This document shows, piece after piece, positions 1-64,000 of a DNA stretch of 64,000 nt. This DNA comes from Paenarthrobacter sp. A20. GTDB taxonomy: Bacteria > Actinomycetota > Actinomycetes > Actinomycetales > Micrococcaceae. Position 1 is the first letter of the stretch, and the number at the start of each line of letters is the position of its first letter. The translations under genes and the position numbers were made by a program. The notes under the pieces were generated by a model, which saw nothing but the letters and a program-made list of their open reading frames with translations, searched no databases and had not been told where the DNA came from. The stretch spans positions 1,674,001 through 1,738,000 of the forward strand of contig NZ_JALJWH010000001.1 of the NCBI RefSeq assembly GCF_024168825.1. The letters run 5' to 3'.

Positions 1-716
1 ATCCGTTTGGCCGCCTCATAGCCGCCCTGCACTTCCGAGATCTCGGACTCGACAGGTGCAGCATCGCCGTCGAGCCCTGCTTCGGTGAGCATGGCCCGGA
101 AGGCCTGAAGCCGCTGGCGGGTTGCGGGGACGTCGTCGGTGTTGTTGATGAAGGCTATCCGGGTGTGGCCGGCGTCGAGGAGTGCCCCAACAGCGGCGCG
201 GGCACCTCCGTCCTCGTCCGGGACCACAGCCGTGATGTTACCGCCGATAGCGACGGAGTCCACCAGCACGGACGGGACGCTGCCCAGGTTGTCCGGGAGT
301 TCCACATTGCGGTGGTACATGGTGGCATAAAGGATTCCGTCCACGCGACGTTCCAGGAGGGCCTGGACGTCGGCTTGCCTCGATTCGAGGCTGGCGGAGC
401 CCGGAGTGTTGATGATCATGAGATTGTAGCCCCGGGCCTTGGCGGCCTCATCAGCGCCCAGGATGATCCGGCCGGCGTGGGGAGTGGTGGCGATTTCCTC
501 GCTCACCAACCCCAGCATGCCGGTCCTTTGCGTGCGAAGGGCCTGGGCCAGGCGGTTGGGGCCATAGCCTAGTTCCTCGGCCGCGGTCTTGACTTTGTCC
601 CTGGTTTCGCTGCTGATCCGGGCGTAGGAAACCTCGTTGAGGACATGGGACACCGTGGTGACGGACACGCCGGCGGCGACGGCTACGTCCTTGATACCGA
701 TGTTCTTGTTGCTCAT
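1..716 (-). CDS. LacI-family transcriptional regulator (3' end outside window)
   Basis: Partial gene; about 238 codons are visible and the C-terminus runs off the left edge. The N-terminus carries a LacI-type helix-turn-helix (IKDVAVAAGVSVTTVSHVLN, about residues 8-27), followed by the hinge motif GYGPNRLAQALRTQRTG and the start of a periplasmic-binding-protein-like effector domain. The start is the ATG at 714-716, after a GGAG-like ribosome binding site. It lies 97 bases downstream of the last permease gene on the same strand, so it probably ends the importer operon. It is the obvious candidate to bind the palindrome at 4067-4083 and the half-sites at 4202-4240, and to respond to a fructan breakdown product. 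Effector identity is inferred from context only. Confidence 0.93.
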   Translation of the reverse strand, partial: MSNKNIGIKDVAVAAGVSVTTVSHVLNEVSYARISSETRDKVKTAAEELGYGPNRLAQALRTQRTGMLGLVSEEIATTPHAGRIILGADEAAKARGYNLMIINTPGSASLESRQADVQALLERRVDGILYATMYHRNVELPDNLGSVPSVLVDSVAIGGNITAVVPDEDGGARAAVGALLDAGHTRIAFINNTDDVPATRQRLQAFRAMLTEAGLDGDAAPVESEISEVQGGYEAAKR

Positions 717-813
717 CCGACTCCCACGTCCTTATGGTTGGTGATGCCCTTGGGGGCTATCAGTAGGCTACTCGTTGATGGTGGCACTGGCCCTTGAGTA
801 CTGGACTTGATGA

Positions 814-1743
814 TCAGCCCTTCACAGCGCCCAGCGTCATGCCTGCCACGATTTTCCGCTGCAGCAGCAGCGTCAGCAGGATGACCGGGATCGAGTAGAC
901 AGCAGCGAGGGCCGTCATGGATCCCCAGTCCAGGCCGAACTGCGTTTGGAAGTTCGCAATCACCACGGGCGTGGTCTGGGACCGGATGGCTGTCATCAGG
1001 AGGGCGAACAGGAACTCGTTCCATGAGGCCAGGAAGGCGAAGATCGCGGTGACGGCGATACCGCCGGACACTACCGGGATCACCACCCGCCACAGGGCTC
1101 CAAGCCGGCTGCACCCATCCACGGTTGCGGCTTCTTCCAAGTCCCGGGGGACCGACTCGAAGAAGCTGGACATCAGCCAGATGGACAGCGGAAGGGAGAT
1201 GGTGGTGTGGGCAATGGACAGGGCTATGGGGGTATCCGCCAGGCCCACCGAGGACATCATGGACGCCAGCGGAATGCCGATGGCCACTGGCGGCACCATG
1301 CGGGTGACCAGGGCGGCCATGATGAAGACGCGTCCGCTCGGTGTCTTGTAGCGTGTGATGCCGTAAGCGGCCGGAACGGCCAGGACCAGTGACAACACAG
1401 TACTGATGACAGCCGTTTGGATGCTGTTGATGAAGGACGCCAAGACCCCGCTTCGGCCCAGGGCGTTGGTGTAGTTCTCCAGAGTCCACTCCCGCGGCAG
1501 GATGGTGGGGGGAACCGCGATGGTGTCGATCGGCGTCTTGAACGACGTGAACAGCAAGTACAGGAACGGGAAACCGTACAGCACCATGGCCACGGCCAGC
1601 AGGATCCAGAGGATGGTACGGGTGCTCCGTTTGCCGGCTTCGAGGCCTTCGCGGTTGACCCCCCGCCGGTTGCGCAGCGGTTGTGGCTCGGAAGTATCCG
1701 ACGCCGGCGGGCTGGCTTTGGTGGCTAGGCTCGCGTTGCTCAT
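814..1743 (-). CDS. Sugar ABC transporter permease, MalG type
   Basis: Inner-membrane permease of a carbohydrate importer, 309 aa, with a cytoplasmic N-terminal tail of about 40 residues and six predicted membrane segments. The EAA loop that docks the ATPase is visible as EEAATVDGCSRLGALWRVVIP, in the usual place in the C-terminal half. The start ATG overlaps the stop of the upstream permease by one base (TGATG), so the two are translationally coupled. With the 1743-2630 permease and the 2710-3996 binding protein it forms a complete import module lacking its own ATPase. Divergence from inulin fructotransferase and a fructanase suggests it imports difructose anhydride or short fructo-oligosaccharides. 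Confidence 0.93.
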   Translation of the reverse strand: MSNASLATKASPPASDTSEPQPLRNRRGVNREGLEAGKRSTRTILWILLAVAMVLYGFPFLYLLFTSFKTPIDTIAVPPTILPREWTLENYTNALGRSGVLASFINSIQTAVISTVLSLVLAVPAAYGITRYKTPSGRVFIMAALVTRMVPPVAIGIPLASMMSSVGLADTPIALSIAHTTISLPLSIWLMSSFFESVPRDLEEAATVDGCSRLGALWRVVIPVVSGGIAVTAIFAFLASWNEFLFALLMTAIRSQTTPVVIANFQTQFGLDWGSMTALAAVYSIPVILLTLLLQRKIVAGMTLGAVKG

Positions 1744-2630
1744 CAGTTGTCCTTTCCAGGCCGCCAGATGGTGGCCACTGCAACGAAGGCAATGGCGAGC
1801 ATTGCGAGGAGATAGATGGTGCCCATGGCACTGGCGAGCCCTGGGTCGCCGAAGCGGATCATGGTCCGGTAGATCAGCAGGCTCATGGTTTCCGAAGCCG
1901 ACTGCGGTCCGCCGTTGGTCTGGATGAGGATGGTGTCGAAGGCCCTTGCTGCGTCAATGCCGCGAACCACCAGCGCGACGGCGATTACCGGACGCAGGAG
2001 CGGAAGGATGATCCGGAAGAGGAGCGCCGGAGCCCGTGCCCCATCAAGGCGGGCGGCCTCGATCAGATCGCCCGGGATGTTCTGGAGGCCCGCAAAGAGC
2101 ACAAGGCACATGAAGGAGGTGGTGAGCCAGATGTCCGGAATGGCCACCGAGAACAACACAATGTTGGGGTCGGAAAGCCAGCCGATCTGGTTGGGATCGG
2201 ACAGGATGCCGGCTTGGTGGAGGAGTGTGCCGATGAGGCCGAAGTTATCGATCATCAGGAACTTCCACAGCAGGCCAGCCACGATCGGGGCGATCATCAG
2301 GGGGTAGAGGAAGACGGTCCGCCAGATCTGGGATTTCTTCCCCAAGGTGGTGAACAGCAGGGCCATGCCCAAGCCGAGTGCGAACTCGAGTGTCACCACC
2401 ACCAGGGTGTAGGCAAGGGTCCGCCATCCGGCGCTGGTGAAGGCTTCGGAGGTGAACGCCGTGACGTAGTTTTGGAAACCCACAAAGTCACGGGGGCCGC
2501 CCGCGATAGGGGAGATCTTGAAGAAGCTGTCCGCCACCAAGCGGAAGAGGGGATAGGCCACGAATACGGCCAGGAACAGTGCCGCGGGCGTCATCAGATA
2601 GAGGGCGAAGCGGCGATCGGAGATACGCAC
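1743..2630 (-). CDS. Sugar ABC transporter permease, MalF type
   Basis: 295-aa permease partner of the MalG-type protein. The N-terminus RFALYLMTPAALFLAVFVAYP is the typical first membrane segment of MalF/UgpA-like proteins. The EAA loop reads EAARLDGARAPALLFRIILP. It lies 79 bases downstream of the binding-protein gene, and a perfect 13-bp inverted repeat (2655-2705) fills that gap. This arrangement often allows more binding protein than permease to be made. Substrate assignment rests on the adjoining fructan enzymes and is an inference. Confidence 0.93.
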   Translation of the reverse strand: MRISDRRFALYLMTPAALFLAVFVAYPLFRLVADSFFKISPIAGGPRDFVGFQNYVTAFTSEAFTSAGWRTLAYTLVVVTLEFALGLGMALLFTTLGKKSQIWRTVFLYPLMIAPIVAGLLWKFLMIDNFGLIGTLLHQAGILSDPNQIGWLSDPNIVLFSVAIPDIWLTTSFMCLVLFAGLQNIPGDLIEAARLDGARAPALLFRIILPLLRPVIAVALVVRGIDAARAFDTILIQTNGGPQSASETMSLLIYRTMIRFGDPGLASAMGTIYLLAMLAIAFVAVATIWRPGKDN

Positions 2631-2654
2631 GGTTTTCTTTTCTGCTGGTTGGGA

Positions 2655-2705
2655 CCGCGGCCGGCACTGTCTTTCGCGCTGTGCGCGGGCCGGTGCCGGC
2701 CGCGG
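2655..2705. repeat. Intra-operon inverted repeat between binding protein and permease genes
   Basis: CCGCGGCCGGCAC (2655-2667) is the exact reverse complement of 2693-2705, giving a 13-bp GC stem around a 25-base loop. It starts 5 bases past the stop codon of the binding-protein gene and has no T-tract, so it looks like an mRNA-stabilising or attenuating hairpin rather than a full terminator. Confidence 0.7.
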
Positions 2706-2709
2706 AGTT

Positions 2710-3996
2710 CTACTTCAGGAGGTCCTGGACCTGCTTCTTGGCATCGGCCAGGAGCGCCGAGGTGTCTCCCCCGGCCACGGCCTTCTGCAGCAACGGGATC
2801 AGGACGGTGTCAACGATCTGCTGCCACTTGGCGGTTGCCGGCCGGGTGGCCGTTGCCGGAGCGTTGAGGGTTTCAATCAGCGGCTTGAAGCTTTCGTAGC
2901 CAGGCTGGTCCTGGTATTTCTCAAACGCGCTGATGCGCGAAGCCAGGCCGAGCTTGGAGTCGATGCCCATGCTGTTGTAGTCATAAGCACATTTGACGAA
3001 CTTCTTGGCGGCTTCAGTGTTCTTGGTTGCCTTGGGAACGGACAGGTACCAAGGTCCCGGGACGCCTGCGACGCCGGCGCTGCCGCCGATCATCGCTGCG
3101 GCACCTACTTTTCCTGCCACGGGTGCATCAGCAGGGATCTGGCGGTAGGCATGGGCCCAGAAGCGGGTCATGGCTGTCTTGCCCTGGTTGAACAGGTTTT
3201 GTGCCGCGGCCCAGTCAACCTGTGCGGCGCCGGTGGGGGCAGACTTGGCCAGGCTCACATAGAAGTCGAGAGCTTCCTTGTGGGCCGCGTTGTCGATGAC
3301 CACGTTGTTGTCCTGGTCCAGCACCATGGGGGAACCGGCCTGGAGCACATGGGCCAGCCATTCTGTTTCGACGGCGCCCTTCACGTCCGTGCCGTACATG
3401 CCGTCCTTGGTGAAGAACTCGGAAATGTCCTGGTACTGCTTCCACGTGGTGGGTGCGGCGAGTTCGTAGCCATATTTTGCCTGGAAATCGGCCTTGTTCT
3501 TGGCGTCTTCGAAGAGGTCCTTGCGGTACAGGATGATCTCGGCGTTGGTCCAGGCTGGCAGGCCGATGAAGTGGCCGTCCACGTTGGCTTCCTTGACCAG
3601 TGCGGGGAAGATGTCCTTCTTGACGTCGTCTGTGAACAGCTCATCGATGGGTTGGACGGCGTCCTTGAAGCTCGGCAGCCAGACCGAGTCCAAAGCCGCG
3701 ACGTCGAAGGACACGTTGCCCGAGGAGAACTCGCTGGACAGGCGGTTGAACATGCCGTCGTAGGGGAGCTCCACAAAGTTCGCTTCAATTCCAGTGTCCT
3801 TCTTGCACTGCTCAGCCACGCCCGTGAGTTCGGCGTGACCACCGGCTTCGACCAGGACGTTGATGGAGCTGGAGCCGGCGGAGCCGCCGGAGGATGGTGC
3901 CGGGCCGCCTGCGCCACAACCGGTGGCAGCGAGTGCGACGGCGGTGCACAGCCCGCCGAGGGTGACGAGCTTGGAGATGGTGTTTCGAGTGGACAT
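2710..3996 (-). CDS. Extracellular sugar-binding lipoprotein of ABC importer
   Basis: 428-aa solute-binding protein. The N-terminus has a lipoprotein signal with lipobox AATGC (Cys27), then a Gly/Ser-rich linker, then a family-1 type binding fold beginning with SINVLVEAGGHAELTG. The ATG at 3994-3996 is the first gene of the leftward operon (binding protein, two permeases, LacI). A promoter is visible upstream: TTGACA at 4118-4123, an 18-bp spacer and TAATGT at 4094-4099 on the minus strand. A 17-bp palindrome lies just downstream of the -10 element. Likely ligand: a difructose anhydride or small fructan made outside the cell by the divergent genes (inference). Confidence 0.93.
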   Translation of the reverse strand: MSTRNTISKLVTLGGLCTAVALAATGCGAGGPAPSSGGSAGSSSINVLVEAGGHAELTGVAEQCKKDTGIEANFVELPYDGMFNRLSSEFSSGNVSFDVAALDSVWLPSFKDAVQPIDELFTDDVKKDIFPALVKEANVDGHFIGLPAWTNAEIILYRKDLFEDAKNKADFQAKYGYELAAPTTWKQYQDISEFFTKDGMYGTDVKGAVETEWLAHVLQAGSPMVLDQDNNVVIDNAAHKEALDFYVSLAKSAPTGAAQVDWAAAQNLFNQGKTAMTRFWAHAYRQIPADAPVAGKVGAAAMIGGSAGVAGVPGPWYLSVPKATKNTEAAKKFVKCAYDYNSMGIDSKLGLASRISAFEKYQDQPGYESFKPLIETLNAPATATRPATAKWQQIVDTVLIPLLQKAVAGGDTSALLADAKKQVQDLLK

Positions 3997-4066
3997 CGCT
4001 GTCGACTCACTTTCTCTTGAACGGAAATTGCAGAGAGACGAAGGGGATTGCAGTTGGCTTGAAAAA

Positions 4067-4083
4067 TCGTTTTGCCAAAACGA
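4067..4083. promoter_or_regulatory. LacI-type operator palindrome
   Basis: TCGTTTTGCCAAAACGA is a perfect palindrome with a single central base. It begins about 11 bases downstream of the -10 element of the leftward promoter, so a bound repressor would block initiation of the importer operon. The LacI gene ending that operon is the likely partner. Confidence 0.7.
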
Positions 4084-4093
4084 CTTGGCATTG

Positions 4094-4123
4094 ACATTAG
4101 GACTGTAGGGCGAGTTCTGTCAA
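4094..4123 (-). promoter_or_regulatory. Promoter of the fructan importer operon
   Basis: On the minus strand: -35 TTGACA (4118-4123), 18-bp spacer, -10 TAATGT (4094-4099). The -35 is a perfect consensus hexamer. The first gene starts 98 bases downstream at 3996. Confidence 0.6.
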
Positions 4124-4151
4124 TGGCTTCCGCGAAACATTTAGGACCCCT

Positions 4152-4179
4152 TGACGCCATTGGTGGCTTGATCATAAAG
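4152..4179 (+). promoter_or_regulatory. Probable promoter of the fructotransferase/fructanase genes
   Basis: TTGACG (4152-4157), 16-bp spacer and CATAAA (4174-4179) on the plus strand. It lies upstream of the leader ORF and just before the operator-like repeats at 4202-4240. Matches are four or five of six per hexamer, so this is weaker evidence than for the leftward promoter. Confidence 0.45.
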
Positions 4180-4201
4180 TGGGCCGCGCCAGTGGACAAA
4201 T

Positions 4202-4240
4202 CGTTTTGGCATATTTTGGCTGATTTGGCATTTTTTGGCA
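4202..4240. promoter_or_regulatory. Operator half-sites: four phased TTTGGC repeats
   Basis: TCGTTTTGGCA at 4202-4212 copies the half-site of the 4067 palindrome read on the other strand. TTTGGC recurs at 4206, 4216, 4225 and 4235, with spacings of 10, 9 and 10 bases, so all copies face the same side of the helix. The array lies downstream of the rightward promoter, as expected for repressor binding. Confidence 0.55.
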
Positions 4241-4308
4241 AACATCCCAGTCCTGACCCGTTCCGGGCCGCCGGGCCGCCAAGTCACCATCGAGTTCAAA
4301 GGAGAACC

Positions 4309-4500
4309 ATGGACCCAACCCCATCCCCATACCTCAGCCGAAGGAGCATCCTTCGGCTGATTCCAGCGGCGGCAGTTGCCGGCACCGCCGTCGTGCTGTC
4401 AGCGAAGGAAGCCATGGCGAAAGGCCCGGCGCAGAAGGTGCCTGCTACGGGAGGGGCCCAGGCAGCCCCAGGGCACCGGGGCATCATCGGTGTGCTCTAG
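4309..4500 (+). CDS. Tat signal-peptide leader ORF detached from inulin fructotransferase
   Basis: 63-aa ORF with a strong ribosome binding site (AAGGAG, 4299-4304). The protein is a twin-arginine signal: SRRSILRL (residues 10-17), a hydrophobic stretch IPAAAVAGTAVVLSA, an AMA cleavage site and about 25 further residues, then TAG at 4498-4500. The enzyme at 4573 is in the same frame but separated by this TAG and a TGA at 4558-4560. In the third frame the intervening DNA encodes a Pro/Ala/Ser-rich linker ending STPNDV (to 4559), which reads like the missing mature N-terminus. So this appears to be the export leader of the fructotransferase, broken by frame changes, or else a separately translated leader peptide. 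Confidence 0.6.
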   Translation: MDPTPSPYLSRRSILRLIPAAAVAGTAVVLSAKEAMAKGPAQKVPATGGAQAAPGHRGIIGVL

Positions 4501-4572
4501 CAGCAAAAGCACCACCAGCACCACCGCAAGGCCACTCGAGCAGTACCCCCAATGATGTGAGGAGAAAACGCT

Positions 4573-5778
4573 GTGACCACTGTCTACGACGTCACCACCT
4601 GGAGCGTGCCAGGGAACCCCGCCGCCACCCCGTACAACGACATCGGGCTCATCATCAACAGCATCATCGCTGACATTAAGAGCCAGCAGACCAACCAGGC
4701 ATCAAAACCCGGCGCAGTGATCTACATTCCGCCGGGAGACTACTCGCTCAAGACCCGTGTCAACGTGGACGTCAGCTTTTTGACCATCCGTGGATCCGGG
4801 CACGGATTCACGTCCAGCAGCATCCGCTACAACGCCGGCAACACCTCCGCCTGGCATGAAATCAACCCCGGGGGCAGCCGGATCCGCGTGGAGAACACCG
4901 ACGGAAATACAGACGCCTTCCGCGTCTACCGGACCGGAGACCCGCGGCTTAGCTCGATCGTGTTCCAGAACTTCTGCCTGGACGGTGTCTCCTTCGGCTC
5001 CAACGAGAACGACTACACCAACGGCAAGACAGGCATCCGCTTCGACTCCGCCAACGATTCCTGCAGGGTTGAAGGCATGGGCATGGTGTACCTCGAACAT
5101 GGCTTGGTGGTGCGCGACACTGATGCCCTCAGCGTCAGCGGCAACTTCCTGGCTGAATGCGGATCGTGCATAGAGCTGACGGGATCAGGCCAGGCCTCCA
5201 AAGTCACGGACAACCTCATTGGCGCAGGATTCGTGGGATTCTCCATCTTCGCCGAGGGCCACTGGGGCCTTCTGGTGACAGGGAACAATGTGTTCCCCCG
5301 TGGAAAGAGCAGCGTGCACTTCAAGGACTGCGGCCGATCCTCCATTACGTCCAACCGTTTCCACGCTTTCTATGCCGGCATGGTGAATTTCGAGGGGAAC
5401 TGCACTGAGAATCTGGTGGGAGCCAACCATTTACTGCGGCAGATGGAACCGTTCGATCCACTGAAGCCCTACAACAACGGCCTGGACGATCTTTATGGCC
5501 TGGTGCACATCGCCGGCAGCAACAACACGGTCACTGGCAACCACTTCAGCTACGACGTCCCATCCGGTTCCGTGGTGCCGGCAGGGCAGACGCCCACCAT
5601 CATCCTGGTGGCGTCCGGAAACAACAATTTCATTGCCACCAACAACACGGTTTCGGCCGTTCCCGTCCACACGGTGGTGTTGGATGCTTCAACGTCCGGG
5701 TCCAAAGTGCTGGACAGCGGCGACAGCAACCAAGTGGTGCGGTACGCGTCCAGCTACTCCTTCAGGCCCACGCCATAG
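4573..5778 (+). CDS. Inulin fructotransferase (difructose anhydride-forming), right-handed beta-helix
   Basis: 401-aa protein recognised as inulin fructotransferase (inulin lyase, EC 4.2.2.17/18 type). These enzymes release difructose anhydride from the end of inulin chains and are normally secreted. Family hallmarks are TTWSVPGNPAATPYNDIG, AVIYIPPGDYSL, GLLVTGNNVFPRG and NGLDDLYGLVHIAG, with repeating beta-helix rungs throughout. The chosen start is GTG 4573, with GAGGAG at 4559-4564, 8 bases upstream. No signal peptide is present from this start; the Tat leader is in the separate ORF upstream. The segment V221...E228-G-H-W231 falls where I recall an Asp/Glu pair being proposed as catalytic in DFA III enzymes, so the product (DFA I or DFA III) cannot be assigned here. 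Confidence 0.88.
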   Translation: MTTVYDVTTWSVPGNPAATPYNDIGLIINSIIADIKSQQTNQASKPGAVIYIPPGDYSLKTRVNVDVSFLTIRGSGHGFTSSSIRYNAGNTSAWHEINPGGSRIRVENTDGNTDAFRVYRTGDPRLSSIVFQNFCLDGVSFGSNENDYTNGKTGIRFDSANDSCRVEGMGMVYLEHGLVVRDTDALSVSGNFLAECGSCIELTGSGQASKVTDNLIGAGFVGFSIFAEGHWGLLVTGNNVFPRGKSSVHFKDCGRSSITSNRFHAFYAGMVNFEGNCTENLVGANHLLRQMEPFDPLKPYNNGLDDLYGLVHIAGSNNTVTGNHFSYDVPSGSVVPAGQTPTIILVASGNNNFIATNNTVSAVPVHTVVLDASTSGSKVLDSGDSNQVVRYASSYSFRPTP

Positions 5779-5812
5779 CGGCCGGCAAGCACTCGTGAAA
5801 GGTCGGTCAAAG

Positions 5813-8404
5813 ATGACCAGACGTACCAAAGCCTGGCTGTCGATCGGGACTGCCGTGGCACTCACCGCAGCCTCTTTCGCAGTGACTACCAGCGCTGCCC
5901 GGGCCACCGACGCGGATCCAGCCACGCAACAATACCGGCCCTCGCTTCACTACACGCCGGAGGCCAACTGGATGAACGACCCCAATGGGTTGGTTTACCA
6001 CAACGGCAAATACCACATGTACTACCAGTACAACCCCAACGGAACACGGTGGGGTGACATGAGCTGGGGGCACGCCTCCTCAACGGACCTGATCCACTGG
6101 GAGGAGCAGCCCCTCGCGATTTCGCGGGGACTCAACGGCAACGGGCAGGTGATCGAAGAGATCTTCTCAGGATCCGTGGTGGTGGATACCCACAACAGCA
6201 GCGGATTCGGGACCCTGCAGAACCCGCCCTTGGTTGCCGTATACACGAGCAACTACACGGGAGCGCACCCGCTCTACCCGGGTAAACAGGCGCAATCCCT
6301 GGCGTTCAGCCTGGACGATGGTCAAAGCTGGACCAAGTACGGCGGAAACCCTGTCCTCAGCCGGAACACGCCAAGCTTCCGCGACCCCAAGGTCTTCTGG
6401 TACGACAATCCATCCGGAGGGGACTATTGGGTGATGGCTGCGGTGGAGGCGGACGAGCACAGGGTTCTCTTCTACAAGAGCAGCGACCTTAAGCAGTGGG
6501 AATACCTGGACGACTTCGGCCCGGCGAATGCTGTCGGCGGGCAATGGGAGTGTCCTGACCTGTTCCCGCTGGCAGTCGATGGGAACCCCAATAACGTCAA
6601 GTGGGTCCTGGCTGTGAACATCAACCCGGGGGCCGTCGGCGGCGGCAGCGGCGGACAGTACTTTGTGGGGGACTTCAACGGAACAACGTTCACCGCGGAA
6701 AACATCGACCCCGCCGACCAGCTTCCACCCGGCAACGTCCTGGCCGGCTTCAACGGCGGCAACTACGGCGGGTGGAACGTGCAGAACGATCCTTCCAACG
6801 GTTCCGGTCCATGGGGGAGCGCTCCGGCGTCGGGAACCATCCCCGGACAGCAGCAAGTAACGGGTCACATCGGTGCGGGACTGGTGAACGGCTTCCACGG
6901 TGGCGACACTCCCGTCGGCACCATGGAGTCCGCGCCGTTCACCGTGGACAAGGATTACCTCAATTTCCTCATCGGAGGCGGAAAGCATGCCCAGCAGCCC
7001 GGACAGCAGTCGGGCAACCAGGCTCCGCCGGGTTACCTGCTTTTTGACGGGTTCGACTACCCAGGAACGCTCTCCCAAGCCGGGTGGCAACTCAGCGGCG
7101 ACTTCCAGGCGGCACTGAACCCATCGACGTCGGGCGGTGAATTCGCCTACGGGAAAAGAATCAATACCTTCGAAGGCGGCCCCTACCAGGACAACAACGT
7201 CGGCACCATCACGTCCCCTGAGTTCTACCTGACCAACACCAACATTGCTTTCCTCCTGGGCGGTGGAGAACGAACCGACGGGCAACTCCAAGTGGAACTG
7301 CTGGTGGGCGGCGTGCCGGTCCGGACCACGACGGGAACCAATTCGGGGGACCTGAATTGGAAGAACTGGGACGTTTCCCCTTGGTACGGGCAGATCGCGC
7401 GCATCAGGATCGTGGATAACGCAACGGGTCCGTGGGGGCACCTGACCCTGGACAACATGGTCCTCGGTTCGGAGCCGGCCAAGGTCCGCAGCAGCGAAAC
7501 CACCGTGAACCTCGTGGTCAACGGCCAGACGGTGCGGAGCGCAACCGGAGCCAATTCCGAGCACCTGGCCTGGAACGCCTGGGACGTCAGCGCCTATAAG
7601 GGCAGCCAGGCCACCATCAGGATCGTCGACAACAACCGCGGAGGATGGGGGCACATCCTTGCCGATGAGTTCGTTTCTTCGGACGCATCCCATCTGGAAC
7701 AGCACGATTGGCTGGATTGGGGCAGGGACTACTACGCCACGGTGTCGTTCAACAATGCGCCCGACGGCAAACGCATCATGCTGGGCTGGATGAACAACTG
7801 GGATTATGGCCAGGACACCCCCACCTCCACCTGGCGCGGAAGCATGGCCCTGCCGCGGGAGGTGGTTCTCACCCAGACTCCTGCCGGACCAAGGCTGCGG
7901 CAGCAGGTGGTGTCACAGGCGGACGCGTTGAAGAACACGGCCGCGAGCTACACGGCATCCGCGCAGGACCTCCAACAGGGAACCACCGCACTTCCGATCA
8001 CGGGCGATGTGGTGCAGATTGATGCTGAGTTCTCCCCGGGCAGCGCGTCCGCGTTCGGCCTGAAAGTGCTCGGAAACGCCAACGAATCAACAAGGATCGG
8101 TTACGCAACGGCCTCTCAGCGGCTCTCCATCGACCGGACCAACTCGGGCAACGAAGGCTTCCATCCCGCCTTCAGTTCAGTCGAGGACGCGAAGGTGGAG
8201 TTGATCAATGGCAGGCTCCACCTCCGGGTCTACGTCGACAGGGCATCTGTGGAGGTCTTTGCACAGGATGGCCTGACGACCCTCACGGACCAGGTCTTCC
8301 CCGGTGCTGGCGCCACAGCAATTTCGGTCTTCTCCGAAGGGGGTACTGCCCGGCTGGAAAGCTTGACCGTGACGCCGCTCAACCCGGCTATGTGGGGAGG
8401 CTGA
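5813..8404 (+). CDS. Secreted GH32 fructanase (levanase/exo-inulinase type) with large insertion
   Basis: 863-aa glycoside hydrolase family 32 enzyme hydrolysing beta-fructans outside the cell. A Sec-type signal peptide (about residues 1-31, ending ARA) precedes the catalytic domain. The three GH32 acidic motifs are present: WMNDPNG with nucleophile Asp56, RDP with Asp191, and ECPDL with acid/base Glu246. The five-blade propeller is interrupted at about residues 300-625 by a Gly-rich insertion. That insertion contains two similar blocks of about 60 residues (ending IVDNATGPWGHL and IVDNNRGGWGHI). The catalytic domain resumes at YYATVSFNNAPDGKRIMLGW and ends in the C-terminal beta-sandwich. 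It follows the fructotransferase by 34 bases. Levan versus inulin preference is not decidable here. Confidence 0.92.
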   Translation: MTRRTKAWLSIGTAVALTAASFAVTTSAARATDADPATQQYRPSLHYTPEANWMNDPNGLVYHNGKYHMYYQYNPNGTRWGDMSWGHASSTDLIHWEEQPLAISRGLNGNGQVIEEIFSGSVVVDTHNSSGFGTLQNPPLVAVYTSNYTGAHPLYPGKQAQSLAFSLDDGQSWTKYGGNPVLSRNTPSFRDPKVFWYDNPSGGDYWVMAAVEADEHRVLFYKSSDLKQWEYLDDFGPANAVGGQWECPDLFPLAVDGNPNNVKWVLAVNINPGAVGGGSGGQYFVGDFNGTTFTAENIDPADQLPPGNVLAGFNGGNYGGWNVQNDPSNGSGPWGSAPASGTIPGQQQVTGHIGAGLVNGFHGGDTPVGTMESAPFTVDKDYLNFLIGGGKHAQQPGQQSGNQAPPGYLLFDGFDYPGTLSQAGWQLSGDFQAALNPSTSGGEFAYGKRINTFEGGPYQDNNVGTITSPEFYLTNTNIAFLLGGGERTDGQLQVELLVGGVPVRTTTGTNSGDLNWKNWDVSPWYGQIARIRIVDNATGPWGHLTLDNMVLGSEPAKVRSSETTVNLVVNGQTVRSATGANSEHLAWNAWDVSAYKGSQATIRIVDNNRGGWGHILADEFVSSDASHLEQHDWLDWGRDYYATVSFNNAPDGKRIMLGWMNNWDYGQDTPTSTWRGSMALPREVVLTQTPAGPRLRQQVVSQADALKNTAASYTASAQDLQQGTTALPITGDVVQIDAEFSPGSASAFGLKVLGNANESTRIGYATASQRLSIDRTNSGNEGFHPAFSSVEDAKVELINGRLHLRVYVDRASVEVFAQDGLTTLTDQVFPGAGATAISVFSEGGTARLESLTVTPLNPAMWGG

Positions 8405-8417
8405 CCCGCCTTGCAAC

Positions 8418-8461
8418 GCACGACGGCGGCTGGTCGCCAAGGTGACCAGCCGCCGTCGTGC
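8418..8461. terminator. Bidirectional terminator hairpin
   Basis: Perfect 18-bp inverted repeat (8418-8435 with 8444-8461) around an 8-base loop, between the convergent fructanase and universal stress protein genes. There is no clear T-tract on either side, as is common in actinobacteria. Confidence 0.8.
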
Positions 8462-8470
8462 CCTCTGACG

Positions 8471-8863
8471 TTAGTCCGCTTTGACCGCCAGCACCGGGCA
8501 GTCCGCTTCCAACAGGATCCGCTGGGAGACGCTGCCCATGATGAGCTTGCCTACCGGGCTGCGCCGGCGCAGGCCGATGACAATCAGATCGGCATCGTTC
8601 TCGTCGGCGGCGTCCAGGACTTCGGCAGCTGCATCATGGCCGCGGACCGGCTGCTTGATGATGTGCTGGATGCCGTGCTCGGCAAGGCGTTCCTCGATGC
8701 TCTGGATATCCGGCTCCTGCGCGTAGCGGTTGTCCACCAAGGCATCGCCCTTGGACGAGTTGATGACCAACAGGGTGTCGTTGCTCTTCTTGGCCTCGGC
8801 GATGGCCTGCGTCAAAGCCGCTTCGCCTTCTGGTGTGGGGACGTATCCCACCACGATGGTCAT
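8471..8863 (-). CDS. Universal stress protein, UspA family
   Basis: 130-aa cytoplasmic nucleotide-binding-type protein starting MTIVVGYVPTPEGEAAL. The family C-terminal glycine motif is visible as GLRRRSPVGKLIMGSVSQRILLE. The start ATG 8861-8863 was preferred over longer in-frame starts because AAGGAG lies about 6 bases upstream and the family fold begins at once. The gene is 46 bases downstream of tctA on the same strand, so it is probably the last gene of the tricarboxylate transporter operon. Universal stress proteins also accompany some TRAP transporters, where they bind ATP and may modulate transport; that role is an inference here. Confidence 0.9.
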   Translation of the reverse strand: MTIVVGYVPTPEGEAALTQAIAEAKKSNDTLLVINSSKGDALVDNRYAQEPDIQSIEERLAEHGIQHIIKQPVRGHDAAAEVLDAADENDADLIVIGLRRRSPVGKLIMGSVSQRILLEADCPVLAVKAD

Positions 8864-8909
8864 GGTTTCTCCTTGTTGTACCGAAACTTGTTGTCGTGAA
8901 ATGGGTTGG

Positions 8910-10448
8910 TCAGTCGCTGTAGTCGGCAGCGCCCGAATTGGCCGGGAGCAGAGGGCTCTTCGCAGGAAGGTTGCGCCGGATGAGCTTGTAGACAAACGGC
9001 CATACCAGGATGATCGCCACGATGATGTAGACCACGATCGCGATGGGTTCGCTGAAGAGGCCTGCGGGGTCGCCGGCGCTCAGCTGCAACGTCTTACGGA
9101 GCTGGCCTTCGATGCGCGGACCAAGGATAACTCCGAGGATCAGCGGCAGGACCGGAAGTCCGAAGCGCCGCATCATGAATCCCAGTGCGCCGAGTACCAG
9201 CAGGATCACAAGATCGAAAGCTTGCAGGTTGACCGAGTAGGCGCCCAGCGTGGCGAAGAACAGGATGCCCGCGTAGAGGTATGGGCGGGGGAGCTGCAGC
9301 AGCTTGGCCCAGACCGGTGCCAAGGGCAGGTTGATGAGCAGTAGCAGGAAGTTGCCGATGAAGAGGCTGGCGATCAACGCCCAGACCAAGGGGCCCTGGC
9401 TCGAGAACAATTGCGGGCCGGGCTGGATGCCGTAGGACGTGAAGGCCGCGAGCATGACGGCGGCTGTTGCGTTGGTGGGCAGGCCGAGGGCGAGCATCGG
9501 GGTCAGTGTCCCGGCGGCGGCGGCGTTGTTGGCGGCCTCGGGTCCGGCGACGCCTTCGATGGCGCCCTTGCCGAACTCCTCCGGATGCTTGCTGAGCCGT
9601 TTCTCGGTGACATAGGAGAGGAAGGTAGGGATTTCGGCGCCACCGGCGGGCAAAGCGCCGAACGGGAAGCCAAAAGCGGTGCCGCGCAACCAAGGCTTCC
9701 AGGAACGGGACCAGTCCTTTTTGCCCATCCACGGGCGGCCTACCGGAATGACGTGGAGGGGAGTGCGGCGGAGGTGGGCGGCAACCCAGAGGGCTTCACC
9801 CACGGCGAAGATCGCGACCGCGACCACTACGATGTCCAGGCCGTCCACCAGCAAGGGCTGGCCGAAGGTCAGGCGGCGTTGGCCGGTCACGGAGTCGATG
9901 CCCACCAGTCCGATGGCCAGGCCGAGGGCAAGCGAAGCGAAACCGCGGAGCCTTGATGAACCCAGGACGGCAGTCACTGCCAGCAGGGCGAGGACCATGA
10001 TGGCGAAGTAGCTCGGAGCGCCCAAGCTCACGGCAAACTGCACCACGATGGGTGCGAACACAGCCAGCAGGGCCGTGCCGATGGTACCGGCGATGAACGA
10101 GCCGATGGCGGCGGTAGCGAGGGCCTGCGCGGCCCTGCCCGCTTTGGCCATCTTGTTGCCTTCGATGGCCGTCACCACTGACGACGATTCACCCGGTGTG
10201 TTCAGCAGGATGGAGGTGGTGGAACCGCCGAACATGCCGCCGTAGTAGATGCCGGCGAACATGATGAAGGCGCTGGTGGGTTCCAGCGCAGCAGTGACGG
10301 GCAGCAGCAGCGCGACGGTCATGGCCGGGCCCAGCCCGGGAAGAACGCCGACGGCGGTCCCCAGCAGCACGCCGATCACGGCGAACAAGAGGTTCATGGG
10401 GGTCAGGGCGGTGGCGAAACCGTCCATCAGGGAGGACCAGACGTCCAT
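8910..10448 (-). CDS. tctA: Tripartite tricarboxylate transporter large membrane subunit TctA
   Basis: 512-aa polytopic membrane protein, the main transmembrane component of a secondary, binding-protein-dependent carboxylate importer. The family signature is clear: [17 protein letters not shown], then [21 protein letters not shown] second conserved half contains [18 protein letters not shown]. About 11-12 hydrophobic segments are visible. The start overlaps the tctB stop by one base. The substrate is probably citrate or another di/tricarboxylate, judged by the family and the linked CitA/CitB-like regulators; individual members also take other organic acids. Confidence 0.95.
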
Positions 10449-10951
10449 TAGAGGATTCCTTCCAGGAGTCCGGCCGGCAGCGCGATGCCCAGGCCGAGGT
10501 AGAAGCCGTAGAAGGTCAGCAGGGAGAGGGCGATGGAGATCAGGCCATCACGAATGTAGCGGCGGCTGCCCAAGGCAAGGACGCTGCCCCAGAACAGGAC
10601 GGTCCCGGAAATGACCCAGCCGGCCCAGTCGATGAGCAGGATGTTGAGGATGAAGGCTCCGGCCAAGGGGAGGACGGTCTTCCAGTCCGCAGGGTGGGCC
10701 AGGTCGACGTCCTCGCCGCCTTCGGCCTCACCTTTGCCGCCACGCAGGACATTGATGGCAAGGAGGATGGCGCAGATGATCAGCAGCCCGGAAACAATGA
10801 ACGGAACAGTCTTCGGACCCACAGGGTCGGACTGCGAATACGGGGTCACCAGGCCGTTCGCGTCCAGGAAGACCAGGACGCCGACCACGCCGAGCAGGAG
10901 GGCTACCCCCAGCTCGGCGCGGCCTTTCAGGCCTGTGGCTATGGAGCTCAC
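10448..10951 (-). CDS. tctB: Tripartite tricarboxylate transporter small membrane subunit TctB
   Basis: 167-aa protein with four hydrophobic segments, typical of TctB, the poorly conserved partner of TctA. It begins in [22 protein letters not shown]. After the second segment a charged loop ([19 protein letters not shown]) separates the two halves. It overlaps tctC by four bases (ATGA) and tctA by one, so the three genes are translationally coupled. The assignment rests partly on position, since TctB sequences diverge widely. Confidence 0.9.
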
Positions 10952-11955
10952 GCCAACCCGAGCTTGGTGAGGACATCCGCCACGCGCTTGTCCTGGTCGG
11001 TCAGGAAGGTCTGGAACTCGTCGCCGGTAACGAACGCGTCAGACCAGCTATGGGTCTTCAGCGCTTCCTTCCAACCGGCAGATGCGTGCATCTTCTCCAG
11101 CGCGGCGATCAAGGACTTCTTGTCGTCCTCGCTGATGCCCGGAGGGGCCACGATACCGCGCCAGTTGGTGAAGACCAGGTCAATGTTGGATTCCTTCAAC
11201 GTGGGGGCATCCACGCCTTCCAGACGGTTCTCGCCGCTGGTAGCCAGCACGCGGATTTCGCCGGACTTGATCTGCTGCAGGTACTCGCCTGCGCCGGAAG
11301 CGGCGAAGCCAAGCTTGTTGCCGAGGATGGCAGGCAGAAGGTCGCCGCCGCCGTCGTAGGAGACAAAGTTGACCTTGGTGGCGTCGATGCCAACAGCGCC
11401 TGCCAACTGCATCGGCAGGAGATGGTCCGGGCCGCCGGGCGAGGAGCCGCCGCCGACGGCGATGGAACCCGGGTTGGCCTTCCAGGCTTTCACCAGGTCA
11501 TCGATCGTCTTGTACGGGGAGTCCTTGCCGACCATGATGGCCCCGGGTTCCTCGATGAGCTTTGCCAACGGGGTGGTCTCGGTCAGCTTCGACTCCGACT
11601 TGTTGGTGTAGCTGGCTCCCACGACGCCGAGGCCCATGAGCATGGTGAGGTCGCCGTTGCCCTTCTCGTTGACAATGCGGGCCAGGCCTACGGTGCCACC
11701 GGCGCCTGCCAGGTTGAACACCTCGGTATTGGTGGAGATCTTCTCGTCATCAAGGACCTTCGCGGCTGCCCTTGCTGTGGTGTCGTAGCCACCGCCCGGA
11801 GTGTTCGGAACCATGATCTGGAAACCGGTCAGCGGTCCTGCGGCGCCGGTACTCTCAGAACCGGTGGAGTTCTTGCCTGTGGCACCGCAACCGGTGGCCA
11901 TCAGGGCGATGCCGGCGGCGACGGCGGCGACTCGCAATGCGCGGATCTGGCGCAT
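10948..11955 (-). CDS. tctC: Tripartite tricarboxylate transporter substrate-binding lipoprotein TctC
   Basis: 335-aa binding protein of the TTT/Bug family. The lipoprotein signal ends in the lipobox MATGC (Cys23). The mature part shows the family pattern: IMVPNTPGGGYDTTARAAA near the N-terminus, then NLAGAGGTVGLARI, and a GGGSSPGGPDHL loop contacting the carboxylate ligand in relatives. It is the first gene of tctC-tctB-tctA-usp. The 247-base gap to the divergent sensor kinase holds a CRP-like site at 12036-12049. Transcription is probably controlled by the response regulator at 13825-14493. Confidence 0.95.
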   Translation of the reverse strand: MRQIRALRVAAVAAGIALMATGCGATGKNSTGSESTGAAGPLTGFQIMVPNTPGGGYDTTARAAAKVLDDEKISTNTEVFNLAGAGGTVGLARIVNEKGNGDLTMLMGLGVVGASYTNKSESKLTETTPLAKLIEEPGAIMVGKDSPYKTIDDLVKAWKANPGSIAVGGGSSPGGPDHLLPMQLAGAVGIDATKVNFVSYDGGGDLLPAILGNKLGFAASGAGEYLQQIKSGEIRVLATSGENRLEGVDAPTLKESNIDLVFTNWRGIVAPPGISEDDKKSLIAALEKMHASAGWKEALKTHSWSDAFVTGDEFQTFLTDQDKRVADVLTKLGLA

Positions 11956-12035
11956 GGTGTTCCTCTTCTCATCATCGAAAATTCGGTGCAGGGCGATCAG
12001 CGTTGTGCCCCGTTCACTCGATGCTAGGTGCGCAC

Positions 12036-12049
12036 GTGACGGCGGTCAC
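12036..12049. promoter_or_regulatory. CRP/GlxR-like palindrome between tctC and the sensor kinase
   Basis: GTGA-CGGCGG-TCAC matches the GTGA-N6-TCAC core of actinobacterial CRP/GlxR sites and sits in the divergent region 11956-12202. The rest of that region shows tandem GTTCA elements (12072-12089) but no convincing -35/-10 pair. Confidence 0.45.
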
Positions 12050-12202
12050 TCTTGTGTTCGCAGTGATCTTTAAGTTCATTGCGTTCACGGGTTCTGGCCG
12101 TCTGAGCTGGTCTTCCGTGCCGCTGGGGTATAGTTCCGGTACGCCACGCAGCGGGCCCTGCCAACCCACCCGCATCCGGCTCCACCCAAAGGAATCCACG
12201 CA

Positions 12203-13828
12203 GTGACTCGACGGTCTCGAAGAAGAGGGATGTCCCTGGCCGGGCAATACCTTGTGCTGCAGCTGCTCATTGTCCTGGCCGTTCTCGTGGCTGTAGTCGC
12301 CATCTCCCTTGCCCAATCAGCCGCAGTATTCGAGCGGACCGAGGGGCGTCGTGCGCTGTCCGCCGCGGAAGCCTTGGGCAACAACCCCACGGTGCGCGCT
12401 TTGCTGCCCACCGCGGAACCCCGCGCCGGTTCAGCCCTTCCCGCCGTGGCCGAATCAGTCCGCACCGTGTCCGGATCATCCCATGTGGCGCTCGCCAAAC
12501 TCGACGGTACGGTGGTGGCGTCGTCCGATCCCAGCCTGGTGGGTCAGCCGCTGCCCCTCGGTGAGAGCCGCGTGATGGAAGGCAGGGCGTGGACCGGGGT
12601 TTTGCCAGGCAGCGGAGGCGCCGTGCTCTCTGCCCACGTCCCTGTCCTGGACGACTCCGGAGTCATGATCGGCGTAGCCTCGATCAGCCGCAACTATCCC
12701 TCCACCATCGAGCGCCTCGGTGATGCCGTGCCCAACCTGCTGACGTACCTGGGTGTCGCCAGCGTGCTGGGTGTCGCCGGCTCCTTCCTCCTGTCCCGAC
12801 GCGTCAAACGGCAAACCCTGGGCATGGAACCACGGGAAATCACGGGTCTGGTGGAAAACCGGGAGGCGATGCTGCAGGGCTTGAAGGAAGGCGTGGTGGC
12901 CCTGGATCCCCATGAGCGGATCACAGTGGCCAACCAGAGCGCCCGCCAACTCCTGGGACTGCCCCCGGATTGCGTGGGAAAGAAGCTGCGATCCCTGTCC
13001 GTGGACCCGGCATTGAAAGTGGTGCTGACCCGGGAACAGTCCGACCCCGACCAGCTGGTGCTAGTGGGGGAGCGGTTGGTGGTCATGAACCGTGTGGCCC
13101 TCCGCTCCCACGGCCGCGACATCGGATCAGTGACAACCTTGAGGGACCGGACCGAGTTGTCGTCCTTGGAGAGCGAACTCGGAGCCACCCGCACCGTCAC
13201 CGACACCCTGCGGGCCCAGGCCCACGAATTCGCGAACCAACTGCACGTCATTTCCGGCCTCATCCAGATCGGCGAATACGATTCCGTGGTTCAGTTCGTC
13301 AATGGCGCCACCGTGGACCGCACCCGGCTTAATGACGACGTCACCAGCCGCATCGAGGATCCCGCGCTCGCCGCCCTCCTGATCGCCAAAGCCAGCCTCG
13401 CCACCGAACGTGGCGTGGAGCTGCAGCTTGATCCGCAGTCCGCGCTGCCGCGCGTCAACGAAGAACTGTCGCGAGACCTCACCACCGTGGTGGGAAACCT
13501 GGTGGATAACGCGTTCGACGCCGTCACTGGCCTCGCCGGGGCCTCGGTCCGCGTGCTCGTTGTTGTTTCACGGGACGAGGTCACAGTCGCCGTCCGGGAC
13601 AACGGTCCCGGTGTGCCCACGGGCTCCGCAGAGGACATTTTCCGGCAGGGTTTCTCCACGAAGGACCCCGGGCCGGGCGATGCGCGGGGATTCGGATTGG
13701 CGTTGTCCCGGGTGATCTGCCGGCGGTCCGGAGGCGACCTTTCGGTGTCCAACGACAACGGGGCAGTGTTCACCGCGCGGTTCAGCAAGCGGGATTCAGA
13801 CTCAGGCAAAGGGGCAAAGCGGCTGTGA
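12203..13828 (+). CDS. CitA/DcuS-type sensor histidine kinase
   Basis: 541-aa membrane kinase sensing carboxylates. A transmembrane segment (about residues 17-37) leads to an extracytoplasmic sCache/PAS-like sensor (about 40-175). A second membrane segment (about 180-200), a cytoplasmic PAS domain (about 218-320), a dimerisation/phosphoacceptor helix with His341 in AHEFANQLHVISGL, and a HATPase domain with N-box (NLVDNAFDAV) and G-box (DNGPGV) follow. The start is GTG 12203 with AAAGGA upstream. Its stop overlaps the response regulator start (GTGA). Being divergent from tctCBA, it very likely senses the transported carboxylate. Confidence 0.93.
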   Translation: MTRRSRRRGMSLAGQYLVLQLLIVLAVLVAVVAISLAQSAAVFERTEGRRALSAAEALGNNPTVRALLPTAEPRAGSALPAVAESVRTVSGSSHVALAKLDGTVVASSDPSLVGQPLPLGESRVMEGRAWTGVLPGSGGAVLSAHVPVLDDSGVMIGVASISRNYPSTIERLGDAVPNLLTYLGVASVLGVAGSFLLSRRVKRQTLGMEPREITGLVENREAMLQGLKEGVVALDPHERITVANQSARQLLGLPPDCVGKKLRSLSVDPALKVVLTREQSDPDQLVLVGERLVVMNRVALRSHGRDIGSVTTLRDRTELSSLESELGATRTVTDTLRAQAHEFANQLHVISGLIQIGEYDSVVQFVNGATVDRTRLNDDVTSRIEDPALAALLIAKASLATERGVELQLDPQSALPRVNEELSRDLTTVVGNLVDNAFDAVTGLAGASVRVLVVVSRDEVTVAVRDNGPGVPTGSAEDIFRQGFSTKDPGPGDARGFGLALSRVICRRSGGDLSVSNDNGAVFTARFSKRDSDSGKGAKRL

Positions 13829-14493
13829 TCAAGGTACTGATTGTTGACGACGACTTCATGGTGGCCAAGGTCCACGCAGGGTTCATCCAGAGGACCACGG
13901 GGTTCGAGGTGGTAGGCGTGGCGCACACGGGTGCCCAGGCCGTGGTTGAGACTGAGCGGCTGCAGCCGGACCTCGTGTTGCTGGACATCCACCTCCCGGA
14001 CATCAACGGGCTGGACCTCATGCACCAACTCCGCGACGTTGCACCGGACCTGGACGTGCTGGTGATCAGCGCAGCCCGTGAAGTTGAAACCGTGCGGAAA
14101 GCCCTGCGCGGTGGGATCGTCCATTACCTGATCAAGCCGTTCTCCCAGTCGGACCTTCAGGAGCGGTTGGAGCACTATCTCAGCGCCTACCAGGGCTTGG
14201 ACGCGTCCAAGGTAGAGGCCGAGCAGTCCGATGTGAACCGTGTGTTCGGGCTCGGCGTTTCCGAACGGACCCTGCCCAAGGGCTGCAGCGTTGAGACGCT
14301 CGAATTGGTGGAGGCCGCACTTAAGTCCGCTGCGGGCGACGTGTCCGCAGCGGAGGTTGCCGAGCAACTCGGGACCTCGCGCGTCAGTGCCCGCCGCTAC
14401 CTGGAGTACCTCCACGACGAGGGGGCGCTGGAGGTCAGACTCAAGTACGGCGTCGGACGTCCTGAAAGACGCTACGTGTTGAAGGGGCGGTAA
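13825..14493 (+). CDS. CitB/DcuR-type response regulator
   Basis: 222-aa two-component regulator. The receiver domain (about residues 1-120) has acidic pocket Asp8-Asp9-Asp10, phosphoacceptor Asp54 in LLDIHLP, and the conserved Lys in LIKPFS. A linker leads to a C-terminal winged helix with an HTH at VSAAEVAEQLGTSRVSARRYLEYL, as in CitB, DctR and DcuR. It starts at GTG 13825, overlapping the kinase stop by four bases. Its expected targets are the divergent tct operon and possibly its own promoter. Confidence 0.93.
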   Translation: MIKVLIVDDDFMVAKVHAGFIQRTTGFEVVGVAHTGAQAVVETERLQPDLVLLDIHLPDINGLDLMHQLRDVAPDLDVLVISAAREVETVRKALRGGIVHYLIKPFSQSDLQERLEHYLSAYQGLDASKVEAEQSDVNRVFGLGVSERTLPKGCSVETLELVEAALKSAAGDVSAAEVAEQLGTSRVSARRYLEYLHDEGALEVRLKYGVGRPERRYVLKGR

Positions 14494-14539
14494 GCATGCT
14501 GGACGCCGGGTAGCCCAAGGGCAGATCCAGCTGCGATGT

Positions 14540-14568
14540 GTACGAACGTACGCCGGGTGATTTAGAAT
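14540..14568 (+). promoter_or_regulatory. TetR-type operator over a promoter
   Basis: GTACG-AA-CGTAC (14540-14551) is a palindrome of the same type as those at 16965 and 16994. TAGAAT (14563-14568) is a good -10 hexamer, and the palindrome covers the -35 position, a layout for repression. It would drive the structured leader and the small ORF downstream. Confidence 0.5.
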
Positions 14569-14574
14569 AGTGGA

Positions 14575-14670
14575 GCGCGGGCCAGGGACCGGCCTCAGTT
14601 GCTTGGATCTCATCTACGGGCAGTGGTAACTGCAAGCCTCGGGGCAGCCCCCAACCCTTGAAGTCCGCGC
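14575..14670 (+). ncRNA. Candidate structured 5' leader of a small ORF
   Basis: Just after the promoter, GCGCGG (14575-14580) can pair with CCGCGC (14665-14670) to close a domain. It encloses a hairpin GCAGT-GGTA-ACTGC (14620-14633) and a GGGG-CAG-CCCC hairpin (14641-14651). The sequence matches no riboswitch class I can recall. Folding by eye is weak evidence, so this is only a candidate. Confidence 0.25.
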
Positions 14671-14718
14671 ACCACAAGCCCATGGTCGTCGCCCCGTGAC
14701 GCATAGTCGGAGAATTCA

Positions 14719-14916
14719 ATGATTAATACGCACCCAGTAGCCCTCTTTCTTACCCAGCTGGATCAGAGGGCACAAAGTGCCCTTCCGCATGCCCCGACGG
14801 TGGTTGAGGCAGCGAAGGCGAGACGGACGCGACTGGTCGGGTTCCGTCGCCGCGTAGCCACTGTCCTGCACAGAACTGCGTGGACAATCGAGCCCACGAA
14901 GACGTTCACGTCGTAG
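14719..14916 (+). CDS. Small basic protein of unknown function
   Basis: 65-aa ORF starting at ATG 14719 with GGAG at 14709-14712, six bases away. The product is basic, with an Arg-rich central stretch (KARRTRLVGFRRRVATVLHR), and has no signal peptide or clear membrane segment. I do not recognise the family. A promoter at 14563-14568 and a 145-base leader precede it; the acetyltransferase gene follows after 52 bases. The good ribosome binding site and the operator-controlled promoter support a real gene, but codon bias in so short an ORF proves little. Confidence 0.5.
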   Translation: MINTHPVALFLTQLDQRAQSALPHAPTVVEAAKARRTRLVGFRRRVATVLHRTAWTIEPTKTFTS

Positions 14917-14954
14917 GCCGCAGCAAAGGCGCGAGTGGTGTTAGCCCGTGTTTA

Positions 14955-14966
14955 GTACAGTTGTAC
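14955..14966. promoter_or_regulatory. TetR-type operator at the acetyltransferase start
   Basis: GTACA-GT-TGTAC is a palindrome ending 2 bases before the ATG at 14969. It is a variant (A/T instead of G/C at the inner arm) of the GTACG-NN-CGTAC sites nearby and is probably bound by the TetR protein encoded at 15563. Confidence 0.5.
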
Positions 14967-14968
14967 AT

Positions 14969-15553
14969 ATGGCCTCTGACTACTTCCTTGGCGACCCTCG
15001 CACTAACTACGAGCGGATGATTTCAGGCGACTTCTACATCTCCGACGACCAGGACATCACGGCCAAACAGCAGCGGGCAATCCGGCTTGCGGGGGAATTT
15101 CACGCGGCATTCCTGGACGACGTCGAAGCCGCTCAGGCTGTCGCCCGTGAATTGCTGGGTGCCATGGGTGCGGACTCCCACATTCGCGCACCTATTTATG
15201 TTGATTATGGGTTCAACGTGACCGTGGGATCCGGAACGTTCATCAACTACAACCTGACCGCTTTGGATGTAGCCCCGATCCGGATCGGCAGCGACTGCCA
15301 GATCGGTCCTAACGTTCAGCTTTTGACGCCAACCCATCCTCTGGAGGCCAAGCCTCGGCGGGACAAGTTGGAGGCAGCGAAGCCAATCGTCATTGGTGAC
15401 AATGTTTGGCTGGGTGGGGGAGTCATTGTGCTGGCGGGCGTGACCATAGGCGAGAACAGTGTTGTGGGTGCCGGTTCAGTTGTTACCAAGGATTTGCCTG
15501 CGGACGTCTTGGCTGTGGGAAGCCCCGCAAAGGTGATCAAATCAATCGGTTAG
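14969..15553 (+). CDS. maa: Maltose/galactoside O-acetyltransferase-like (LbH family)
   Basis: 194-aa acetyl-CoA-dependent sugar O-acetyltransferase. The N-terminal segment (DPRTNYERMISGDFYISDD) is the substrate-side domain of Maa/NodL/LacA proteins. The C-terminal two-thirds is a left-handed beta-helix of hexapeptide repeats (IRIGSDCQIGPNV, IVIGDNVWLGGGVIVLAGVTIG). The catalytic His of the family is His123 in TPTHPLE. The ATG at 14969 was chosen over one at 14948 because the family N-terminus starts there and the operator-like palindrome sits directly upstream; translation may be leaderless. It is nine bases upstream of a TetR gene, which probably co-transcribes with and represses it. Confidence 0.88.
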   Translation: MASDYFLGDPRTNYERMISGDFYISDDQDITAKQQRAIRLAGEFHAAFLDDVEAAQAVARELLGAMGADSHIRAPIYVDYGFNVTVGSGTFINYNLTALDVAPIRIGSDCQIGPNVQLLTPTHPLEAKPRRDKLEAAKPIVIGDNVWLGGGVIVLAGVTIGENSVVGAGSVVTKDLPADVLAVGSPAKVIKSIG

Positions 15554-15562
15554 GTGGGGCAT

Positions 15563-16204
15563 ATGACAACCCGGAGAACTGACCCGGACAGGCGCGACCG
15601 GATCATCGAAGCCGCCTTGGATCTGATCGCGGCAGAAGGCGTCGCCGGAACGTCGCATCGAAAAGTCGCGGCCTTGGCAGACGTTCCCTTGGGCTCAATG
15701 ACGTACCACTTCGATGGCATGGACCAGCTGCTCCACGAGGCGTTCACGCTTTTCGCCACCCGAATCAGCGACCGCTTCGAGCGACGCATGAACGAGGCGG
15801 AATCAGTCGAGGACGTGAAAGCGGCCGTTGTTGAGATGATCCTTGAGGATACCTACGGCGATCGGAACGCCCTGGTGCTGACGCTGGAGCTCTACACCCT
15901 GGCGGCCCGGCAACCGGCATTCCGGCACCTCACGCACGATTGGATGATGCGCAGCCGTACCGCGTTTGAGCGTCACTTCGAACCTGACGTTGCCCGGCAA
16001 CTGGACGCTCTCGTTGAGGGGTTGTCGATACATAGGGCTTTTGAGCCACAGGACTACGATCGCGGGCTGGTCACCGAGGCGGTCGAGAAGCTGCTGGCCT
16101 CCGTGGCAACCCGGCCGGCTCCGACCACAAGCACAGGCCTGTTCTTCTCCGACAGCGCTCCGGCAACCGATCTTGCCGGGACCCGGCCGGCGAAGAGGCT
16201 TTAG
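15563..16204 (+). CDS. TetR-family regulator
   Basis: 213-aa regulator. The N-terminal HTH spans about residues 10-57, with recognition region SHRKVAALADVPLGSMTYHF, and is followed by an all-helical ligand domain (TetR_C type). ATG 15563 is preferred over GTG 15554 because AGGTGG (15552-15557) is then correctly spaced. The recognition helix is almost the same as in the convergent TetR protein at 16254-16928 (ADVPLGSLTYHF), so the two probably read related palindromes: GTACANNTGTAC here and GTACGNNCGTAC there. Likely autoregulated together with the acetyltransferase. Ligand unknown. Confidence 0.88.
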   Translation: MTTRRTDPDRRDRIIEAALDLIAAEGVAGTSHRKVAALADVPLGSMTYHFDGMDQLLHEAFTLFATRISDRFERRMNEAESVEDVKAAVVEMILEDTYGDRNALVLTLELYTLAARQPAFRHLTHDWMMRSRTAFERHFEPDVARQLDALVEGLSIHRAFEPQDYDRGLVTEAVEKLLASVATRPAPTTSTGLFFSDSAPATDLAGTRPAKRL

Positions 16205-16253
16205 CGACGTTGGGCTGTCAGGCTTGACCCTTGGCCCGAATCAGCGTCTCCGA

Positions 16254-16928
16254 TCATGGGTAGGGTGCCGGCGAGTTTCCGGGCGTAAGCACTCTACGCA
16301 GGGCGTCTTTGGCGAGTGCTGTTGGAGCGTCCGTGAACGAGACGAACCGACGCACGGTCAGGCCCTCCACAAGGATCTCCAGGATCTCCGCGGTGACAGG
16401 GTCGAAGTGGCGCTGGAGGATCCGTGTGGTGCCATTGATCCATGCCCGGGCAAGCCTTCTGCATTCAGGGTCCCTCAGTGCAAGGGCCTGGAGTTCCCGA
16501 CTCAGGCACAGGCTCCTCGCCGGTCTTGAAGCCTCTTCGTCGATGAGGATCAAGAGTTCTCGTGAAGCGCCGGCAGCATCGGTGACTCCTTCAAACCGAC
16601 CCTCAAGCCGGTCCAGTTCATGGGCTATGAGCCGCTCGAACGCCGTCGCCAGAAGGTCCTGCAGCCCCGTGAAGTGATACGTCAGCGAGCCCAGCGGAAC
16701 GTCGGCTTTGACGGCAATCCGCCGGAGGCTTGATTCTGCGACTCCATATTCGGCCACTACTTCCAAGGCCGCCTCCGCGATCCGGTCCCTGCGGTTCGGG
16801 TCGAAGCGCCGGCGTCTCCGAGCGGGGAGTGGCTGCGTGGCCGAGCTCCCGGAATTGTCCCGGGTGCGGAGACGGTCTCCTGCGTCCTGGCCGGATCCCG
16901 ATCCCACGGTTGGCTGCGGATCATCCAT
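16254..16928 (-). CDS. TetR-family regulator, probable repressor of the GMC/IolD-like operon
   Basis: 224-aa protein with a disordered N-terminal tail of about 45 residues rich in Ser, Gly and Arg. The HTH (about 48-95) contains SSLRRIAVKADVPLGSLTYHF, and an all-helical ligand domain follows. It is divergent from the operon starting at 17236. Two palindromes lie in the gap just upstream of its own start, at 16965-16978 and 16994-17005. The second is repeated exactly at 36028-36039, in front of an MFS carrier gene, which suggests a small regulon. Convergent with the TetR gene at 15563; the two genes look like duplicates. Confidence 0.88.
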   Translation of the reverse strand: MDDPQPTVGSGSGQDAGDRLRTRDNSGSSATQPLPARRRRRFDPNRRDRIAEAALEVVAEYGVAESSLRRIAVKADVPLGSLTYHFTGLQDLLATAFERLIAHELDRLEGRFEGVTDAAGASRELLILIDEEASRPARSLCLSRELQALALRDPECRRLARAWINGTTRILQRHFDPVTAEILEILVEGLTVRRFVSFTDAPTALAKDALRRVLTPGNSPAPYP

Positions 16929-16964
16929 GGCAATCTCTCAATCTGCCGAGTACTTCCTTGTATA

Positions 16965-17005
16965 TGTACGTACGTACACTAGACATTAATTAGGTACGAT
17001 CGTAC
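16965..17005. promoter_or_regulatory. Two tandem TetR-type operators
   Basis: TGTACGTACGTACA (16965-16978) and GTACGATCGTAC (16994-17005) are perfect palindromes 15 bases apart. They lie between the TetR gene (start 16928) and the GMC operon (start 17236). Nothing else in 16929-17235 reads as coding; the rest holds two CRP-like sites and a TATAAC (17112-17117) without a matching -35. Confidence 0.7.
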
Positions 17006-17023
17006 ACTAAAGTCTTGGAACTT

Positions 17024-17149
17024 GTGATGGGCATCACTCCATAACCGGAAAATCTGACGTGCTGCCCCAATAGGCAAAGCGTTACCCATGGATAATGCTT
17101 GAGTAAATGAATATAACGTGTACTCTTGCTTATAGGTGATGCGCCTCAC
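17024..17149. promoter_or_regulatory. Two CRP/GlxR-like sites upstream of the GMC operon
   Basis: GTGATGGGCATCAC (17024-17037) and GTGATGCGCCTCAC (17136-17149) each fit GTGA-N6-TCAC, and the first is also palindromic in its centre. They are 112 bases apart. This suggests catabolite-type activation of the operon in addition to TetR control. Confidence 0.5.
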
Positions 17150-17235
17150 TGGCCCAATCACAGCACTCCGTAGTCCATGGAGCAGCCCAAAGCTCAAGCA
17201 AACCAGCGATGGCTACAATCGAGAGGTTTTGAAGA

Positions 17236-18852
17236 ATGACTGTTCAGCCTTCCTTGCAGACCGAAGGTCCAGCACAGACGAACTATGACGTCGTAATCAT
17301 CGGCAGCGGCATGGGTGGCGGCACCCTCGCATATGCCCTGAAAGACAGCGGGGCAAGCGTTCTCCTTGTAGAGCGTGGAGGATTCGTTCCCCAGGAGCCG
17401 GAGAACTGGGACCCGGATGCGGTCTTCGAACAGGGGCGCTACAAGAATGCCGAAAAGTGGTACTCCGAGACCGGTGAGGCTTTCAACCCCGGGACGTATT
17501 ACTACGTTGGCGGCAACACTAAGTTCTACGGCTCCTCGCTGGTGCGTTTCCGGCGCGAAGATTTTTCCGCCTCCGAGCATGAGGAGGGAACTTCGCCTCG
17601 GTGGCCATTCGACTATGACGCTTTGGCGCCGTACTACTCACGTGCAGAACACGTCTACAAAGTGCATGGCGATCACGACGATGACCCAACCTTGCCCAGG
17701 TCCGAACCATTCCCCTATCCCGCGATCGGGCACGAGCCGGAAATTCAAGCGGTCGCGGATGGTTTGCGCCGGCAGGGACTTACTCCGTCCAATATTCCCT
17801 TGGGGATCGACTGGCGCCAGGGCGGGGCATGCCTCCGTTGCCGGACCTGCGATGGTTTTCCATGCAGGGTCCTGGCAAAAATGGACGCCGACGTCGCCTG
17901 CGTTCGGCCCGCCCTTGAATCCGGAAACGTCGAAATCCTGACCGGTGCCTACGCCGAGAAGGTGCTGACGGATGCTGCGGGGCAGACGGCTACCGGCGTC
18001 GAGCTCGTTGTAGGAGGCCGGAGCATCGTGGTCGAGGCCGGCAAGGTCGTCGTTTCATGTGGTGCGGTCAACTCCGCAGCTCTTTTGCTGAGATCGGCGG
18101 ATGATCAGCATCCCAACGGGCTCGCCAATTCTTCGGGCATGCTCGGCCGGAACTATATGGTGCACAACAACAGCATCATGGTTGCCTTCCATCCCAAGCG
18201 AAACAAAGTCGACTTCCAGAAGACGCTCTATTTCAACGACTACCTCCTCAAGGGCACCAAGGACTTTCCCTATCCACTCGGCCACGTTCAGCTGATCGGG
18301 AAGCTTCAAGGCGCCATGCTGGTTGGACAAAAGCCTTTCATTCCCAAATGGGCGTTGGATATCGCCGCCGGGCACAGCCTGGACTGGTGGCTGTTCACCG
18401 AGGATCTTCCGGACCCCGAAAACCGCGTGACCCTGAGGGACGACAAGGCAATTCAAATCAACTGGAAACCCAACAATGTCCGGGCCCACCAGCTCCTTGT
18501 CAAAAAGGTCAAGCGAATCCTGCAGAAGATGGGCTATCCCATGATCTTCAGTGAGACCACAGGAATTGCCGTGAATTCCCATCAGGCAGGGACCATCAGG
18601 GCAGGGGAGGACCCCCGCACATCCGTGCTCGATCCCACCTGCCGCACCCACGATGTCGACAACCTTTTCGTCGTCGACTCGTCCTTCTTCCCATCGCTAC
18701 CCGTGATGAACCCGGCCCTGACGATCGCCGCGAACGCGTTCCGCGTAGCGGACCACATTGTGCCTGGTGCCAGCCAGCATTGGGCAGCAACACGTCAGAA
18801 CCAATTTCTACCGATAACACCCGTACTTACAGGAAGTAACCACAATGACTGA
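17236..18852 (+). CDS. GMC-family FAD oxidoreductase
   Basis: 538-aa flavoprotein that would oxidise an alcohol group of a sugar or cyclitol. The FAD-binding dinucleotide fold is at residues 18-45 (IIGSGMGGG at 21-29). The GMC C-terminal domain carries the active-site pair His449 (NSHQAG) and Asn492 (MNPALT). A cysteine cluster C199-x2-C202-x2-C205-x4-C210 (CLRCRTCDGFPC) lies in the middle domain. Similar clusters occur in the gluconate-dehydrogenase/FAD-glucose-dehydrogenase branch, where one member holds an iron-sulfur cluster. No signal peptide, so it is cytoplasmic. First gene of a six-gene operon; its stop overlaps the next start by eight bases. The substrate is not determinable from sequence. 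Confidence 0.9.
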   Translation: MTVQPSLQTEGPAQTNYDVVIIGSGMGGGTLAYALKDSGASVLLVERGGFVPQEPENWDPDAVFEQGRYKNAEKWYSETGEAFNPGTYYYVGGNTKFYGSSLVRFRREDFSASEHEEGTSPRWPFDYDALAPYYSRAEHVYKVHGDHDDDPTLPRSEPFPYPAIGHEPEIQAVADGLRRQGLTPSNIPLGIDWRQGGACLRCRTCDGFPCRVLAKMDADVACVRPALESGNVEILTGAYAEKVLTDAAGQTATGVELVVGGRSIVVEAGKVVVSCGAVNSAALLLRSADDQHPNGLANSSGMLGRNYMVHNNSIMVAFHPKRNKVDFQKTLYFNDYLLKGTKDFPYPLGHVQLIGKLQGAMLVGQKPFIPKWALDIAAGHSLDWWLFTEDLPDPENRVTLRDDKAIQINWKPNNVRAHQLLVKKVKRILQKMGYPMIFSETTGIAVNSHQAGTIRAGEDPRTSVLDPTCRTHDVDNLFVVDSSFFPSLPVMNPALTIAANAFRVADHIVPGASQHWAATRQNQFLPITPVLTGSNHND

Positions 18853-20638
18853 GAAGCAGCTGACCGGCGGACAAATGATTGTCGACTGCCTCATCCGCGA
18901 AGGCGTTGATCGAGTCTTTGCCGTGCCCGGCCATGGCAACACCGCGCTCTTGGACGCCTTCGTGGATCGCTCGGATGAAATCCAAGTGATACCAGCCATG
19001 CACGAGCAAGGTGCTGCACACATGGCGGACGGGTATTACCGCGCCTCCGGCAGGATTGCCGCGGTGTGCACCTCCATCGGCCCTGGGGCCACCAATACGC
19101 TGACCGGCCTGGTAACAGCCTTCGCCGACTCCCAGCCATTCATTCTCATCACCGGCGCCGTCCACACGTATATGGAAAACCGCGGCGTCCTTCAGGAAAT
19201 CGACCGCCCCCACGGTAACAACTTTCCCCGGATGGCGGAACCGGTTGTCAAGCGCTGGTGGCAGCCCAACCGCCTCGAACAGATTCCCACTGTCATGGCC
19301 CAAGCGTTCAACACCATGAACGAAGGCCGTAAAGGACCCGTTCTCGTAGACGTGCCCCAGGACCTGCAGGCCGAATACGGGAACTACGGACATATTCCAG
19401 GAGACCGGCGTGCACACACACGGCCCACTGGCGATGCACGGACCATCGCTGAAGCGGCGGCCCTGCTGGCTTCGGCCAAGCGTCCCGTAATTCTCGCTGG
19501 CGGCGGCGTCATCGCAGCTGAAGCCAGCGAGGAACTTCGCTCGATCGCCGAGCGGCTTGGTGCCCCCGTTACACACTCCTTCATGGGCAAGGGCGCCTTC
19601 CCCGCAGACCACGACCTGTACGCCTGGCCCTGTGGTGACATGGGCTCCATCCCGGGAAATCGCATGACGACCCAAGCCGACGTCATTCTCGCCGTCGGCT
19701 GCCGTTTCAGCGACCGCATCACTTCCTCCTACAAAGAGGGCACAACCTTCAACATCCCCTCCAGAACCAAGCTTGTCCAGATCGACATCGATGGTTTCGA
19801 GATTGGACGCAATTACCCCGTCGAGGTGGGGATCGTCGGTGACGCGAAGACTTCCTTGGCGTTGCTGCGGGAGTTGCTCGGCGACGGCCCCGACTACCAC
19901 GGCACGGAATACTTCGAAGAACTCCAGGACTACAAGCAGCGCTGGGAGGACCACCTTGCCCCAATGCGCGAGACAGACTACCTACCGATGACCAATTCGC
20001 GGGCCATGGTGGAGATCCGCAAAGCTCTTCCCCGGGAGGGCATCCTGGTTACCGACTCCAGCAACCCCGCCAACCAGGCATTCAATGAGTTCCCTATCTA
20101 CGGGCCGAAGACCAACATCGTCGCCGGAGGCATGTCCGGGATCGGTTTCGGTCTTCCTGCGGCCATTGGCGCCCAAATCGCAGTCCCTGAGACTCCTGTC
20201 CTCGCCATGGTCGGCGACGGCAGCTTCCTGCAGACCGGAACCGAGCTTTCAACCGCAGTCATGCTGGGCACACCCCTGGTGGTCGTTGTTTTGAACAACG
20301 GAGGCTGGGAGGCAATCAAGGACCTCCAAATCAGCCTGTTCGGGGCCGATCGGCGGCTCATCACCAACTGGTGTACTCCAGACGGAAAACCCTACTTCGC
20401 AAACATTTCCGAGTTCGCGCGTTCCCTGGGATGTACCGCTGAACGAGTCGAGGATCCGGCACGGCTTGCAGAGGCAATCGAGCGCGGTTTCGCTACGGAC
20501 GGCCCTGTCGTCATCGAAGCCATGAGCGCGCACGAGCTTCCCTGGAGCGAGATGCACCCCACCGGGTGGTGGGACATCGCCGTCCCCGCATATCACGGCG
20601 AAACCCGCGACGAATACGTCGCGCAGCGCGGATTCTGA
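18845..20638 (+). CDS. Thiamine diphosphate enzyme, IolD/acetolactate-synthase-like
   Basis: 597-aa ThDP enzyme. The N-terminal Pyr domain has the catalytic Glu54 (PAMHEQGAAHMADGYYR). The central domain and the PP domain follow, with the GDG (457-459)...NN (484-485) Mg-diphosphate motif. The stretch VLQEIDRP...WQPNRLEQ...VPQDLQAE resembles IolD, which hydrolyses the ring of trihydroxycyclohexane-dione in inositol breakdown. Acetolactate-synthase-type enzymes share the fold, and a carboligase or decarboxylase cannot be excluded. It lies between an oxidoreductase and an isomerase-like TIM barrel, consistent with ring or C-C cleavage of an oxidised cyclitol or sugar (inference). Confidence 0.88.
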   Translation: MTEKQLTGGQMIVDCLIREGVDRVFAVPGHGNTALLDAFVDRSDEIQVIPAMHEQGAAHMADGYYRASGRIAAVCTSIGPGATNTLTGLVTAFADSQPFILITGAVHTYMENRGVLQEIDRPHGNNFPRMAEPVVKRWWQPNRLEQIPTVMAQAFNTMNEGRKGPVLVDVPQDLQAEYGNYGHIPGDRRAHTRPTGDARTIAEAAALLASAKRPVILAGGGVIAAEASEELRSIAERLGAPVTHSFMGKGAFPADHDLYAWPCGDMGSIPGNRMTTQADVILAVGCRFSDRITSSYKEGTTFNIPSRTKLVQIDIDGFEIGRNYPVEVGIVGDAKTSLALLRELLGDGPDYHGTEYFEELQDYKQRWEDHLAPMRETDYLPMTNSRAMVEIRKALPREGILVTDSSNPANQAFNEFPIYGPKTNIVAGGMSGIGFGLPAAIGAQIAVPETPVLAMVGDGSFLQTGTELSTAVMLGTPLVVVVLNNGGWEAIKDLQISLFGADRRLITNWCTPDGKPYFANISEFARSLGCTAERVEDPARLAEAIERGFATDGPVVIEAMSAHELPWSEMHPTGWWDIAVPAYHGETRDEYVAQRGF

Positions 20639-20650
20639 CGAGGTAAAGCC

Positions 20651-21508
20651 ATGGGTGAGATCAAGCTGGGCCTCAATCTCGAGTTTGCACGCTACGAAAA
20701 CGGTTCGTTTGACTGGGCTATGGACCGCGCGGCGGAAATCGGCTTCCGATACGTGGAGCCCATGGTCCACTGGGGCCGTGAACTCTTGAGCGAGGCTGGC
20801 TACTTTCACAGCAGGTCCATGCTGGATGACCCGCTGAAGCTAAAGCATGCGGCGGAAAGCCGTGGACTGCAGATCTCGTCTATCTCCAGTCATGCTCCAC
20901 TGGCCAAACCGGACATCGCTGTGGATTACCTCAAACAGGCCGTCCGCTATGCAGCTGAGTGCGGCGCTCCCATGATTATGGTCGACGACGGTCCCGTGCC
21001 TGTCTGGACTACGGAGGAAGAAAACTTCACCTTGATGAAGTACACCCTTCAAGAGGCGGCCATGGTTGCAGAGCCTCGCGGCATCGCCATCGCTATCGAA
21101 ACCCACGGCCCCTATACGGCAACCCCCGAAGGGCTGGACCGGCTGATGAAGCTCGTGGACACACCCGTCCTCACCATCAACCTGGACACCGGAAACAGTT
21201 ACCTGAGTGAGAACGATCCTCACGCTTGGCTGGAAGACATCATCTCCAACGTTACCCACCTTCACGCGAAAGATATCTCCGTAGAGGACGCCAGGAAGTA
21301 CCGCGGGAAAGTCCGCGGAATGCTTGGGTGTGCCTGCGGCGAGGGCGTCATTGACTGGGAACGCATCGTTCGCACCCTGGCATCCGCTAACCACGACACC
21401 GTTCTCTCCGTTGAATGTGGGTCGTTGGATGCCGCAACCAAGAGTTTCCACTACCTGAGCGACGTGATTCGACGCGTCGGTCAACACTCTCCCCAACCCA
21501 TCAGTTAA
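20651..21508 (+). CDS. Sugar phosphate isomerase/epimerase-type TIM barrel
   Basis: 285-aa protein of the AP_endonuc_2/xylose-isomerase-like superfamily, to which IolE, IolI, IolH and hydroxypyruvate isomerase belong. The four metal ligands of the fold are in place: Glu in IAIETHG, Asp in INLDTGN, His in THLHAKD, and Glu in LSVECG. These enzymes bind a divalent metal and isomerise, epimerise or dehydrate keto-sugars and keto-cyclitols. It starts 12 bases after the ThDP enzyme with GAGG upstream. It is probably the isomerase or dehydratase step of the same pathway. Confidence 0.88.
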   Translation: MGEIKLGLNLEFARYENGSFDWAMDRAAEIGFRYVEPMVHWGRELLSEAGYFHSRSMLDDPLKLKHAAESRGLQISSISSHAPLAKPDIAVDYLKQAVRYAAECGAPMIMVDDGPVPVWTTEEENFTLMKYTLQEAAMVAEPRGIAIAIETHGPYTATPEGLDRLMKLVDTPVLTINLDTGNSYLSENDPHAWLEDIISNVTHLHAKDISVEDARKYRGKVRGMLGCACGEGVIDWERIVRTLASANHDTVLSVECGSLDAATKSFHYLSDVIRRVGQHSPQPIS

Positions 21509-21523
21509 TCCGGAGGAATAGTC

Positions 21524-22837
21524 ATGAACAACAACTCATCGCTGGTCAGTAACCTGTCCCGGCGCGGCTTTATCTCCCTGGCAGGAGCGGCTGCGTTGAC
21601 GGCCTCGATGTCCGCATGTGCAGCAGGAGGTGGAAGCGGCAACGCCGCCGGTTCCACCACCCTGAAATTTTGGGACATGCCTTGGGGCCCTACCGGCTAC
21701 GCAGAAGAAGCCGAGAAGCTCGCCAAGTCATTCCAAGGTGCCGGCAACATCAAGGACATCGGATACCAGCAAGTTCTGTGGAACGGCTTCAACGAGACCT
21801 ACTCGTCGGCCATCGCTTCAAAGACCGGCCCTGCAGTCTCGACCGGCGGCGGCTTCCAGTCGTTCCAATATGCTGCCCAAGGCGCCGTGGAGTACGCGGA
21901 CAAGCTCATCGAATCGTTCAAATCGGACGGGCTCTACGACGATTTCCTTCCACACGTCCTGGACGCCATGAAGACACCGGAGGGCTACGTCGCCGTTCCA
22001 TGGGCCGTGGACATCCAGACGCTCTGGTACCGCAAGTCAGTCCTGGACGCCGCAGGCGTGGCGGCGCCGACCACCTGGGATGAGTTCCTGGAAGCAGGCA
22101 AGAAGATCGCTGCGAAGGGCTACTACGCCTGGGGCATCAGCGGCGGTAGCGGCAACTTCGGCCCCATGGCAATCCTGAGCCTGATGATCAACAATGGCGG
22201 CGGCCTCTTCAACGAAGGCGGCGAACTCGACATCGTCACCGAACGGAACACCGAAACGGCCGAATTCGTCATCGAAGCAGTAAAGGCTGGATTGACCGAT
22301 CCGGGCGCAGTGAGCCTCAAGGACGACGACCTGGTTACCCAGTGGACCAACAAGAAGGTCGGCATGGGTTTCTACTACCTCGGCCTGGACGATCAGCTTG
22401 CTGACAAGGACATCGTGGTCATGGACCCGCTCAAGGGACCCCACGGCGACACCGGCACCATCCAGTACGTCAACAACATCATGATGTACAAAAACACTCC
22501 GTCCCTGGAAGCATCCGAAGCTTTTGTCACCCACTACCTGAAGAACATGAAGGTGCTGTGGGAGAAGAAGCTGGTAACCCAGCTTCCCGCGCTGAAGTCC
22601 ATCGCGGAGGCATCGTTCTTCACAGCAAGCCAGTCCAACGTCGACATCGTCAACAAGTGGCAGCCAGTAGCCAAGACCCTTGCTTCACAGGGTTCACAGT
22701 CCTCCGCCAAGCTTGCAGCGATCGACGGTGGACAAGCTATGGCGGACTTCTGCCAGACGCTGCTCGGAGGCAAGACCGACGCCAAGACAGCTCTCACTAA
22801 ACTCCATGGCGATATCAAGTCTGTTACCTCGTCATGA
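21524..22837 (+). CDS. Sugar-binding lipoprotein of ABC importer (Tat-type signal)
   Basis: 437-aa binding protein. The signal contains SRRGFISLAG (twin Arg at 13-14) and the lipobox MSAC with Cys32, so it is likely Tat-exported and lipid-anchored. The mature part (STTLKFWDMPWGPTGYAEEA, then ASKTGPAVSTGGGFQSFQ) is strikingly similar to the binding protein at 47581-48909 (TVKFWDMPW, ASKTGPAVSTGGGFQAFQ), so the two are paralogues. It is co-transcribed with the catabolic enzymes upstream and overlaps the permease by four bases. Ligand probably the cyclitol or sugar consumed by the operon. Confidence 0.93.
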   Translation: MNNNSSLVSNLSRRGFISLAGAAALTASMSACAAGGGSGNAAGSTTLKFWDMPWGPTGYAEEAEKLAKSFQGAGNIKDIGYQQVLWNGFNETYSSAIASKTGPAVSTGGGFQSFQYAAQGAVEYADKLIESFKSDGLYDDFLPHVLDAMKTPEGYVAVPWAVDIQTLWYRKSVLDAAGVAAPTTWDEFLEAGKKIAAKGYYAWGISGGSGNFGPMAILSLMINNGGGLFNEGGELDIVTERNTETAEFVIEAVKAGLTDPGAVSLKDDDLVTQWTNKKVGMGFYYLGLDDQLADKDIVVMDPLKGPHGDTGTIQYVNNIMMYKNTPSLEASEAFVTHYLKNMKVLWEKKLVTQLPALKSIAEASFFTASQSNVDIVNKWQPVAKTLASQGSQSSAKLAAIDGGQAMADFCQTLLGGKTDAKTALTKLHGDIKSVTSS

Positions 22838-23808
22838 CTCAGCAATCTTCACTTGTTCGTCCTCCTGCCGGGCAGCATGGTGCCGCCCGGCAGGGGGAAG
22901 TAGCCCCCACCAAAAGGCGGAACCAACGGCGCCGTCAGCAGGTGCCCGGACAATCGCGTTCGACAATGGCATTGCTGATCGCGCCATCGGTCCTGATCCT
23001 GTTGCTGACCAATGCGTACCCCATTGCTTACGCTGCATTCCAGGCCGTTCACAACGGCTCCCTGATCAACTCCGGCGAGTTCGTGGGTCTGGATAACTTC
23101 GCCCGTGTCCTGGGTGGGGAAGCGTTCTGGAAGGCTGCGGGGTTCACTCTTGTCTTCACCTTCACAGGTGTCTTCGGAAGCTGGATTTCAGGACTGGGCC
23201 TTGCCCTTCTGCTTCAGAAGCGCATCCCGGCCCGGGGTTTTCTGAAAACCATCCTGCTGCTGCCTTGGGTGGTTCCGGTTGTCGTTTCGTCCACTTCCTG
23301 GAACTGGCTGCTGGCGACTGATTCCAGCCCCATCCCCTCGCTGTTCCGGACTTTAGGACTGGGCGAAGTGCGGTTCTTGTCAGATCCGTTCCTTGCACAG
23401 GTCACGGTGTGCCTGTTCATCGTCTGGCTGAATTTCCCGTTCATGATGCTCATGATGAGTGCTGCGCTTACGTCAGTGGACGAGAGCATCTATGAAGCCG
23501 CAAAGATCGACGGCGCCACACCGCGCCAGCAGTTCATCCACATGACACTGCCCATCATCGCCAAGCCCACCTATATTTCCTGGGTGCTCATGACGATCTT
23601 CTGCGTCAACGAATTCCCAGCCATCTACCTCCTGACGCACGGTGGCCCGGTGGGCTCAACAAGCACCCTCGTGGTCCTGGCCTACCGGACGGTTTTCCAG
23701 AACTTCCAAACCGGACCCGGGGTGGCCATCGCATTCATGATGACTGTTGCGCTGGCGACGGTCGCAACGATCCTGTTCCGGCAGATCCGAAAGTCGAGAG
23801 TCGAATGA
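22834..23808 (+). CDS. Sugar ABC transporter permease, MalF type
   Basis: 324-aa permease with a basic, Gln/Arg-rich cytoplasmic N-terminus of about 45 residues and six membrane segments. The EAA loop is YEAAKIDGATPRQQFIHMTLP. It overlaps the binding-protein stop by four bases (ATGA). It is closely similar to the permease at 46606-47568 (LLLPWVVPVVVSSTSWNWLL here, LLLPWVVPIVVSSTAWNWLV there), supporting duplication of a whole importer module inside this window. Confidence 0.93.
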   Translation: MTQQSSLVRPPAGQHGAARQGEVAPTKRRNQRRRQQVPGQSRSTMALLIAPSVLILLLTNAYPIAYAAFQAVHNGSLINSGEFVGLDNFARVLGGEAFWKAAGFTLVFTFTGVFGSWISGLGLALLLQKRIPARGFLKTILLLPWVVPVVVSSTSWNWLLATDSSPIPSLFRTLGLGEVRFLSDPFLAQVTVCLFIVWLNFPFMMLMMSAALTSVDESIYEAAKIDGATPRQQFIHMTLPIIAKPTYISWVLMTIFCVNEFPAIYLLTHGGPVGSTSTLVVLAYRTVFQNFQTGPGVAIAFMMTVALATVATILFRQIRKSRVE

Positions 23809-24662
23809 CAACCACCAGCCTCACCCGAAGCCCAGGCACCCAGGTGCGCAGGACCATGGACCCGGCGGACCGCGGCAAATGGAAGCGGTTCTGGATCCTG
23901 ATCGTCGTCGCAAGCGTTGCCTTGGTCCCTATCGCAGGAACATTCATCCTGTCCCTGAGGTCAAACAACGGCACCGGCGGTGTGACACTGGATAACTTCA
24001 TCCATGTCCTCGCCGACACCGAAGTAGTGGCATGGCTACTCAACAGCCTTCAGGTAACACTGGCAACTGTTGTTGTGTCCGTCCTTGTAGCCGCACCCGC
24101 CGGTTATGTGCTTTCCCGTGGCCGAAGCCGGCTCGTGGAAGGTTACTCGCTCCTGCTCTTCGTGATCCAGTCACTTCCCGTCATTACGTCGGTCATTCCA
24201 TTGTTCATTTTGTTCTCCGGTATGGGCCTGGCCGATAACCTGATCGGGATCACCATCCTCTACGTCGCCAGTTCAATGTCCGTATCAACCTGGATGATGG
24301 CTTCGTACATGGACGGCATTCCAGACAGCCTGGAAGAGGCGGCCTGGATTGACGGGGCTTCTGTATTCGGTAGCTTCTGGCACATCGTCATGAAGAATTC
24401 GTTGCCGGGAATCCTCTCGACAGCCATCTTCACGTTCCTGATGGCCTGGAACGACTACCTGGTGGCCAGTATCTTCCTGCGGTCCTCAGGGACGTTTACG
24501 CTGCCCATCGGTGTTCAAACGTTCTTCCAGCAGCATTCAACAGACTGGGGTTCGGTTATGGCCGTCGCCGTCATCATGATGCTGCCTCCGGCGATCGTCT
24601 TTGCGGCCCTGAACAAATACTTCAGTGTCGGCGGGGTCGCGGGTTCCTTGGCAGGACGCTAA
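23805..24662 (+). CDS. Sugar ABC transporter permease, MalG type
   Basis: 285-aa permease, last gene of the operon, overlapping the previous gene by four bases. The EAA loop is EEAAWIDGASVFGSFWHIVMK. The C-terminus FAALNKYFSVGGVAGSLAGR is nearly the same as that of the permease at 45713-46606. No ATPase gene follows, so the transporter must share an ATPase encoded elsewhere, as with MsiK in other actinobacteria. The operon ends at hairpins between 24710 and 24820. Confidence 0.93.
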   Translation: MTTTSLTRSPGTQVRRTMDPADRGKWKRFWILIVVASVALVPIAGTFILSLRSNNGTGGVTLDNFIHVLADTEVVAWLLNSLQVTLATVVVSVLVAAPAGYVLSRGRSRLVEGYSLLLFVIQSLPVITSVIPLFILFSGMGLADNLIGITILYVASSMSVSTWMMASYMDGIPDSLEEAAWIDGASVFGSFWHIVMKNSLPGILSTAIFTFLMAWNDYLVASIFLRSSGTFTLPIGVQTFFQQHSTDWGSVMAVAVIMMLPPAIVFAALNKYFSVGGVAGSLAGR

Positions 24663-24790
24663 AAACGGCCACCACGTTGATGGAAGCGTAAGATCCGCCC
24701 GTTGGCTGCGCCCGCTCCCCATATTGGGGCGGTAGTGCCCGGGGATCCGCAATAAGCCGCTGCGCGGCCCTCCCCTCGGCGGAGACGACG

Positions 24791-24820
24791 ACGGGCGGCA
24801 TCTGAGGAGATGCCGCCCGT
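24791..24820. terminator. Bidirectional terminator hairpin
   Basis: ACGGGCGGCATCT (24791-24803) pairs perfectly with 24808-24820 around a GAGG loop, between the convergent permease and LysR genes. A weaker hairpin (CGCTCCCC...GGGGCG, 24714-24731) precedes it. Together they fill the 220-base gap 24663-24882. Confidence 0.8.
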
Positions 24821-24882
24821 CCGTTCGTTAACAGCGCGGAACCCTTGCCCAGTCATCAAGGCAAGGACGGAGCGGGCCCCCG

Positions 24883-25848
24883 TCAGCGGTCACCCAGAAA
24901 CGCTTCAATATCGTGTCCGCCGTTGAGTATCTCAGCGGTCCCATGGTCAGACGTTTGATGATCGATGAGCGCCGAATGCGCCAGCCGGGCCATTTCCTTG
25001 GTCGCAGGGGACAGCAGCTGTCCGTGCCTCTTGATCAGCGCCAGTGTGTCGTACATAGGCTCGGCCATGGATACAGCTTGCAATCCCCTCGGGTAAACCT
25101 CGGACTCCAGTGCCGCTCTGCAGGCAATTGTGTCGCCGAATCCGTCGGCGGCCAGGGAAAGCGCTGCCGAGAGGTACTCAACTTCAATACCGGCGTTCAG
25201 CGACAACCCCCGCAGGCGTGCCCTGGCGGACAGCTGCTTGCGGGCAGGGTCGGTTTGCGCGTAGTGGGCGTCGTAAAGGACCAGAGGAGCTGCGCATATC
25301 GCAGCGATGTCCGGTGGCGTTTGAACCCGCTCGGGAACTGCACTGACGTAGACCACTTCGTCACGTGCCAGCGGGAGTACATCGAGGCGGTCATCGTCGA
25401 TCGGCAGGGTGACAAGACCCGCTTCCAGATGCCCGGCGACCACATCGCTTACGGTCTCTGCGCTGTTCTGGCCCACCAACCGAATCCGCACATTCGGGTG
25501 TTTTTGACGGAACCGCTTCGCCAGGTCCTGCCTGATGTAGTACTCCGCATTTCGTAGAAGGCCAAAGGTCGCCGTTCCTCCGCCTAAGGAGAGTAAGGCA
25601 CTCACGGCTTCAGTGCCCTGTTTGGCGGCAAAAACGGTTTGCTCTGCATATGGCAGCAATTCTTCCCCCGCCGCCGACAACACAAGCGTTCGGCCACTGC
25701 GACTGAACAGAGAGGCTCCGAGTTCGGTTTCCAACCGACGAATAAGGTCGGATACTGCAGGTTGACTCATGCCCAGCGCCGCAGCCGCAGCCGTGAAAGT
25801 CTGTCCGCTGGCTGCTGCCACAAATGCTTCAAGTTGGGCCAAAGTCAT
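24883..25848 (-). CDS. LysR-family transcriptional regulator
   Basis: 321-aa protein with a winged HTH at residues 1-60 (FTAAAAALGMSQPAVSDLIRRLE) and a LysR substrate-binding domain (about 90-290). It starts 9 bases after the aspartase stop on the same strand, so it is co-transcribed with that gene. ATAAGGCAATCCTAT around 25848-25861 resembles the operator-like CATAG-N6-CTATG found at 27470-27485 in the aspartase/HisD divergent region. It probably controls aspA and the HisD-like gene and itself; the inducer is unknown. Confidence 0.9.
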   Translation of the reverse strand: MTLAQLEAFVAAASGQTFTAAAAALGMSQPAVSDLIRRLETELGASLFSRSGRTLVLSAAGEELLPYAEQTVFAAKQGTEAVSALLSLGGGTATFGLLRNAEYYIRQDLAKRFRQKHPNVRIRLVGQNSAETVSDVVAGHLEAGLVTLPIDDDRLDVLPLARDEVVYVSAVPERVQTPPDIAAICAAPLVLYDAHYAQTDPARKQLSARARLRGLSLNAGIEVEYLSAALSLAADGFGDTIACRAALESEVYPRGLQAVSMAEPMYDTLALIKRHGQLLSPATKEMARLAHSALIDHQTSDHGTAEILNGGHDIEAFLGDR

Positions 25849-25857
25849 AAGGCAATC

Positions 25858-27312
25858 CTATAGGTCGGTGGGGGATAGGACGGAGGCGGACTCGCCCTCC
25901 GGGAAGACGTGTCCACCCGCAGCTATGACCTGCGGCTGAAGCAAGCGGGCCAAAAGCCCGGGATCAAGGAGCCCCCGGGCCACGACAAGGTCCACGACCG
26001 TTCTTCCGGTTCTCAATGACTCCGCGGCTATCTCACCGGACGTCTGGTAGCCGAGGTAGGGGCTCAGTGCGGTGATGACTCCGATGCTGCGGGCAAGGTG
26101 TTTTTCGAGCGTGTGCTCGTTCGCAGAGATTCCGTCAACACATAAGTCGGCCAATGACTCGGCGGCGCCGCGCAAATGGTCGATACTTCTGAACAGACTC
26201 GCGGCGATGATCGGTTCGAAGGCGTTGAGCTGAAGTTGTCCTGCCTCGGCGGCCATGGAGATCGTCACGTCGGCACCGATGATTTCGAAAGCAACTTGAT
26301 TGACGAGCTCGGGAATGACGGGATTCACTTTGCCTGGCATGATGCTCGAACCAGCCTGGCGCGGAGGAAGGTTGATTTCTCCCAGCCCAGCCCGAGGCCC
26401 GGACGAGAGCAGACGCAAGTCGCTGCTGATCTTGGATAGTTTCACAGCTGCCCGCTTGACCGTGGCGGAAATGAGCACAAAAACACCACAGTCCTGAGTC
26501 GCTTCCACGAGATCAGGGCTGGTGGTCAATGGCAGGCCCGTGAGTGACGCCAGCTTGTCCCGAACCAGGGCGGCGTATCGAGGGTGGGCATTAAGCCCCG
26601 TACCAATGGCAGTCGCGCCCATGTTGATCTCGTGGAGATTCGCCACCGCCTCACCCAACCGGGCCACATCTTCACGGATGGTCACTGCGTAGCTACGGAA
26701 CTCCTGCCCCAATGTCATCGGCACTGCATCTTGAAGCTGGGTCCTGCCCATCTTCACAATATGGTCAAACTCCCGTGCCTTCCGCTCACAGGACCGCTCG
26801 AACTTGCCAAGGGCCTCCGCCAAGGCCCGGCAGCCCCAGATCGTGGCAATCTTTAAGGCTGTCGGATAGACGTCGTTTGTGGACTGACCCATGTTCACAT
26901 GCTCATTGGGACCAACTAAGGCATAGGAGCCCTTCGCCTCCTTCATATACTCCAAAGCCCGGTTGGCTATCACCTCATTGGAGTTCATGTTTGTCGACGT
27001 CCCTGCGCCACCCTGAATCAGGGGTACAGGGAACTGTTCATGCAGTTGACCCGCCCTGAGGTCCCGGCAGGCCGAAACGATGGCATGCCCTACGCGCGGC
27101 GCAAGCAAACCCAGCTCCATGTTGGCCTGGGCCGCTGCTTCCTTGACCGATGCGATGGCCCTGACGAGTTGCGGCGTGGAGCCAACAGTCTCTCCGTTCA
27201 GCCGGAAGTTTTCCACCGCCCTCAGCGTGTGGATGCCCCAGTAGGCATCCCCGGGAATCTCCCTGGTTCCCAGAAGATCTGTTTCCACCCGGGTGTCACG
27301 CTCTTGGGTCAT
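25858..27312 (-). CDS. aspA: Aspartate ammonia-lyase (aspartase/fumarase superfamily)
   Basis: 484-aa enzyme converting aspartate to fumarate and ammonia. The superfamily signature GSSIMPGKVNP is intact and includes the catalytic Ser of the mobile loop. Earlier motifs are GTSTNMNSNEVIANRA, GPNEHVNMGQSTNDVYPTA and the Thr-Gln pair in GRTQLQDAVP. EHVNMGQSTND with an N-terminal TRVETDLLGTREIPGDAYWG favours aspartase over fumarase. It is divergent from the HisD-like gene and followed by LysR. Other members act on substituted succinates, so a related amino acid substrate is possible given the catabolic setting. Confidence 0.88.
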   Translation of the reverse strand: MTQERDTRVETDLLGTREIPGDAYWGIHTLRAVENFRLNGETVGSTPQLVRAIASVKEAAAQANMELGLLAPRVGHAIVSACRDLRAGQLHEQFPVPLIQGGAGTSTNMNSNEVIANRALEYMKEAKGSYALVGPNEHVNMGQSTNDVYPTALKIATIWGCRALAEALGKFERSCERKAREFDHIVKMGRTQLQDAVPMTLGQEFRSYAVTIREDVARLGEAVANLHEINMGATAIGTGLNAHPRYAALVRDKLASLTGLPLTTSPDLVEATQDCGVFVLISATVKRAAVKLSKISSDLRLLSSGPRAGLGEINLPPRQAGSSIMPGKVNPVIPELVNQVAFEIIGADVTISMAAEAGQLQLNAFEPIIAASLFRSIDHLRGAAESLADLCVDGISANEHTLEKHLARSIGVITALSPYLGYQTSGEIAAESLRTGRTVVDLVVARGLLDPGLLARLLQPQVIAAGGHVFPEGESASVLSPTDL

Positions 27313-27331
27313 TCTCGTCCCCTAACTCTCT

Positions 27332-27358
27332 GGTGGGGTCCGAGATGTGGGCCCCACC
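27332..27358. repeat. Inverted repeat GGTGGGG/CCCCACC, first copy
   Basis: GGTGGGG (27332-27338) and CCCCACC (27352-27358) form a 7-bp stem, extendable with a wobble pair, just upstream of aspA. The same arms recur at 28868-28900 after the HisD-like gene, so that gene is bracketed by the pair. Confidence 0.5.
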
Positions 27359-27468
27359 CAGTTATAAGTTGATATGCATAGAAATCAGAAAAAGCATAGC
27401 TTTAACGTGCCTCAATGGGTGCCGTCGCTCGTCTTTGATAAGTAAAAGCTTTCGACTCTGTTACTTTC

Positions 27469-27486
27469 CCATAGGTAATGCTATGG
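27469..27486. promoter_or_regulatory. LysR-type operator candidate
   Basis: CCATAG-GTAATG-CTATGG is a perfect inverted repeat containing a T-N11-A core, 73 bases upstream of the HisD-like gene and 157 bases upstream of aspA. It is suited to binding by the LysR protein encoded at 24883-25848. Confidence 0.55.
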
Positions 27487-27559
27487 TTGAAGGGTTTTCA
27501 AGTAACGTGGAGCACACGCACTACCTGCGCTCTGGCTCCAGCAACGAAAGAGAAATCCA

Positions 27560-28858
27560 TTGCGCACCTCCCTTAAGAACGCTGAATTCACCATCTCGGA
27601 CCCATCGTCGCCAGTCGGCGTGAGGCAAACAGTCGAAACAGTCATCGCGGACGTTCGTGACCGCGGCGACGCCGCGGTCCGCTCCTACTCCGAAAAGTTC
27701 GACAAGTGGTCGCCCGCGTGCTTCCTTCTTTCGCAGGACGAGATCGACGCGGCCATTGCCCGGCTCCCCGAACAAACCGTGGAAGACATCAAGACTGTTC
27801 AGCGGAACGTGGAGCGCTTCGCCCGTCTGCAATTGGACTCGCTCACTGAATTCGAAGCAGAAGTTGAGCCTGGAGTCATCCTCGGCCAGAAGAACATTCC
27901 AATTGACGCAGTTGGCGCCTACGTGCCCGGTGGCCGGTATCCTCTGTTGGCCTCTGCGCACATGACCATCGTCACTGCCAAGGTCGCCGGGGTTCGCAGG
28001 GTGGCTGCCGCCACGCCGGCTGCCGGGGGAGTGGTCCCTGACGCTTCAATCGCCGCCATGCACTTCGCCGGAGCGGACGAGATCTACCTCCTCGGGGGCG
28101 TTCAGGCCGTGGCCGCTCTTGCCGTCGGCACCGAGTCCATCGCCCCGGTCGATTTCCTGGCCGGCCCAGGAAATGCGTACGTTGCCGAGGCGAAACGGCA
28201 GCTGTTCGGTGAAGTGGGAATTGATCTCTTCGCCGGCCCCACAGAGGTTTTGATCGTCGCTGACGAGACGGCCGATCCGTTCCTTATCGCCGTCGATCTG
28301 CTCAGCCAGGCAGAACACGGCCCCGACTCGCCTGCCATTCTCGTCACCACGTCGCGCGTGGTTGGTGAGCAGGTTATTGAAGAGATCGACCGTCAACTGC
28401 TCGGCCTATCAACCCGTGCAGTCGCCGAAGTCGCTTGGCGCGACCACGGCCAAGTAATTCTGGTCGACGATCTGAAAGAGGCCTATGCCGTCGCCGACGA
28501 GTTCGCAAGCGAGCACGTGCAGATCCTGACTGCCAATCCCCGCGAGGCACTCGACAGCATGACCAACTACGGTGCACTATTCCTGGGCGAGAACACGTGT
28601 GTTTCCTTTGGCGACAAAGTCATCGGCACCAACCATGTGCTGCCCACACGTCAGGCCGCCCGCTACACCGGCGGCCTGTGGGTCGGGAAGTACATTAAGA
28701 CCGTCACTTACCAGGAAGTCACTTCCGTGGCTGCCAGCGCTGAGCTGGGGGAGCTGCTTGGCAGGGCAGCTCGCGCGGAAAACTTCGAAGGCCACGCACG
28801 ATCCGGTGACATCAGGGCTGCCAGACTCGCCGGTGAACGCCCAGCCTGGGCTTCGTAG
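27560..28858 (+). CDS. Histidinol dehydrogenase-family protein, catabolic subtype
   Basis: 432-aa NAD- and zinc-dependent alcohol dehydrogenase of the HisD family. Conserved zinc and catalytic positions are visible: Gln and His in LLSQAEHG, Glu318-His319 in ASEHVQI, Asp in GDKVIGTNHVLPT, and the C-terminal His in EGHARSGDIR. That C-terminal motif differs from the AHxxAV form of biosynthetic HisD and resembles paralogues used in catabolism, such as sulfopropanediol dehydrogenase. No other histidine gene is nearby. The start is TTG 27560; no in-frame ATG lies near the family N-terminus, and the ribosome binding site (AAAGAG) is weak. Substrate unknown: a polyol or amino alcohol oxidised to an acid is the family reaction. 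Confidence 0.85.
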   Translation: MRTSLKNAEFTISDPSSPVGVRQTVETVIADVRDRGDAAVRSYSEKFDKWSPACFLLSQDEIDAAIARLPEQTVEDIKTVQRNVERFARLQLDSLTEFEAEVEPGVILGQKNIPIDAVGAYVPGGRYPLLASAHMTIVTAKVAGVRRVAAATPAAGGVVPDASIAAMHFAGADEIYLLGGVQAVAALAVGTESIAPVDFLAGPGNAYVAEAKRQLFGEVGIDLFAGPTEVLIVADETADPFLIAVDLLSQAEHGPDSPAILVTTSRVVGEQVIEEIDRQLLGLSTRAVAEVAWRDHGQVILVDDLKEAYAVADEFASEHVQILTANPREALDSMTNYGALFLGENTCVSFGDKVIGTNHVLPTRQAARYTGGLWVGKYIKTVTYQEVTSVAASAELGELLGRAARAENFEGHARSGDIRAARLAGERPAWAS

Positions 28859-28867
28859 GTTCCTTGA

Positions 28868-28900
28868 GGTGGGGTGCCTGTTCTCTCAGTTCGCCCCACC
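28868..28900. terminator. Hairpin after the HisD-like gene
   Basis: GGTGGGG (28868-28874) pairs with CCCCACC (28894-28900) and is followed by GTTT. Probable terminator, with the same arms as the inverted repeat at 27332-27358. Confidence 0.5.
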
Positions 28901-28962
28901 GTTTACCTGCGGGGCTGCCACGGCGCCAATCCGATCGCCAAAGCAAGGAAAGGAGCTTCCCT

Positions 28963-29181
28963 ATGGAAAAGAACGCCCGGCGGCGAGGTCGCGGTGACGT
29001 TTCTCCACTGCCCCGTTGGATCGAAACTGCCCTGGCCTGGCTCGATCCCAACAACGTTGTGAACCCAAAAAGACTGGCCGGTCCGAACAGTACTTCGTCA
29101 ACTGTTGTGCCTTCTGGAAGCTTGTTCAGCACAATCTACGCCGGAAGCCATCGCCGCTACTCCAGGCACGAATCCGACTGA
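28963..29181 (+). CDS. Small hypothetical protein (72 aa)
   Basis: ORF starting at ATG 28963 with AGGAG (28951-28955) seven bases upstream, a good site. The product is basic at the N-terminus. Its middle (ALAWLDPNNVVNPKRL) loosely resembles the C-terminal DP-x-x-xx-NPGK motif of FAD-linked oxidases such as GlcD. It may be a remnant of such a gene or an unrelated small protein. The tail is Ser/Arg-rich with no motif. Located between the HisD-like gene and another small ORF; no further support. Confidence 0.4.
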   Translation: MEKNARRRGRGDVSPLPRWIETALAWLDPNNVVNPKRLAGPNSTSSTVVPSGSLFSTIYAGSHRRYSRHESD

Positions 29182-29240
29182 CAAGGTCTGTTCGGCCGGA
29201 GCGCCCGGTGCTCCCATGCGCATTCAACCTATGGAAGAAG

Positions 29241-29525
29241 ATGAACAATTTTACTGCCGCTCACGGATCTCCAGCTGTCTCCCTCTCTGGCAAGCCTATG
29301 CCGCAGGACGACTGGTGTCTCACGAGAGGTCGCCATATCGAAGTACGTCACCGTCTGAACGCTACCCGTATGGGTCTCGTGGAGGACGTCACCTCGGACG
29401 GGTCCATACTCTGGCTCGCGGCGGACGGACCGGTAACCAGGACGATGGTGGAGAAGTCCGAGGGCTACGAAGTATGGGCAAGCGAGGAACAGTTTCCGAC
29501 ATGGAACGCGATGCCCACTCTGTAG
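29241..29525 (+). CDS. Small hypothetical protein (94 aa)
   Basis: ORF from ATG 29241. The C-terminal 60 residues (HIEVRHRLNATRMGLVEDV...GSILWLAADGPVTRTMVEKSEGYEVWA) have the alternating pattern of a small all-beta domain. They resemble short actinobacterial proteins I remember only as conserved hypotheticals. The ribosome binding site (GGAAG, 3-4 bases away) is crowded, so the true start may differ. It ends 34 bases before the convergent LysR gene. Confidence 0.5.
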   Translation: MNNFTAAHGSPAVSLSGKPMPQDDWCLTRGRHIEVRHRLNATRMGLVEDVTSDGSILWLAADGPVTRTMVEKSEGYEVWASEEQFPTWNAMPTL

Positions 29526-29559
29526 TCGGAGCCTTGCCATCCCCGACGGCAACTGGCCC

Positions 29560-30450
29560 TCATGCCGCTTCCAAGTAGGGATGAGCAACTGCCAGTTCAA
29601 TCAGGGCATTTTGGACTGCCCGCGTACGCGCCAAGCGCTGAAGTTCCCGCGGTACCGCCAACCAATACATTCTGCGGATACTCACCGAGTCTGCCAGGAT
29701 CCGGACGAGACGTCCGTCGGGTTCGCCCACAAACAAAGGCAAAACGGCAACCCCAAGGCCGGCGACCGCAGACATCCACTGTCCCGTGAGGTTGTTGGTC
29801 TGAATGGCGGGGCGGACCCCTGGCAATGCTGCGTCCAGGAATCGCAAGTCGGGGATATCCAGGAGGGAGTCCACGTATCCAATAACAGCGTGTTCCTTCA
29901 GGTCCTCGACTGCGGATATGACGGGATTCGCTTCCAAATACGCCGGGGCAGCATAGAAACCCAGGGGATACGCGGCCAGTTCGGTGGCGTCCACGCCCCG
30001 GATGGTGGGCTTGGCCAGCGAAATGCCGACATCAAACTCTTTCGTTGCCAAGAGGTTCAAGCGGGTAGCTGTAACGATCTCAACCGCCAAGTCCGGGTGC
30101 CTGCTTCTCAGGGCTCCGAGCCCGGGACTGAGGACAAATGCCCCGAATCCATCCGGGGCTGCTATGCGGATGGTTCCCGATATGCGTCCGGGTCCCGACC
30201 CGAGTTCTTCGGCGGCGGCTAACAACGAGGACTCAACGGCTTCCGCGTGGACCGCGAGGCGTTCACCGGCATCGGTGAGCTTCCATCCGCCTGCGGAACG
30301 AACGAACAATCTGGAACCGGCACTGCGCTCCAAGTGCGATATCCGTCGTCCCACGGTCGTGTGGTCCACTCCGAGGCCGCGTGCAGCAGCAACGAGCTTG
30401 CCGGTTCGGGCTGTTTCGAGGAAGAAGCGGAGGTCGTCTGCCGAAATCAT
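29560..30450 (-). CDS. LysR-family transcriptional regulator
   Basis: 296-aa protein. The winged HTH occupies residues 1-60 (ARGLGVDHTTVGRRISHLER), followed by the two-lobed effector domain. DHTTVGRRI is typical of the LysR branch that regulates single dehydrogenase operons. It is divergent from the iron alcohol dehydrogenase at 30594. A palindrome GTGCA-TATT-TGCAC (30464-30477) lies 13 bases upstream of its start. Likely regulator of the 30594-33323 operon and of itself. Confidence 0.9.
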   Translation of the reverse strand: MISADDLRFFLETARTGKLVAAARGLGVDHTTVGRRISHLERSAGSRLFVRSAGGWKLTDAGERLAVHAEAVESSLLAAAEELGSGPGRISGTIRIAAPDGFGAFVLSPGLGALRSRHPDLAVEIVTATRLNLLATKEFDVGISLAKPTIRGVDATELAAYPLGFYAAPAYLEANPVISAVEDLKEHAVIGYVDSLLDIPDLRFLDAALPGVRPAIQTNNLTGQWMSAVAGLGVAVLPLFVGEPDGRLVRILADSVSIRRMYWLAVPRELQRLARTRAVQNALIELAVAHPYLEAA

Positions 30451-30463
30451 GCCCCCATCTTAC

Positions 30464-30477
30464 GTGCATATTTGCAC
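30464..30477. promoter_or_regulatory. Operator candidate for the divergent LysR protein
   Basis: GTGCA-TATT-TGCAC, perfect 5-bp arms, between the LysR gene (start 30450) and the iron alcohol dehydrogenase (start 30594). Confidence 0.5.
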
Positions 30478-30593
30478 AGCAACGGGTACTTTTGGTCATT
30501 GTTTCGGGCGAAAAACCTATGGAGACTCGAAAGAGAATATCAATGACAATCGCCGGGACGGAGTCCGTCCCCTAGGAAAGAACAGAGGAAGAT

Positions 30594-31754
30594 ATGGTCG
30601 CAAATATCGCGTTGCCCAGGATCATGAAAGTTGGCGGAGGTGCCATCGAACACGTTGGTGCCCTGCTGGAGGAACTTGGAGCAGCCAGGCCTCTGGTTGT
30701 CACAGACGCATTCATGCTGACGACTGGCAGCGTAAACGCGCTCCTGCATTCCATCGAGAGCAGCGGGCTGGAGGCTGCTGTCTTTTCAGGCGTGGTGCCG
30801 GACCCCACCACGGACTCCCTCCACGAAGGTGTAACTGCCGCGCACAACCACGAGGCGGACATCATCATCGGTCTGGGAGGTGGGAGCGCCATCGACACAG
30901 CCAAAGCTCTCGGTTTGCTGAGCCGCCAAGGCGGTCAGATGCGTCACTATAAGGCTCCACGCAACAACAACGGGCCAGCCATTCCCGTCGTCGCCATCCC
31001 CACGACGGCAGGCAGCGGATCGGAAGCAACGCAATTCACGATCATCAGCGACTCGGAAACGCATGAAAAGATGCTTTGTGCTGGGATCTCGTTCCTGCCA
31101 GTGGCCGCAGTCATTGACTACGAGCTAACAGTCTCCATGCCACCGCGGCTGACGGCCGATACTGGAATCGATGCGCTCACACACGCCATCGAAGCCTACG
31201 TAAGCCGTAAATCGAACCACTTTTCTGATGCGTTCGCGCTCTCGGCAATACGGGCCATCGGCTCGAATCTCAGGCCCGTGTATGCCGACGGGGCGAACAC
31301 CAAGGCGCGAGAAGCGATGATGCTTGCCTCAACCCAGGCAGGTATTGCCTTCTCGAACTCCAGCGTGGCACTGGTCCATGGCATGAGCCGCCCCATCGGA
31401 GCCCACTTCAACGTCGCACACGGACTTGCGAATGCGATGCTGTTTCCGGCCGTTACAAAATTCTCGATCTGTGCCGCCGAGTCGAAGTACGCGGACTGCG
31501 CACGGGCATTGGGCGTCACCTCTTCGAGCAGTTCGGACCATGAAGCAGCAAACGCCTTGGTCGCGGAACTGGACACGTTGAACCGGGACCTTGCCGTACC
31601 GACACCTGAGGCCTTTGGAATCGATCGCTCCGAGTGGGAAGCCAAAATCGCGCTCATGGCCGATCAGGCGCTTGCCTCCGGCTCGCCGGGTAACAACCCG
31701 CTCATTCCTGATGCCGGGCAGATCCGGGCCATCTACGAGGAAATTTACGCCTAA
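30594..31754 (+). CDS. Iron-containing alcohol dehydrogenase
   Basis: 386-aa group III alcohol dehydrogenase using NAD(P). The dinucleotide-binding GGGSAIDTAKA motif is at about residues 99-109. The four iron ligands are Asp193 and His197 (GIDALTHAIEAY), His262 (LVHGMSRPIGAH) and His276 (AHGLANAM). The start at ATG 30594 has GAGG five bases upstream. It is followed after 75 bases by a CoA-acylating semialdehyde dehydrogenase, so it probably oxidises a 3-hydroxy acid or diol to a semialdehyde used by that enzyme. Exact substrate not assignable. Confidence 0.92.
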   Translation: MVANIALPRIMKVGGGAIEHVGALLEELGAARPLVVTDAFMLTTGSVNALLHSIESSGLEAAVFSGVVPDPTTDSLHEGVTAAHNHEADIIIGLGGGSAIDTAKALGLLSRQGGQMRHYKAPRNNNGPAIPVVAIPTTAGSGSEATQFTIISDSETHEKMLCAGISFLPVAAVIDYELTVSMPPRLTADTGIDALTHAIEAYVSRKSNHFSDAFALSAIRAIGSNLRPVYADGANTKAREAMMLASTQAGIAFSNSSVALVHGMSRPIGAHFNVAHGLANAMLFPAVTKFSICAAESKYADCARALGVTSSSSSDHEAANALVAELDTLNRDLAVPTPEAFGIDRSEWEAKIALMADQALASGSPGNNPLIPDAGQIRAIYEEIYA

Positions 31755-31829
31755 CTATCCTCAGCGGGACCGAAGCCAGGTCTCGCCGATCACGAACCGT
31801 GCCGATGCATTAAGACACAAAGGAACAAA

Positions 31830-33323
31830 ATGACCACTATTCATCATTTCATTAACGGCACTGAGACCACGGGCGAGGGGGACCGTACGCAACCGGTGTA
31901 CAACCCGGCGACGGGGCGGGTTTCGGCAGAGCTGCGTCTGGCCAACGAGGCAGACCTGAACGCAACCGTCGCGGCGGCCCGCGCAGCAGCTGATTCCTGG
32001 GGCGATATTTCCCTTGCCAAGCGCACCGCGGTGTTGTTCAAGTTCCGTGAACTCGTCGCAGCGCACGTGGACGAACTCGCCGAGCTGATCACCGCCGAGC
32101 ACGGCAAGGTCCTTTCGGACGCGAAGGGTGAGATCGGCCGTGGCCTGGAGGTCATCGAGTTCGCCTGTGGCATCCCTCAGCTGCTCAAGGGCGACTACTC
32201 CGACCAGGTCTCCACCGGCATTGACGTCTTCTCCTTCCGCGAACCCCTGGGCGTGGTGGCTGGTATCACGCCGTTCAACTTCCCGGTCATGGTGCCGTTG
32301 TGGATGGCCCCGATGGCCATCGCCACCGGCAACGCGTTCATCCTCAAGCCTTCCGAGCGTGACCCGTCCGCCTCGATGCTGCTGGCCCAGCTGTGGAAGC
32401 AGGCCGGCCTGCCCGATGGCGTGTTCCAGGTCCTGCACGGCGGCAAGGAAACGGTCGATGGGTTGCTGACCCACCCGGACGTGGACGGCATCAGCTTTGT
32501 TGGGTCCACTCCGATCGCCCAGTATGTCCACGAGACCGCCACCAAGCACGGCAAAAGGGTTCAGGCCTTGGGCGGGGCGAAGAACCATGCCATCGTGATG
32601 CCCGACGCGGACCTGGACAACGCCGCCGACCACCTCGCTGCTGCTGCTTTCGGTTCCGCCGGGGAGCGCTGCATGGCCATCTCCGTCGCCGTGGCTGTGG
32701 GGGACGCTGCGGATCTGATCGTGAAGAAGGTCGAGGAACGCGCCCTGGCCATCAAGGTCAAGAACGGCACCGAACCCGACGCCGACATGGGCCCGGTCAT
32801 TACCCCGGCCTCCAAGGAACGCATCCTCCGGATCGTCACCGAAGCCGAAACCGCCGGAGCGGCGATGGTGGTGGACGGCCGCGACCTGGTAGTCCCCGGT
32901 CATGAAGATGGTTTCTGGGTTGGGCCTACCGTGATCGATCACGTCACGGCCGAAATGACGGCCTACGCCGAGGAAATCTTCGGACCGGTCCTGGTCGTGG
33001 TCCGTGTGGCGGATCTGGAGGAAGGCATCGCCCTGATCAACTCCAACCCGTACGGTAACGGCACGGCGATCTTCACCTCCAACGGCGCTGCAGCACGGAA
33101 GTTCCAGCGCTCCGTGACGGTGGGCATGGTCGGCATCAATGTGCCGCTGCCCGTCCCCGTGGCCTACCACTCCTTCGGCGGTTGGAAGAACTCCCTCTTC
33201 GGCGACAAGCACATCTACGGCCCCGAAGGCGTCTCCTTCTACACCCGTGGCAAAGTCATCACCTCACGCTGGCCCGAACCCACCCACGCCTCCGGCGCCT
33301 CCTACAACTTCCCCTCCAACTAG
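31830..33323 (+). CDS. mmsA: Methylmalonate/malonate-semialdehyde dehydrogenase (CoA-acylating)
   Basis: 497-aa aldehyde dehydrogenase of the MmsA/IolA branch. It oxidises malonate semialdehyde or methylmalonate semialdehyde with CoA, giving acetyl-CoA or propionyl-CoA plus CO2. Branch marks are GVVAGITPFNFPVMVPLWM, LGGAKNHAIVMPDAD and the catalytic Cys281 in GSAGERCMAIS. The same enzyme closes myo-inositol breakdown (IolA), which links it functionally to the IolD-like operon at 17-24 kb. It also serves valine and beta-alanine breakdown. Second gene of the LysR-controlled operon. Confidence 0.95.
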   Translation: MTTIHHFINGTETTGEGDRTQPVYNPATGRVSAELRLANEADLNATVAAARAAADSWGDISLAKRTAVLFKFRELVAAHVDELAELITAEHGKVLSDAKGEIGRGLEVIEFACGIPQLLKGDYSDQVSTGIDVFSFREPLGVVAGITPFNFPVMVPLWMAPMAIATGNAFILKPSERDPSASMLLAQLWKQAGLPDGVFQVLHGGKETVDGLLTHPDVDGISFVGSTPIAQYVHETATKHGKRVQALGGAKNHAIVMPDADLDNAADHLAAAAFGSAGERCMAISVAVAVGDAADLIVKKVEERALAIKVKNGTEPDADMGPVITPASKERILRIVTEAETAGAAMVVDGRDLVVPGHEDGFWVGPTVIDHVTAEMTAYAEEIFGPVLVVVRVADLEEGIALINSNPYGNGTAIFTSNGAAARKFQRSVTVGMVGINVPLPVPVAYHSFGGWKNSLFGDKHIYGPEGVSFYTRGKVITSRWPEPTHASGASYNFPSN

Positions 33324-33334
33324 TCCCCAACCGA

Positions 33335-33384
33335 ACGCCGGGGCCGTCGGGCTTGCTTATGGAGCGGCCACCGTCCCCGGCGTT
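33335..33384. terminator. Hairpin between mmsA and the Gfo/Idh gene
   Basis: AACGCCGGGG (33335-33344) pairs perfectly with CCCCGGCGTT (33375-33384); inner bases can extend the stem. A probable terminator, so the downstream oxidoreductase may have its own promoter or depend on read-through. Confidence 0.55.
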
Positions 33385-33475
33385 TGGAATCCCGACCGCT
33401 AACATCGGTCGACGCATGGAAAGGCAGTACTTTGCACCTCGAATCCCTGATACCACGTTTCTGGAAGAACATCAC

Positions 33476-34495
33476 ATGAACGAGGATGGGCACTTGGTCT
33501 GGGGACTTGTCGGCGCCAGCGACATCGCTGCCACCCGCATGATCCCTGCCTTTCGCCGGGTCGGTGACCTGGTGGCTGGAGTCTTCAGCAACGACGCCAA
33601 GCATGCGAAGTCCTATGCCCAGCGCCATGACATCGCCCGGCATCATGGAACCCTTGAGGAGCTCCTGTCGGACGGGGCAATCGATGCTGTCTACATTTCG
33701 AGCCGAAACGAATACCACTCGTCACAAGCCCTCGCGGCAGCCGCCGCGGGAAAGCACATTCTGTGTGAAAAGCCCGTAGCAACGACGCTCGAAGATGCTT
33801 ACACAATGATCGGGGCGTGCCGGGCCAATGACGTCGTGTTAGCCGTCAATCACCACCTCCCGGCAGCTGGAACTCATCGCACCATCCGGGAACTTGTCGC
33901 CGCTGGCGCCATCGGACGTCCTCTTAGCGCAAATGTCAGGCACTCCACACTCCTGCCTGAACGCCTCCGTGGCTGGCGGCTGGAGAGCGCCCCGGGCGCC
34001 GGCGTAGTCATGGATCTCTCGTGCCACAATGCCTCAGTCGTCAACCCACTGCTGGGCACTCGTCCCCTTGATGTCGTTGCCACGACGCTTTCCCAAGGCA
34101 GTTGGCCTTCCGGCGCGGACGACGCCTCCAGCGCCTCAATCCGATACGACGGCGGGGTCCTGGTCGATTTCCAGGACTCATTTACGCTGCCCTTTACGCC
34201 CTCGTTTATCAGAATCAACGGTGAACAAGGCAGCCTCGTTGGGCTTGATGTCATGACGCCAGAGCCGGTCGGATCTGTCCATCTCACTGACAACAGGGGG
34301 TGCCGGGAGATCTTGGTGGGGGACCGAAGGCATAGCTATGACATCACGCTCGAGCATTTCCGCTTAGCGGTACGCTCGGGTGCCCGACCCGTAGTCGATG
34401 GGCTTGATGCCGCGAACAATCTGGCGGTGAGTCTCGCTATCCAAGCAGCGTCAAACAGTGGCAAGAGAGAAGAAATAAGGTTCATGGAACGGTAG
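33476..34495 (+). CDS. Gfo/Idh/MocA-family oxidoreductase
   Basis: 339-aa NAD(P)-dependent sugar or cyclitol dehydrogenase. The N-terminal Rossmann domain begins GLVGASDIAATRMIPAF, and the catalytic Lys lies in LCEKPVATT. The alpha/beta C-terminal domain carries a conserved His region (LSCHNASVVNPLLG). ATG 33476 is favoured because the fold starts at once; an in-frame ATG at 33416 would add 20 residues. Inositol 2-dehydrogenase is one family member, so a role feeding the IolD-like pathway is possible but unproven. It faces a convergent MFS gene 82 bases on. Confidence 0.88.
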   Translation: MNEDGHLVWGLVGASDIAATRMIPAFRRVGDLVAGVFSNDAKHAKSYAQRHDIARHHGTLEELLSDGAIDAVYISSRNEYHSSQALAAAAAGKHILCEKPVATTLEDAYTMIGACRANDVVLAVNHHLPAAGTHRTIRELVAAGAIGRPLSANVRHSTLLPERLRGWRLESAPGAGVVMDLSCHNASVVNPLLGTRPLDVVATTLSQGSWPSGADDASSASIRYDGGVLVDFQDSFTLPFTPSFIRINGEQGSLVGLDVMTPEPVGSVHLTDNRGCREILVGDRRHSYDITLEHFRLAVRSGARPVVDGLDAANNLAVSLAIQAASNSGKREEIRFMER

Positions 34496-34577
34496 CTGCA
34501 GCGCCCGGCCGTCGACAACCAGGAACCGTTGGCGGCCAAGTGCTGGCTCAGTGACGGGGCATATAGTGCCGCCCGCC

Positions 34578-35837
34578 CTAGCGATCAGAGCTGGACGCGG
34601 GGATGCTTCGCAGGTGGTCGGCTACACCATCGTCCTTCCCAGGGGCCACGGCTTTGGCAAGGAGGACTCCGAAACCACAAAACAGCAACGGCAGGATGAA
34701 CGCCAGCGTCAGCCCAACCATTCCACCCAACCAGCCAATAATTGCCGGACCTGCCAGAAGGCCCACATACCCGCAGCTGACCACCCGTGCGAGTGTTTTG
34801 CCGGAATCGCTCCTTCCCGCAGCGCCCGCTGCGGTGTAAACCTGCGGAATGATCCCTGAAAGTCCCAGACCGAACAAGGTCCATCCGATGATGGAGAGCG
34901 GATAGAAGGTCGACACGACTACCGCAAGCATTCCTGCTCCGGCCATGATGGAACCGTAGCGGACCACTCGGACTGGACCCAACGCATTCGAAGCTCGATC
35001 GGCGAGGAGCCGACCGACTGTCATGGCCCCCGCAAACGCCCCATAGGCCAGGGCGGCCGCAGCCTCGGGCTCGTTGAGATGCTCGACCGTCTGGAGAGCG
35101 CTCCAATCGTTTGCCGCCCCTTCCGACAGCAGTATCAGGAACGCCATGACGGCGAGAGCGACGATTCTGCGCCTGTTACGACCAGACGTATCACGTACTG
35201 GCGATGCATGTTCGGCCAGCGACACAGGGCTGGTGCCGGTTTCGAGTCGGCGTTCGGTTGCCCGGGAAAGAAGGGCAGGCACCGAAGAAGCTGCGGCTGC
35301 CGCACCAACGAGGCAAGCAATGAAAAGAATCCATGCAAGGTCCAGACCGGTGGATTGCCCCGCTGCTGCGGCAACGGCACCCAGTGCGCCGCCAAGGGAA
35401 TAGAAAGCATGGAAGGCGGACATGATGGGCCGCCCGTATTCCCGCTCCACGACCACGGCATGCTGATTCATCGCCACATCGGTAATCCCGTGGCCGAGAC
35501 CAAAGATAAAAAGGGCGATCCCAAGGGAAACGGCGTCGGTGGCCATACCCGGTAAGTTCACCGTGATGACCAAGAGCCCTAGCCCCAACGAGCAGCTGGC
35601 ACGGCTTCCGATCCTGCGGATCAAGAGGCCGGTGAACTGCATGGACACCAACGCACCGAGCCCCAGAAGAAGGATGAGTCCGCCGAGCACGGCATGGGAA
35701 GTCCCTGTCCGCTCTTGGATGTCCGGAATATTGACAAGCCATATTGCTGAGAGGAACCCGACTCCCGCGAACGTGCCGAACACACCCCATCGTGCACGGA
35801 CGAGTGCCCGTCGAGGCGTGAGGATGCTGGGAGACAT
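34578..35837 (-). CDS. MFS transporter (YbjJ-like)
   Basis: 419-aa major facilitator with 12 predicted membrane segments. The first (WGVFGTFAGVGFLSAIWLVN) and the motif after segment 2 (GLLIRRIGSR) are typical of sugar-type MFS carriers. ATG 35837 is chosen because GGAAGGA precedes it; the longer in-frame start at 35912 adds a non-hydrophobic tail. The upstream gap 35838-36040 holds the palindrome GTACGATCGTAC (36028-36039), identical to one of the operators of the GMC operon, so it is probably co-regulated by the TetR protein encoded at 16254. Substrate unknown. Confidence 0.9.
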   Translation of the reverse strand: MSPSILTPRRALVRARWGVFGTFAGVGFLSAIWLVNIPDIQERTGTSHAVLGGLILLLGLGALVSMQFTGLLIRRIGSRASCSLGLGLLVITVNLPGMATDAVSLGIALFIFGLGHGITDVAMNQHAVVVEREYGRPIMSAFHAFYSLGGALGAVAAAAGQSTGLDLAWILFIACLVGAAAAASSVPALLSRATERRLETGTSPVSLAEHASPVRDTSGRNRRRIVALAVMAFLILLSEGAANDWSALQTVEHLNEPEAAAALAYGAFAGAMTVGRLLADRASNALGPVRVVRYGSIMAGAGMLAVVVSTFYPLSIIGWTLFGLGLSGIIPQVYTAAGAAGRSDSGKTLARVVSCGYVGLLAGPAIIGWLGGMVGLTLAFILPLLFCGFGVLLAKAVAPGKDDGVADHLRSIPASSSDR

Positions 35838-36027
35838 GGAGATCCTTCCGGACAATATTGTGGTTGGCGCTGCTACACATCGAGGGATGCGGTTGTCATT
35901 CGGAACGCGCATCCTCTAGAACCTGGAACGTTGGGAGCGGCCGTCAAAGGAGACCTCGAACGCCCCTCAGCCTCTGGACTGGTGCGTGCATCACAGGGAG
36001 AAGCAAGGTTCCCCCCCGAATTTATGT

Positions 36028-36039
36028 GTACGATCGTAC
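36028..36039. promoter_or_regulatory. TetR-type operator, identical to 16994-17005
   Basis: GTACGATCGTAC, within TGTGTACGATCGTACGC, between two tandem MFS genes and 191 bases upstream of the MFS start at 35837. The exact 12-base identity with the site in front of the GMC operon links two loci 19 kb apart. Confidence 0.6.
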
Positions 36040-36040
36040 G

Positions 36041-37336
36041 CTAACGCGCAGATTCGGACAAGGCCAGCTCCGCGCTGCGTTGCGCCGGAAGGACCTTTGA
36101 GACCATCGGTGAGAATGCGACGATCAAGACAAGGAGGGCAAGGGCAACAAATGGAATCGAAATCGAGCCAAACGCGCTCACGACGACGGTCATTCCCAGG
36201 GGCCCTGCGAGCATCGCAACGTAGCCGATTCCGGTGACGATACCGATGCTCCGCCCGGCGTTCGCGGGGTCGAGTCGACCCGCGCTCGATAGCATGACGG
36301 GGGCCATGCTTGCGACGCCTACGCCAACGAGGAACATGCCGCTGGCAAGTGTGAGATCACCTCGTCCCAGGATGAGGACCAGCGCTCCGAAGATGCCGAT
36401 AAGTCCGCTCACCAGTAATACTCTGACCTCTCCGAATCGCATCACCAGCCGATCGGAAATCATTCGTCCGGCAAACTCACCCAGGGAGAAGAAGGAGATT
36501 GCGACCGCAGCGGCTGCGGTGGTGGAGCCGTAAACCTCGACTCCGAACGTTTGACCCCAATCCCAAAGGGAAGACTCAACCCACATGGACAACACGAGCA
36601 TGCCGCCAAGTACGCATGCCAGGGCCGGCAAGCCTTTCTGGACGACACTCGTTTGTAGCCGCACTGAGTTCAGCTTGTGGTTCTGGTGGTCAGCCGGAAG
36701 GATCTGGTCTTTGCGGAGTACCCAGCCTCCGACCACCGCGCCAATCCCTGCGAGGATGAGGCCCTCTACTGCGTACAGGGGCAGCGGCGAATCATGGACG
36801 CCCAGTAGCACGATGAGGCCGCTCGACGCCCAGCCGCCCAAGAATCCACCGATGGGGAAGATGGCTTGGAATCCAGCCATGAGCGGCCGTTCGTAGTGAC
36901 GTTCCAAGGCTATTGCCAAGGCCCCCGTGGCGGTGTCGAGGCCGCCCCTGACGAGGCCGATGGCGACGCCCAGCACCAGCGCTGCGACGAAGGAATTAGT
37001 CAGGGCAAGAGGGAGGAAGCTTGCGGGAAAAAGCACCAAGAGGGGCCAGATGACCATTCGCGGCCCATATCTATCGGCCAAGGGACCGGTCAAAAAGCTT
37101 CCAATGACGGCGCCGACGCCTATGGCCGTCGTCAGCATGCCGAAATGGAGGGCGTCGACGGTGCCGTCGGACCCGATCCAGCCATAGCTGCGCTGGAGCG
37201 AGGATGTGCTCGACGACCACATGTTGAGGGCTACGCCTATCTGGAAGTAGCCGAAGAAGGTGGCGATACGGGCACGCACAAGCTGCGTTCGCGTGACACC
37301 GCCCCACGTAGAAGATTGAGCGTGCGTTAGGGTCAT
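36041..37336 (-). CDS. MFS transporter
   Basis: 431-aa major facilitator with 12 membrane segments, including motif A-like GPLADRYGPR after segment 2. It shares the style of the neighbouring carrier (LERHYERPLMAGFQAIFPIGGFLGGW here, VEREYGRPIMSAFHAFYSLGGALG there), so the two are probably homologous carriers with different substrates. It is divergent from the ThuA-like gene; the 294-base gap contains the palindromes at 37430-37445 and 37551-37578. Substrate unknown, probably a sugar or cyclitol. Confidence 0.9.
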   Translation of the reverse strand: MTLTHAQSSTWGGVTRTQLVRARIATFFGYFQIGVALNMWSSSTSSLQRSYGWIGSDGTVDALHFGMLTTAIGVGAVIGSFLTGPLADRYGPRMVIWPLLVLFPASFLPLALTNSFVAALVLGVAIGLVRGGLDTATGALAIALERHYERPLMAGFQAIFPIGGFLGGWASSGLIVLLGVHDSPLPLYAVEGLILAGIGAVVGGWVLRKDQILPADHQNHKLNSVRLQTSVVQKGLPALACVLGGMLVLSMWVESSLWDWGQTFGVEVYGSTTAAAAVAISFFSLGEFAGRMISDRLVMRFGEVRVLLVSGLIGIFGALVLILGRGDLTLASGMFLVGVGVASMAPVMLSSAGRLDPANAGRSIGIVTGIGYVAMLAGPLGMTVVVSAFGSISIPFVALALLVLIVAFSPMVSKVLPAQRSAELALSESAR

Positions 37337-37429
37337 TGCTGTTCTCCAATGGAAGGCGCCGGGCCGTTGCGCAGTTGTGCTGGCAGGCCGCCTCGGTTTC
37401 CAACGCCCTACCCCTCGGGCGTACCCAAG

Positions 37430-37445
37430 GTAATGTCCACATTAC
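37430..37445. promoter_or_regulatory. Operator candidate GTAATGT-CC-ACATTAC
   Basis: Perfect 7-bp arms with a 2-base centre, extendable outward (AAGGTAATGT...ACATTACTT, with one wobble pair). It lies 94 bases upstream of the MFS start at 37336. Confidence 0.55.
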
Positions 37446-37550
37446 TTCCAGTAAAGGAAAGTAAACCTTATAAGTCAAGAGGTAACGGTTGCTGATGCGG
37501 CAGCTACAGAGGGCGCTTGGTCGCGCTGGTTGCATAAGGTAAAGTATGCG

Positions 37551-37578
37551 TAAGCTTCATATTTACATATATAAGCTT
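37551..37578. promoter_or_regulatory. Repeated TAAGCTT elements two helical turns apart
   Basis: TAAGCTT occurs at 37551-37557 and 37572-37578, exactly 21 bases apart and flanking an AT-rich stretch. It lies 52 bases before the ThuA-like gene. Probably the control region of that gene; the AT-rich core may hold its -10. Confidence 0.45.
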
Positions 37579-37630
37579 TTGCCAGTCTTGGGCCTGCCCC
37601 GGCTGGGCGGTGCACCGTGAAGGAGTCCGA

Positions 37631-38305
37631 ATGACCAAAGTTCTATATCTCTACGGTGGCTGGCCGGGACACAACCCTTACGGCGTTGCGGACTGGACGC
37701 GGTCCTTGCTGCAGAGTCTGGATTTCGAGGTGCAGGAATCGACGGATATCTTCATCCTCGACCAGGATCTGACCGATTACGACCTGATAATCAACAACTG
37801 GAACAATGCCCTCCTCAGCGAGACTCTGACCCCGTCCCAGGAAGCACATCTGCTCGGCGCGGTGGAGGCAGGGACCGGATTCGTCTCATGGCATGGTGGT
37901 GGGGCGGCGTTCAGGGGCAGCGTGATGTACCACATGATGCTGGGCGCCGACGTGTTTTACCACCCTGCAGGTGAGGGAACGCGTCATCCATACCCGTTGT
38001 ATGTGATGGATCGGGACCATCCGATTACCCGTGGAATACAAGACTTCCATGCTGCCAGCGAGCAGTACTACATGAACGTAGACCCCCGCAATCACGTACT
38101 TCTTGAGACAGTGTTCGACGGCGAACACATGCCCTGGCTTGATGGCCAGCGCATGCCGCAAGCGTGGACCAAAGACTGGGGCAAGGGCCGGGTGTTCTAT
38201 AGTGCCCTCGGCCACTACTTGGACGACCTAACAGCTGCCCCGGTAGAGGAAATCGTCCGACGAGGTCTTCTTTGGGCACGCCGTAACCATCAATCCGCCG
38301 ACTAA
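37631..38305 (+). CDS. ThuA-like domain protein
   Basis: 224-aa protein of the ThuA/class-I amidotransferase-like fold. ThuA takes part in trehalose use through 3-keto-trehalose in rhizobia. Here the fold begins KVLYLYGGWPGHNPYGVADW, followed by SWHGGGAAFRGS, where glutaminases would have their nucleophile Cys; no Cys is seen. The end is GKGRVFYSALGHYLDD, a hallmark of ThuA. ATG 37631 has AAGGAG five bases upstream. Its stop overlaps the convergent UPF0303 stop by four bases. Context places it with the 3-keto-sugar operon. Confidence 0.87.
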   Translation: MTKVLYLYGGWPGHNPYGVADWTRSLLQSLDFEVQESTDIFILDQDLTDYDLIINNWNNALLSETLTPSQEAHLLGAVEAGTGFVSWHGGGAAFRGSVMYHMMLGADVFYHPAGEGTRHPYPLYVMDRDHPITRGIQDFHAASEQYYMNVDPRNHVLLETVFDGEHMPWLDGQRMPQAWTKDWGKGRVFYSALGHYLDDLTAAPVEEIVRRGLLWARRNHQSAD

Positions 38306-38778
38306 ACCCCCACCGTCTTCAGATAGCTCCGAATCCCGTCCACCACCAGTTGGTGGTCGTCGTCGGACGACAGCCCGGACACCGTGATCGCACCGATCAC
38401 GCCGGCGCCGCGCACCCGGATAGGGAACGAGCCTCCAGCCAAGGTGTAGTCCTCGTGGGCGAGCCAGCCGCCACCAACAGGACTGTGTCCTCGGGCGGAG
38501 AACTCCTCGGACAGCAACGCCGTGCTGTGCTCAAAGCGCAGCACCGACGCGGACTTGCGGCGGATCCACTCCTCCTGGTCCGAGGTTGCCCCCGGCAGGA
38601 CGCAGCGGAAGAGCACGATGTTATGACGGCGGATGTCGATGGCAACCCCGAAGCCGGCAGCGATGGCATGGTTGGCGATCAGCGAACCGAGCCGCCAGGC
38701 GTCGTGGTTGTCGAAGGCTGCGAAGACCAGCTCTTCCTCGTGCTGCTTCAGCTCAGCAATGCGCGGCGAGTCGGTCAT
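38302..38778 (-). CDS. UPF0303/GlcG-like (heme-degrading-domain) protein
   Basis: 158-aa protein of the UPF0303 family (PF03928, GlcG/HbpS-like fold). It contains VAIDIRRHNIVLFRCVLPGATSDQEEWIRRK and the Gly-rich end GGSFPIRVRGAGVIGAITVSGL. Members often sit in carbohydrate operons with Gfo/Idh proteins, but their biochemical role is unclear. It is the last gene of the 13-gene operon, overlapping the upstream oxidoreductase by four bases (ATGA). Confidence 0.85.
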   Translation of the reverse strand: MTDSPRIAELKQHEEELVFAAFDNHDAWRLGSLIANHAIAAGFGVAIDIRRHNIVLFRCVLPGATSDQEEWIRRKSASVLRFEHSTALLSEEFSARGHSPVGGGWLAHEDYTLAGGSFPIRVRGAGVIGAITVSGLSSDDDHQLVVDGIRSYLKTVGV

Positions 38779-39797
38779 GACGCACCCTCTACTGCGTCGG
38801 CCTCGTAGCTCAAACCGATCTGCCGGCGCATCTCGTCCATCGCCGCCATGATGGCCACGGTCTCGGCCGGGGGAAGGACGGTTCCAGCAGTAGAACCATC
38901 CCGAACCAGACGCTCCAGCTCAGCGGCCTGGAACTGCATCCCACGGCTGCCGACGGGCTCGTCATACCGTTCAATAACGCTGCCGTCCACGGCGTGGACT
39001 GTGAAAGGAACGGGGTTGTACCAAGTGTGCTCGATGTCGATCCAGCCGTTGGTTCCGATCACCATTGCGCGGTTGGCGCTGGCGGCATCGAGCTCACAAT
39101 CAACAATCGCCTGGGCGCCGTTGGTGTATTCGAAGATCGCAGCGGTCTGCCGGTCGACGCCCGTCGCGGACATGGAGGCGCTGGCCCGGATTGCGGCCGG
39201 CGTTCCCAGGATGTCAAACGCGAAGGAGACCGGATAAATGCCCAGGTCCAGCAGCGCTCCGCCGCCGAGCGCGGGATCGTTGAGCCGGTGCGCAGGGTCT
39301 TGGGGGAGGCTCTGGTTGTGGCTGGCGACCACCTTGCGGACCTCCCCGATGGTGCCGGCAGCGATGATGTCGCGAACGCGGATCATGTGCGGGAGGAACC
39401 GGGTCCACATGGCTTCCAGGGCCACGAGCCCCTTGGACTCGGCCACGTCAATGATGTCCTGTGCTTCGCGGGCGTTCATGGTGAACGACTTCTCCACCAG
39501 CACGTGCTTGCCAGCGTTCAAGGCCAGCAGCGCATTGGCGTGGTGGAACGGGTGCGGTGTGGCGATGTACACCACGTCAATCAACGGGTCAGCCACCAGA
39601 TCCTCATAGCAGCCATGCGCGGTGGCCACGCCATACTGCTCGGCGAACGCCTTGCTCGAGTCCAGCGAACGGGACCCCACGGCCTGCACCGTGAAGCCGT
39701 TCTCGTTCAGGTCCTTCGTCTGCAGCCCCGCAATAAAACCGGTGCCGAGGATTCCCCAGCGGATGGTTCCGTCGGAGGTGCCATTGCTGAGAGTCAC
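38775..39797 (-). CDS. Gfo/Idh/MocA-family oxidoreductase
   Basis: 340-aa oxidoreductase. The Rossmann start is IRWGILGTGFIAGLQTKDL. The EKP-type motif is EKSFTMN, with the catalytic Lys kept and Pro replaced by Ser. The C-terminal domain has LGGGALLDLGIYPVSFAFDILG, typical of the trans-dihydrodiol/xylose dehydrogenase-like branch. The start is GTG 39797 with AAAGGA upstream; the long ATG-initiated extension to 40109 lies over the upstream gene and is not credible. Likely one of the redox steps of the 3-keto-sugar pathway. Confidence 0.88.
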   Translation of the reverse strand: MTLSNGTSDGTIRWGILGTGFIAGLQTKDLNENGFTVQAVGSRSLDSSKAFAEQYGVATAHGCYEDLVADPLIDVVYIATPHPFHHANALLALNAGKHVLVEKSFTMNAREAQDIIDVAESKGLVALEAMWTRFLPHMIRVRDIIAAGTIGEVRKVVASHNQSLPQDPAHRLNDPALGGGALLDLGIYPVSFAFDILGTPAAIRASASMSATGVDRQTAAIFEYTNGAQAIVDCELDAASANRAMVIGTNGWIDIEHTWYNPVPFTVHAVDGSVIERYDEPVGSRGMQFQAAELERLVRDGSTAGTVLPPAETVAIMAAMDEMRRQIGLSYEADAVEGAS

Positions 39798-39801
39798 GTG
39801 C

Positions 39802-40686
39802 CTAGTCCTTTGTTGGGTCGGAAATTGGGTACGCCACAAACGCAAAGCGCCCGGAATCCGGCGACCAGCTGTTGACGTTGAGGGTACCTTGGCCGCCGAA
39901 GAGTGGCCATGTATGGAGGGGAGTGGTCCAGTCCTCGGTCGAAACAAGCACGACGTCGACCGGCAAGTCGGCGGGGTGGCCTTCCGTTCCGCTGGGGAAT
40001 CGGATGTAGCTGGCGAAGCGCCCATCGGGGGAGACGTGCGGAAACCAGTCGACGGTATCGGACTCGAGGAGCTGCTCGAATTCGTTGCCGTCGATCGTGA
40101 TCCGGGCAAGCTGGGCGTGGCCGGGTACCGAGCTGAACGATTCTGTGTTCAGGTACAGCCACTCCCCATCCGGCGAGTACTCCGGGCCGTCGCAGTGACC
40201 GGACCCGACATCAACGCGGGCGGCAGCACCGCCGTCGGACGCCAGGGTCATCAGGCGGCCCGGCTGCGTAAAGTCGCCCGCCTCGATGCCCACGTAGGCG
40301 AGTTCCTTTCCGTCAGGGCTGACTCCGTGGAGGAAGTGGAAGGAACCGTCGTCGTCAGTGATCCTGGTGGCCGGGCCACCGGAAAGCGCGGCACGGTAGA
40401 TGTGGCCATCGTTGGCGGAGAGGAAGATGTCCTTGCCGTCAGGTGCCAGAACGTGATCGTTGTTGAGGTCCGGGACGCCACTCAGCGGAACAGCCTCCAG
40501 GGAACTGGCGGACAGATCAAAGCGCCACAACTTTCCGTCCCCGTTGAGGACGAGTGCCTCGCCGTCGAGGGTCCAGTTGGGCGCCTCCAGCAGCACGTCA
40601 TCAGCGGAGTACACCAGCTCGGCCTGGCCGGTGACCGACGCGATCCAGACTTCGCAGCGCTGCCCGGGTTGAAGGGCGCGGATCAC
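39802..40686 (-). CDS. TolB-like beta-propeller protein
   Basis: 294-aa protein built of WD40/PD40 repeats of the TolB type: GVSPDGKELAYVG, YSPDGEWLYLNT, VSPDGRFASYIRF and WSPDSGRFAFVAYP. No signal peptide is present, so it is predicted cytoplasmic. It starts at GTG 40686, overlapping the DUF1080 gene by four bases. Homologues of this size are common in glycoside operons with Gfo/Idh proteins, and some related propellers are oligoglycoside-processing enzymes, but no catalytic role can be read from the sequence. It may bind or process an imported oligosaccharide. Confidence 0.85.
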   Translation of the reverse strand: MIRALQPGQRCEVWIASVTGQAELVYSADDVLLEAPNWTLDGEALVLNGDGKLWRFDLSASSLEAVPLSGVPDLNNDHVLAPDGKDIFLSANDGHIYRAALSGGPATRITDDDGSFHFLHGVSPDGKELAYVGIEAGDFTQPGRLMTLASDGGAAARVDVGSGHCDGPEYSPDGEWLYLNTESFSSVPGHAQLARITIDGNEFEQLLESDTVDWFPHVSPDGRFASYIRFPSGTEGHPADLPVDVVLVSTEDWTTPLHTWPLFGGQGTLNVNSWSPDSGRFAFVAYPISDPTKD

Positions 40687-41570
40687 TCTGACACCTCCGT
40701 GCCGATAGGCGTGAGTTCCTTAATACGGATATTCCGCCAGCGGCATTGCGCTCCGACACCCCAGCGTGCCTCGCCGAAGTACGAGTCGTTGTCGTGGACC
40801 TCCAACGCGATATGCCCGCGTTCGCCGAGCACGTCCAGGACATCGGACGGGTTGTAATCGGGCGAGTCCAGGGTGGCGGTGTCAAGCTCGGCGATCTTGA
40901 GGCCATTGACCCAGGTCGTTATAACAGGAAGCGCACCCACGCAACGGATCCGAAGCTCGTTCCAGTCGTCCCAGCGCCAGGCATTGAGGAAATCGTCGAC
41001 GTCGGCCGCGTAGCTCAGTCGGGCACGCTTTTCTTCGGTGACTGGTTCGACAGACGAGGTGGGGTCATCGGCGATCAGGCCAGTCGGCCGTCCCGAGGTG
41101 TCGCGGGCTACGTCCACGGCGAACGGTACAGCCGAGAAACTCGCCAGTCCGTTGCCGAAGAACCCGCCGATGCCGCCGGACGGACGGTGGTCCACCAAGA
41201 CCTGGAAGCCTTCCCAACTGTCAGGCAGGCGTCGAAGCATGACGCCAGTATCTGCAGGCCAGTCGGGCCGCATTTCCAGGACCAGTTCAAAGTCACCGTA
41301 GGCCTTCTCCGTGACGAGGTATCCGCCGTAGCCGCTCCCCGGGGAGTCCTGTTCGCCCACCAGCACACCGTTGTCCACGAACCACTTCGCTGGATGCTTC
41401 TCGGGCTCGACCGGAAGTTCCCTTCCGTCTTGCGCGAAGAGATCCAGGACGGAAGGGCCACCCGGGTACAAAGATCCGTAAATGCGGGGCACGGTTCTCC
41501 AACCGGACAGAGTGGTGCCGTCGAACAGGGGGACGAACCCGGCGTCCTCGTGAGTTTCTGTCTCAGCCAC
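40683..41570 (-). CDS. DUF1080 protein, 3-keto-disaccharide hydrolase-like
   Basis: 295-aa concanavalin-like beta-sandwich of the DUF1080/3-keto-disaccharide hydrolase family. Start: FVPLFDGTTLSGWRTVPRIYG. Other family marks are YGGYLVTEKAYGDFELVLEMR (a classic DUF1080 strand pair) and the C-terminal GHIALEVHDN...CRWRNIRIKEL. Members act on glycosides oxidised at C3, releasing a keto-sugar. No signal peptide is seen, so it is cytoplasmic. This gene is the best pointer that the operon works through 3-keto glycosides. It overlaps the TolB-like gene by four bases and lies three bases from the isomerase gene. Confidence 0.88.
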   Translation of the reverse strand: MAETETHEDAGFVPLFDGTTLSGWRTVPRIYGSLYPGGPSVLDLFAQDGRELPVEPEKHPAKWFVDNGVLVGEQDSPGSGYGGYLVTEKAYGDFELVLEMRPDWPADTGVMLRRLPDSWEGFQVLVDHRPSGGIGGFFGNGLASFSAVPFAVDVARDTSGRPTGLIADDPTSSVEPVTEEKRARLSYAADVDDFLNAWRWDDWNELRIRCVGALPVITTWVNGLKIAELDTATLDSPDYNPSDVLDVLGERGHIALEVHDNDSYFGEARWGVGAQCRWRNIRIKELTPIGTEVSE

Positions 41571-41573
41571 GCC

Positions 41574-42575
41574 CTAGTCCTTGCTGCTGAAGGCGGCGTC
41601 GAAGGAGGTCTGGGAGGCAGGGAAGTCGAACTTCTTCAGGGCGGCGAGGGCTTCGGGTGCGCCGTGGAGACGGTCCATGCCGGCGTCTTCCCACTCAACG
41701 GAGATGGGTCCGTTGTAGCCGATGGCGGTGAGGGCGCGGAAGGACGATTCCCAGGGCACATCGCCGCGTCCGGCGGAGACGAAGTCCCAGCCACGGCGCG
41801 GGTCGCCCCAGGGCAGATGGGAGCCCATCACAGTGTTGCGGCCGGTGGGGCGGAGCTTGGTGTCCTTGCAGTCCACGTGGTAGATCCGGTCCTTGAAGTC
41901 CCAGATGAAGGAGACGGGGTCGATGCCCTGCCACATGAAGTGGGAGGGATCCCAGTTAAGGCCGAACGCTTCGCGGTGGCCGATCGCTTCGAGGGTCCGG
42001 ACGGTGGTCCAGTAGTCGTAGGCGATCTCACTCGGGTGGACTTCGTGGGCGAAACGGACCCCGCATTCGTCGAAGACGTCCAGGATGGGGTTCCAGCGGT
42101 CGGCGAAGTCCTGGTAGCCGGCCTCGATGACTTTCTCGGGGACGGGCGGGAACATGGCGACGTACTGCCAGATGGAGGAACCGGTGAACCCGACCACGGT
42201 ATCCACCCCGAGCGCGCGGGCGAGGCGTGCGGTGTGTTTCATTTCCTCGGCAGCGCGTTGGCGGACGCCTTCGGGATCGCCGTCGCCCCAGACGCGCGTG
42301 CCGACGATGGCTTCGTGGCGGAAGTCGATGGGGTCATCGCAGACGGCCTGGCCTTTGAGGTGGTTGGAGATGGCCCAGACCTTCAGGTTGTACTTCTCCA
42401 GGATGGCGAGCTTGGACTCGACGTAGCCGGGCTCGTCCCAGCGCCAGGCGTCAAGGTGGTCTCCGGAGACGGCGATTTCCAGGCCGTCGTAGCCCCAGCC
42501 CGAGGCTAGGCGCGCGACTTCCTCGAAGGGGAGGTCGGCCCACTGGCCGGTGAACAGGGTGTACGGGCGGGACAT
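41574..42575 (-). CDS. Sugar phosphate isomerase/epimerase-type TIM barrel
   Basis: 333-aa xylose-isomerase-like protein. It starts RPYTLFTGQWADLPFEEVARLASGWGYDGLEIA. Metal-site features include HEVHPSEIAYD (Glu), FGLNWDPSHFMWQG (Asp/His), VDCKDTKL (Asp) and ISVEWEDAG (Glu). Relatives include 3-keto-glycoside-processing enzymes (the LgdB and C-glycoside lyase types), which use the metal for beta-elimination or hydration. It lies two bases upstream of the next gene's end in the operon, so it is tightly coupled. Probably the C-O cleavage or isomerisation step. Confidence 0.88.
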   Translation of the reverse strand: MSRPYTLFTGQWADLPFEEVARLASGWGYDGLEIAVSGDHLDAWRWDEPGYVESKLAILEKYNLKVWAISNHLKGQAVCDDPIDFRHEAIVGTRVWGDGDPEGVRQRAAEEMKHTARLARALGVDTVVGFTGSSIWQYVAMFPPVPEKVIEAGYQDFADRWNPILDVFDECGVRFAHEVHPSEIAYDYWTTVRTLEAIGHREAFGLNWDPSHFMWQGIDPVSFIWDFKDRIYHVDCKDTKLRPTGRNTVMGSHLPWGDPRRGWDFVSAGRGDVPWESSFRALTAIGYNGPISVEWEDAGMDRLHGAPEALAALKKFDFPASQTSFDAAFSSKD

Positions 42576-42577
42576 GG

Positions 42578-43768
42578 TCAGGCTCCTTCAGTTGCGGTGC
42601 TGGAAAGTTGGATCAGTGAGCTTTTGGCGGCAGCGGACTCTTCCACGGCGGCGAGGATGTGCTGGACGTTCAGGCCTTCCTCGAACGACGGCGACGGAGC
42701 CTCACCGGCCGCGATGGCAGTCAGGAAGTCCCGGATCTGGTGGGTGAAGGTGTGTTCCCAGCCGATGATGTGGCCCTGCGGCCACCAGGCATCGAGGTAG
42801 GGGTGCTCGGGTTCGTTGACCAGGATCCGCCGGAAACCCTGCTCCCGGACGGGCACGGTGGCGTCCAGGAAGCCGAGTTCATTGAGGGCTTCAAGGTCGA
42901 AGAGGATCGTGCCCTTGTCGCCGTAGATTTCGAGTTTGAGGGAGTTCTTCTGGCCCGTCGCTACCCGCGAAACCTCTACTGAGGCGATTGCTCCGGAGGC
43001 GAGGGTCAGCGTGGCCCAAGCGGCGTCGTCGACCGTGACATCTTCCAGCCCATTAGCGCCGGGGCGACGGTCCACGAAGGTGTGCAAGCGGCCTGAAACC
43101 TCGGTGACCGCGTCACCCAGGAGGAACAGGACCTGGTCGATGGCGTGGGAAGCGATGTCGCCCAGGGCACCGGAACCGGCCGTTTCCTTCCGGAGGCGCC
43201 AGGTCATGGGGGACTCGGCATCCGAGAGCCAGTCCTGCAAGTACGCGGCGCGGACGTGGCGGATGGTGCCGAGGCGTCCTTCGGCGATGAGTTCCCGGGC
43301 AAGCGCCAGGGCCGGGACACGGCGGTAGTTGAAGCCGATCATGGACTGCACGCCGTTGGCCCGCGCGGAGGCGGCTGCGGCCACCATCAACTCGGCCTCA
43401 CCCAGGGTGTTGGCCAGCGGCTTCTCCACCAGCACGTGTTTCCCGGCGGCCAATGCCGCAATGGCGATTTCGGCGTGCATCCAGCCGGGCGCGCAGATAT
43501 CGACGATGTGGATGTCGTCGCGTTCAATCACGGAGCGCCAGTCGGTGGCGGACTCGGCCCAGCCATACTTGGCTGCTGCCTCGGCCACCTGGGTGGCGTC
43601 CCGGCCCACCAGCACTTTCTGCTCGAAGGCCGGGACGTCGAAGAAACTGGCCACGTTCCGCCACGCATTCGAGTGGGCCTTTCCCATGAAGGCGTAGCCG
43701 ATGGCGGCCACGCCGAGTGGTTGATGCGCCTGGGAAGGATGGTCGGATGGGTGGGCGGGGGTGGTCAT
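42578..43768 (-). CDS. Gfo/Idh/MocA-family oxidoreductase
   Basis: 396-aa oxidoreductase, among the longer members of the family. The Rossmann start is GVAAIGYAFMGKAHSNAWRN, and the catalytic Lys is in LVEKPLANTLGEAE. The C-terminal half has GALGDIASHAIDQVLFLLG with the active-site His, then GYEH-type insertion PEHPYLDAWWPQGHIIGWEHTF. This subgroup includes glycoside 3-dehydrogenase-like proteins in actinobacteria. It lies between an isomerase-type barrel and another Gfo/Idh gene. Likely catalyses C3 oxidation or the reverse reduction. Confidence 0.9.
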   Translation of the reverse strand: MTTPAHPSDHPSQAHQPLGVAAIGYAFMGKAHSNAWRNVASFFDVPAFEQKVLVGRDATQVAEAAAKYGWAESATDWRSVIERDDIHIVDICAPGWMHAEIAIAALAAGKHVLVEKPLANTLGEAELMVAAAASARANGVQSMIGFNYRRVPALALARELIAEGRLGTIRHVRAAYLQDWLSDAESPMTWRLRKETAGSGALGDIASHAIDQVLFLLGDAVTEVSGRLHTFVDRRPGANGLEDVTVDDAAWATLTLASGAIASVEVSRVATGQKNSLKLEIYGDKGTILFDLEALNELGFLDATVPVREQGFRRILVNEPEHPYLDAWWPQGHIIGWEHTFTHQIRDFLTAIAAGEAPSPSFEEGLNVQHILAAVEESAAAKSSLIQLSSTATEGA

Positions 43769-43789
43769 GTTCTTGTTCCTCGCTGATTC

Positions 43790-44911
43790 TTAGAGAGTGG
43801 CTGTTTCGGGTGCCCAGTCCTCAGGGAGGGCCGCCGAGACAGGTGCGTTGCTGGTGACGTCCACGAACGTGCCCGACTCCACGGACTCGGCGATCGAGAC
43901 CATGCTGTCCAGCACGTGGTAGGCAAGATCGCCCGTGGCGCGGTGCGCAGTGCCGGAACGCAAGGCGCGGGCCATGTCCAGCACACCCAGGCCGCGGCCG
44001 TTGGCCGGACCGGTGGCAGGGATGATCTCCGGTTCTTCCGCGCCCGGACGCCAGAGCTTCAGGTCGCCGTCGAAGTAGTTCGGGTCCGGCAGGGACAGCG
44101 TAGCCTCCGAGCCCGTGATTTCGACGAAGCCCATCCGCAGGCGCGGCGACTCAAAGGAGAACACGCTGTGCGAGGACTGCCCGCCCTCGAACTGCGCCAT
44201 CGCGGACACGTGCGTGGGGACCTCGACGGCGAATTCCTCGCCGGCTTTGGGACCGGAACCAATAATGCGGGTCGCCTTCGCCGAGGAGCCGACGGCGGCT
44301 ACCTTGCGGACCGATCCGAACGTCTGGATCAGGGCGGTCAGGTAGTACGGACCCATGTCGAACAGCGGACCGGCACCGTGCTGGAACAAGAACGCCGGGT
44401 TCGGATGCCACGACTCCGGACCGGGAGTCTGGAACGTGGTCATACCGGTCAATGGGGTACCGATGTCGCCACGTTCGATGATCCGGCGTGCCGTCTGCAA
44501 CCCTGCGCCCAGGAACGTGTCCGGGGCGGTGCCCAGGCGGATGCCGGCGGCATCAGCGGCCTTGAGCAGACCCAGCCCCGACTCGCGATCCAACGAGAAG
44601 GGCTTCTCGGTCCAGACGTGCTTGCCCGCGTTGACCGCCGCAGTGGCCACCTCCACGTGCGCTGCCGGGATGGTCAGGTTCACAATGATTTCGACGTCGG
44701 GATGGTTCAGTGCCAGCTCGGGCGCACCGAACTCCGGGATCCCATATTCCTTGGCCCGTGCTTCGGCGGCCTCGACGAAGAGGTCCGCGATCACCAGGAC
44801 CTTCAGGTCAGGGAAGGTGGTGAGGTTGTCCAGGTACTGCTTGCTGATGTTGCCCGCGCCGATGACGGCAACGCCCACCGGGCCTGTACGGGTGGAGGGT
44901 GCGAAGCTCAT
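43790..44911 (-). CDS. Gfo/Idh/MocA-family oxidoreductase
   Basis: 373-aa oxidoreductase. The Rossmann start is VGVAVIGAGNISKQYLDNL, the catalytic Lys is in TEKPFSLDRESGLGL, and the C-terminal domain has GPLFDMGPYYLTALIQTFG. Together these place it in the branch of predicted sugar dehydrogenases often paired with xylose-isomerase-like proteins. It overlaps the downstream isomerase-type gene (44908-45654) by four bases. Substrate unknown. Confidence 0.9.
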   Translation of the reverse strand: MSFAPSTRTGPVGVAVIGAGNISKQYLDNLTTFPDLKVLVIADLFVEAAEARAKEYGIPEFGAPELALNHPDVEIIVNLTIPAAHVEVATAAVNAGKHVWTEKPFSLDRESGLGLLKAADAAGIRLGTAPDTFLGAGLQTARRIIERGDIGTPLTGMTTFQTPGPESWHPNPAFLFQHGAGPLFDMGPYYLTALIQTFGSVRKVAAVGSSAKATRIIGSGPKAGEEFAVEVPTHVSAMAQFEGGQSSHSVFSFESPRLRMGFVEITGSEATLSLPDPNYFDGDLKLWRPGAEEPEIIPATGPANGRGLGVLDMARALRSGTAHRATGDLAYHVLDSMVSIAESVESGTFVDVTSNAPVSAALPEDWAPETATL

Positions 44912-45654
44912 GCCTTGGCTCCTTCTGCTGCGGCGTTGAGGTACGCGAGGCTTTCCGTGATGCCTTCGAAGATGTCGCCGGAGTAGTCGTCGAATTCCAC
45001 CACGCCAACTTCCAGGGACTTGGCAGCAGCGATGACATCCAGGACCGGAATGGTGCCTTGGCCAGCGGGCTGCTGAGCCTTGGTATCGGTGTTGCCCGGG
45101 CCGTCCTTAATGTGGATGAGCTTCACGCGGTCGCCGAGGCGGGCCAAAAGTTCCACGGGGTCTTGCCCACCAACGGCAACCCAGTACGTGTCTACTTCGA
45201 GGACGAGTTCCGGATCCAGCAGTCCTTCGAAGTATTCCAGGGCGGTCTTGCCCTCGATGGTGGACTCCAGCTCCCACGCGTGGTTGTGGTAACCCACGCG
45301 GACGCCATACTCAGCACCCTTCTTGGCTGCAGCGTTGAGCTTGGCGGCCGTGGCCTGAATGGTCTCGGCGTCCTGCCAGTGCTCCGCGGGAAGGAACGGA
45401 TCGATCACCGTGGTGATGCCCAGTTCCTTGGCCGCGGCAAAGATCTCGTCCTGGTCCTGGCTCAACAAGGGTGCGTGGCCGGACGGAGCAGTGAGGCCGT
45501 TTTCCTTCAACGCCGCGCCGAGTTCCTTGGCGGTGGCCACGAAGTTGTACGGCTCAACCTGTGTAAAACCGATCTCGGCAACCTTCTTGATGGTTCCAGG
45601 CAGGTCCTCCTGGATGGCATTGCGGAGGGTGTACAGCTGGAGTGAGTAAGACAT
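44908..45654 (-). CDS. Sugar phosphate isomerase/epimerase-type TIM barrel (short form)
   Basis: 248-aa barrel starting SYSLQLYTLRNAIQEDLPGTIKK, the hallmark of a subgroup of xylose-isomerase-like proteins found beside Gfo/Idh genes. Metal ligands are suggested by GYHNHAWELES (His/Glu), LEVDTYWVAVGG (Asp), IHIKDGPG (His/Asp) and VVEFDDYSG (Glu). AAGGAA lies upstream of ATG 45654. It follows the permease gene by 58 bases. Second barrel of the operon, so the pathway probably has two isomerisation or elimination steps. Confidence 0.9.
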   Translation of the reverse strand: MSYSLQLYTLRNAIQEDLPGTIKKVAEIGFTQVEPYNFVATAKELGAALKENGLTAPSGHAPLLSQDQDEIFAAAKELGITTVIDPFLPAEHWQDAETIQATAAKLNAAAKKGAEYGVRVGYHNHAWELESTIEGKTALEYFEGLLDPELVLEVDTYWVAVGGQDPVELLARLGDRVKLIHIKDGPGNTDTKAQQPAGQGTIPVLDVIAAAKSLEVGVVEFDDYSGDIFEGITESLAYLNAAAEGAKA

Positions 45655-45712
45655 TGGGTTCCTTTTCGGGAGTTGGATTTTCCGGGAATTTAGGGACGTG
45701 CGGCCAGTCTAG

Positions 45713-46606
45713 CTAGCGGCCTGCGAGGGATCCGCCGATGCCGCCGACGCTGAAGTATTTGTTGAGGGCGGCGAAGACGATGATGGGTGGGAGCATCATG
45801 ATGACGGCGAGGGCCATGACACCGGACCAGTCGGTGAGGTTTTGTTGGAAGAAGGATTGGACGCCCATGGGGAGGGTGAAGATTTCGTTGGAGCGGAGGA
45901 AGACGATGGCGACGAGGTAGTCGTTCCAGGCTAGGAGGAAGGCGAAGATGGCGGTGGAGAGGATGCCTGGGAGGGAGTTGCGGAGGACGACTTTGGTGAA
46001 GGAGCCGAAGACGGAGCAGCCATCGATCCAGGATGCTTCTTCGAGGCTGATGGGGATGGAGTCGAAGTAGGCGGCCATCATCCAGGTGGCCACGGTCATG
46101 GTGGAGCCGACGTAGATGATGGTCAGGCCCATGAGGTTGTCTACCAGGCCCATGGCGGCGAAGAGGATGAAGAGGGGGACCACTGAGGTGATGATGGGCA
46201 GGGATTGCATGACGAAGAGCAGCAGGGAGTAGCCGGAGACGGCTTTGGATCGGCCGCGGGAGAGGACGTAACCGGCGGGTGCGGCGACGGCGACGGAGAC
46301 GATCACGGTGGAGAGGGTGGTGACGAGGCTGTTTTGGAGCCAGACGCCGGCGAGGGTTTTGGTGAAGACGCCGGTGATGTTTTCGAAGGTCAGGCCTGTG
46401 GTGGTGCTGTTCGGTGCCGGGGTGAGGGCCAGGATGACGGTGACCATGATGGGGACCAGGACGATCGCGGTGATGGCCAGGATCAGGGCGAACCGCCACC
46501 AGCGTCCGCGCATGCCGGCTTCGGAGAGGGTGCGGCGGGTTTTGCCGGTGGGGGTGATGCCGAGGGCGGGCCCGGATTCGGGGTGGGCGTGAAGTACTGC
46601 GCTCAT
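45713..46606 (-). CDS. Sugar ABC transporter permease, MalG type
   Basis: 297-aa permease. EAA loop EEASWIDGCSVFGSFTKVVLR; C-terminus FAALNKYFSVGGIGGSLAGR. It is a close paralogue of the permease at 23805-24662. The start overlaps the upstream permease stop by one base. The plus strand here has unusually repetitive codon choice (many GTG/GAT/GAG triplets), which produces a long His/Arg-rich shadow frame. Confidence 0.93.
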   Translation of the reverse strand: MSAVLHAHPESGPALGITPTGKTRRTLSEAGMRGRWWRFALILAITAIVLVPIMVTVILALTPAPNSTTTGLTFENITGVFTKTLAGVWLQNSLVTTLSTVIVSVAVAAPAGYVLSRGRSKAVSGYSLLLFVMQSLPIITSVVPLFILFAAMGLVDNLMGLTIIYVGSTMTVATWMMAAYFDSIPISLEEASWIDGCSVFGSFTKVVLRNSLPGILSTAIFAFLLAWNDYLVAIVFLRSNEIFTLPMGVQSFFQQNLTDWSGVMALAVIMMLPPIIVFAALNKYFSVGGIGGSLAGR

Positions 46607-47568
46607 TATTCGACGCTCGACTTTCGGATCTGGCGGTACAGGATGACCGAGACGACTACCAGGGTGACGGTCATGAGGAAGGCGATGGCGACGCCGGGAC
46701 CGGTAGCGAAGTCCTGGAAGACGGTGCGGTAGGCCAGGACGACCAGGGAGGTGGTGGCGTCAACGGGTCCGCCGCCGGTGAGCAGGTAGATGGTGGGGAA
46801 GTCGTTGACGCAGAAGATCGTCATGAGGATCCACGAGATGTAGGTGGAGCGGGCGATCAGCGGCAGGGTGATTTGGGTGAATTGCTGGAACCGGGAGGCG
46901 CCGTCCATGTTGGCGGCTTCGTAGACGGTGTTGTCCACGGAGGCCAGGGCTGCGGAGGTCATCATCATCATGAAGGGGAAGGAGACCCAGACTTTGAAGA
47001 TCATGACGGTCACGGCGGCCAGGGTGGGGTCTGCCAGGAACAGGGGTGTTCCGAGTCCGAGGTTGCGGAAGATGGACGGGATGAGGCTCTCAGGGGTGGC
47101 GACGAGCCAGTTCCAGGCGGTGGAGGAGACCACGATCGGGACGACCCAGGGCAGGAGGAGGAGGACCTTGAAGGTGCCCCCGGCGGGGATCTTGGTCCTG
47201 AGCAACAAGGCCAGGCCAAGGCCCACGGCCCAGGACCCGAACACGCCGACGATGGTGAACAGCAGGGTGAATTGGGCGGCTTTCCAGAAAGCCGGTGAGG
47301 ACAGGACCTGCTGGAAGTTCTCGATCCCGACGAAGTCGCCGGTTTGGATCAGGTTACCGTCGTGCGTGGCCTGGATCCCGGCTTGGAAGAGCGGGTAACC
47401 ATGGATCAGGACGAGCAGGATGACTGAGGGAAGCAGGAGCCAGAAGAACGTCCTGGACGTCTGCGCCGACAGCTTGCTTTTGCGGTTCCCGGTCCCGCCG
47501 CCGGACCCGCCGGGGGCGAGCCCCTTGCGGGCCCGGGCAAGGCCCGAGCTGGTAGTCGTGGAAGACAT
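46606..47568 (-). CDS. Sugar ABC transporter permease, MalF type
   Basis: 320-aa permease with a Gly/Arg-rich cytoplasmic N-terminus of about 30 residues and six membrane segments. EAA loop YEAANMDGASRFQQFTQITLP. Paralogue of the permease at 22834-23808. It lies 12 bases downstream of the binding-protein gene. No ATPase gene is present in the operon. Confidence 0.93.
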   Translation of the reverse strand: MSSTTTSSGLARARKGLAPGGSGGGTGNRKSKLSAQTSRTFFWLLLPSVILLVLIHGYPLFQAGIQATHDGNLIQTGDFVGIENFQQVLSSPAFWKAAQFTLLFTIVGVFGSWAVGLGLALLLRTKIPAGGTFKVLLLLPWVVPIVVSSTAWNWLVATPESLIPSIFRNLGLGTPLFLADPTLAAVTVMIFKVWVSFPFMMMMTSAALASVDNTVYEAANMDGASRFQQFTQITLPLIARSTYISWILMTIFCVNDFPTIYLLTGGGPVDATTSLVVLAYRTVFQDFATGPGVAIAFLMTVTLVVVSVILYRQIRKSSVE

Positions 47569-47580
47569 GATGGTGGCCGC

Positions 47581-48909
47581 TTACTTCTTCAGCACTGACT
47601 TGAGGCCGGACTCGAAGGCTTGCAGCGCGGACTTCGCATCAGTCTTGCCTGTCAGGACGGTCTGGGTGAACTGATTCAACGCCTGCCCACCATCCAAAGC
47701 AGCGAGATCAGCGCTGAGAGCTGTTCCCTGGGCGGCGAACGTCTTGGCGATCGGGACGTACTCATCGACAATCTTCACGTTGTTCGGGTCAGCAGTGAAC
47801 TCGGGCATTTCGGTGATGGACTTGAACACCGGCAGGGCATTCATGAGCTTTTGCTGCCACAGTTCCTTGAGCTTGCCCAGGTAGTAGACCACGAACTCTT
47901 CGGAAGCTTCCTGGGACGGAGTGTTGGTGTACATCATGATGTTGTTCGGGAAGATCAGGGCTGCCTTGTCTCCGTGCGGACCGGCGATCGGGCTCGCCAC
48001 CACGATGTCGCCGGAGGTGTCGCCCACGCGCTCGGGAACGCCCAAAGTCAACATGCCGTAGGCGGCCTTGCCGTCCTTCCACTGGGCGTTGAGGTTGTCC
48101 GTGGTGTAGCTAACGGCAGCAGGGTCAACGATGCCGTTGGAGACAAGCTCAAGCATGAACTCGATGGCCTCCACGTTTCGGTCGTTCATGACATCCAGCT
48201 GGCCGCCGTCCTTGCTGAAGACGCCGCCACCGTTGTTCAGCATCATCATGATCATCAGGTGGTTGCCGATATTATTGCCAGCGCCGGAACCCGTGGCGAA
48301 GCCAACAGCACCTATGCCCTTCATCTTCTTGCCCGCTTCCAGAAGCGAAGCCCAGTCCGTGGGAACCGCTACGCCTGCCTTCTCGAACAGGGACTTGCGG
48401 TACCAGAGCGGCCGGATATCCAGCTGCCACGGAACCGCTACGTAGCCCTTGTCCGTCTTGAACGGCTCCACCACGCCGGGCAGGAAGTCATCGAACTGGC
48501 CGTTGGACTTCAGCTTCTCAATGACCTTGTCCGCGTACGCGATCTGGCCCTGCTGCTCGAACTGGAAGGCCTGGAAGCCGCCGCCGGTGGACACTGCCGG
48601 GCCGGTCTTGGACGCGATGGCCGAGGAGAACGTCTGGTAGAAGTTGTTCCACTGGATGATCTGGTAGCTGGCCTTGGCGTTGTTCGCACCCGCGAAGCCT
48701 TCTGCGATCTTCTTGGCGGAGTCGTTGTAGGCCGGCGTAGCCCAGGGCATATCCCAGAACTTTACGGTTCCACCGGCGCCGCCCCCGCCGCCCTGGGTGG
48801 CTGAGCCACCGCCGCAGGCAGCCAGGAGCGGCACCGAGGCCGCTGCTGCCGTGAGGCCGAGGAAATTGCGGCGGGAGAAGGAACGGGTGGCTGCGGACTG
48901 AACATTCAT
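47581..48909 (-). CDS. Sugar-binding lipoprotein of ABC importer (Tat-type signal)
   Basis: 442-aa binding protein. The signal has SRRNFLGLTA (twin Arg 13-14) and the lipobox LAAC with Cys32, suggesting Tat export and lipid anchoring. ATG 48909 is chosen for the AAAGGA about 8 bases upstream; longer frames to 49170 are not credible. The mature domain is similar along its length to the binding protein at 21524-22837. It probably delivers the glycoside or rare sugar processed by the surrounding oxidoreductases. Confidence 0.93.
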   Translation of the reverse strand: MNVQSAATRSFSRRNFLGLTAAAASVPLLAACGGGSATQGGGGGAGGTVKFWDMPWATPAYNDSAKKIAEGFAGANNAKASYQIIQWNNFYQTFSSAIASKTGPAVSTGGGFQAFQFEQQGQIAYADKVIEKLKSNGQFDDFLPGVVEPFKTDKGYVAVPWQLDIRPLWYRKSLFEKAGVAVPTDWASLLEAGKKMKGIGAVGFATGSGAGNNIGNHLMIMMMLNNGGGVFSKDGGQLDVMNDRNVEAIEFMLELVSNGIVDPAAVSYTTDNLNAQWKDGKAAYGMLTLGVPERVGDTSGDIVVASPIAGPHGDKAALIFPNNIMMYTNTPSQEASEEFVVYYLGKLKELWQQKLMNALPVFKSITEMPEFTADPNNVKIVDEYVPIAKTFAAQGTALSADLAALDGGQALNQFTQTVLTGKTDAKSALQAFESGLKSVLKK

Positions 48910-49027
48910 AGTGATTCCTTTCGGGACCGGCAACGCGATCTCTGCGTTGATGTTCCGGTCCAGCTCAACTTTGAGGAGGGCAAACGGATACTGAATGGCT
49001 GGATAGTGCTGTTGTTGTAGAGCTCGG

Positions 49028-49843
49028 TTAGATGAGTGCTGTGATGGTTTCCGACAACACCGCGAAGCTGTGCAGGTCGGATGGGCTGGTGCCGGCGTCG
49101 AGGTGTTCCTTGAGCCGACGCCATGTAGCGCGGTGAGCGGATTCGTAGATCGTGGGAAGAAGCAGGTCACCTTGGGGCCCGGTGACTTTGATGGTTGCCG
49201 GCCACGCAGCGACCGGTTCCGGCAGCGTGACGCTGACGCCGCCGTCGTCGGTCAGCAAGGTGACTTTGACGACTGCCGGACAGGCGTTGGAGCGGACGCC
49301 CTGCAACGCAACCGGTGCGCCGTTGGCGAGTACCGCCGTCGCCGTGTAACCGTGCGGTCCGCGGCTCAGGACCCTGAGGCTCCCCAACGGTCCGGTGACG
49401 CGTACGACGGCGGCAAGATGGTCCGCGAGCAGCTCGCCGGAGTCGGTTCCCACCGGCGCGGTGGCCACGGAGTCGAGCACGGCGGCGCGGCCCGCCATGG
49501 AACGGACGGCATCCTCGGCTGCCGGGATGGCGGGGTTGGAGGCCCAGCGCTGGTCGAGGACAACGACGGTGCCCCTGTGTTGGGCTGCTGCCTGGAGCAA
49601 CTCCGTGTTTTCCGCGGCGGGGTTCACCACTACGATTCCGCGGGCTCCGGCGCTGATGGCCTCTACGGCGTGTGCGGTCCAGCCCGGTGTACCCGCGATG
49701 ACCTGGACGTGGGGCTGGTTGTCTCCGGCGGCTGGGCCGAAGGATTCGGGAAGGGACGCGACTGCCAGGGCAACCGCACCAGCTTCCTGGGCCTCCGGGG
49801 TGGCGCGGACGGTGTAGTGCTTGGTTTCCACGGGGGCGCTCAT
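49028..49843 (-). CDS. Unassigned protein, possibly a degenerate Gfo/Idh partner
   Basis: 271-aa protein with no family I can name. The N-terminal half alternates strands and helices like a Rossmann domain (AHAVEAISAGARGIVVVNPAA, GTVVVLDQRWASNP) but lacks a glycine-rich NAD motif and an EKP motif. The end (DAGTSPSDLHSFAVLSETITALI) resembles the terminal helix of Gfo/Idh proteins. It overlaps the upstream Gfo/Idh gene by four bases and lies 118 bases before the binding-protein gene. It may be a non-catalytic subunit or binding partner of that oxidoreductase; this is inference from shape and position. Confidence 0.75.
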   Translation of the reverse strand: MSAPVETKHYTVRATPEAQEAGAVALAVASLPESFGPAAGDNQPHVQVIAGTPGWTAHAVEAISAGARGIVVVNPAAENTELLQAAAQHRGTVVVLDQRWASNPAIPAAEDAVRSMAGRAAVLDSVATAPVGTDSGELLADHLAAVVRVTGPLGSLRVLSRGPHGYTATAVLANGAPVALQGVRSNACPAVVKVTLLTDDGGVSVTLPEPVAAWPATIKVTGPQGDLLLPTIYESAHRATWRRLKEHLDAGTSPSDLHSFAVLSETITALI

Positions 49844-50931
49844 GCGTGGGCTCCTTCGGCAACCGCGTGCTGGGCTGTGTGCTGTGCTTCGACATTGGCC
49901 ACCGTGGCATCGGCGATGTCCAACGCGAAGGTCAGGTCGTCAATCAGGGTTTGCGCAGACGGCGGTTGCTTTGCTCCTGCAGCCAATGCGGCCAGTTCGC
50001 GCCACTCACCTTCGTAGCCGTTGTGGTCGAAGGGGCCGTGAATGGTGGTTTCGTTGCCGCGGGTGAAGGTCGCCACGGCCGAACCCGCCTGGACGTAGGA
50101 CGGTGTGAAGTCGATGCGGAGGACGGCGTCGTCGGAAAACGCCTCGAAGCTCCACTCCGGCTTCCATGTGTTGTTCATGGCTGCGCGGAGCTCGATGGTC
50201 CGTGTGGGGGTGCGGAGCGGGATGACGTAGCCGAACGGGCGGACGTGGCGTGCTTCCAGTACTTCGATGTCCTTGAAGTCCGGTGTGAACCTGCGGATCA
50301 AGGGGAGGTCGTGGATGGCCAGGCCCATGATCCCGCCGCGGAGTGCGCCCTTGATGACCTCGGGGTCCGAGTAGTCCGGGGCGCCGCCGGCGGGACGGGT
50401 GATGATCTCAGTGGCGAAGTCCTCAAACCGGGCGTTGGGCGGCAGGACGATCGAGGAACGGATCGTGTGGACGTTGTCCGGCAGGTCTCCCCAGTTCTCG
50501 CTTGCGGCGAGCCAGCCGGGATCGAAGGTGTGCATGGCGCCCACGATGATCGGCACTCCCGTTTCTTCGCTGACGGCGGAGATCTGCGCTGCTTCTTCGG
50601 CGTTCATGGCAAATGGCTTTTCGCAGAGGACGGCTTTCTTGCCGGCGCGGCAGGCGGCGATGACCTGCGCGGCGTGGAACTGGTGCGGGCTGCAGATGGC
50701 CACGATGTCTACGGAGGCGTCGCCCAGGAGGGCGTCGATGCTGGTGCTGTGCGTGGCACCAACGCGGGCGGCCACGGACTCAGCGACGGCGGGGTCGACG
50801 TCCATGATGTGGCGGACGGTAAGGATGTCGCCCAAGCGGGCGAGTGACGGCAAGTGGATGGCCTGGGTGACCGGGCCGGCGCCGAGGATGCCAACTCCCA
50901 AAGTAGGGGCGACGTCTATGTGGCTGGACAA
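49840..50931 (-). CDS. Gfo/Idh/MocA-family oxidoreductase, first gene of the 13-gene operon
   Basis: 363-aa oxidoreductase. The Rossmann start is LGVGILGAGPVTQAIHLPSL, the catalytic Lys is in CEKPFAMNAEEA, and a conserved His is in GGIMGLAIHDLPLIRRF. It heads the leftward operon 50931-38302 and is translationally coupled to the unassigned gene after it. It is divergent from the ROK regulator at 51076; the 144-base gap contains inverted repeats (50987-51030) that overlap the likely promoter. Confidence 0.9.
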   Translation of the reverse strand: MSSHIDVAPTLGVGILGAGPVTQAIHLPSLARLGDILTVRHIMDVDPAVAESVAARVGATHSTSIDALLGDASVDIVAICSPHQFHAAQVIAACRAGKKAVLCEKPFAMNAEEAAQISAVSEETGVPIIVGAMHTFDPGWLAASENWGDLPDNVHTIRSSIVLPPNARFEDFATEIITRPAGGAPDYSDPEVIKGALRGGIMGLAIHDLPLIRRFTPDFKDIEVLEARHVRPFGYVIPLRTPTRTIELRAAMNNTWKPEWSFEAFSDDAVLRIDFTPSYVQAGSAVATFTRGNETTIHGPFDHNGYEGEWRELAALAAGAKQPPSAQTLIDDLTFALDIADATVANVEAQHTAQHAVAEGAHA

Positions 50932-50986
50932 GTTCAGTTACCTCTTCGTAAGCGGACTGGTGTGCTGCTCATCACAACCTAAAGGG

Positions 50987-51030
50987 ACTTTTGTCGAGCG
51001 TCAAGCAAAAGTTGAAATATTGCCGACAAA
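50987..51030. promoter_or_regulatory. ROK operator candidates
   Basis: ACTTTTG (50987-50993) and CAAAAGT (51006-51012) form a perfect 7-bp inverted repeat with a 12-base centre. TTTGTCG (50990-50996) also has an inverted copy CGACAAA at 51024-51030. Both lie between the divergent Gfo/Idh and ROK genes. Confidence 0.55.
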
Positions 51031-51075
51031 CTTCTGCTGCATGACACGCATAAGCAATCGTGCTTCACTAAAGGC

Positions 51076-52293
51076 ATGACAACAGCCACCGGAAACGACG
51101 CCGGAAATACCTCCGTTCTGGAGGCTGGCAACCTTTCGCGTGCTGGCGACCTGTTCCAACTACTTCGCGACGGGCAAGCCCGCACCCGCGCCGAACTCGC
51201 AGTCACCACCGGGCTGGCCCGATCCACCGTCGCTTCCCGTATTGACGCCCTCATCAGTTCGGGTCTCGTGGGACCCGCCGGTGAGGCGAGCTCCAGCGGC
51301 GGCAGGCCGCCGTCGCGCTTTGCTTTCAACCCCGCCGCACGCGTCGTCCTCGCGGTCGACGTCGGAGCGACCCACGTGATTGTTGCCGTCACCGACCTCA
51401 GCGGCAGCATCCTCGCGGAGCGACGCCTCGCACAAGAAGTCGCCGACGGCCCCGAGATGGTCCTGGGCCGCGTCATCTCCGCGGGCCGTGAACTTTTGGC
51501 CGAGGCGGGCCGCCAAATTGGCGACCTCGCCGGCATGGGCATCGGCTTGCCCGGGCCCGTTGAACACGACACCGGGCGGCCCGTGAAGCCGCCCATCATG
51601 CCCGGGTGGGACGGATTCGACGTCGTCACGTACGTCCAGCGCTCGTTGCCCGTTCCCGTCCTGGTGGACAACGACGTCAACATCATGGCCCTCGGCGAAC
51701 GCACCGCGTACTGGCCGGACCACGACAACTTCCTGTTCATCAAAGTGGCCACCGGCATCGGCGCCGGCATCATCAGCAGCGGTGAGCTGCAGCGTGGTGC
51801 CAACGGCACCGCCGGCGACCTCGGCCACGTCCGGGTGCCACGCGGCGACGACGTCCTCTGCCGATGCGGCAACCACGGGTGCCTCGAAGCGCTGGCCTCA
51901 GGTCCCGCCGTCGCGCGTCAACTGCAGGCGCAAGGCCTGGAAGCGTCCACAGGTGCCGACGTCCTCCGGCTGGTCGGCGAGGGAAACCTGCAGGCGATCC
52001 AGGCGCTGCGCCAGGCGGGCCGCGATGTTGGCGATGTGCTGGCAACCGTGGTCAACCTGCTCAATCCGTCCATGATCATCATCGGCGGCAGCGTGGGGGA
52101 GGCCGGCGAACACCTCGTGGCCGGCATCCGCGAAGTGGTGTACCGACGTTCGCTGCCGCTGGCCACCACGCACCTGCGCATCGGCATCTCCATGGCCGGT
52201 GACCGCGCGGCCATCCTGGGTGCCAGCCAGATGGTCACCCAGCACGTTCTGTCGCCGGCAGTGATTGAGGCCACGCTCCAAGCGACGGGATAA
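51076..52293 (+). CDS. ROK-family transcriptional repressor
   Basis: 405-aa regulator. The N-terminal winged HTH (about residues 20-80) contains TRAELAVTTGLARSTVASRI. The sugar-kinase-like ROK domain has the phosphate loop AVDVGATHVIVAV and the zinc motif CRCGNHGCLEAL, both intact. It is divergent from the 13-gene operon and probably represses it until a sugar or keto-sugar binds. Length and order fit NagC/XylR-type repressors. The MFS gene 41 bases downstream is probably co-transcribed. Confidence 0.93.
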   Translation: MTTATGNDAGNTSVLEAGNLSRAGDLFQLLRDGQARTRAELAVTTGLARSTVASRIDALISSGLVGPAGEASSSGGRPPSRFAFNPAARVVLAVDVGATHVIVAVTDLSGSILAERRLAQEVADGPEMVLGRVISAGRELLAEAGRQIGDLAGMGIGLPGPVEHDTGRPVKPPIMPGWDGFDVVTYVQRSLPVPVLVDNDVNIMALGERTAYWPDHDNFLFIKVATGIGAGIISSGELQRGANGTAGDLGHVRVPRGDDVLCRCGNHGCLEALASGPAVARQLQAQGLEASTGADVLRLVGEGNLQAIQALRQAGRDVGDVLATVVNLLNPSMIIIGGSVGEAGEHLVAGIREVVYRRSLPLATTHLRIGISMAGDRAAILGASQMVTQHVLSPAVIEATLQATG

Positions 52294-52334
52294 GCCTTGT
52301 TCGGTGCCGTATGACGGGTGGTGGCGTGATAGCA

Positions 52335-53537
52335 ATGAAAGTGATGTCTACTTTCTTTGCCAAAATTCCCCGCGGTTGGCTGATCCTCGCGTGCATCGGC
52401 CTCATTGCCCTGAACATGCGCGGACCCTTCGTGGCCGTGGCTCCCGTGGTGGATTCCCTGCAGCAGGATCTCGGCTTCTCGCCGGTTGAACTCGGGCTGC
52501 TGACCGGCATTCCGGTGCTCTGTTTCTCCCTCGCGTCCCCCTTGGCCTCCCTGGCCGGACGACGCCTCGGAGCCGAATTCGCCGTGATGCTCACGCTGCT
52601 CGGCGTGCTGGCCGGGGTGGTGATCCGTTCCAGTGGCGGCAGCGTTTCGATGATGGTGGGCACGGTCATCATTGGCGTGGCCATCACCATCGGCAATATC
52701 GCAGTGCCGCTTATTATCCGGCGCGACTTTGCACCTCGGCGGCAGGCAACCGCGATGGGCGTCTATACGGCCGCGCTCAACATCGGCTCGTTCCTCACGT
52801 CGGTGGCAACTGCGCCCTTGGCTGAGCTGGTGGGGTGGAGGCTGGCCCTGGCCGCGAGCGCCTTGTTGTCGTTGGCGGCCATCCTGTTCTGGGTGCCAAC
52901 CGTCGGTGCCCGACGGGCCTTTATTCCGGCAGCTGTTCCTGCGCCTCCGGCTTCCAGCGCCGGGCCTGTTGCGGGTGTGGGCTGGCTGACTGTGGGCCTG
53001 ACCTTCGGTTTCGCTGGCCAGGCCTTCTCCTACTACGGCATCACCGCGTGGCTGCCCAGTTTCCTCTCCGATGAACTCGCCATGGGCACCGCCGAAGCCG
53101 GTGCGGGGTCCTCGCTGTTCCAGATCTTCGCGATCGTGGGCGGTCTGGGCGTGCCGCTTCTGGCCCGCTTCGCCAGTACGACGACGGTGGCGGTCACCTT
53201 GAGCGCGCTGTGGCTGACAGTTCCCGTGGGCTTGCTGCTCTCGCCTTCGCTGTGGTGGTTGTGGTCCTCGCTGGGCGGTGTTGCCCAAGGCGGTGGCATC
53301 ACGGTGATCTTCATTGCCATCATCAAGTTCGCGCAATCCCAGGCCGCTGCCGGGAAGATGTCCGCGATGGTGCAGGGGGTGGGTTACTGCTTTGCTGCGT
53401 TGGCGCCGACTGTTGTGGGATACGTGCACAGTGTGACCGACGGCTGGACTGTCCCGCTCTTCGTGATCCTCGGCTCGGTGCTCGCGTTCTGCGTCTGCAC
53501 CACGTTGTCCGTGCGCTGGGTGGCCCGGCAGCGCTAG
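52335..53537 (+). CDS. MFS transporter (CynX/NimT-like)
   Basis: 400-aa major facilitator with 12 membrane segments. It starts in the CynX/NimT style (LILACIGLIALNMRGPFVAVAPVVDSLQQDLG), where the NxR motif is typical of carriers for cyanate-like or small polar compounds. The start is uncertain: in-frame ATGs occur at 52311, 52335 and 52344, none with a strong ribosome binding site; 52335 is a compromise. Position after the ROK gene suggests either a link to the sugar operon or simple co-transcription. Substrate unknown. Confidence 0.87.
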   Translation: MKVMSTFFAKIPRGWLILACIGLIALNMRGPFVAVAPVVDSLQQDLGFSPVELGLLTGIPVLCFSLASPLASLAGRRLGAEFAVMLTLLGVLAGVVIRSSGGSVSMMVGTVIIGVAITIGNIAVPLIIRRDFAPRRQATAMGVYTAALNIGSFLTSVATAPLAELVGWRLALAASALLSLAAILFWVPTVGARRAFIPAAVPAPPASSAGPVAGVGWLTVGLTFGFAGQAFSYYGITAWLPSFLSDELAMGTAEAGAGSSLFQIFAIVGGLGVPLLARFASTTTVAVTLSALWLTVPVGLLLSPSLWWLWSSLGGVAQGGGITVIFIAIIKFAQSQAAAGKMSAMVQGVGYCFAALAPTVVGYVHSVTDGWTVPLFVILGSVLAFCVCTTLSVRWVARQR

Positions 53538-53567
53538 GGCTGCCCGGCAGCGCCAGAGTATTCCGCT

Positions 53568-53626
53568 GCTGGGCTGCCTCCCCGGCGGTCGGGGTCACTT
53601 GTTGCGAAGAGTGCAGGCAGCCCAGC
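53568..53626. terminator. Large hairpin between MFS gene and aceB
   Basis: GCTGGGCTGCCT (53568-53579) pairs perfectly with AGGCAGCCCAGC (53615-53626) around a 35-base loop, in the convergent gap 53538-53663. Probable bidirectional terminator without a T-tract. Confidence 0.5.
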
Positions 53627-53663
53627 GTCGGGGCTTGATGTGTCGCTTGCTCAGGTCCTGGAC

Positions 53664-55316
53664 CTAAGCGGCGACGAGTTCCTCTTCCGTGGCCTCTTCT
53701 CGGGCCTCGGTGAGGAAACGTGCGTACGCGGGGATGGTCAGGAAGGTGGGGAATTCCTCGGCCAACGTGACTTCCTCGAAGATGGCGCGGGCATCAGCGA
53801 AGCGGTCTCCATCGAAGCGTTCCAGGCGGGCGAATTCCTCGTCCAGCAGGTCCTCTACCCATTCACGGGTGATCACGTCACCGTTCTCGATGATGGCGTG
53901 GGAGTGGATCCACTGCCACAGCTGGGACCGGGAGATCTCGGCGGTGGCTGCGTCTTCCATGAGGTTGTGAATGGCCACAGCCCCGTTGCCCCGCAGCCAG
54001 GACTCGATGTAGCGGATGCCCACCTCGATGTTCAGACGGACCCCGCCCTCGGTGATGGTGCCCTCCGTGCTGGCGATATCGATCAGCGCACGGTCATCCG
54101 GGGTGACATCCTCGCGGGAACGGTCCAACTGGTTGGAGCGGTCTCCGAGAACTGAGTCAAAAACTTCCCGGCATACCGGCACCAGATCCGGGTGGGCCAC
54201 CCACGAGCCGTCGAAGCCGTCGTTGGCCTCGCGGGTCTTGTCAGCACGAACCTTCTCGAACGAAGCAGTGTTGGCTGCCTCATCCTTGCGGTTCGGGACA
54301 GCTGCTGCCATCCCACCGATCGCCATGGCCCCGCGGCGGTGGCAGGCCCGGACCAGTTGCTCGGTGTAAGCGCGCATGAACGGCTGGGTCATGGTCACCT
54401 GGCCGCGGTCCGGGAGCACAAAACGCGGTCCGCGGGTACGGAAGTTCTTGATCAGGGAGAAAATGTAGTCCCACCGGCCGGCGTTCAAACCGCTCGCATG
54501 GTCGCGGAGTTCGTACAAGATCTCCTCCATCTCGAACGCGGCGGTGATGGTCTCGATCAGCACCGTGGCCCGGATGGTGCCCTGCGGGATGCCCAGCAGG
54601 TCCTGTGCCAGGACGAAGATGTCGTTCCACAACCGGGCTTCGAGGTGGTTCTCGATCTTCGGCAAGTAGAAGTACGGGCCCTTGCCCTGGGCCAGCAGGC
54701 GGCGGGCGTTGTGGAAGAAGAACAACCCGAAGTCCACGATTCCGCCGGCGATCGGCTTGCCGTCGATCAGCATGTGCTTCTCCGGCAGGTGCCAACCACG
54801 CGGGCGGACCACGATAGTGGGCAGGTCCTCGGCCGACTTGAGCTTGTATTCCTTGCCCTCAGGGGACGTGAAATCAATCCGACGCTCCAAAGCATCGGTC
54901 AGGTTCAGCTGACCCTGGATCACGTTCCGCCATGTCGGCGTGGACGAATCCTCCATGTCAGCCAGCCACACCTTCGCCCCCGAGTTCAGGGCATTGATGG
55001 TCATCTTCTTATCCACCGGACCCGTGATCTCCACCCGGCGGTCCTCCAAACCCGGAGCCGGGGGAGCCACCCGCCAGGTCGGATCGTTCCGGATGCCCTC
55101 GGTCTGCGGCAGGAACCGCGGATCCTGGCCACCGGAAATCTGGTTGCGACGGGCGTGCCGTGCCTGCATCAGCTCCTGACGACGATCAGCCGTAGCCCGG
55201 TGCAACTTGCCAATGAACTCAAGGGCATCCGGCGTGAGGACCTCGTTCTGCCGGCACATGGGCTGCGCGGTCAAAGTAATGCCATTGATAGTGAAGTTGT
55301 CAGTGAAGCTGTTCAT
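53664..55316 (-). CDS. aceB: Malate synthase A
   Basis: 550-aa enzyme condensing glyoxylate and acetyl-CoA to malate in the glyoxylate bypass. Signature stretches are [70 protein letters not shown] (conserved catalytic region) and [16 protein letters not shown] 55316 is preferred over an upstream in-frame start at 55340 because GGAG precedes it and the family starts there. It lies 229 bases downstream of aceA on the same strand; the gap carries a 17-bp direct repeat. Confidence 0.97.
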
Positions 55317-55384
55317 TTCAATCTCTCCTATGAGAAGCAAAAGTTCGACGGCGGCGGGCCGGGTTGGGTAATCCTCCGCGTGCT

Positions 55385-55478
55385 ATTCCCCATCCCGCCC
55401 GCTTGGCCTCGCAGAGCTCGGCCGGCGTCCGGGACAGGGCCCCTTTTACGCACGCTTCCGGATTCCCCATCCCGCCCG
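55385..55478. repeat. 17-bp direct repeat in the aceA-aceB gap
   Basis: ATTCCCCATCCCGCCCG occurs at 55385-55401 and again exactly at 55462-55478, 77 bases apart. The gap 55317-55545 contains nothing coding. The GC-rich DNA between the copies could fold, but no clean terminator stem is obvious. Confidence 0.6.
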
Positions 55479-55545
55479 GTGGCGGTGGGTGCCGCCGTCG
55501 TGCCTTCCGGTGAGCGAAGCGAGCAGCTCACCTTGGGCGATGTGG

Positions 55546-56874
55546 TTAGTGGAATTGGCCCTCTTCGGTCGATCCGACCAGTGCGAGGGTGGATGCGTTC
55601 GGGTTGAGCGCGGTTGCGATGTCGTCGAAGTAGCCGGTGCCGACTTCGCGCTGGTGCTTGGTGGCGGTGTAGCCGCGGGACTCGGAGGCGAATTCCTTTT
55701 CCTGGAGCTCGACGTAGGCGCTCATGCCTTCACGGGCGTAGCCGTGGGCGAGGTCGAACATCGAGTAGTTCAGGGCGTGGAAGCCGGCCAGGGTGATGAA
55801 CTGGAACGTGAAGCCCATGGCGCCGAGTTCACGCTGGAACTTGGCGATGGTGGTGTCGTCCAGGTGCTTGCGCCAGTTGAAGGACGGGGAGCAGTTGTAG
55901 GAGAGCATCTGGTCCGGGAAGTCGGCCTTGACCGATTCGGCGAACTTGCGGGCCAGTTCCAGGTCCGGGGTTCCGGTCTCCATCCAGATGAGGTCGGAGT
56001 ACGGTGCGTAGGCCTTGGCCCGGGCGATGCAGGGTTCGATTCCGTTGCGGACCTTGTAGAAGCCCTCGGCAGTGCGCTCGCCAGTGGTGAATTCCTGGTC
56101 GCGCTCGTCAACGTCGGAAGTGATCAGGGTTGCTGCTTCGGCGTCCGTGCGGGCAATGACCACCGTGGGAGTATCGGCGACGTCGGCTGCCAGACGTGCG
56201 GCGTTCAGGGTCCGGATGTGCTGCTGGGTGGGGATCAGGACCTTGCCGCCGAGGTGGCCGCACTTCTTTTCGGAAGCGAGCTGGTCTTCCCAGTGAACGC
56301 CCGAGGCGCCAGCGGTGATCATGGATTTCATGAGCTCGTAGGCGTTCAGCGGGCCACCGAAGCCGGCTTCTGCGTCGGCGACGATCGGGACCAGCCAGTC
56401 TTCAACGGTCTTGACGCCCTCGGCGTATTCGATCTGGTCTGCACGGAGCAGGGCGTTGTTGATGCGGCGGACAACCTGGGGCACCGAGTTGGCCGGGTAC
56501 AGGGACTGGTCCGGGTAGGTCTGGCCCGACAGGTTGGCGTCTGCGGCCACCTGCCAGCCGGAGAGATAAATGGCACGGAGGCCGGCCTTAACCTGCTGCA
56601 CTGCCTGGTTACCGGTCAGGGCTCCGAGGGCGTTGGTGTAGCCGCCGGTGGGAGCTTCCTCAGTGAGCTGCTTCCAGAGCTTCTCCGAACCGCGGCGGGC
56701 CAGGGTGTGCTCTTCGGAGACGCGACCGCGGAGGCGGACGACGTCGGTGGCCGAGTAATCACGGGTGACGCCTTCCCACCGCGGGTTGGCGGACCATTCA
56801 AGTTCCAGCGCTGCGGCCTGCTCGCTTGCCGTTTCCTGAGCGGAAGATTCTGCTGGTTCAAATGAAGCGGTCAT
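55546..56874 (-). CDS. aceA: Isocitrate lyase
   Basis: 442-aa enzyme cleaving isocitrate to glyoxylate and succinate. The signature KKCGH is present, with catalytic Cys205. Other family marks are [53 protein letters not shown] and [11 protein letters not shown]. The length is typical of the short bacterial class. It is divergent from the RamB-like regulator (145-base gap with TGCACTTC repeats at 56977 and 57020) and followed by aceB. It is expected to be induced on acetate or fatty acids. Confidence 0.97.
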
Positions 56875-57008
56875 CTTGATCTCCTAGGTGGTGCCCGGGC
56901 CGGCCTCCGCTGCGCCTTTGCTGCATCGGCCGGCTTACCCGGGGTCTGTATTTCTTTTTCGTAAGTCCTACTTTTCTGCACTTCCAAGAGGGTTACTAGA
57001 GGAAAACT

Positions 57009-57071
57009 ATGGAAAGAAATGCACTTCTTCGCGTATTCTCAAGAAATGTCGCCTGTGAGCTGGAATCGTGA
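57009..57071 (+). CDS. Possible upstream ORF overlapping the RamB-like start
   Basis: ATG 57009 has a better ribosome binding site (GAGGAAA) than either candidate start of the regulator. It opens a 20-codon frame (MERNALLRVFSR...) that ends at TGA 57069-57071, inside the regulator gene and out of frame with it. It could couple or limit translation of the regulator, or it may be chance. Confidence 0.25.
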   Translation: MERNALLRVFSRNVACELES

Positions 57072-58533
57072 AGTCGCATCACCGTCGTTATCGCCTGCGT
57101 CCCCTGAACTGGACGTCATCAGCCTTGGCCGCCGTGTACGGCACCTGCGCAAGCAGGCCGGACTGACGCTGGACGACTTGAGTGCCGCCGTCGGGACCGC
57201 ACCGAGCCAGCTGAGCCTGATCGAAAACGGCAAGCGCGAACCAAAACTGGGGCTCCTTCAGCAGCTGGCCGCGTCCCTGAACGTCAGCATCGATCAGCTG
57301 CTGGGAGCGGAGCCCCCGAGCCGCAGGGCGGCCTTGGAAATCGAGCTCGAACGGTACCAGCGCGGACCGCTGTACGAGTCGTTGAACCTGCCCAGAATCC
57401 GCATCAGCTCGCGGCTTCCGCTGGATGTGCTGGAGTCACAGGTGGGGCTGCTTCAGGAGCTCGAACGCAAGCTCAACGAGCAGGTGGCGACGCCGGAAGA
57501 AGCCCGCCGCGCGAACGGCGAGTTGCGTGCCATGATGCGCGAGCGCGGTAACTATTTCCCCGAGTATGAGGCCGAGGCGCAGAAGGTCCTCAAGGGGGTC
57601 GGCTACACCGCGGGCCCGCTGAGCCAGCACGTCATTGCTGACATCGCTGAGAATCTCGGCTTCAGCCTGCATCATGTGGGCGATTTGCCGCACTCGACAC
57701 GGTCTGTGACGGACTTGAAGAACCACAGAATTTATCTCACGCAGAACCAACGGCAGGATCACGATCCCCGCTCGGTGCTCCTGCAGGCTTTGGGCCACTA
57801 CGTCTTGGGGCATGAAACTCCGCGGAACTACGGGGATTTCCTGGCACAGAGGGTTGCCACCAACTACTTTGCTGCGGCGTTGTTGCTTCCGGAACAGGCA
57901 ACGGTGGACTTCCTGCAAAAGGCCAAGGCGGCTAAGGAAATCGCTGTGGAGGACATCCGGGACGCTTTCGCCGTGTCCTACGAAACGGCTGCGCACCGCT
58001 TCACCAACCTCGCCACCAAGCACCTGGGCATCACCACGCACTTCCAGAAGACGCACCAGTCCGGCATCATCTACAAGGCCTACGAGAACGACGGCGTGAC
58101 GTTCCCGCAGGACCACACCGGGGCCATCGAGGGCCAGCCGTCGTGCAAGGCGTGGACCTCACGTGCTGTGTTCGACGTGCCGGACAAGTTCAGCGCCTAC
58201 AGCCAGTACACGGACACGCCGTCGGGCACGTACTGGTGCACAGCCCGCACCGAGCGGTCTGCAGCGGGTGAGTTTTCGCTCAGCATCGGCGTGCCGTACC
58301 AGCATGTGAAGTGGTTCCGCGGCCGGGAGACCACCGCACGCGCAACGTCCAACTGCCCGGATCCCAACTGCTGCAAGCGGCCCCCGGCATCTTTGGCGAA
58401 CGAGTGGGCCGGGAACGCCTGGCCCTCCGCGCGGGCCCATTCGCACCTGCTGGCCGCCATGCCTCCCGGGGCGTTCCCCGGCGTGGACGAGACCGAGGTG
58501 TACTCCTTCCTGGCAGCCCACTCCGAGCGCTGA
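57019..58533 (+). CDS. ramB: RamB-like acetate metabolism regulator (XRE HTH plus IrrE-type domain)
   Basis: 504-aa protein. After a variable N-terminus, an XRE helix-turn-helix spans about residues 35-90 (LGRRVRHLRKQAGLTLDDLS, then PSQLSLIENGKREPKL). A middle domain and an IrrE/DUF955-type region follow (ALGHYVLGHETPRNYGDFLAQRVATNYFAAALLLP). The C-terminal DUF2083-like part ends with a Cys-rich stretch (SNCPDPNCCKRP). This order matches RamB/ScfR regulators of glyoxylate and short-chain fatty acid metabolism, and it is divergent from aceA. The start is uncertain: ATG 57019 or 57046, both with poor ribosome binding sites. Confidence 0.88.
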   Translation: MHFFAYSQEMSPVSWNREVASPSLSPASPELDVISLGRRVRHLRKQAGLTLDDLSAAVGTAPSQLSLIENGKREPKLGLLQQLAASLNVSIDQLLGAEPPSRRAALEIELERYQRGPLYESLNLPRIRISSRLPLDVLESQVGLLQELERKLNEQVATPEEARRANGELRAMMRERGNYFPEYEAEAQKVLKGVGYTAGPLSQHVIADIAENLGFSLHHVGDLPHSTRSVTDLKNHRIYLTQNQRQDHDPRSVLLQALGHYVLGHETPRNYGDFLAQRVATNYFAAALLLPEQATVDFLQKAKAAKEIAVEDIRDAFAVSYETAAHRFTNLATKHLGITTHFQKTHQSGIIYKAYENDGVTFPQDHTGAIEGQPSCKAWTSRAVFDVPDKFSAYSQYTDTPSGTYWCTARTERSAAGEFSLSIGVPYQHVKWFRGRETTARATSNCPDPNCCKRPPASLANEWAGNAWPSARAHSHLLAAMPPGAFPGVDETEVYSFLAAHSER

Positions 58534-58582
58534 CGCTCTATCACCTTCCGCGTGCTTAAGCGTGACGCTCTATCACCTTCCG
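58531..58582. repeat. Tandem 20-bp direct repeat at the RamB-like stop codon
   Basis: TGACGCTCTATCACCTTCCG occurs at 58531-58550 and, identically, at 58563-58582 (period 32). The first copy begins with the TGA stop codon of the regulator gene. The gap 58534-58673 contains nothing else recognisable apart from the serpin ribosome binding region. Confidence 0.75.
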
Positions 58583-58673
58583 GCAACATTTGGCGATCCT
58601 TCTCTCACCTCCCGGGAGTTTCCACGTCCAAAGGGGCACGATGTGAGGACAACACCAAGCAGGGGGATCCGCC

Positions 58674-59975
58674 ATGAACCGAGTCCGCAAGGCGACGACG
58701 CTACTCGCGGCAGCCGCATTGGCCACCAGCTCCGCGACCATCAGTGCCTGCGCGCCCCCACCAGCCGACGTCGGGCTCCTAACCGCCGACGGCGTGACTC
58801 GCATTTCGGTCCAAGCAGCGGACTATTCGGCGCAACTTGAAGCCTTCAACGTCTCCGCGCGGAAGCTCAGCGCCGCGCTGTTGGCTGACGGCGGCGACGC
58901 GACGAACGGCAATGTGGTGTCATCCCCGTCAAGTTTGCTGATCGCACTGAGCATGCTTCGGGCGGGAGCCAGCGGGCCTACGGCGGCGGAGATGGACGCC
59001 GTCCTCGGCCTGCCCGCCGAGGGGCGCGACGAAGCAATTAACGCGCTCCTGGCCTCCCTTGAAAAGTTCGACGGCGACCCCGGCTCGGTGGACGAGGAGA
59101 ACCCGCCGCGCACACCGGTGATGCACGCTGCCAACGGGCTGTTCGTCGATAAAGGCGTGCCCACGGGCGAGGGCTATCTGGCCACGCTCGCCAAGCATTT
59201 CGGCACGGGGGTGTACCCGGTATCGTTCCAGGATGAGGCCGTGACCAAACCGGCAATCGACCAGTGGGTCAGCAAAAATACCGGGGGGCGCATCAAGGAA
59301 GCGCCTGCGAAATACAGCCGCGACAACACCTTCAGCCTGCTCAACGCACTCTACTTCGCCGCCGCCTGGCAAAAACCTTTCGACGCCAACGACACATCAG
59401 ACCGCCCCTTCACCAAGGCCGATGGTGAAGTGATCAACGTGCCAACCATGAACACAGGCACCAGCATGGCCTACGCCGAAGCTCCCGGCTGGAAGGCTGT
59501 GGACCTGCCTTACGCAGAGGGTTTCGTCATGCGGCTGGTGCTGCCCGACGGCGGTGCGTCGGGTTCGTCCGGCTCGGCTACGGTTTCCGCGGAGGTGCTT
59601 GGAGATGTGGCGGAGCAGCTTTCCGGGGCAGAGCCTGGCATGGTGCAGATTAGTCTGCCCAAGTGGGACCACAAAACCACGTTCGAGCTGAGGGAGGTGT
59701 TCGAAACCCTCGGGCTCAACGAGACGCTGGCGACGGACAAGGATTTCGACGCGATCCAGCAGGGCATGAAGCTGACGCAAGCGGCCCAGGCAGCCAACAT
59801 CACCGTCGCCGAGAAGGGGACCATCGCCTCTGCCGTGACCCAAGTCAACGCCGAGGCCTCAAGTGCCTTCATCCCCGAACGGCAGATCATCCTCGACCAC
59901 CCGTTCCACTACGAGATCGTGCACGTGGAGACCGGCATGCCGCTGTTCACCGGGTGGGTGGCGGACCCGCGTTAG
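58674..59975 (+). CDS. Serpin-family lipoprotein
   Basis: 433-aa serine protease inhibitor-type protein, predicted to be anchored outside the cell. Lipoprotein signal with Cys26 (ISAC). Serpin landmarks in order: NVVSSPSSLLIALSMLRAGA, FSLLNALYFAAAWQKPFDAN, FVMRLVLPDGG, ISLPKWDHKTTFELREVFETLG and, at the end, ILDHPFHYEIVHVETGMPLFTGWV. The hinge of the reactive loop reads EKGTIASAV, with Gly and small residues as in inhibitory serpins. By counting from the hinge the scissile bond falls near EAS-SAF, so the target protease is not obvious. Its 3' end overlaps the convergent TetR gene by 29 bases. Confidence 0.92.
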   Translation: MNRVRKATTLLAAAALATSSATISACAPPPADVGLLTADGVTRISVQAADYSAQLEAFNVSARKLSAALLADGGDATNGNVVSSPSSLLIALSMLRAGASGPTAAEMDAVLGLPAEGRDEAINALLASLEKFDGDPGSVDEENPPRTPVMHAANGLFVDKGVPTGEGYLATLAKHFGTGVYPVSFQDEAVTKPAIDQWVSKNTGGRIKEAPAKYSRDNTFSLLNALYFAAAWQKPFDANDTSDRPFTKADGEVINVPTMNTGTSMAYAEAPGWKAVDLPYAEGFVMRLVLPDGGASGSSGSATVSAEVLGDVAEQLSGAEPGMVQISLPKWDHKTTFELREVFETLGLNETLATDKDFDAIQQGMKLTQAAQAANITVAEKGTIASAVTQVNAEASSAFIPERQIILDHPFHYEIVHVETGMPLFTGWVADPR

Positions 59976-60585
59976 CTGCCAGGCGCTGCACCAGCACAGC
60001 AGCGGCGTCCACAACCTCGTCGGCCTCGCGCTTAGAGGCGCTCAGGGCCACTTCCTGCCCGGACACCGTCACGATGTCCGTGATCACTGCAATGGTGAGC
60101 CGGCCCAGAGTGTCGTCGCTGGCGCCCAGGAGTACGGAGTTCTGCCGGACCCATTCACGGCCGCGTTCGCGTCGCAGGACTTCGAAGCCCGGGGGAGTGT
60201 CCCCCTCAATGAAAACCCGCTCCAAGTCCCGGTGTTTCCAGGTGTAGTCGAAATAGCTGCGGCTGCCTACGTTGAACAGGGCCAGGGGATTGTTCTCACC
60301 GGCCTTCCGTGCTTTGGCCACAGCCGCGGCTACGAGCCTTTCATGTTCGTTTTGGTAGTCGTCCCACAACGCGAGGAAGAGCTCGGTTTTCCCGCCGAAG
60401 TGGTGGTAGAGGCTGCCGACACTGGATCCGGCGCGGGTCACGATGTCCGAGATGCTCGCGTCGGTAAAGCCGTGTTCCACGAACACTTCGGTGGCCGCAT
60501 CCAGCAGATTGCGTCGGGTGGCAGCTGTTCGCGTCCACTGCCAGGAGCCCGCGGTACTGGCCACTTCGGATGTTTTCCGAACCAT
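59947..60585 (-). CDS. TetR/AcrR-family regulator
   Basis: 212-aa regulator with an N-terminal HTH (about residues 20-65, SISDIVTRAGSSVGSLYHHFGGK) and a helical ligand domain with TWKHRDLERVFIEGDTPPGFE. ATG 60585 is chosen because GGAGGAG lies just upstream; a longer frame to 60657 lacks such a site. It is divergent from the cytochrome b-like gene. The gap contains TTGGAA-N7-TTCCAA (60639-60657) and TTCTGGAA-N5-TTCTAGAA (60713-60733). The latter lies over the expected start point of the rightward promoter. Confidence 0.9.
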   Translation of the reverse strand: MVRKTSEVASTAGSWQWTRTAATRRNLLDAATEVFVEHGFTDASISDIVTRAGSSVGSLYHHFGGKTELFLALWDDYQNEHERLVAAAVAKARKAGENNPLALFNVGSRSYFDYTWKHRDLERVFIEGDTPPGFEVLRRERGREWVRQNSVLLGASDDTLGRLTIAVITDIVTVSGQEVALSASKREADEVVDAAAVLVQRLAANAGPPPTR

Positions 60586-60638
60586 GTCGGGCTCCTCCCA
60601 TCGGCAGAACGAAGACCGGAGTGTCGACCTGTCATTTT

Positions 60639-60657
60639 TTGGAATCCTACCTTCCAA
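60639..60657. promoter_or_regulatory. Inverted repeat TTGGAA-N7-TTCCAA upstream of the TetR gene
   Basis: Perfect 6-bp arms, 54 bases upstream of the TetR start; candidate autoregulatory site. Confidence 0.45.
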
Positions 60658-60683
60658 TTAATCCACATAGCCAGCAAGAAGCC

Positions 60684-60733
60684 TTGACTGGCCCAAGATC
60701 AACGGGAAATAATTCTGGAAGTCTGTTCTAGAA
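60684..60733 (+). promoter_or_regulatory. Promoter and operator of the cytochrome b-like gene
   Basis: TTGACT (60684-60689), 18-bp spacer and AATAAT (60708-60713) form a good promoter. The inverted repeat TTCTGGAA-gtctg-TTCTAGAA (one mismatch) covers 60713-60733 just downstream, a repressor position. The leader to the gene at 60887 is about 165 bases and contains no ORF I would defend. Confidence 0.55.
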
Positions 60734-60886
60734 ATATGTATTGCGGCATGTATCCGAATGCTGCGATTTTTGACGTCGGACGCCCCGAAACCCGGGTGCC
60801 GTTTTCACCGTCGGGCTGCAACTGGTTGAATCGCTATATAGCGCCAACTGGTCGCAGCCAAACAAGCCAGAGAGGAACGCGGCCTG

Positions 60887-61819
60887 ATGTCCGTTTCAAG
60901 CAAGTCGTCCGGGATCACGTCGAACAGGTGGTTCAAACCCGTCGTCGTCACCGCAGGAGCTTTGGTGGTGGCACTGATCCTGGTGCTCGTTGCGCAATGG
61001 CTCCGGACCCTTCAGCCGGTGCAGCAGTTCCTCACCGACTACCCCGGGCACTCAGCCATTCCTGAAGGCACTCCCACCGGCTTCCCCGCCTGGCTGGGCT
61101 GGCAACACTTCCTCAACATGTTCTTCATCGTGCTGATCATCCGTTCCGGCTGGCAGGTGCGGACCACCACCCGCCCGGCCGCCAACTGGACCCGGAACAA
61201 CAAGGGCTTCATCAAGACCAAGAACCCGCCCACCAAGATCAGCCTGGACCTCTGGTTCCACCTGACGCTGGACGCGCTCTGGGTCCTCAACGGCATCATC
61301 TTCATCGTGCTGCTCTTCGCCACCGGCCAATGGTTGCGGATCGTCCCCACCACCTGGGACGTCTTCCCGAACGCTGTCTCCGCCGGCCTGCAGTATGCGT
61401 CCCTGAACTGGCCCGTTGAAAATGGTTGGAACAACTACAACAGTCTTCAGCTCCTGACCTACTTCATCACGGTCTTCATCGCCGCCCCGCTGGCCATCAT
61501 CACGGGTATCCGGATGTCCGGGGCGTGGCCCAAGAAGGCCGCGATCAATAAGTTCTACCCGATCGAGTTGGCCCGCAAGATCCACTTCCCGGTGATGATC
61601 TACTTCGTCGCGTTCGTGATAGTCCACGTGACCCTGGTGCTGGCCACTGGTGCGCTGAGGAACCTCAACCACATGTACGCATCCAACGACGACAACAACA
61701 GCTGGTGGGGCTTCGGCATCTTCGCGGCGTCCATTGTCTTCACGGCGGCGGCTTGGTTCCTCGCCCGGCCCCTGTTCCTGCGCCCCATCGCCTCGCTGAT
61801 GGGCAAGGTCTCGCGCTAA
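60887..61819 (+). CDS. Cytochrome b/b6-domain membrane protein
   Basis: 310-aa integral membrane protein with about five hydrophobic segments. Candidate heme-ligand histidines lie in membrane segments: WQHFLNMFFIVLII, WFHLTLDALWVLNGIIF, ARKIHFPVMIYFV and IVHVTLVLATG. This pattern fits the cytochrome b561/b6-like electron carriers that anchor molybdopterin oxidoreductases. No such partner is adjacent in the window, so it may serve an orphan oxidoreductase. Probably repressed by the divergent TetR protein. It ends at a strong terminator. Confidence 0.85.
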   Translation: MSVSSKSSGITSNRWFKPVVVTAGALVVALILVLVAQWLRTLQPVQQFLTDYPGHSAIPEGTPTGFPAWLGWQHFLNMFFIVLIIRSGWQVRTTTRPAANWTRNNKGFIKTKNPPTKISLDLWFHLTLDALWVLNGIIFIVLLFATGQWLRIVPTTWDVFPNAVSAGLQYASLNWPVENGWNNYNSLQLLTYFITVFIAAPLAIITGIRMSGAWPKKAAINKFYPIELARKIHFPVMIYFVAFVIVHVTLVLATGALRNLNHMYASNDDNNSWWGFGIFAASIVFTAAAWFLARPLFLRPIASLMGKVSR

Positions 61820-61834
61820 CCCGCACGAAAAAAA

Positions 61835-61866
61835 CAGCCGCCCCGGAAGTGTTTCCGGGGCGGCTG
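61835..61866. terminator. Bidirectional intrinsic terminator
   Basis: CAGCCGCCCCGGAA (61835-61848) pairs perfectly with 61853-61866 around GTGT, with an A-tract before it and CTTTTG after it. It serves both the cytochrome gene and the convergent kinase gene. Confidence 0.9.
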
Positions 61867-61888
61867 CTTTTGTCTGTATCGAGAGAGG

Positions 61889-62725
61889 CTAGGACAGAGC
61901 CCCGCCCTGCCACAGGGCATCAAAAGGAGCGCCGGAGGACACCCGGTTCTTGATGCCGGCAGTCACGAAAGCCTTGGCCGTCCGTGCAGCTTCAAGGGGC
62001 GTCGCGCCCTTCGCGAGTTCGGCGGTCACAGCTGCAGCAAGGGAGCAGCCAGCACCGGACACAGCCACTTCGCCAACCTTCGGAGCGCGAAGGACTTCCA
62101 GCGTTTCGCCGTCGTAGTAGACGTCGACGGCGTCCGGGCCTTCCAGCCGCACCCCGCCCTTGGCGAGGACTGCTGCGCCGCTGATCTCGTGGATGCGGAT
62201 CGCCGCGGCCTTGAGCGATTCTTCGTCTGTAATGGTGAGCCCGGACAGGGACTCGGCCTCGAAGTGGTTCGGTGTGACAAACGTTGCCAGCGGCAGGATC
62301 TGGGCCTTCAGGGCCTGGTCGGTGTCCAAGGCATGGCCCGGTTCCTGGCCCTTGCAGATCAGCACAGGGTCCAGGACCACATTGGCGAACGAGCCATCAG
62401 TGAGTGCCTTCTCCACGGTGCTGATGGTTGCCGGGCTTCCGAGCATGCCGATCTTCACCGTGTCCAACACCGAAGGTGCGCCGGAAGCGGCACCATACGC
62501 CGCCGTCGTGGCTTCCAATTGGTCTGCAATAACCTGCTGGTCCACCGGCACAAAGCGGTGGTTCCAGTTGTCCTGCGGGTTGAAGGAAACGATGCACGTG
62601 AGGTTCGCGATGCCGAACACTCCGAGTTCCTGGAAGGTCTTGAGGTCGGCCTGCGCGCCGGCGCCACCGGTCGCTTCGGAGCCGGCGATGGTCAGGGCGA
62701 TGGCAGGGGCAACGGCTGAAGTCAT
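61889..62725 (-). CDS. pdxK: Pyridoxine/hydroxymethylpyrimidine kinase of the ThiD superfamily
   Basis: 278-aa ribokinase-fold kinase. N-terminal substrate loop ALTIAGSEATGGAGAQADLKTFQELGV; central KIGMLGSPATI; VVLDPVLICKG; VTPNHFEAESLSG; and the anion-hole/catalytic segment AVSGAGCSLAAAVTAEL. The stretch SFNPQDNWNHRFVPVD resembles Bacillus PdxK, the ThiD-like pyridoxine kinase, more than biosynthetic ThiD, so vitamin B6 salvage is favoured; thiamine pyrimidine phosphorylation is the alternative. The start is ATG 62725, with ATG 62734 nine bases upstream as the other option. No thiamine gene or TPP riboswitch is nearby. Confidence 0.87.
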   Translation of the reverse strand: MTSAVAPAIALTIAGSEATGGAGAQADLKTFQELGVFGIANLTCIVSFNPQDNWNHRFVPVDQQVIADQLEATTAAYGAASGAPSVLDTVKIGMLGSPATISTVEKALTDGSFANVVLDPVLICKGQEPGHALDTDQALKAQILPLATFVTPNHFEAESLSGLTITDEESLKAAAIRIHEISGAAVLAKGGVRLEGPDAVDVYYDGETLEVLRAPKVGEVAVSGAGCSLAAAVTAELAKGATPLEAARTAKAFVTAGIKNRVSSGAPFDALWQGGALS

Positions 62726-62786
62726 GGTTTCCATTTTGCCAGTTGCCCGGCCGTACGCCGATTCAGGCCCCCGACACTCGCGAGGC

Positions 62787-63803
62787 CTAGCCGTGCAGCG
62801 CCCTGTAAGCAGCTTCCGCGGCCGGATGCAGCGGGATACCCGCGGTGTTGATGAGGGTTTCGGGGCTGAGGAACTGCACTCCGGTGCTCGACGTCGGAAC
62901 CAGATCCTGGGCCTGGTCCACCAGCAACTCCACCGTCTGCCGAACAACATGGTCGGCCAGATCCCTGCGGCACAGGAGCAGGTTCGCGACGCCGATGGTC
63001 CACACGGCGGGAGCGTTGCCGTAGCTGTTGGCCGGGATCAGGACACGATCATAGAAGAATCCCGACTGCGCCCGTGTTGCGGGGATGAACGCGGAAATGT
63101 CGAGGAGACGCACGCCGATTTCCTGGGCTGCCGCAGCGATGGGTGCCGTCGGGACACCTCCGGACTGGATCATCACGTCAATGGAACCCTCCCGCAAGGC
63201 GGCCAGGGCCTGGTTCAAGCCGAGATTCACCTGCTTCACGGTGCGGGGTGGTTCAGAAAGTCCCGCCGCTGTGATGATCCGTCCAGCGGTCAACGTGGTT
63301 CCCGAGCCCACTTCACCCACGCCCACGGTCTTCCCGGCGAGGTCCGCGAGGGTCCGTAGCCCGCTGTCCTCCCGCACGATGCAGTGAACGTAGTTCTGGT
63401 ACACCTTGCCGATCGCAACAAGGTCTCCGGGCTGTGCTGGCTTCCCGGCGGGCGCTGCGTCGGGCGCTGCGGCCTGCGCTGCTGCAACGGCCTGCGCTGC
63501 TGCATCGGCCAGCGCGACGGCGAAGGTCGCCTCGCCGGACACAACCCGCTGTATGTTTTCAAGGCTCCCGCCGGTGGTCAGCGCGACGGCGTTTGCGGCT
63601 ACGCCTTTGCGCTGCAGCAAGGCCGCGAGCAGGGTGGCGAACTCCAGGTAGAAACCGCCGGATTCGCCACCGGCAACCGTGAGTTCTTTTGGTTGTTCCT
63701 CCGGCGTGCAGGCGGTGGTCGACGCGAGCAGGCTGCCGCCCAGGCCCGTGGCGACGGCGGCTTTGAGGACGCTTCGCCGGGAGAACACGGGGGAATCAGG
63801 CAT
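62787..63803 (-). CDS. TAXI-family TRAP transporter solute-binding protein
   Basis: 338-aa binding protein. The Tat-type signal contains SRRSVLKAAVATG, and the lipobox ends in Cys32 (TTAC). The TAXI fold starts LTVAGGESGGFYLEFATLLA and continues with LTTGGSLENIQRVVSGEATFAVALADAA. An Ala/Gln/Pro-rich insertion (about residues 100-125) is unusual. TAXI proteins normally deliver glutamate-like or other carboxylates to a fused TRAP permease, but no permease is present on this side. Its start overlaps the preceding sensor kinase stop by eight bases, so it may act as a ligand-binding input to that kinase. Confidence 0.9.
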   Translation of the reverse strand: MPDSPVFSRRSVLKAAVATGLGGSLLASTTACTPEEQPKELTVAGGESGGFYLEFATLLAALLQRKGVAANAVALTTGGSLENIQRVVSGEATFAVALADAAAQAVAAAQAAAPDAAPAGKPAQPGDLVAIGKVYQNYVHCIVREDSGLRTLADLAGKTVGVGEVGSGTTLTAGRIITAAGLSEPPRTVKQVNLGLNQALAALREGSIDVMIQSGGVPTAPIAAAAQEIGVRLLDISAFIPATRAQSGFFYDRVLIPANSYGNAPAVWTIGVANLLLCRRDLADHVVRQTVELLVDQAQDLVPTSSTGVQFLSPETLINTAGIPLHPAAEAAYRALHG

Positions 63804-64000
63804 GTGTGTCCTCCTCCGGTTTCACGAACTCGAGGCGTGCTGTCAGGCCGTGGGGCTCGTGCGGCTCAAGGACGAGCCGCCCACCATTGGCCTGCGCCAG
63901 CCGCTCCACGATGGTCATGCCCAAGCCGTTGCCGGGGATCTTGCCATGCTGCGGCGCCCGCCAGAACCTGGTGGTGGACGCAGCGCGCTGTTCGGCTGGG
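63796..64000 (-). CDS. Sensor histidine kinase, C-terminal fragment
   Basis: Only the last 67 or so codons are in the window; the rest is to the right. The visible part is the end of a HATPase domain: FWRAPQHGKIPGNGLGMTIV (F-box and G2-box, GLGMTIV) then ANGGRLVLEPHEPHGLTARLEF. Its stop (63796-63798) overlaps the TAXI binding-protein start (ATGCCTGA), indicating a kinase plus binding-protein operon, as in TctE-like sensing systems. Confidence 0.88.
   Translation of the reverse strand, partial: PAEQRAASTTRFWRAPQHGKIPGNGLGMTIVERLAQANGGRLVLEPHEPHGLTARLEFVKPEEDTHA

Follow-up and report, generated by a model that had tools for sequence, protein, structure and literature searches.

What is the function of a run of thirteen closely packed genes, dense in putative sugar oxidoreductases, in Paenarthrobacter sp. 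A20, and which of its parts is new? The window, i.e. the whole stretch of DNA analysed, spans 64,000 nucleotides. A sequence-only reading of it had proposed a 13-gene operon under a ROK repressor, and the open reading frames, the Pfam matches and the divergent ROK gene all agree: 13 of 13 frames lie at 38302-50931 on the minus strand, and none contains an internal stop. The best explanation, which we consider moderately probable, is an inducible operon for uptake and oxidative deglycosylation, with GfoC and U12 as one two-part enzyme. In transcriptional order its genes are:

49840..50931, minus strand: GfoC, intact Gfo/Idh oxidoreductase, first gene, proposed catalytic subunit
49028..49843, minus strand: U12, degenerate Gfo/Idh (NAD motif and catalytic Lys absent), proposed pseudo-enzyme partner of GfoC
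47581..48909, minus strand: solute-binding protein of an ABC sugar importer (SBP_bac_1, 1e-24)
46606..47568, minus strand: ABC permease, MalF-like (BPD_transp_1; MalF model 96.7 bits, cut-off 392)
45713..46606, minus strand: ABC permease, MalG/GlcU-like (BPD_transp_1; under equivalog cut-offs)
44908..45654, minus strand: TIM_E, AP_endonuc_2 barrel with a PDB match to AtOGE, proposed 3-keto-glycoside beta-eliminase
43790..44911, minus strand: GfoB, Gfo/Idh (Pfam; PDB), candidate reductase or dehydrogenase
42578..43768, minus strand: GfoA, levoglucosan-dehydrogenase-like Gfo/Idh, proposed NAD glycoside 3-dehydrogenase
41574..42575, minus strand: TIM_H, proposed 2-hydroxy-3-keto-glycal hydratase (PDB sequence matches)
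40683..41570, minus strand: DUF1080 / 3-keto-disaccharide hydrolase protein (PF06439, 82.6 bits, cut-off 26.8)
39802..40686, minus strand: TolB-like propeller (PD40, 20.3 bits, just below the Pfam cut-off of 20.9)
38775..39797, minus strand: GfoD, dihydrodiol-dehydrogenase / 3-ketoreductase-like Gfo/Idh (PDB sequence matches)
38302..38778, minus strand: UPF0303 / HbpS-like protein (PF03928, 2e-29; NF002696, 161.6 bits, cut-off 146)

Sequence or predicted structure supports these parts and their families. Across the locus, Pfam identifies ThuA, an HbpS-like (UPF0303) protein, four Gfo/Idh proteins, a PD40/TolB-like protein, 3keto-disac_hyd (DUF1080), two AP_endonuc_2 barrels, two permeases, one solute-binding protein and ROK; among the 13 operon proteins it finds neither an ATPase family nor a flavin (GMC-type) glycoside 3-dehydrogenase family. 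The genes had been described as packed with overlaps of a few bases, which holds for five of the 12 junctions (-4, -1, -4, -4 and -4), while five others leave gaps of 2-21 nt and the remaining two are spaced further apart, with 118 nt ahead of the binding-protein gene and 58 nt ahead of the 44908 barrel. For the binding-protein gene, the ATG at 48909 is the most likely first codon in view of the lipoprotein-type start there, in preference to 49170, and GfoD has an alternative GTG start available at 39797. ThuA (37610-38305, plus strand), previously noted as lying next to the operon, probably lies outside the unit, because the gene is convergent with the operon and has no match in the fetched stretch of any of five UPF0303-bearing relatives (L104-L108). 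The operon gene set is seen again outside the genus, including in a different family, which is more than chance would give.

Putative control elements lie in the interval between GfoC and the repressor gene, which is the divergent neighbour of the operon in many relatives as well:

51076..52293, plus strand: ROK-family repressor, divergent from the operon (Pfam ROK 2.2e-62, HTH matches weak)
50987..51012, no strand: putative ROK operator, inverted repeat ACTTTTG-N12-CAAAAGT (pattern search and conservation)
50976..51004, minus strand: promoter-like TTGACG-N17-TAGGTT, overlapping the operator (position)

The operator pattern has a single match in the window at up to two mismatches (0.01 expected), and CTTTTG-N12-CAAAAG occurs as a single perfect site genome-wide; at one mismatch the pattern is no commoner in the genome than its reversed control (5 versus 7 per strand). 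The core TTTTGCTTGA is present in 19 of 20 ROK-GfoC intergenic regions, the window counted, and the strict form TTTTG-N12-CAAAA in 14 of the 20. We infer a promoter at 50976..51004, where relatives show similar bases by eye; the consensus scan for promoters and terminators gave no match above chance and did not report this element. The operon appears to be switchable, and to serve the import of sugar conjugates and their oxidative splitting rather than plain hydrolysis.

A candidate enzyme can be named for each step of such a route. A glycoside, the presumed substrate, would be imported via the binding-protein importer with an ATPase from elsewhere in the cell, and GfoA and/or GfoC, as NAD-dependent Gfo/Idh enzymes, would oxidise its sugar at C3. 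The metal-site barrel TIM_E would then expel the aglycone through beta-elimination, TIM_H would hydrate the resulting 2-hydroxy-3-keto-glycal, and GfoB or GfoD, in a division of labour that we infer, would reduce the 3-keto-sugar to the free sugar, recycling NADH. DUF1080 may be an optional second cleaving enzyme; the operon copy is the sole PF06439 match in the genome, and a search of 18 window-type loci failed to find the protein in 14.

Specific evidence for this chemistry comes from the barrels. TIM_E has its best PDB sequence match, a distant one, in 8bvk (AtOGE; 1.8e-22), yet the metal ligands and catalytic His of AtOGE (E39, H66, H132, H134, D163 and H189) are identical in six of six cases, corresponding by hand count on the alignment to E34, H60, H123, H125, D155 and H181; the weak ligand Glu233 falls beyond the aligned region. 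TIM_E is therefore proposed as a candidate AtOGE-type 3-keto-O-glycoside beta-eliminase. TIM_H aligns over nearly its full length (residues 17-327 of 333; 1.4e-37) with the 2-hydroxy-3-keto-glucal hydratase 8ro4; a literature search for the hydratase paper found none. The closest solved match of TIM_H is 2zds (1.7e-166), deposited as a putative DNA-binding protein. GfoA matches 4h3v (1.8e-139), GfoD matches 2o48 (1.9e-50) and the sugar 3-ketoreductase 3rbv (3.4e-23), and the TolB-like propeller matches 2ojh (Atu1656; 1.2e-45). The matches of GfoB are weak, headed by a scyllo-inositol/L-glucose dehydrogenase (1.9e-16). Both 4h3v and 2zds, the nearest solved proteins to GfoA and TIM_H respectively, are uncharacterised. 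PDB entries 8tcd, 8tcs, 8tct and 8tdi presumably come from a 2024 Nature paper on an alternative pathway of glycan breakdown.

Two other readings of the same proteins deserve consideration. In the first, the operon would process a free rare sugar or inositol by keto-sugar epimerisation or dehydration, with no glycoside route; both barrels do match IolE weakly, and the Gfo/Idh proteins IolG, but the IolE scores (44 and 47) stand against a cut-off of 290 and the specific matches are to an eliminase, a hydratase and DUF1080, so that we regard this as unlikely. In the second, at least one Gfo/Idh protein would be an NAD-dependent glycosidase that carries out all four steps in one active site, leaving the barrels for another intermediate, which seems to us similarly improbable. 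The preferred route of oxidation, elimination, hydration and re-reduction, already suggested by the sequence-only reading, has homology support from the AtOGE-like and hydratase-like barrels and from DUF1080; the further suggestion of an attack on several glycosidic bonds is conjectural.

The chemistry itself is not new. Four-enzyme operons of the same oxidation-elimination-hydration-reduction logic have been published (PMC7676230, PMC10628242), so the earlier idea, although largely right, loses its claim to a novel route, and the operon looks like an expanded version of these systems. The GlycDH-AtOGE-AtHYD-Gfo operon of Agrobacterium tumefaciens (PMC10628242) shares, on the proposed assignments, C3 oxidation, a barrel hydratase, a Gfo reductase and a barrel beta-eliminase with identical metal and catalytic residues at the aligned positions; however, its first oxidation is performed by the flavoenzyme GlycDH, whereas the window operon has no flavin (GMC-type) protein and carries five Gfo/Idh-fold proteins, DUF1080, a TolB-like protein and UPF0303. 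The DUF1080 3-keto-glycoside hydrolases BT2157 and CCNA_01705 (PMC9007349) likewise place a PF06439 protein beside sugar 3-dehydrogenases, but for CCNA_01705 a periplasmic location and service to a membrane-bound dehydrogenase have been proposed, whereas the window's DUF1080 gene is an optional one set among Gfo/Idh genes. With the locus, this recently described way of breaking glycosides would reach soil actinobacteria, in the form of a large and regulated set of genes.

A third relative, the lgdA-B1-B2-C levoglucosan operon of Bacillus smithii, raises the question of whether the substrate is simply levoglucosan. This operon (PMC7676230) has a Gfo/Idh dehydrogenase, two barrels, a Gfo reductase and a sugar ABC importer in common with the window; it differs in having a LacI regulator rather than ROK, and the available passages of its description show no GfoC-U12 pair. 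GfoA is indeed similar to levoglucosan dehydrogenase (LGDH; 6a3f, 5.8e-82), and growth on levoglucosan is reported for two Paenarthrobacter isolates (PMC10066097). Against this, GfoA scores 329.7 bits on the LgdA equivalog model (LevoglcsnDh, NCBIfam NF052479), far under the cut-off of 650. LgdA exceeds that cut-off in 12 of 31 genomes of the genus, the window's genome not among them (best 346.6 bits), and in one of the 12, G177, the true LgdA sits at C1:1141768, roughly 1 Mb away from the GfoA of the operon (153521). On the GfoA score and the LgdA distribution, a levoglucosan operon was rejected as highly improbable.

The newest part of this oxidative-deglycosylation operon is U12, a protein previously left unassigned, without a convincing Pfam match. 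U12 has the two-domain Gfo/Idh fold, so the operon holds five Gfo/Idh-fold proteins; the earlier count of four stands for Pfam matches. Its homology score reaches 97.3% with GfoC, whereas GfoA, GfoB, GfoD and five unrelated families stay at or below 4.6%; of 38 GfoC proteins, 19 are also matched by the U12 profile (E<=1e-5). Unlike Gfo/Idh/MocA oxidoreductases, U12 has no GxGxxG nucleotide-binding loop at its N-terminus, this region being missing in the alignment (a loose G-x-G-x-x-[AGSC] occurs in 4 of 37 proteins, always elsewhere, e.g. GPGWSA). The position of the catalytic EKP lysine is N in 37 of 48 aligned sequences and K in none, EK[PT] is absent from residues 41-110 of all 37 U12 proteins, none of 40 members scanned matched the Pfam Gfo/Idh models, and the window's U12 has no NCBIfam match. 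Divergence has been fast: mean column identity is 39% in alignment A2 versus 59% in A3. The dN/dS ratio is higher for U12 than for GfoC in 11 of 11 pairs, with U12 values of 0.12-0.39 in ten and 0.71 in one very close pair. HisF/CheY-type chimera chains from the PDB sequence search (0.0072 and worse) and a PA-domain match (best 0.0028, 10 of 40 members) were judged to be chance.

U12 accompanies an intact GfoC with great regularity. Of 295 genomes of the family, 26 carry GfoC (E<=1e-60), and U12 occurs in the identical 26. U12 directly follows GfoC at 38 of 38 GfoC genes above 250 bits in the fetched loci, most of which were fetched because they bear U12; 37 were counted by script and one, L094, by reading, the script having missed this pair owing to a U12-DUF1080 fusion at the locus. 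EKP is kept in 37 of 37 GfoC proteins and in none of 37 U12 proteins; an 'HD' pattern missed 6 of 37 GfoC proteins, and in an alignment of 25 the His is invariant and the Asp at least 90% conserved. A GfoC-U12 fusion, suggested by the 632-782 aa open frames that surround some U12 matches, was rejected: those are different reading frames, and each gene stands by itself in 25 of 25 loci with both.

Since U12 looks like a disabled copy of GfoC and is nearly always its neighbour, the two probably function as a single machine. After duplication, cofactor binding and the catalytic lysine would have disappeared from U12 while its fold was retained, and the four-base gene overlap would let the two proteins be made and assembled together. 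We lean, by a little, towards U12 as the founder of an unnamed family of NAD-less pseudo-dehydrogenases and an obligate, translationally coupled Gfo/Idh subunit: in this heteromeric, half-dead oxidoreductase GfoC would handle the imported glycoside, and U12, as a structural partner, would shape the sugar and aglycone pocket for variable aglycones. It is conceivable, if doubtful, that U12 is instead a separate Gfo/Idh-fold protein, e.g. a sugar sensor, a GfoC chaperone or an NAD-independent enzyme, as any non-dehydrogenase function fits fast divergence and lost cofactor and lysine motifs; but paralogy with GfoC rather than with other Gfo/Idh proteins, one-to-one co-occurrence and the 4-nt overlap shared by 36 of 37 pairs best fit a stoichiometric partner. 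Counting against a heteromer, known Gfo/Idh enzymes are usually homo-oligomers. Short overlaps and adjacency also occur between non-binding proteins, and four further junctions in this operon overlap, which likewise counts against it.

No precedent for a heteromeric Gfo/Idh enzyme with a pseudo-subunit was found among the literature matches listed, in a partly weak search whose spaced phrase misses the slashed spelling; a similarly weak search found no literature on the operon in Arthrobacter. PMC4500961, which contains both 'MocA family' and 'heterodimeric', concerns an FMN reductase, judging from its accessible text. There is an analogy with the two-subunit C-glycoside eliminases (CGE, e.g. 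PuCGE; PMC10628242), where an extra subunit also shapes aglycone binding; there it belongs to the barrel enzyme, whereas the extra subunit proposed here pairs with GfoC. Pfam finds no family of the CGE-type small beta subunit among the 13 operon proteins. We take that second small subunit to be DUF6379. GfoC-U12 offers a testable case in which one copy of a duplicated enzyme would have given up its chemistry and remained as a partner; it gives the U12 family a hypothesis of function and bears on how specificity is gained in Gfo/Idh, a large superfamily whose substrates are in many cases unknown.

In a scan across phyla, 9 of 396 genomes matched U12 and none was counted beyond the window's own, because the other matches cover 57-109 of 269 model positions, are weak (best 8.7e-6) and are of the kind expected from ordinary Gfo/Idh domains; among the family genomes, G210 (8.8e-4, partial) was dropped as a carrier for likely being such a domain. 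Counting against a strict pairing, one locus, L072, holds a U12-like remnant without GfoC. A profile search of a protein database with a wider U12 alignment (8000 candidates scored) returned at least three new proteins.

The window corresponds to G000:C1:1674001-1738000 of the strain's own 5.38 Mb genome, and the operon described in the sequence-only reading was recovered with all thirteen genes on the minus strand. The elements on which the analysis turns are:

50931-38302, minus strand: operon, in the order GfoC, U12, binding protein, two permeases, TIM_E, GfoB, GfoA, TIM_H, DUF1080, TolB-like, GfoD, UPF0303
49028-49843, minus strand: U12, a degenerate Gfo/Idh protein
44908-45654, minus strand: TIM_E, proposed 3-keto-glycoside beta-eliminase
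41574-42575, minus strand: TIM_H, proposed 2-hydroxy-3-keto-glycal hydratase

Overlaps occur at five of the twelve junctions, gaps of 2-21 nt at another five and wider gaps (118 and 58 nt) at the remaining two. The ROK repressor gene is divergent from the operon at a distance of 144 nt and is directly followed by a CynX/NimT-like MFS transporter gene (52311-53537; under the family cut-off), which adjoins ROK in several relatives too. Two consecutive MFS transporter genes lie on the minus strand at 34578-37336, just past ThuA.

The proposed chemistry of oxidation, elimination, hydration and reduction appears correct for the most part and belongs to a known kind. TIM_E has its best solved sequence match (1.8e-22) in 8bvk, the deposited structure of the Agrobacterium tumefaciens O-glycoside beta-eliminase AtOGE; AtOGE residues E39, H66, H132, H134, D163 and H189 are identical in the alignment, and Glu233 falls outside it. 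TIM_H matches 8ro4, deposited as a 2-hydroxy-3-keto-glucal hydratase, at 1.4e-37; its closest solved relative, 2zds, bears a putative name only. Solved relatives resembling GfoD include a dihydrodiol dehydrogenase and a sugar 3-ketoreductase, and the DUF1080 protein scores well above the Pfam cut-off. The TolB-like protein (39802-40686) has the uncharacterised Agrobacterium protein Atu1656 as its best solved relative (2ojh, 1.2e-45).

The best match of GfoA is an uncharacterised Kribbella enzyme and the second a levoglucosan dehydrogenase. A levoglucosan operon was rejected: GfoA scores 329.7 bits against a cut-off of 650 for levoglucosan dehydrogenase (LgdA), and no protein of this genome exceeds that cut-off (best 346.6). 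LgdA is over the cut-off in 12 of 31 genus genomes; in one of these, G177, it lies at C1:1141768, far from the operon GfoA at C1:153521.

The claim that the route is an unrecognised one is weakened by published operons. Excerpts of two papers describe the same logic with four enzymes, for levoglucosan in Bacillus smithii (PMC7676230) and for O-glucosides in Agrobacterium (PMC10628242). Passages of PMC9007349 describe the DUF1080 protein BT2157 as a 3-ketotrehalose hydrolase and a Caulobacter DUF1080 protein as a putative 3'-ketolactose hydrolase, and BT2158, a glycoside 3-dehydrogenase, is required for Bacteroides growth on disaccharides according to an excerpt of PMC11300592. The operon is therefore an enlarged version of a known type.

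What is new is the pairing of GfoC with U12. The nearest named relatives of both proteins are from Arthrobacter and Paenarthrobacter, which points to an arthrobacter-like actinobacterium of soil as the probable host. GfoC (E<=1e-60) was found in 26 of 295 family genomes and U12 in those same 26, with a weak, partial 27th U12 match in G210. An extra GfoC-like gene in G252 likewise has a U12-like gene directly downstream (88.7 bits). Across the order, matches came from 15 of 396 genomes, of which 11 belong to other families, and the 12 loci fetched from these 11 carry GfoC beside U12 (L100 is cut by a contig end). Among fetched loci, U12 directly follows all 38 GfoC genes above 250 bits, 37 scored by script and one (L094) by reading because U12 is fused to DUF1080 there; most of these loci were fetched for having U12, so the 295-genome search is the less biased test. 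In 36 of 37 pairs the end of GfoC overlaps the beginning of U12 by 4 nt, with the start codon picked by rule. The sole U12-like sequence seen without GfoC (L072) is a broken remnant. U12 is under purifying selection, as judged from dN/dS values of 0.12-0.39 in ten of eleven chosen pairs and 0.71 in one very close pair; U12 exceeds GfoC in all eleven. One locus (L095) holds two GfoC-U12 pairs in succession.

One-to-one co-occurrence, paralogy, reading-frame overlap and the loss in U12 of cofactor motifs kept in GfoC argue for a heteromeric Gfo/Idh enzyme, in which U12 would be a pseudo-subunit. The natural U12-DUF1080 domain fusion (L094:8652-10388, from another family of the order) links the pair to 3-keto-glycoside chemistry. 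The C-glycoside eliminase, whose extra subunit makes aglycone contacts according to an excerpt of PMC10628242, may serve as an analogy for the role of U12, not as evidence for it. No comparable Gfo/Idh pair appeared among the literature matches listed, in a search with partly ill-suited wording and with subscription papers mostly outside it.

In 18 family loci (L047-L058, L065-L070), GfoC and U12 are accompanied by the binding protein, permeases, TIM_E, GfoB, GfoA and TIM_H, in a differing order in L052; L046 and L059 are truncated where the fetched contig stretch ends. DUF1080 turned up in four of the 18, and the TolB gene directly follows TIM_H in seven. L097, from another family, has the same gene set with a weaker GfoA match. 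In a second layout, that of L060-L064, GfoC-U12, the importer and GfoB are retained together with a relative of ThuA. Four of these five loci also have GfoA and TIM_H (L060 is cut), and TIM_E was not seen in any of the five. In 32 of 36 GfoC loci, the stretch also contains an importer of the same type (permease 1 at least 60% identical), which suggests that the imported compound is what GfoC-U12 acts on.

Between the ROK gene and the operon lies an inverted repeat, ACTTTTG-N12-CAAAAGT (50987-51012), the only match in the window at up to two mismatches (0.01 expected). The perfect form CTTTTG-N12-CAAAAG occurs once in the whole genome; at one mismatch four further places appear, and because the reversed control matched no less often (7 versus 5 per strand), uniqueness rests on the perfect match. 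The comparison covered 20 ROK-GfoC intergenic regions, namely that of the window and those of the 19 loci where a divergent ROK gene of at least 60% identity lies no more than 500 nt away. Of these 20 regions, 19 retain the core TTTTGCTTGA and 14 the strict form of the repeat, TTTTG-N12-CAAAA. A promoter-like TTGACG-N17-TAGGTT overlaps the repeat and is absent from the output of the consensus promoter scan.

Elsewhere in the genome, a second cluster (L073, G000:C1:2695501-2715500) encodes relatives of TIM_H (68% identity), GfoA (52%), GfoB (42%) and ThuA (34%), with no match to TIM_E or U12, and a GfoA paralogue, 81% identical, lies beside another Gfo/Idh gene and two permease genes (L074, G000:C1:80501-100000). 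Within the window, a separate plus-strand sugar cluster (17236-24662), possibly for an inositol-type route, comprises a GMC oxidoreductase, a TPP enzyme, a weakly IolE-like xylose-isomerase-type barrel, a binding protein and two permeases.
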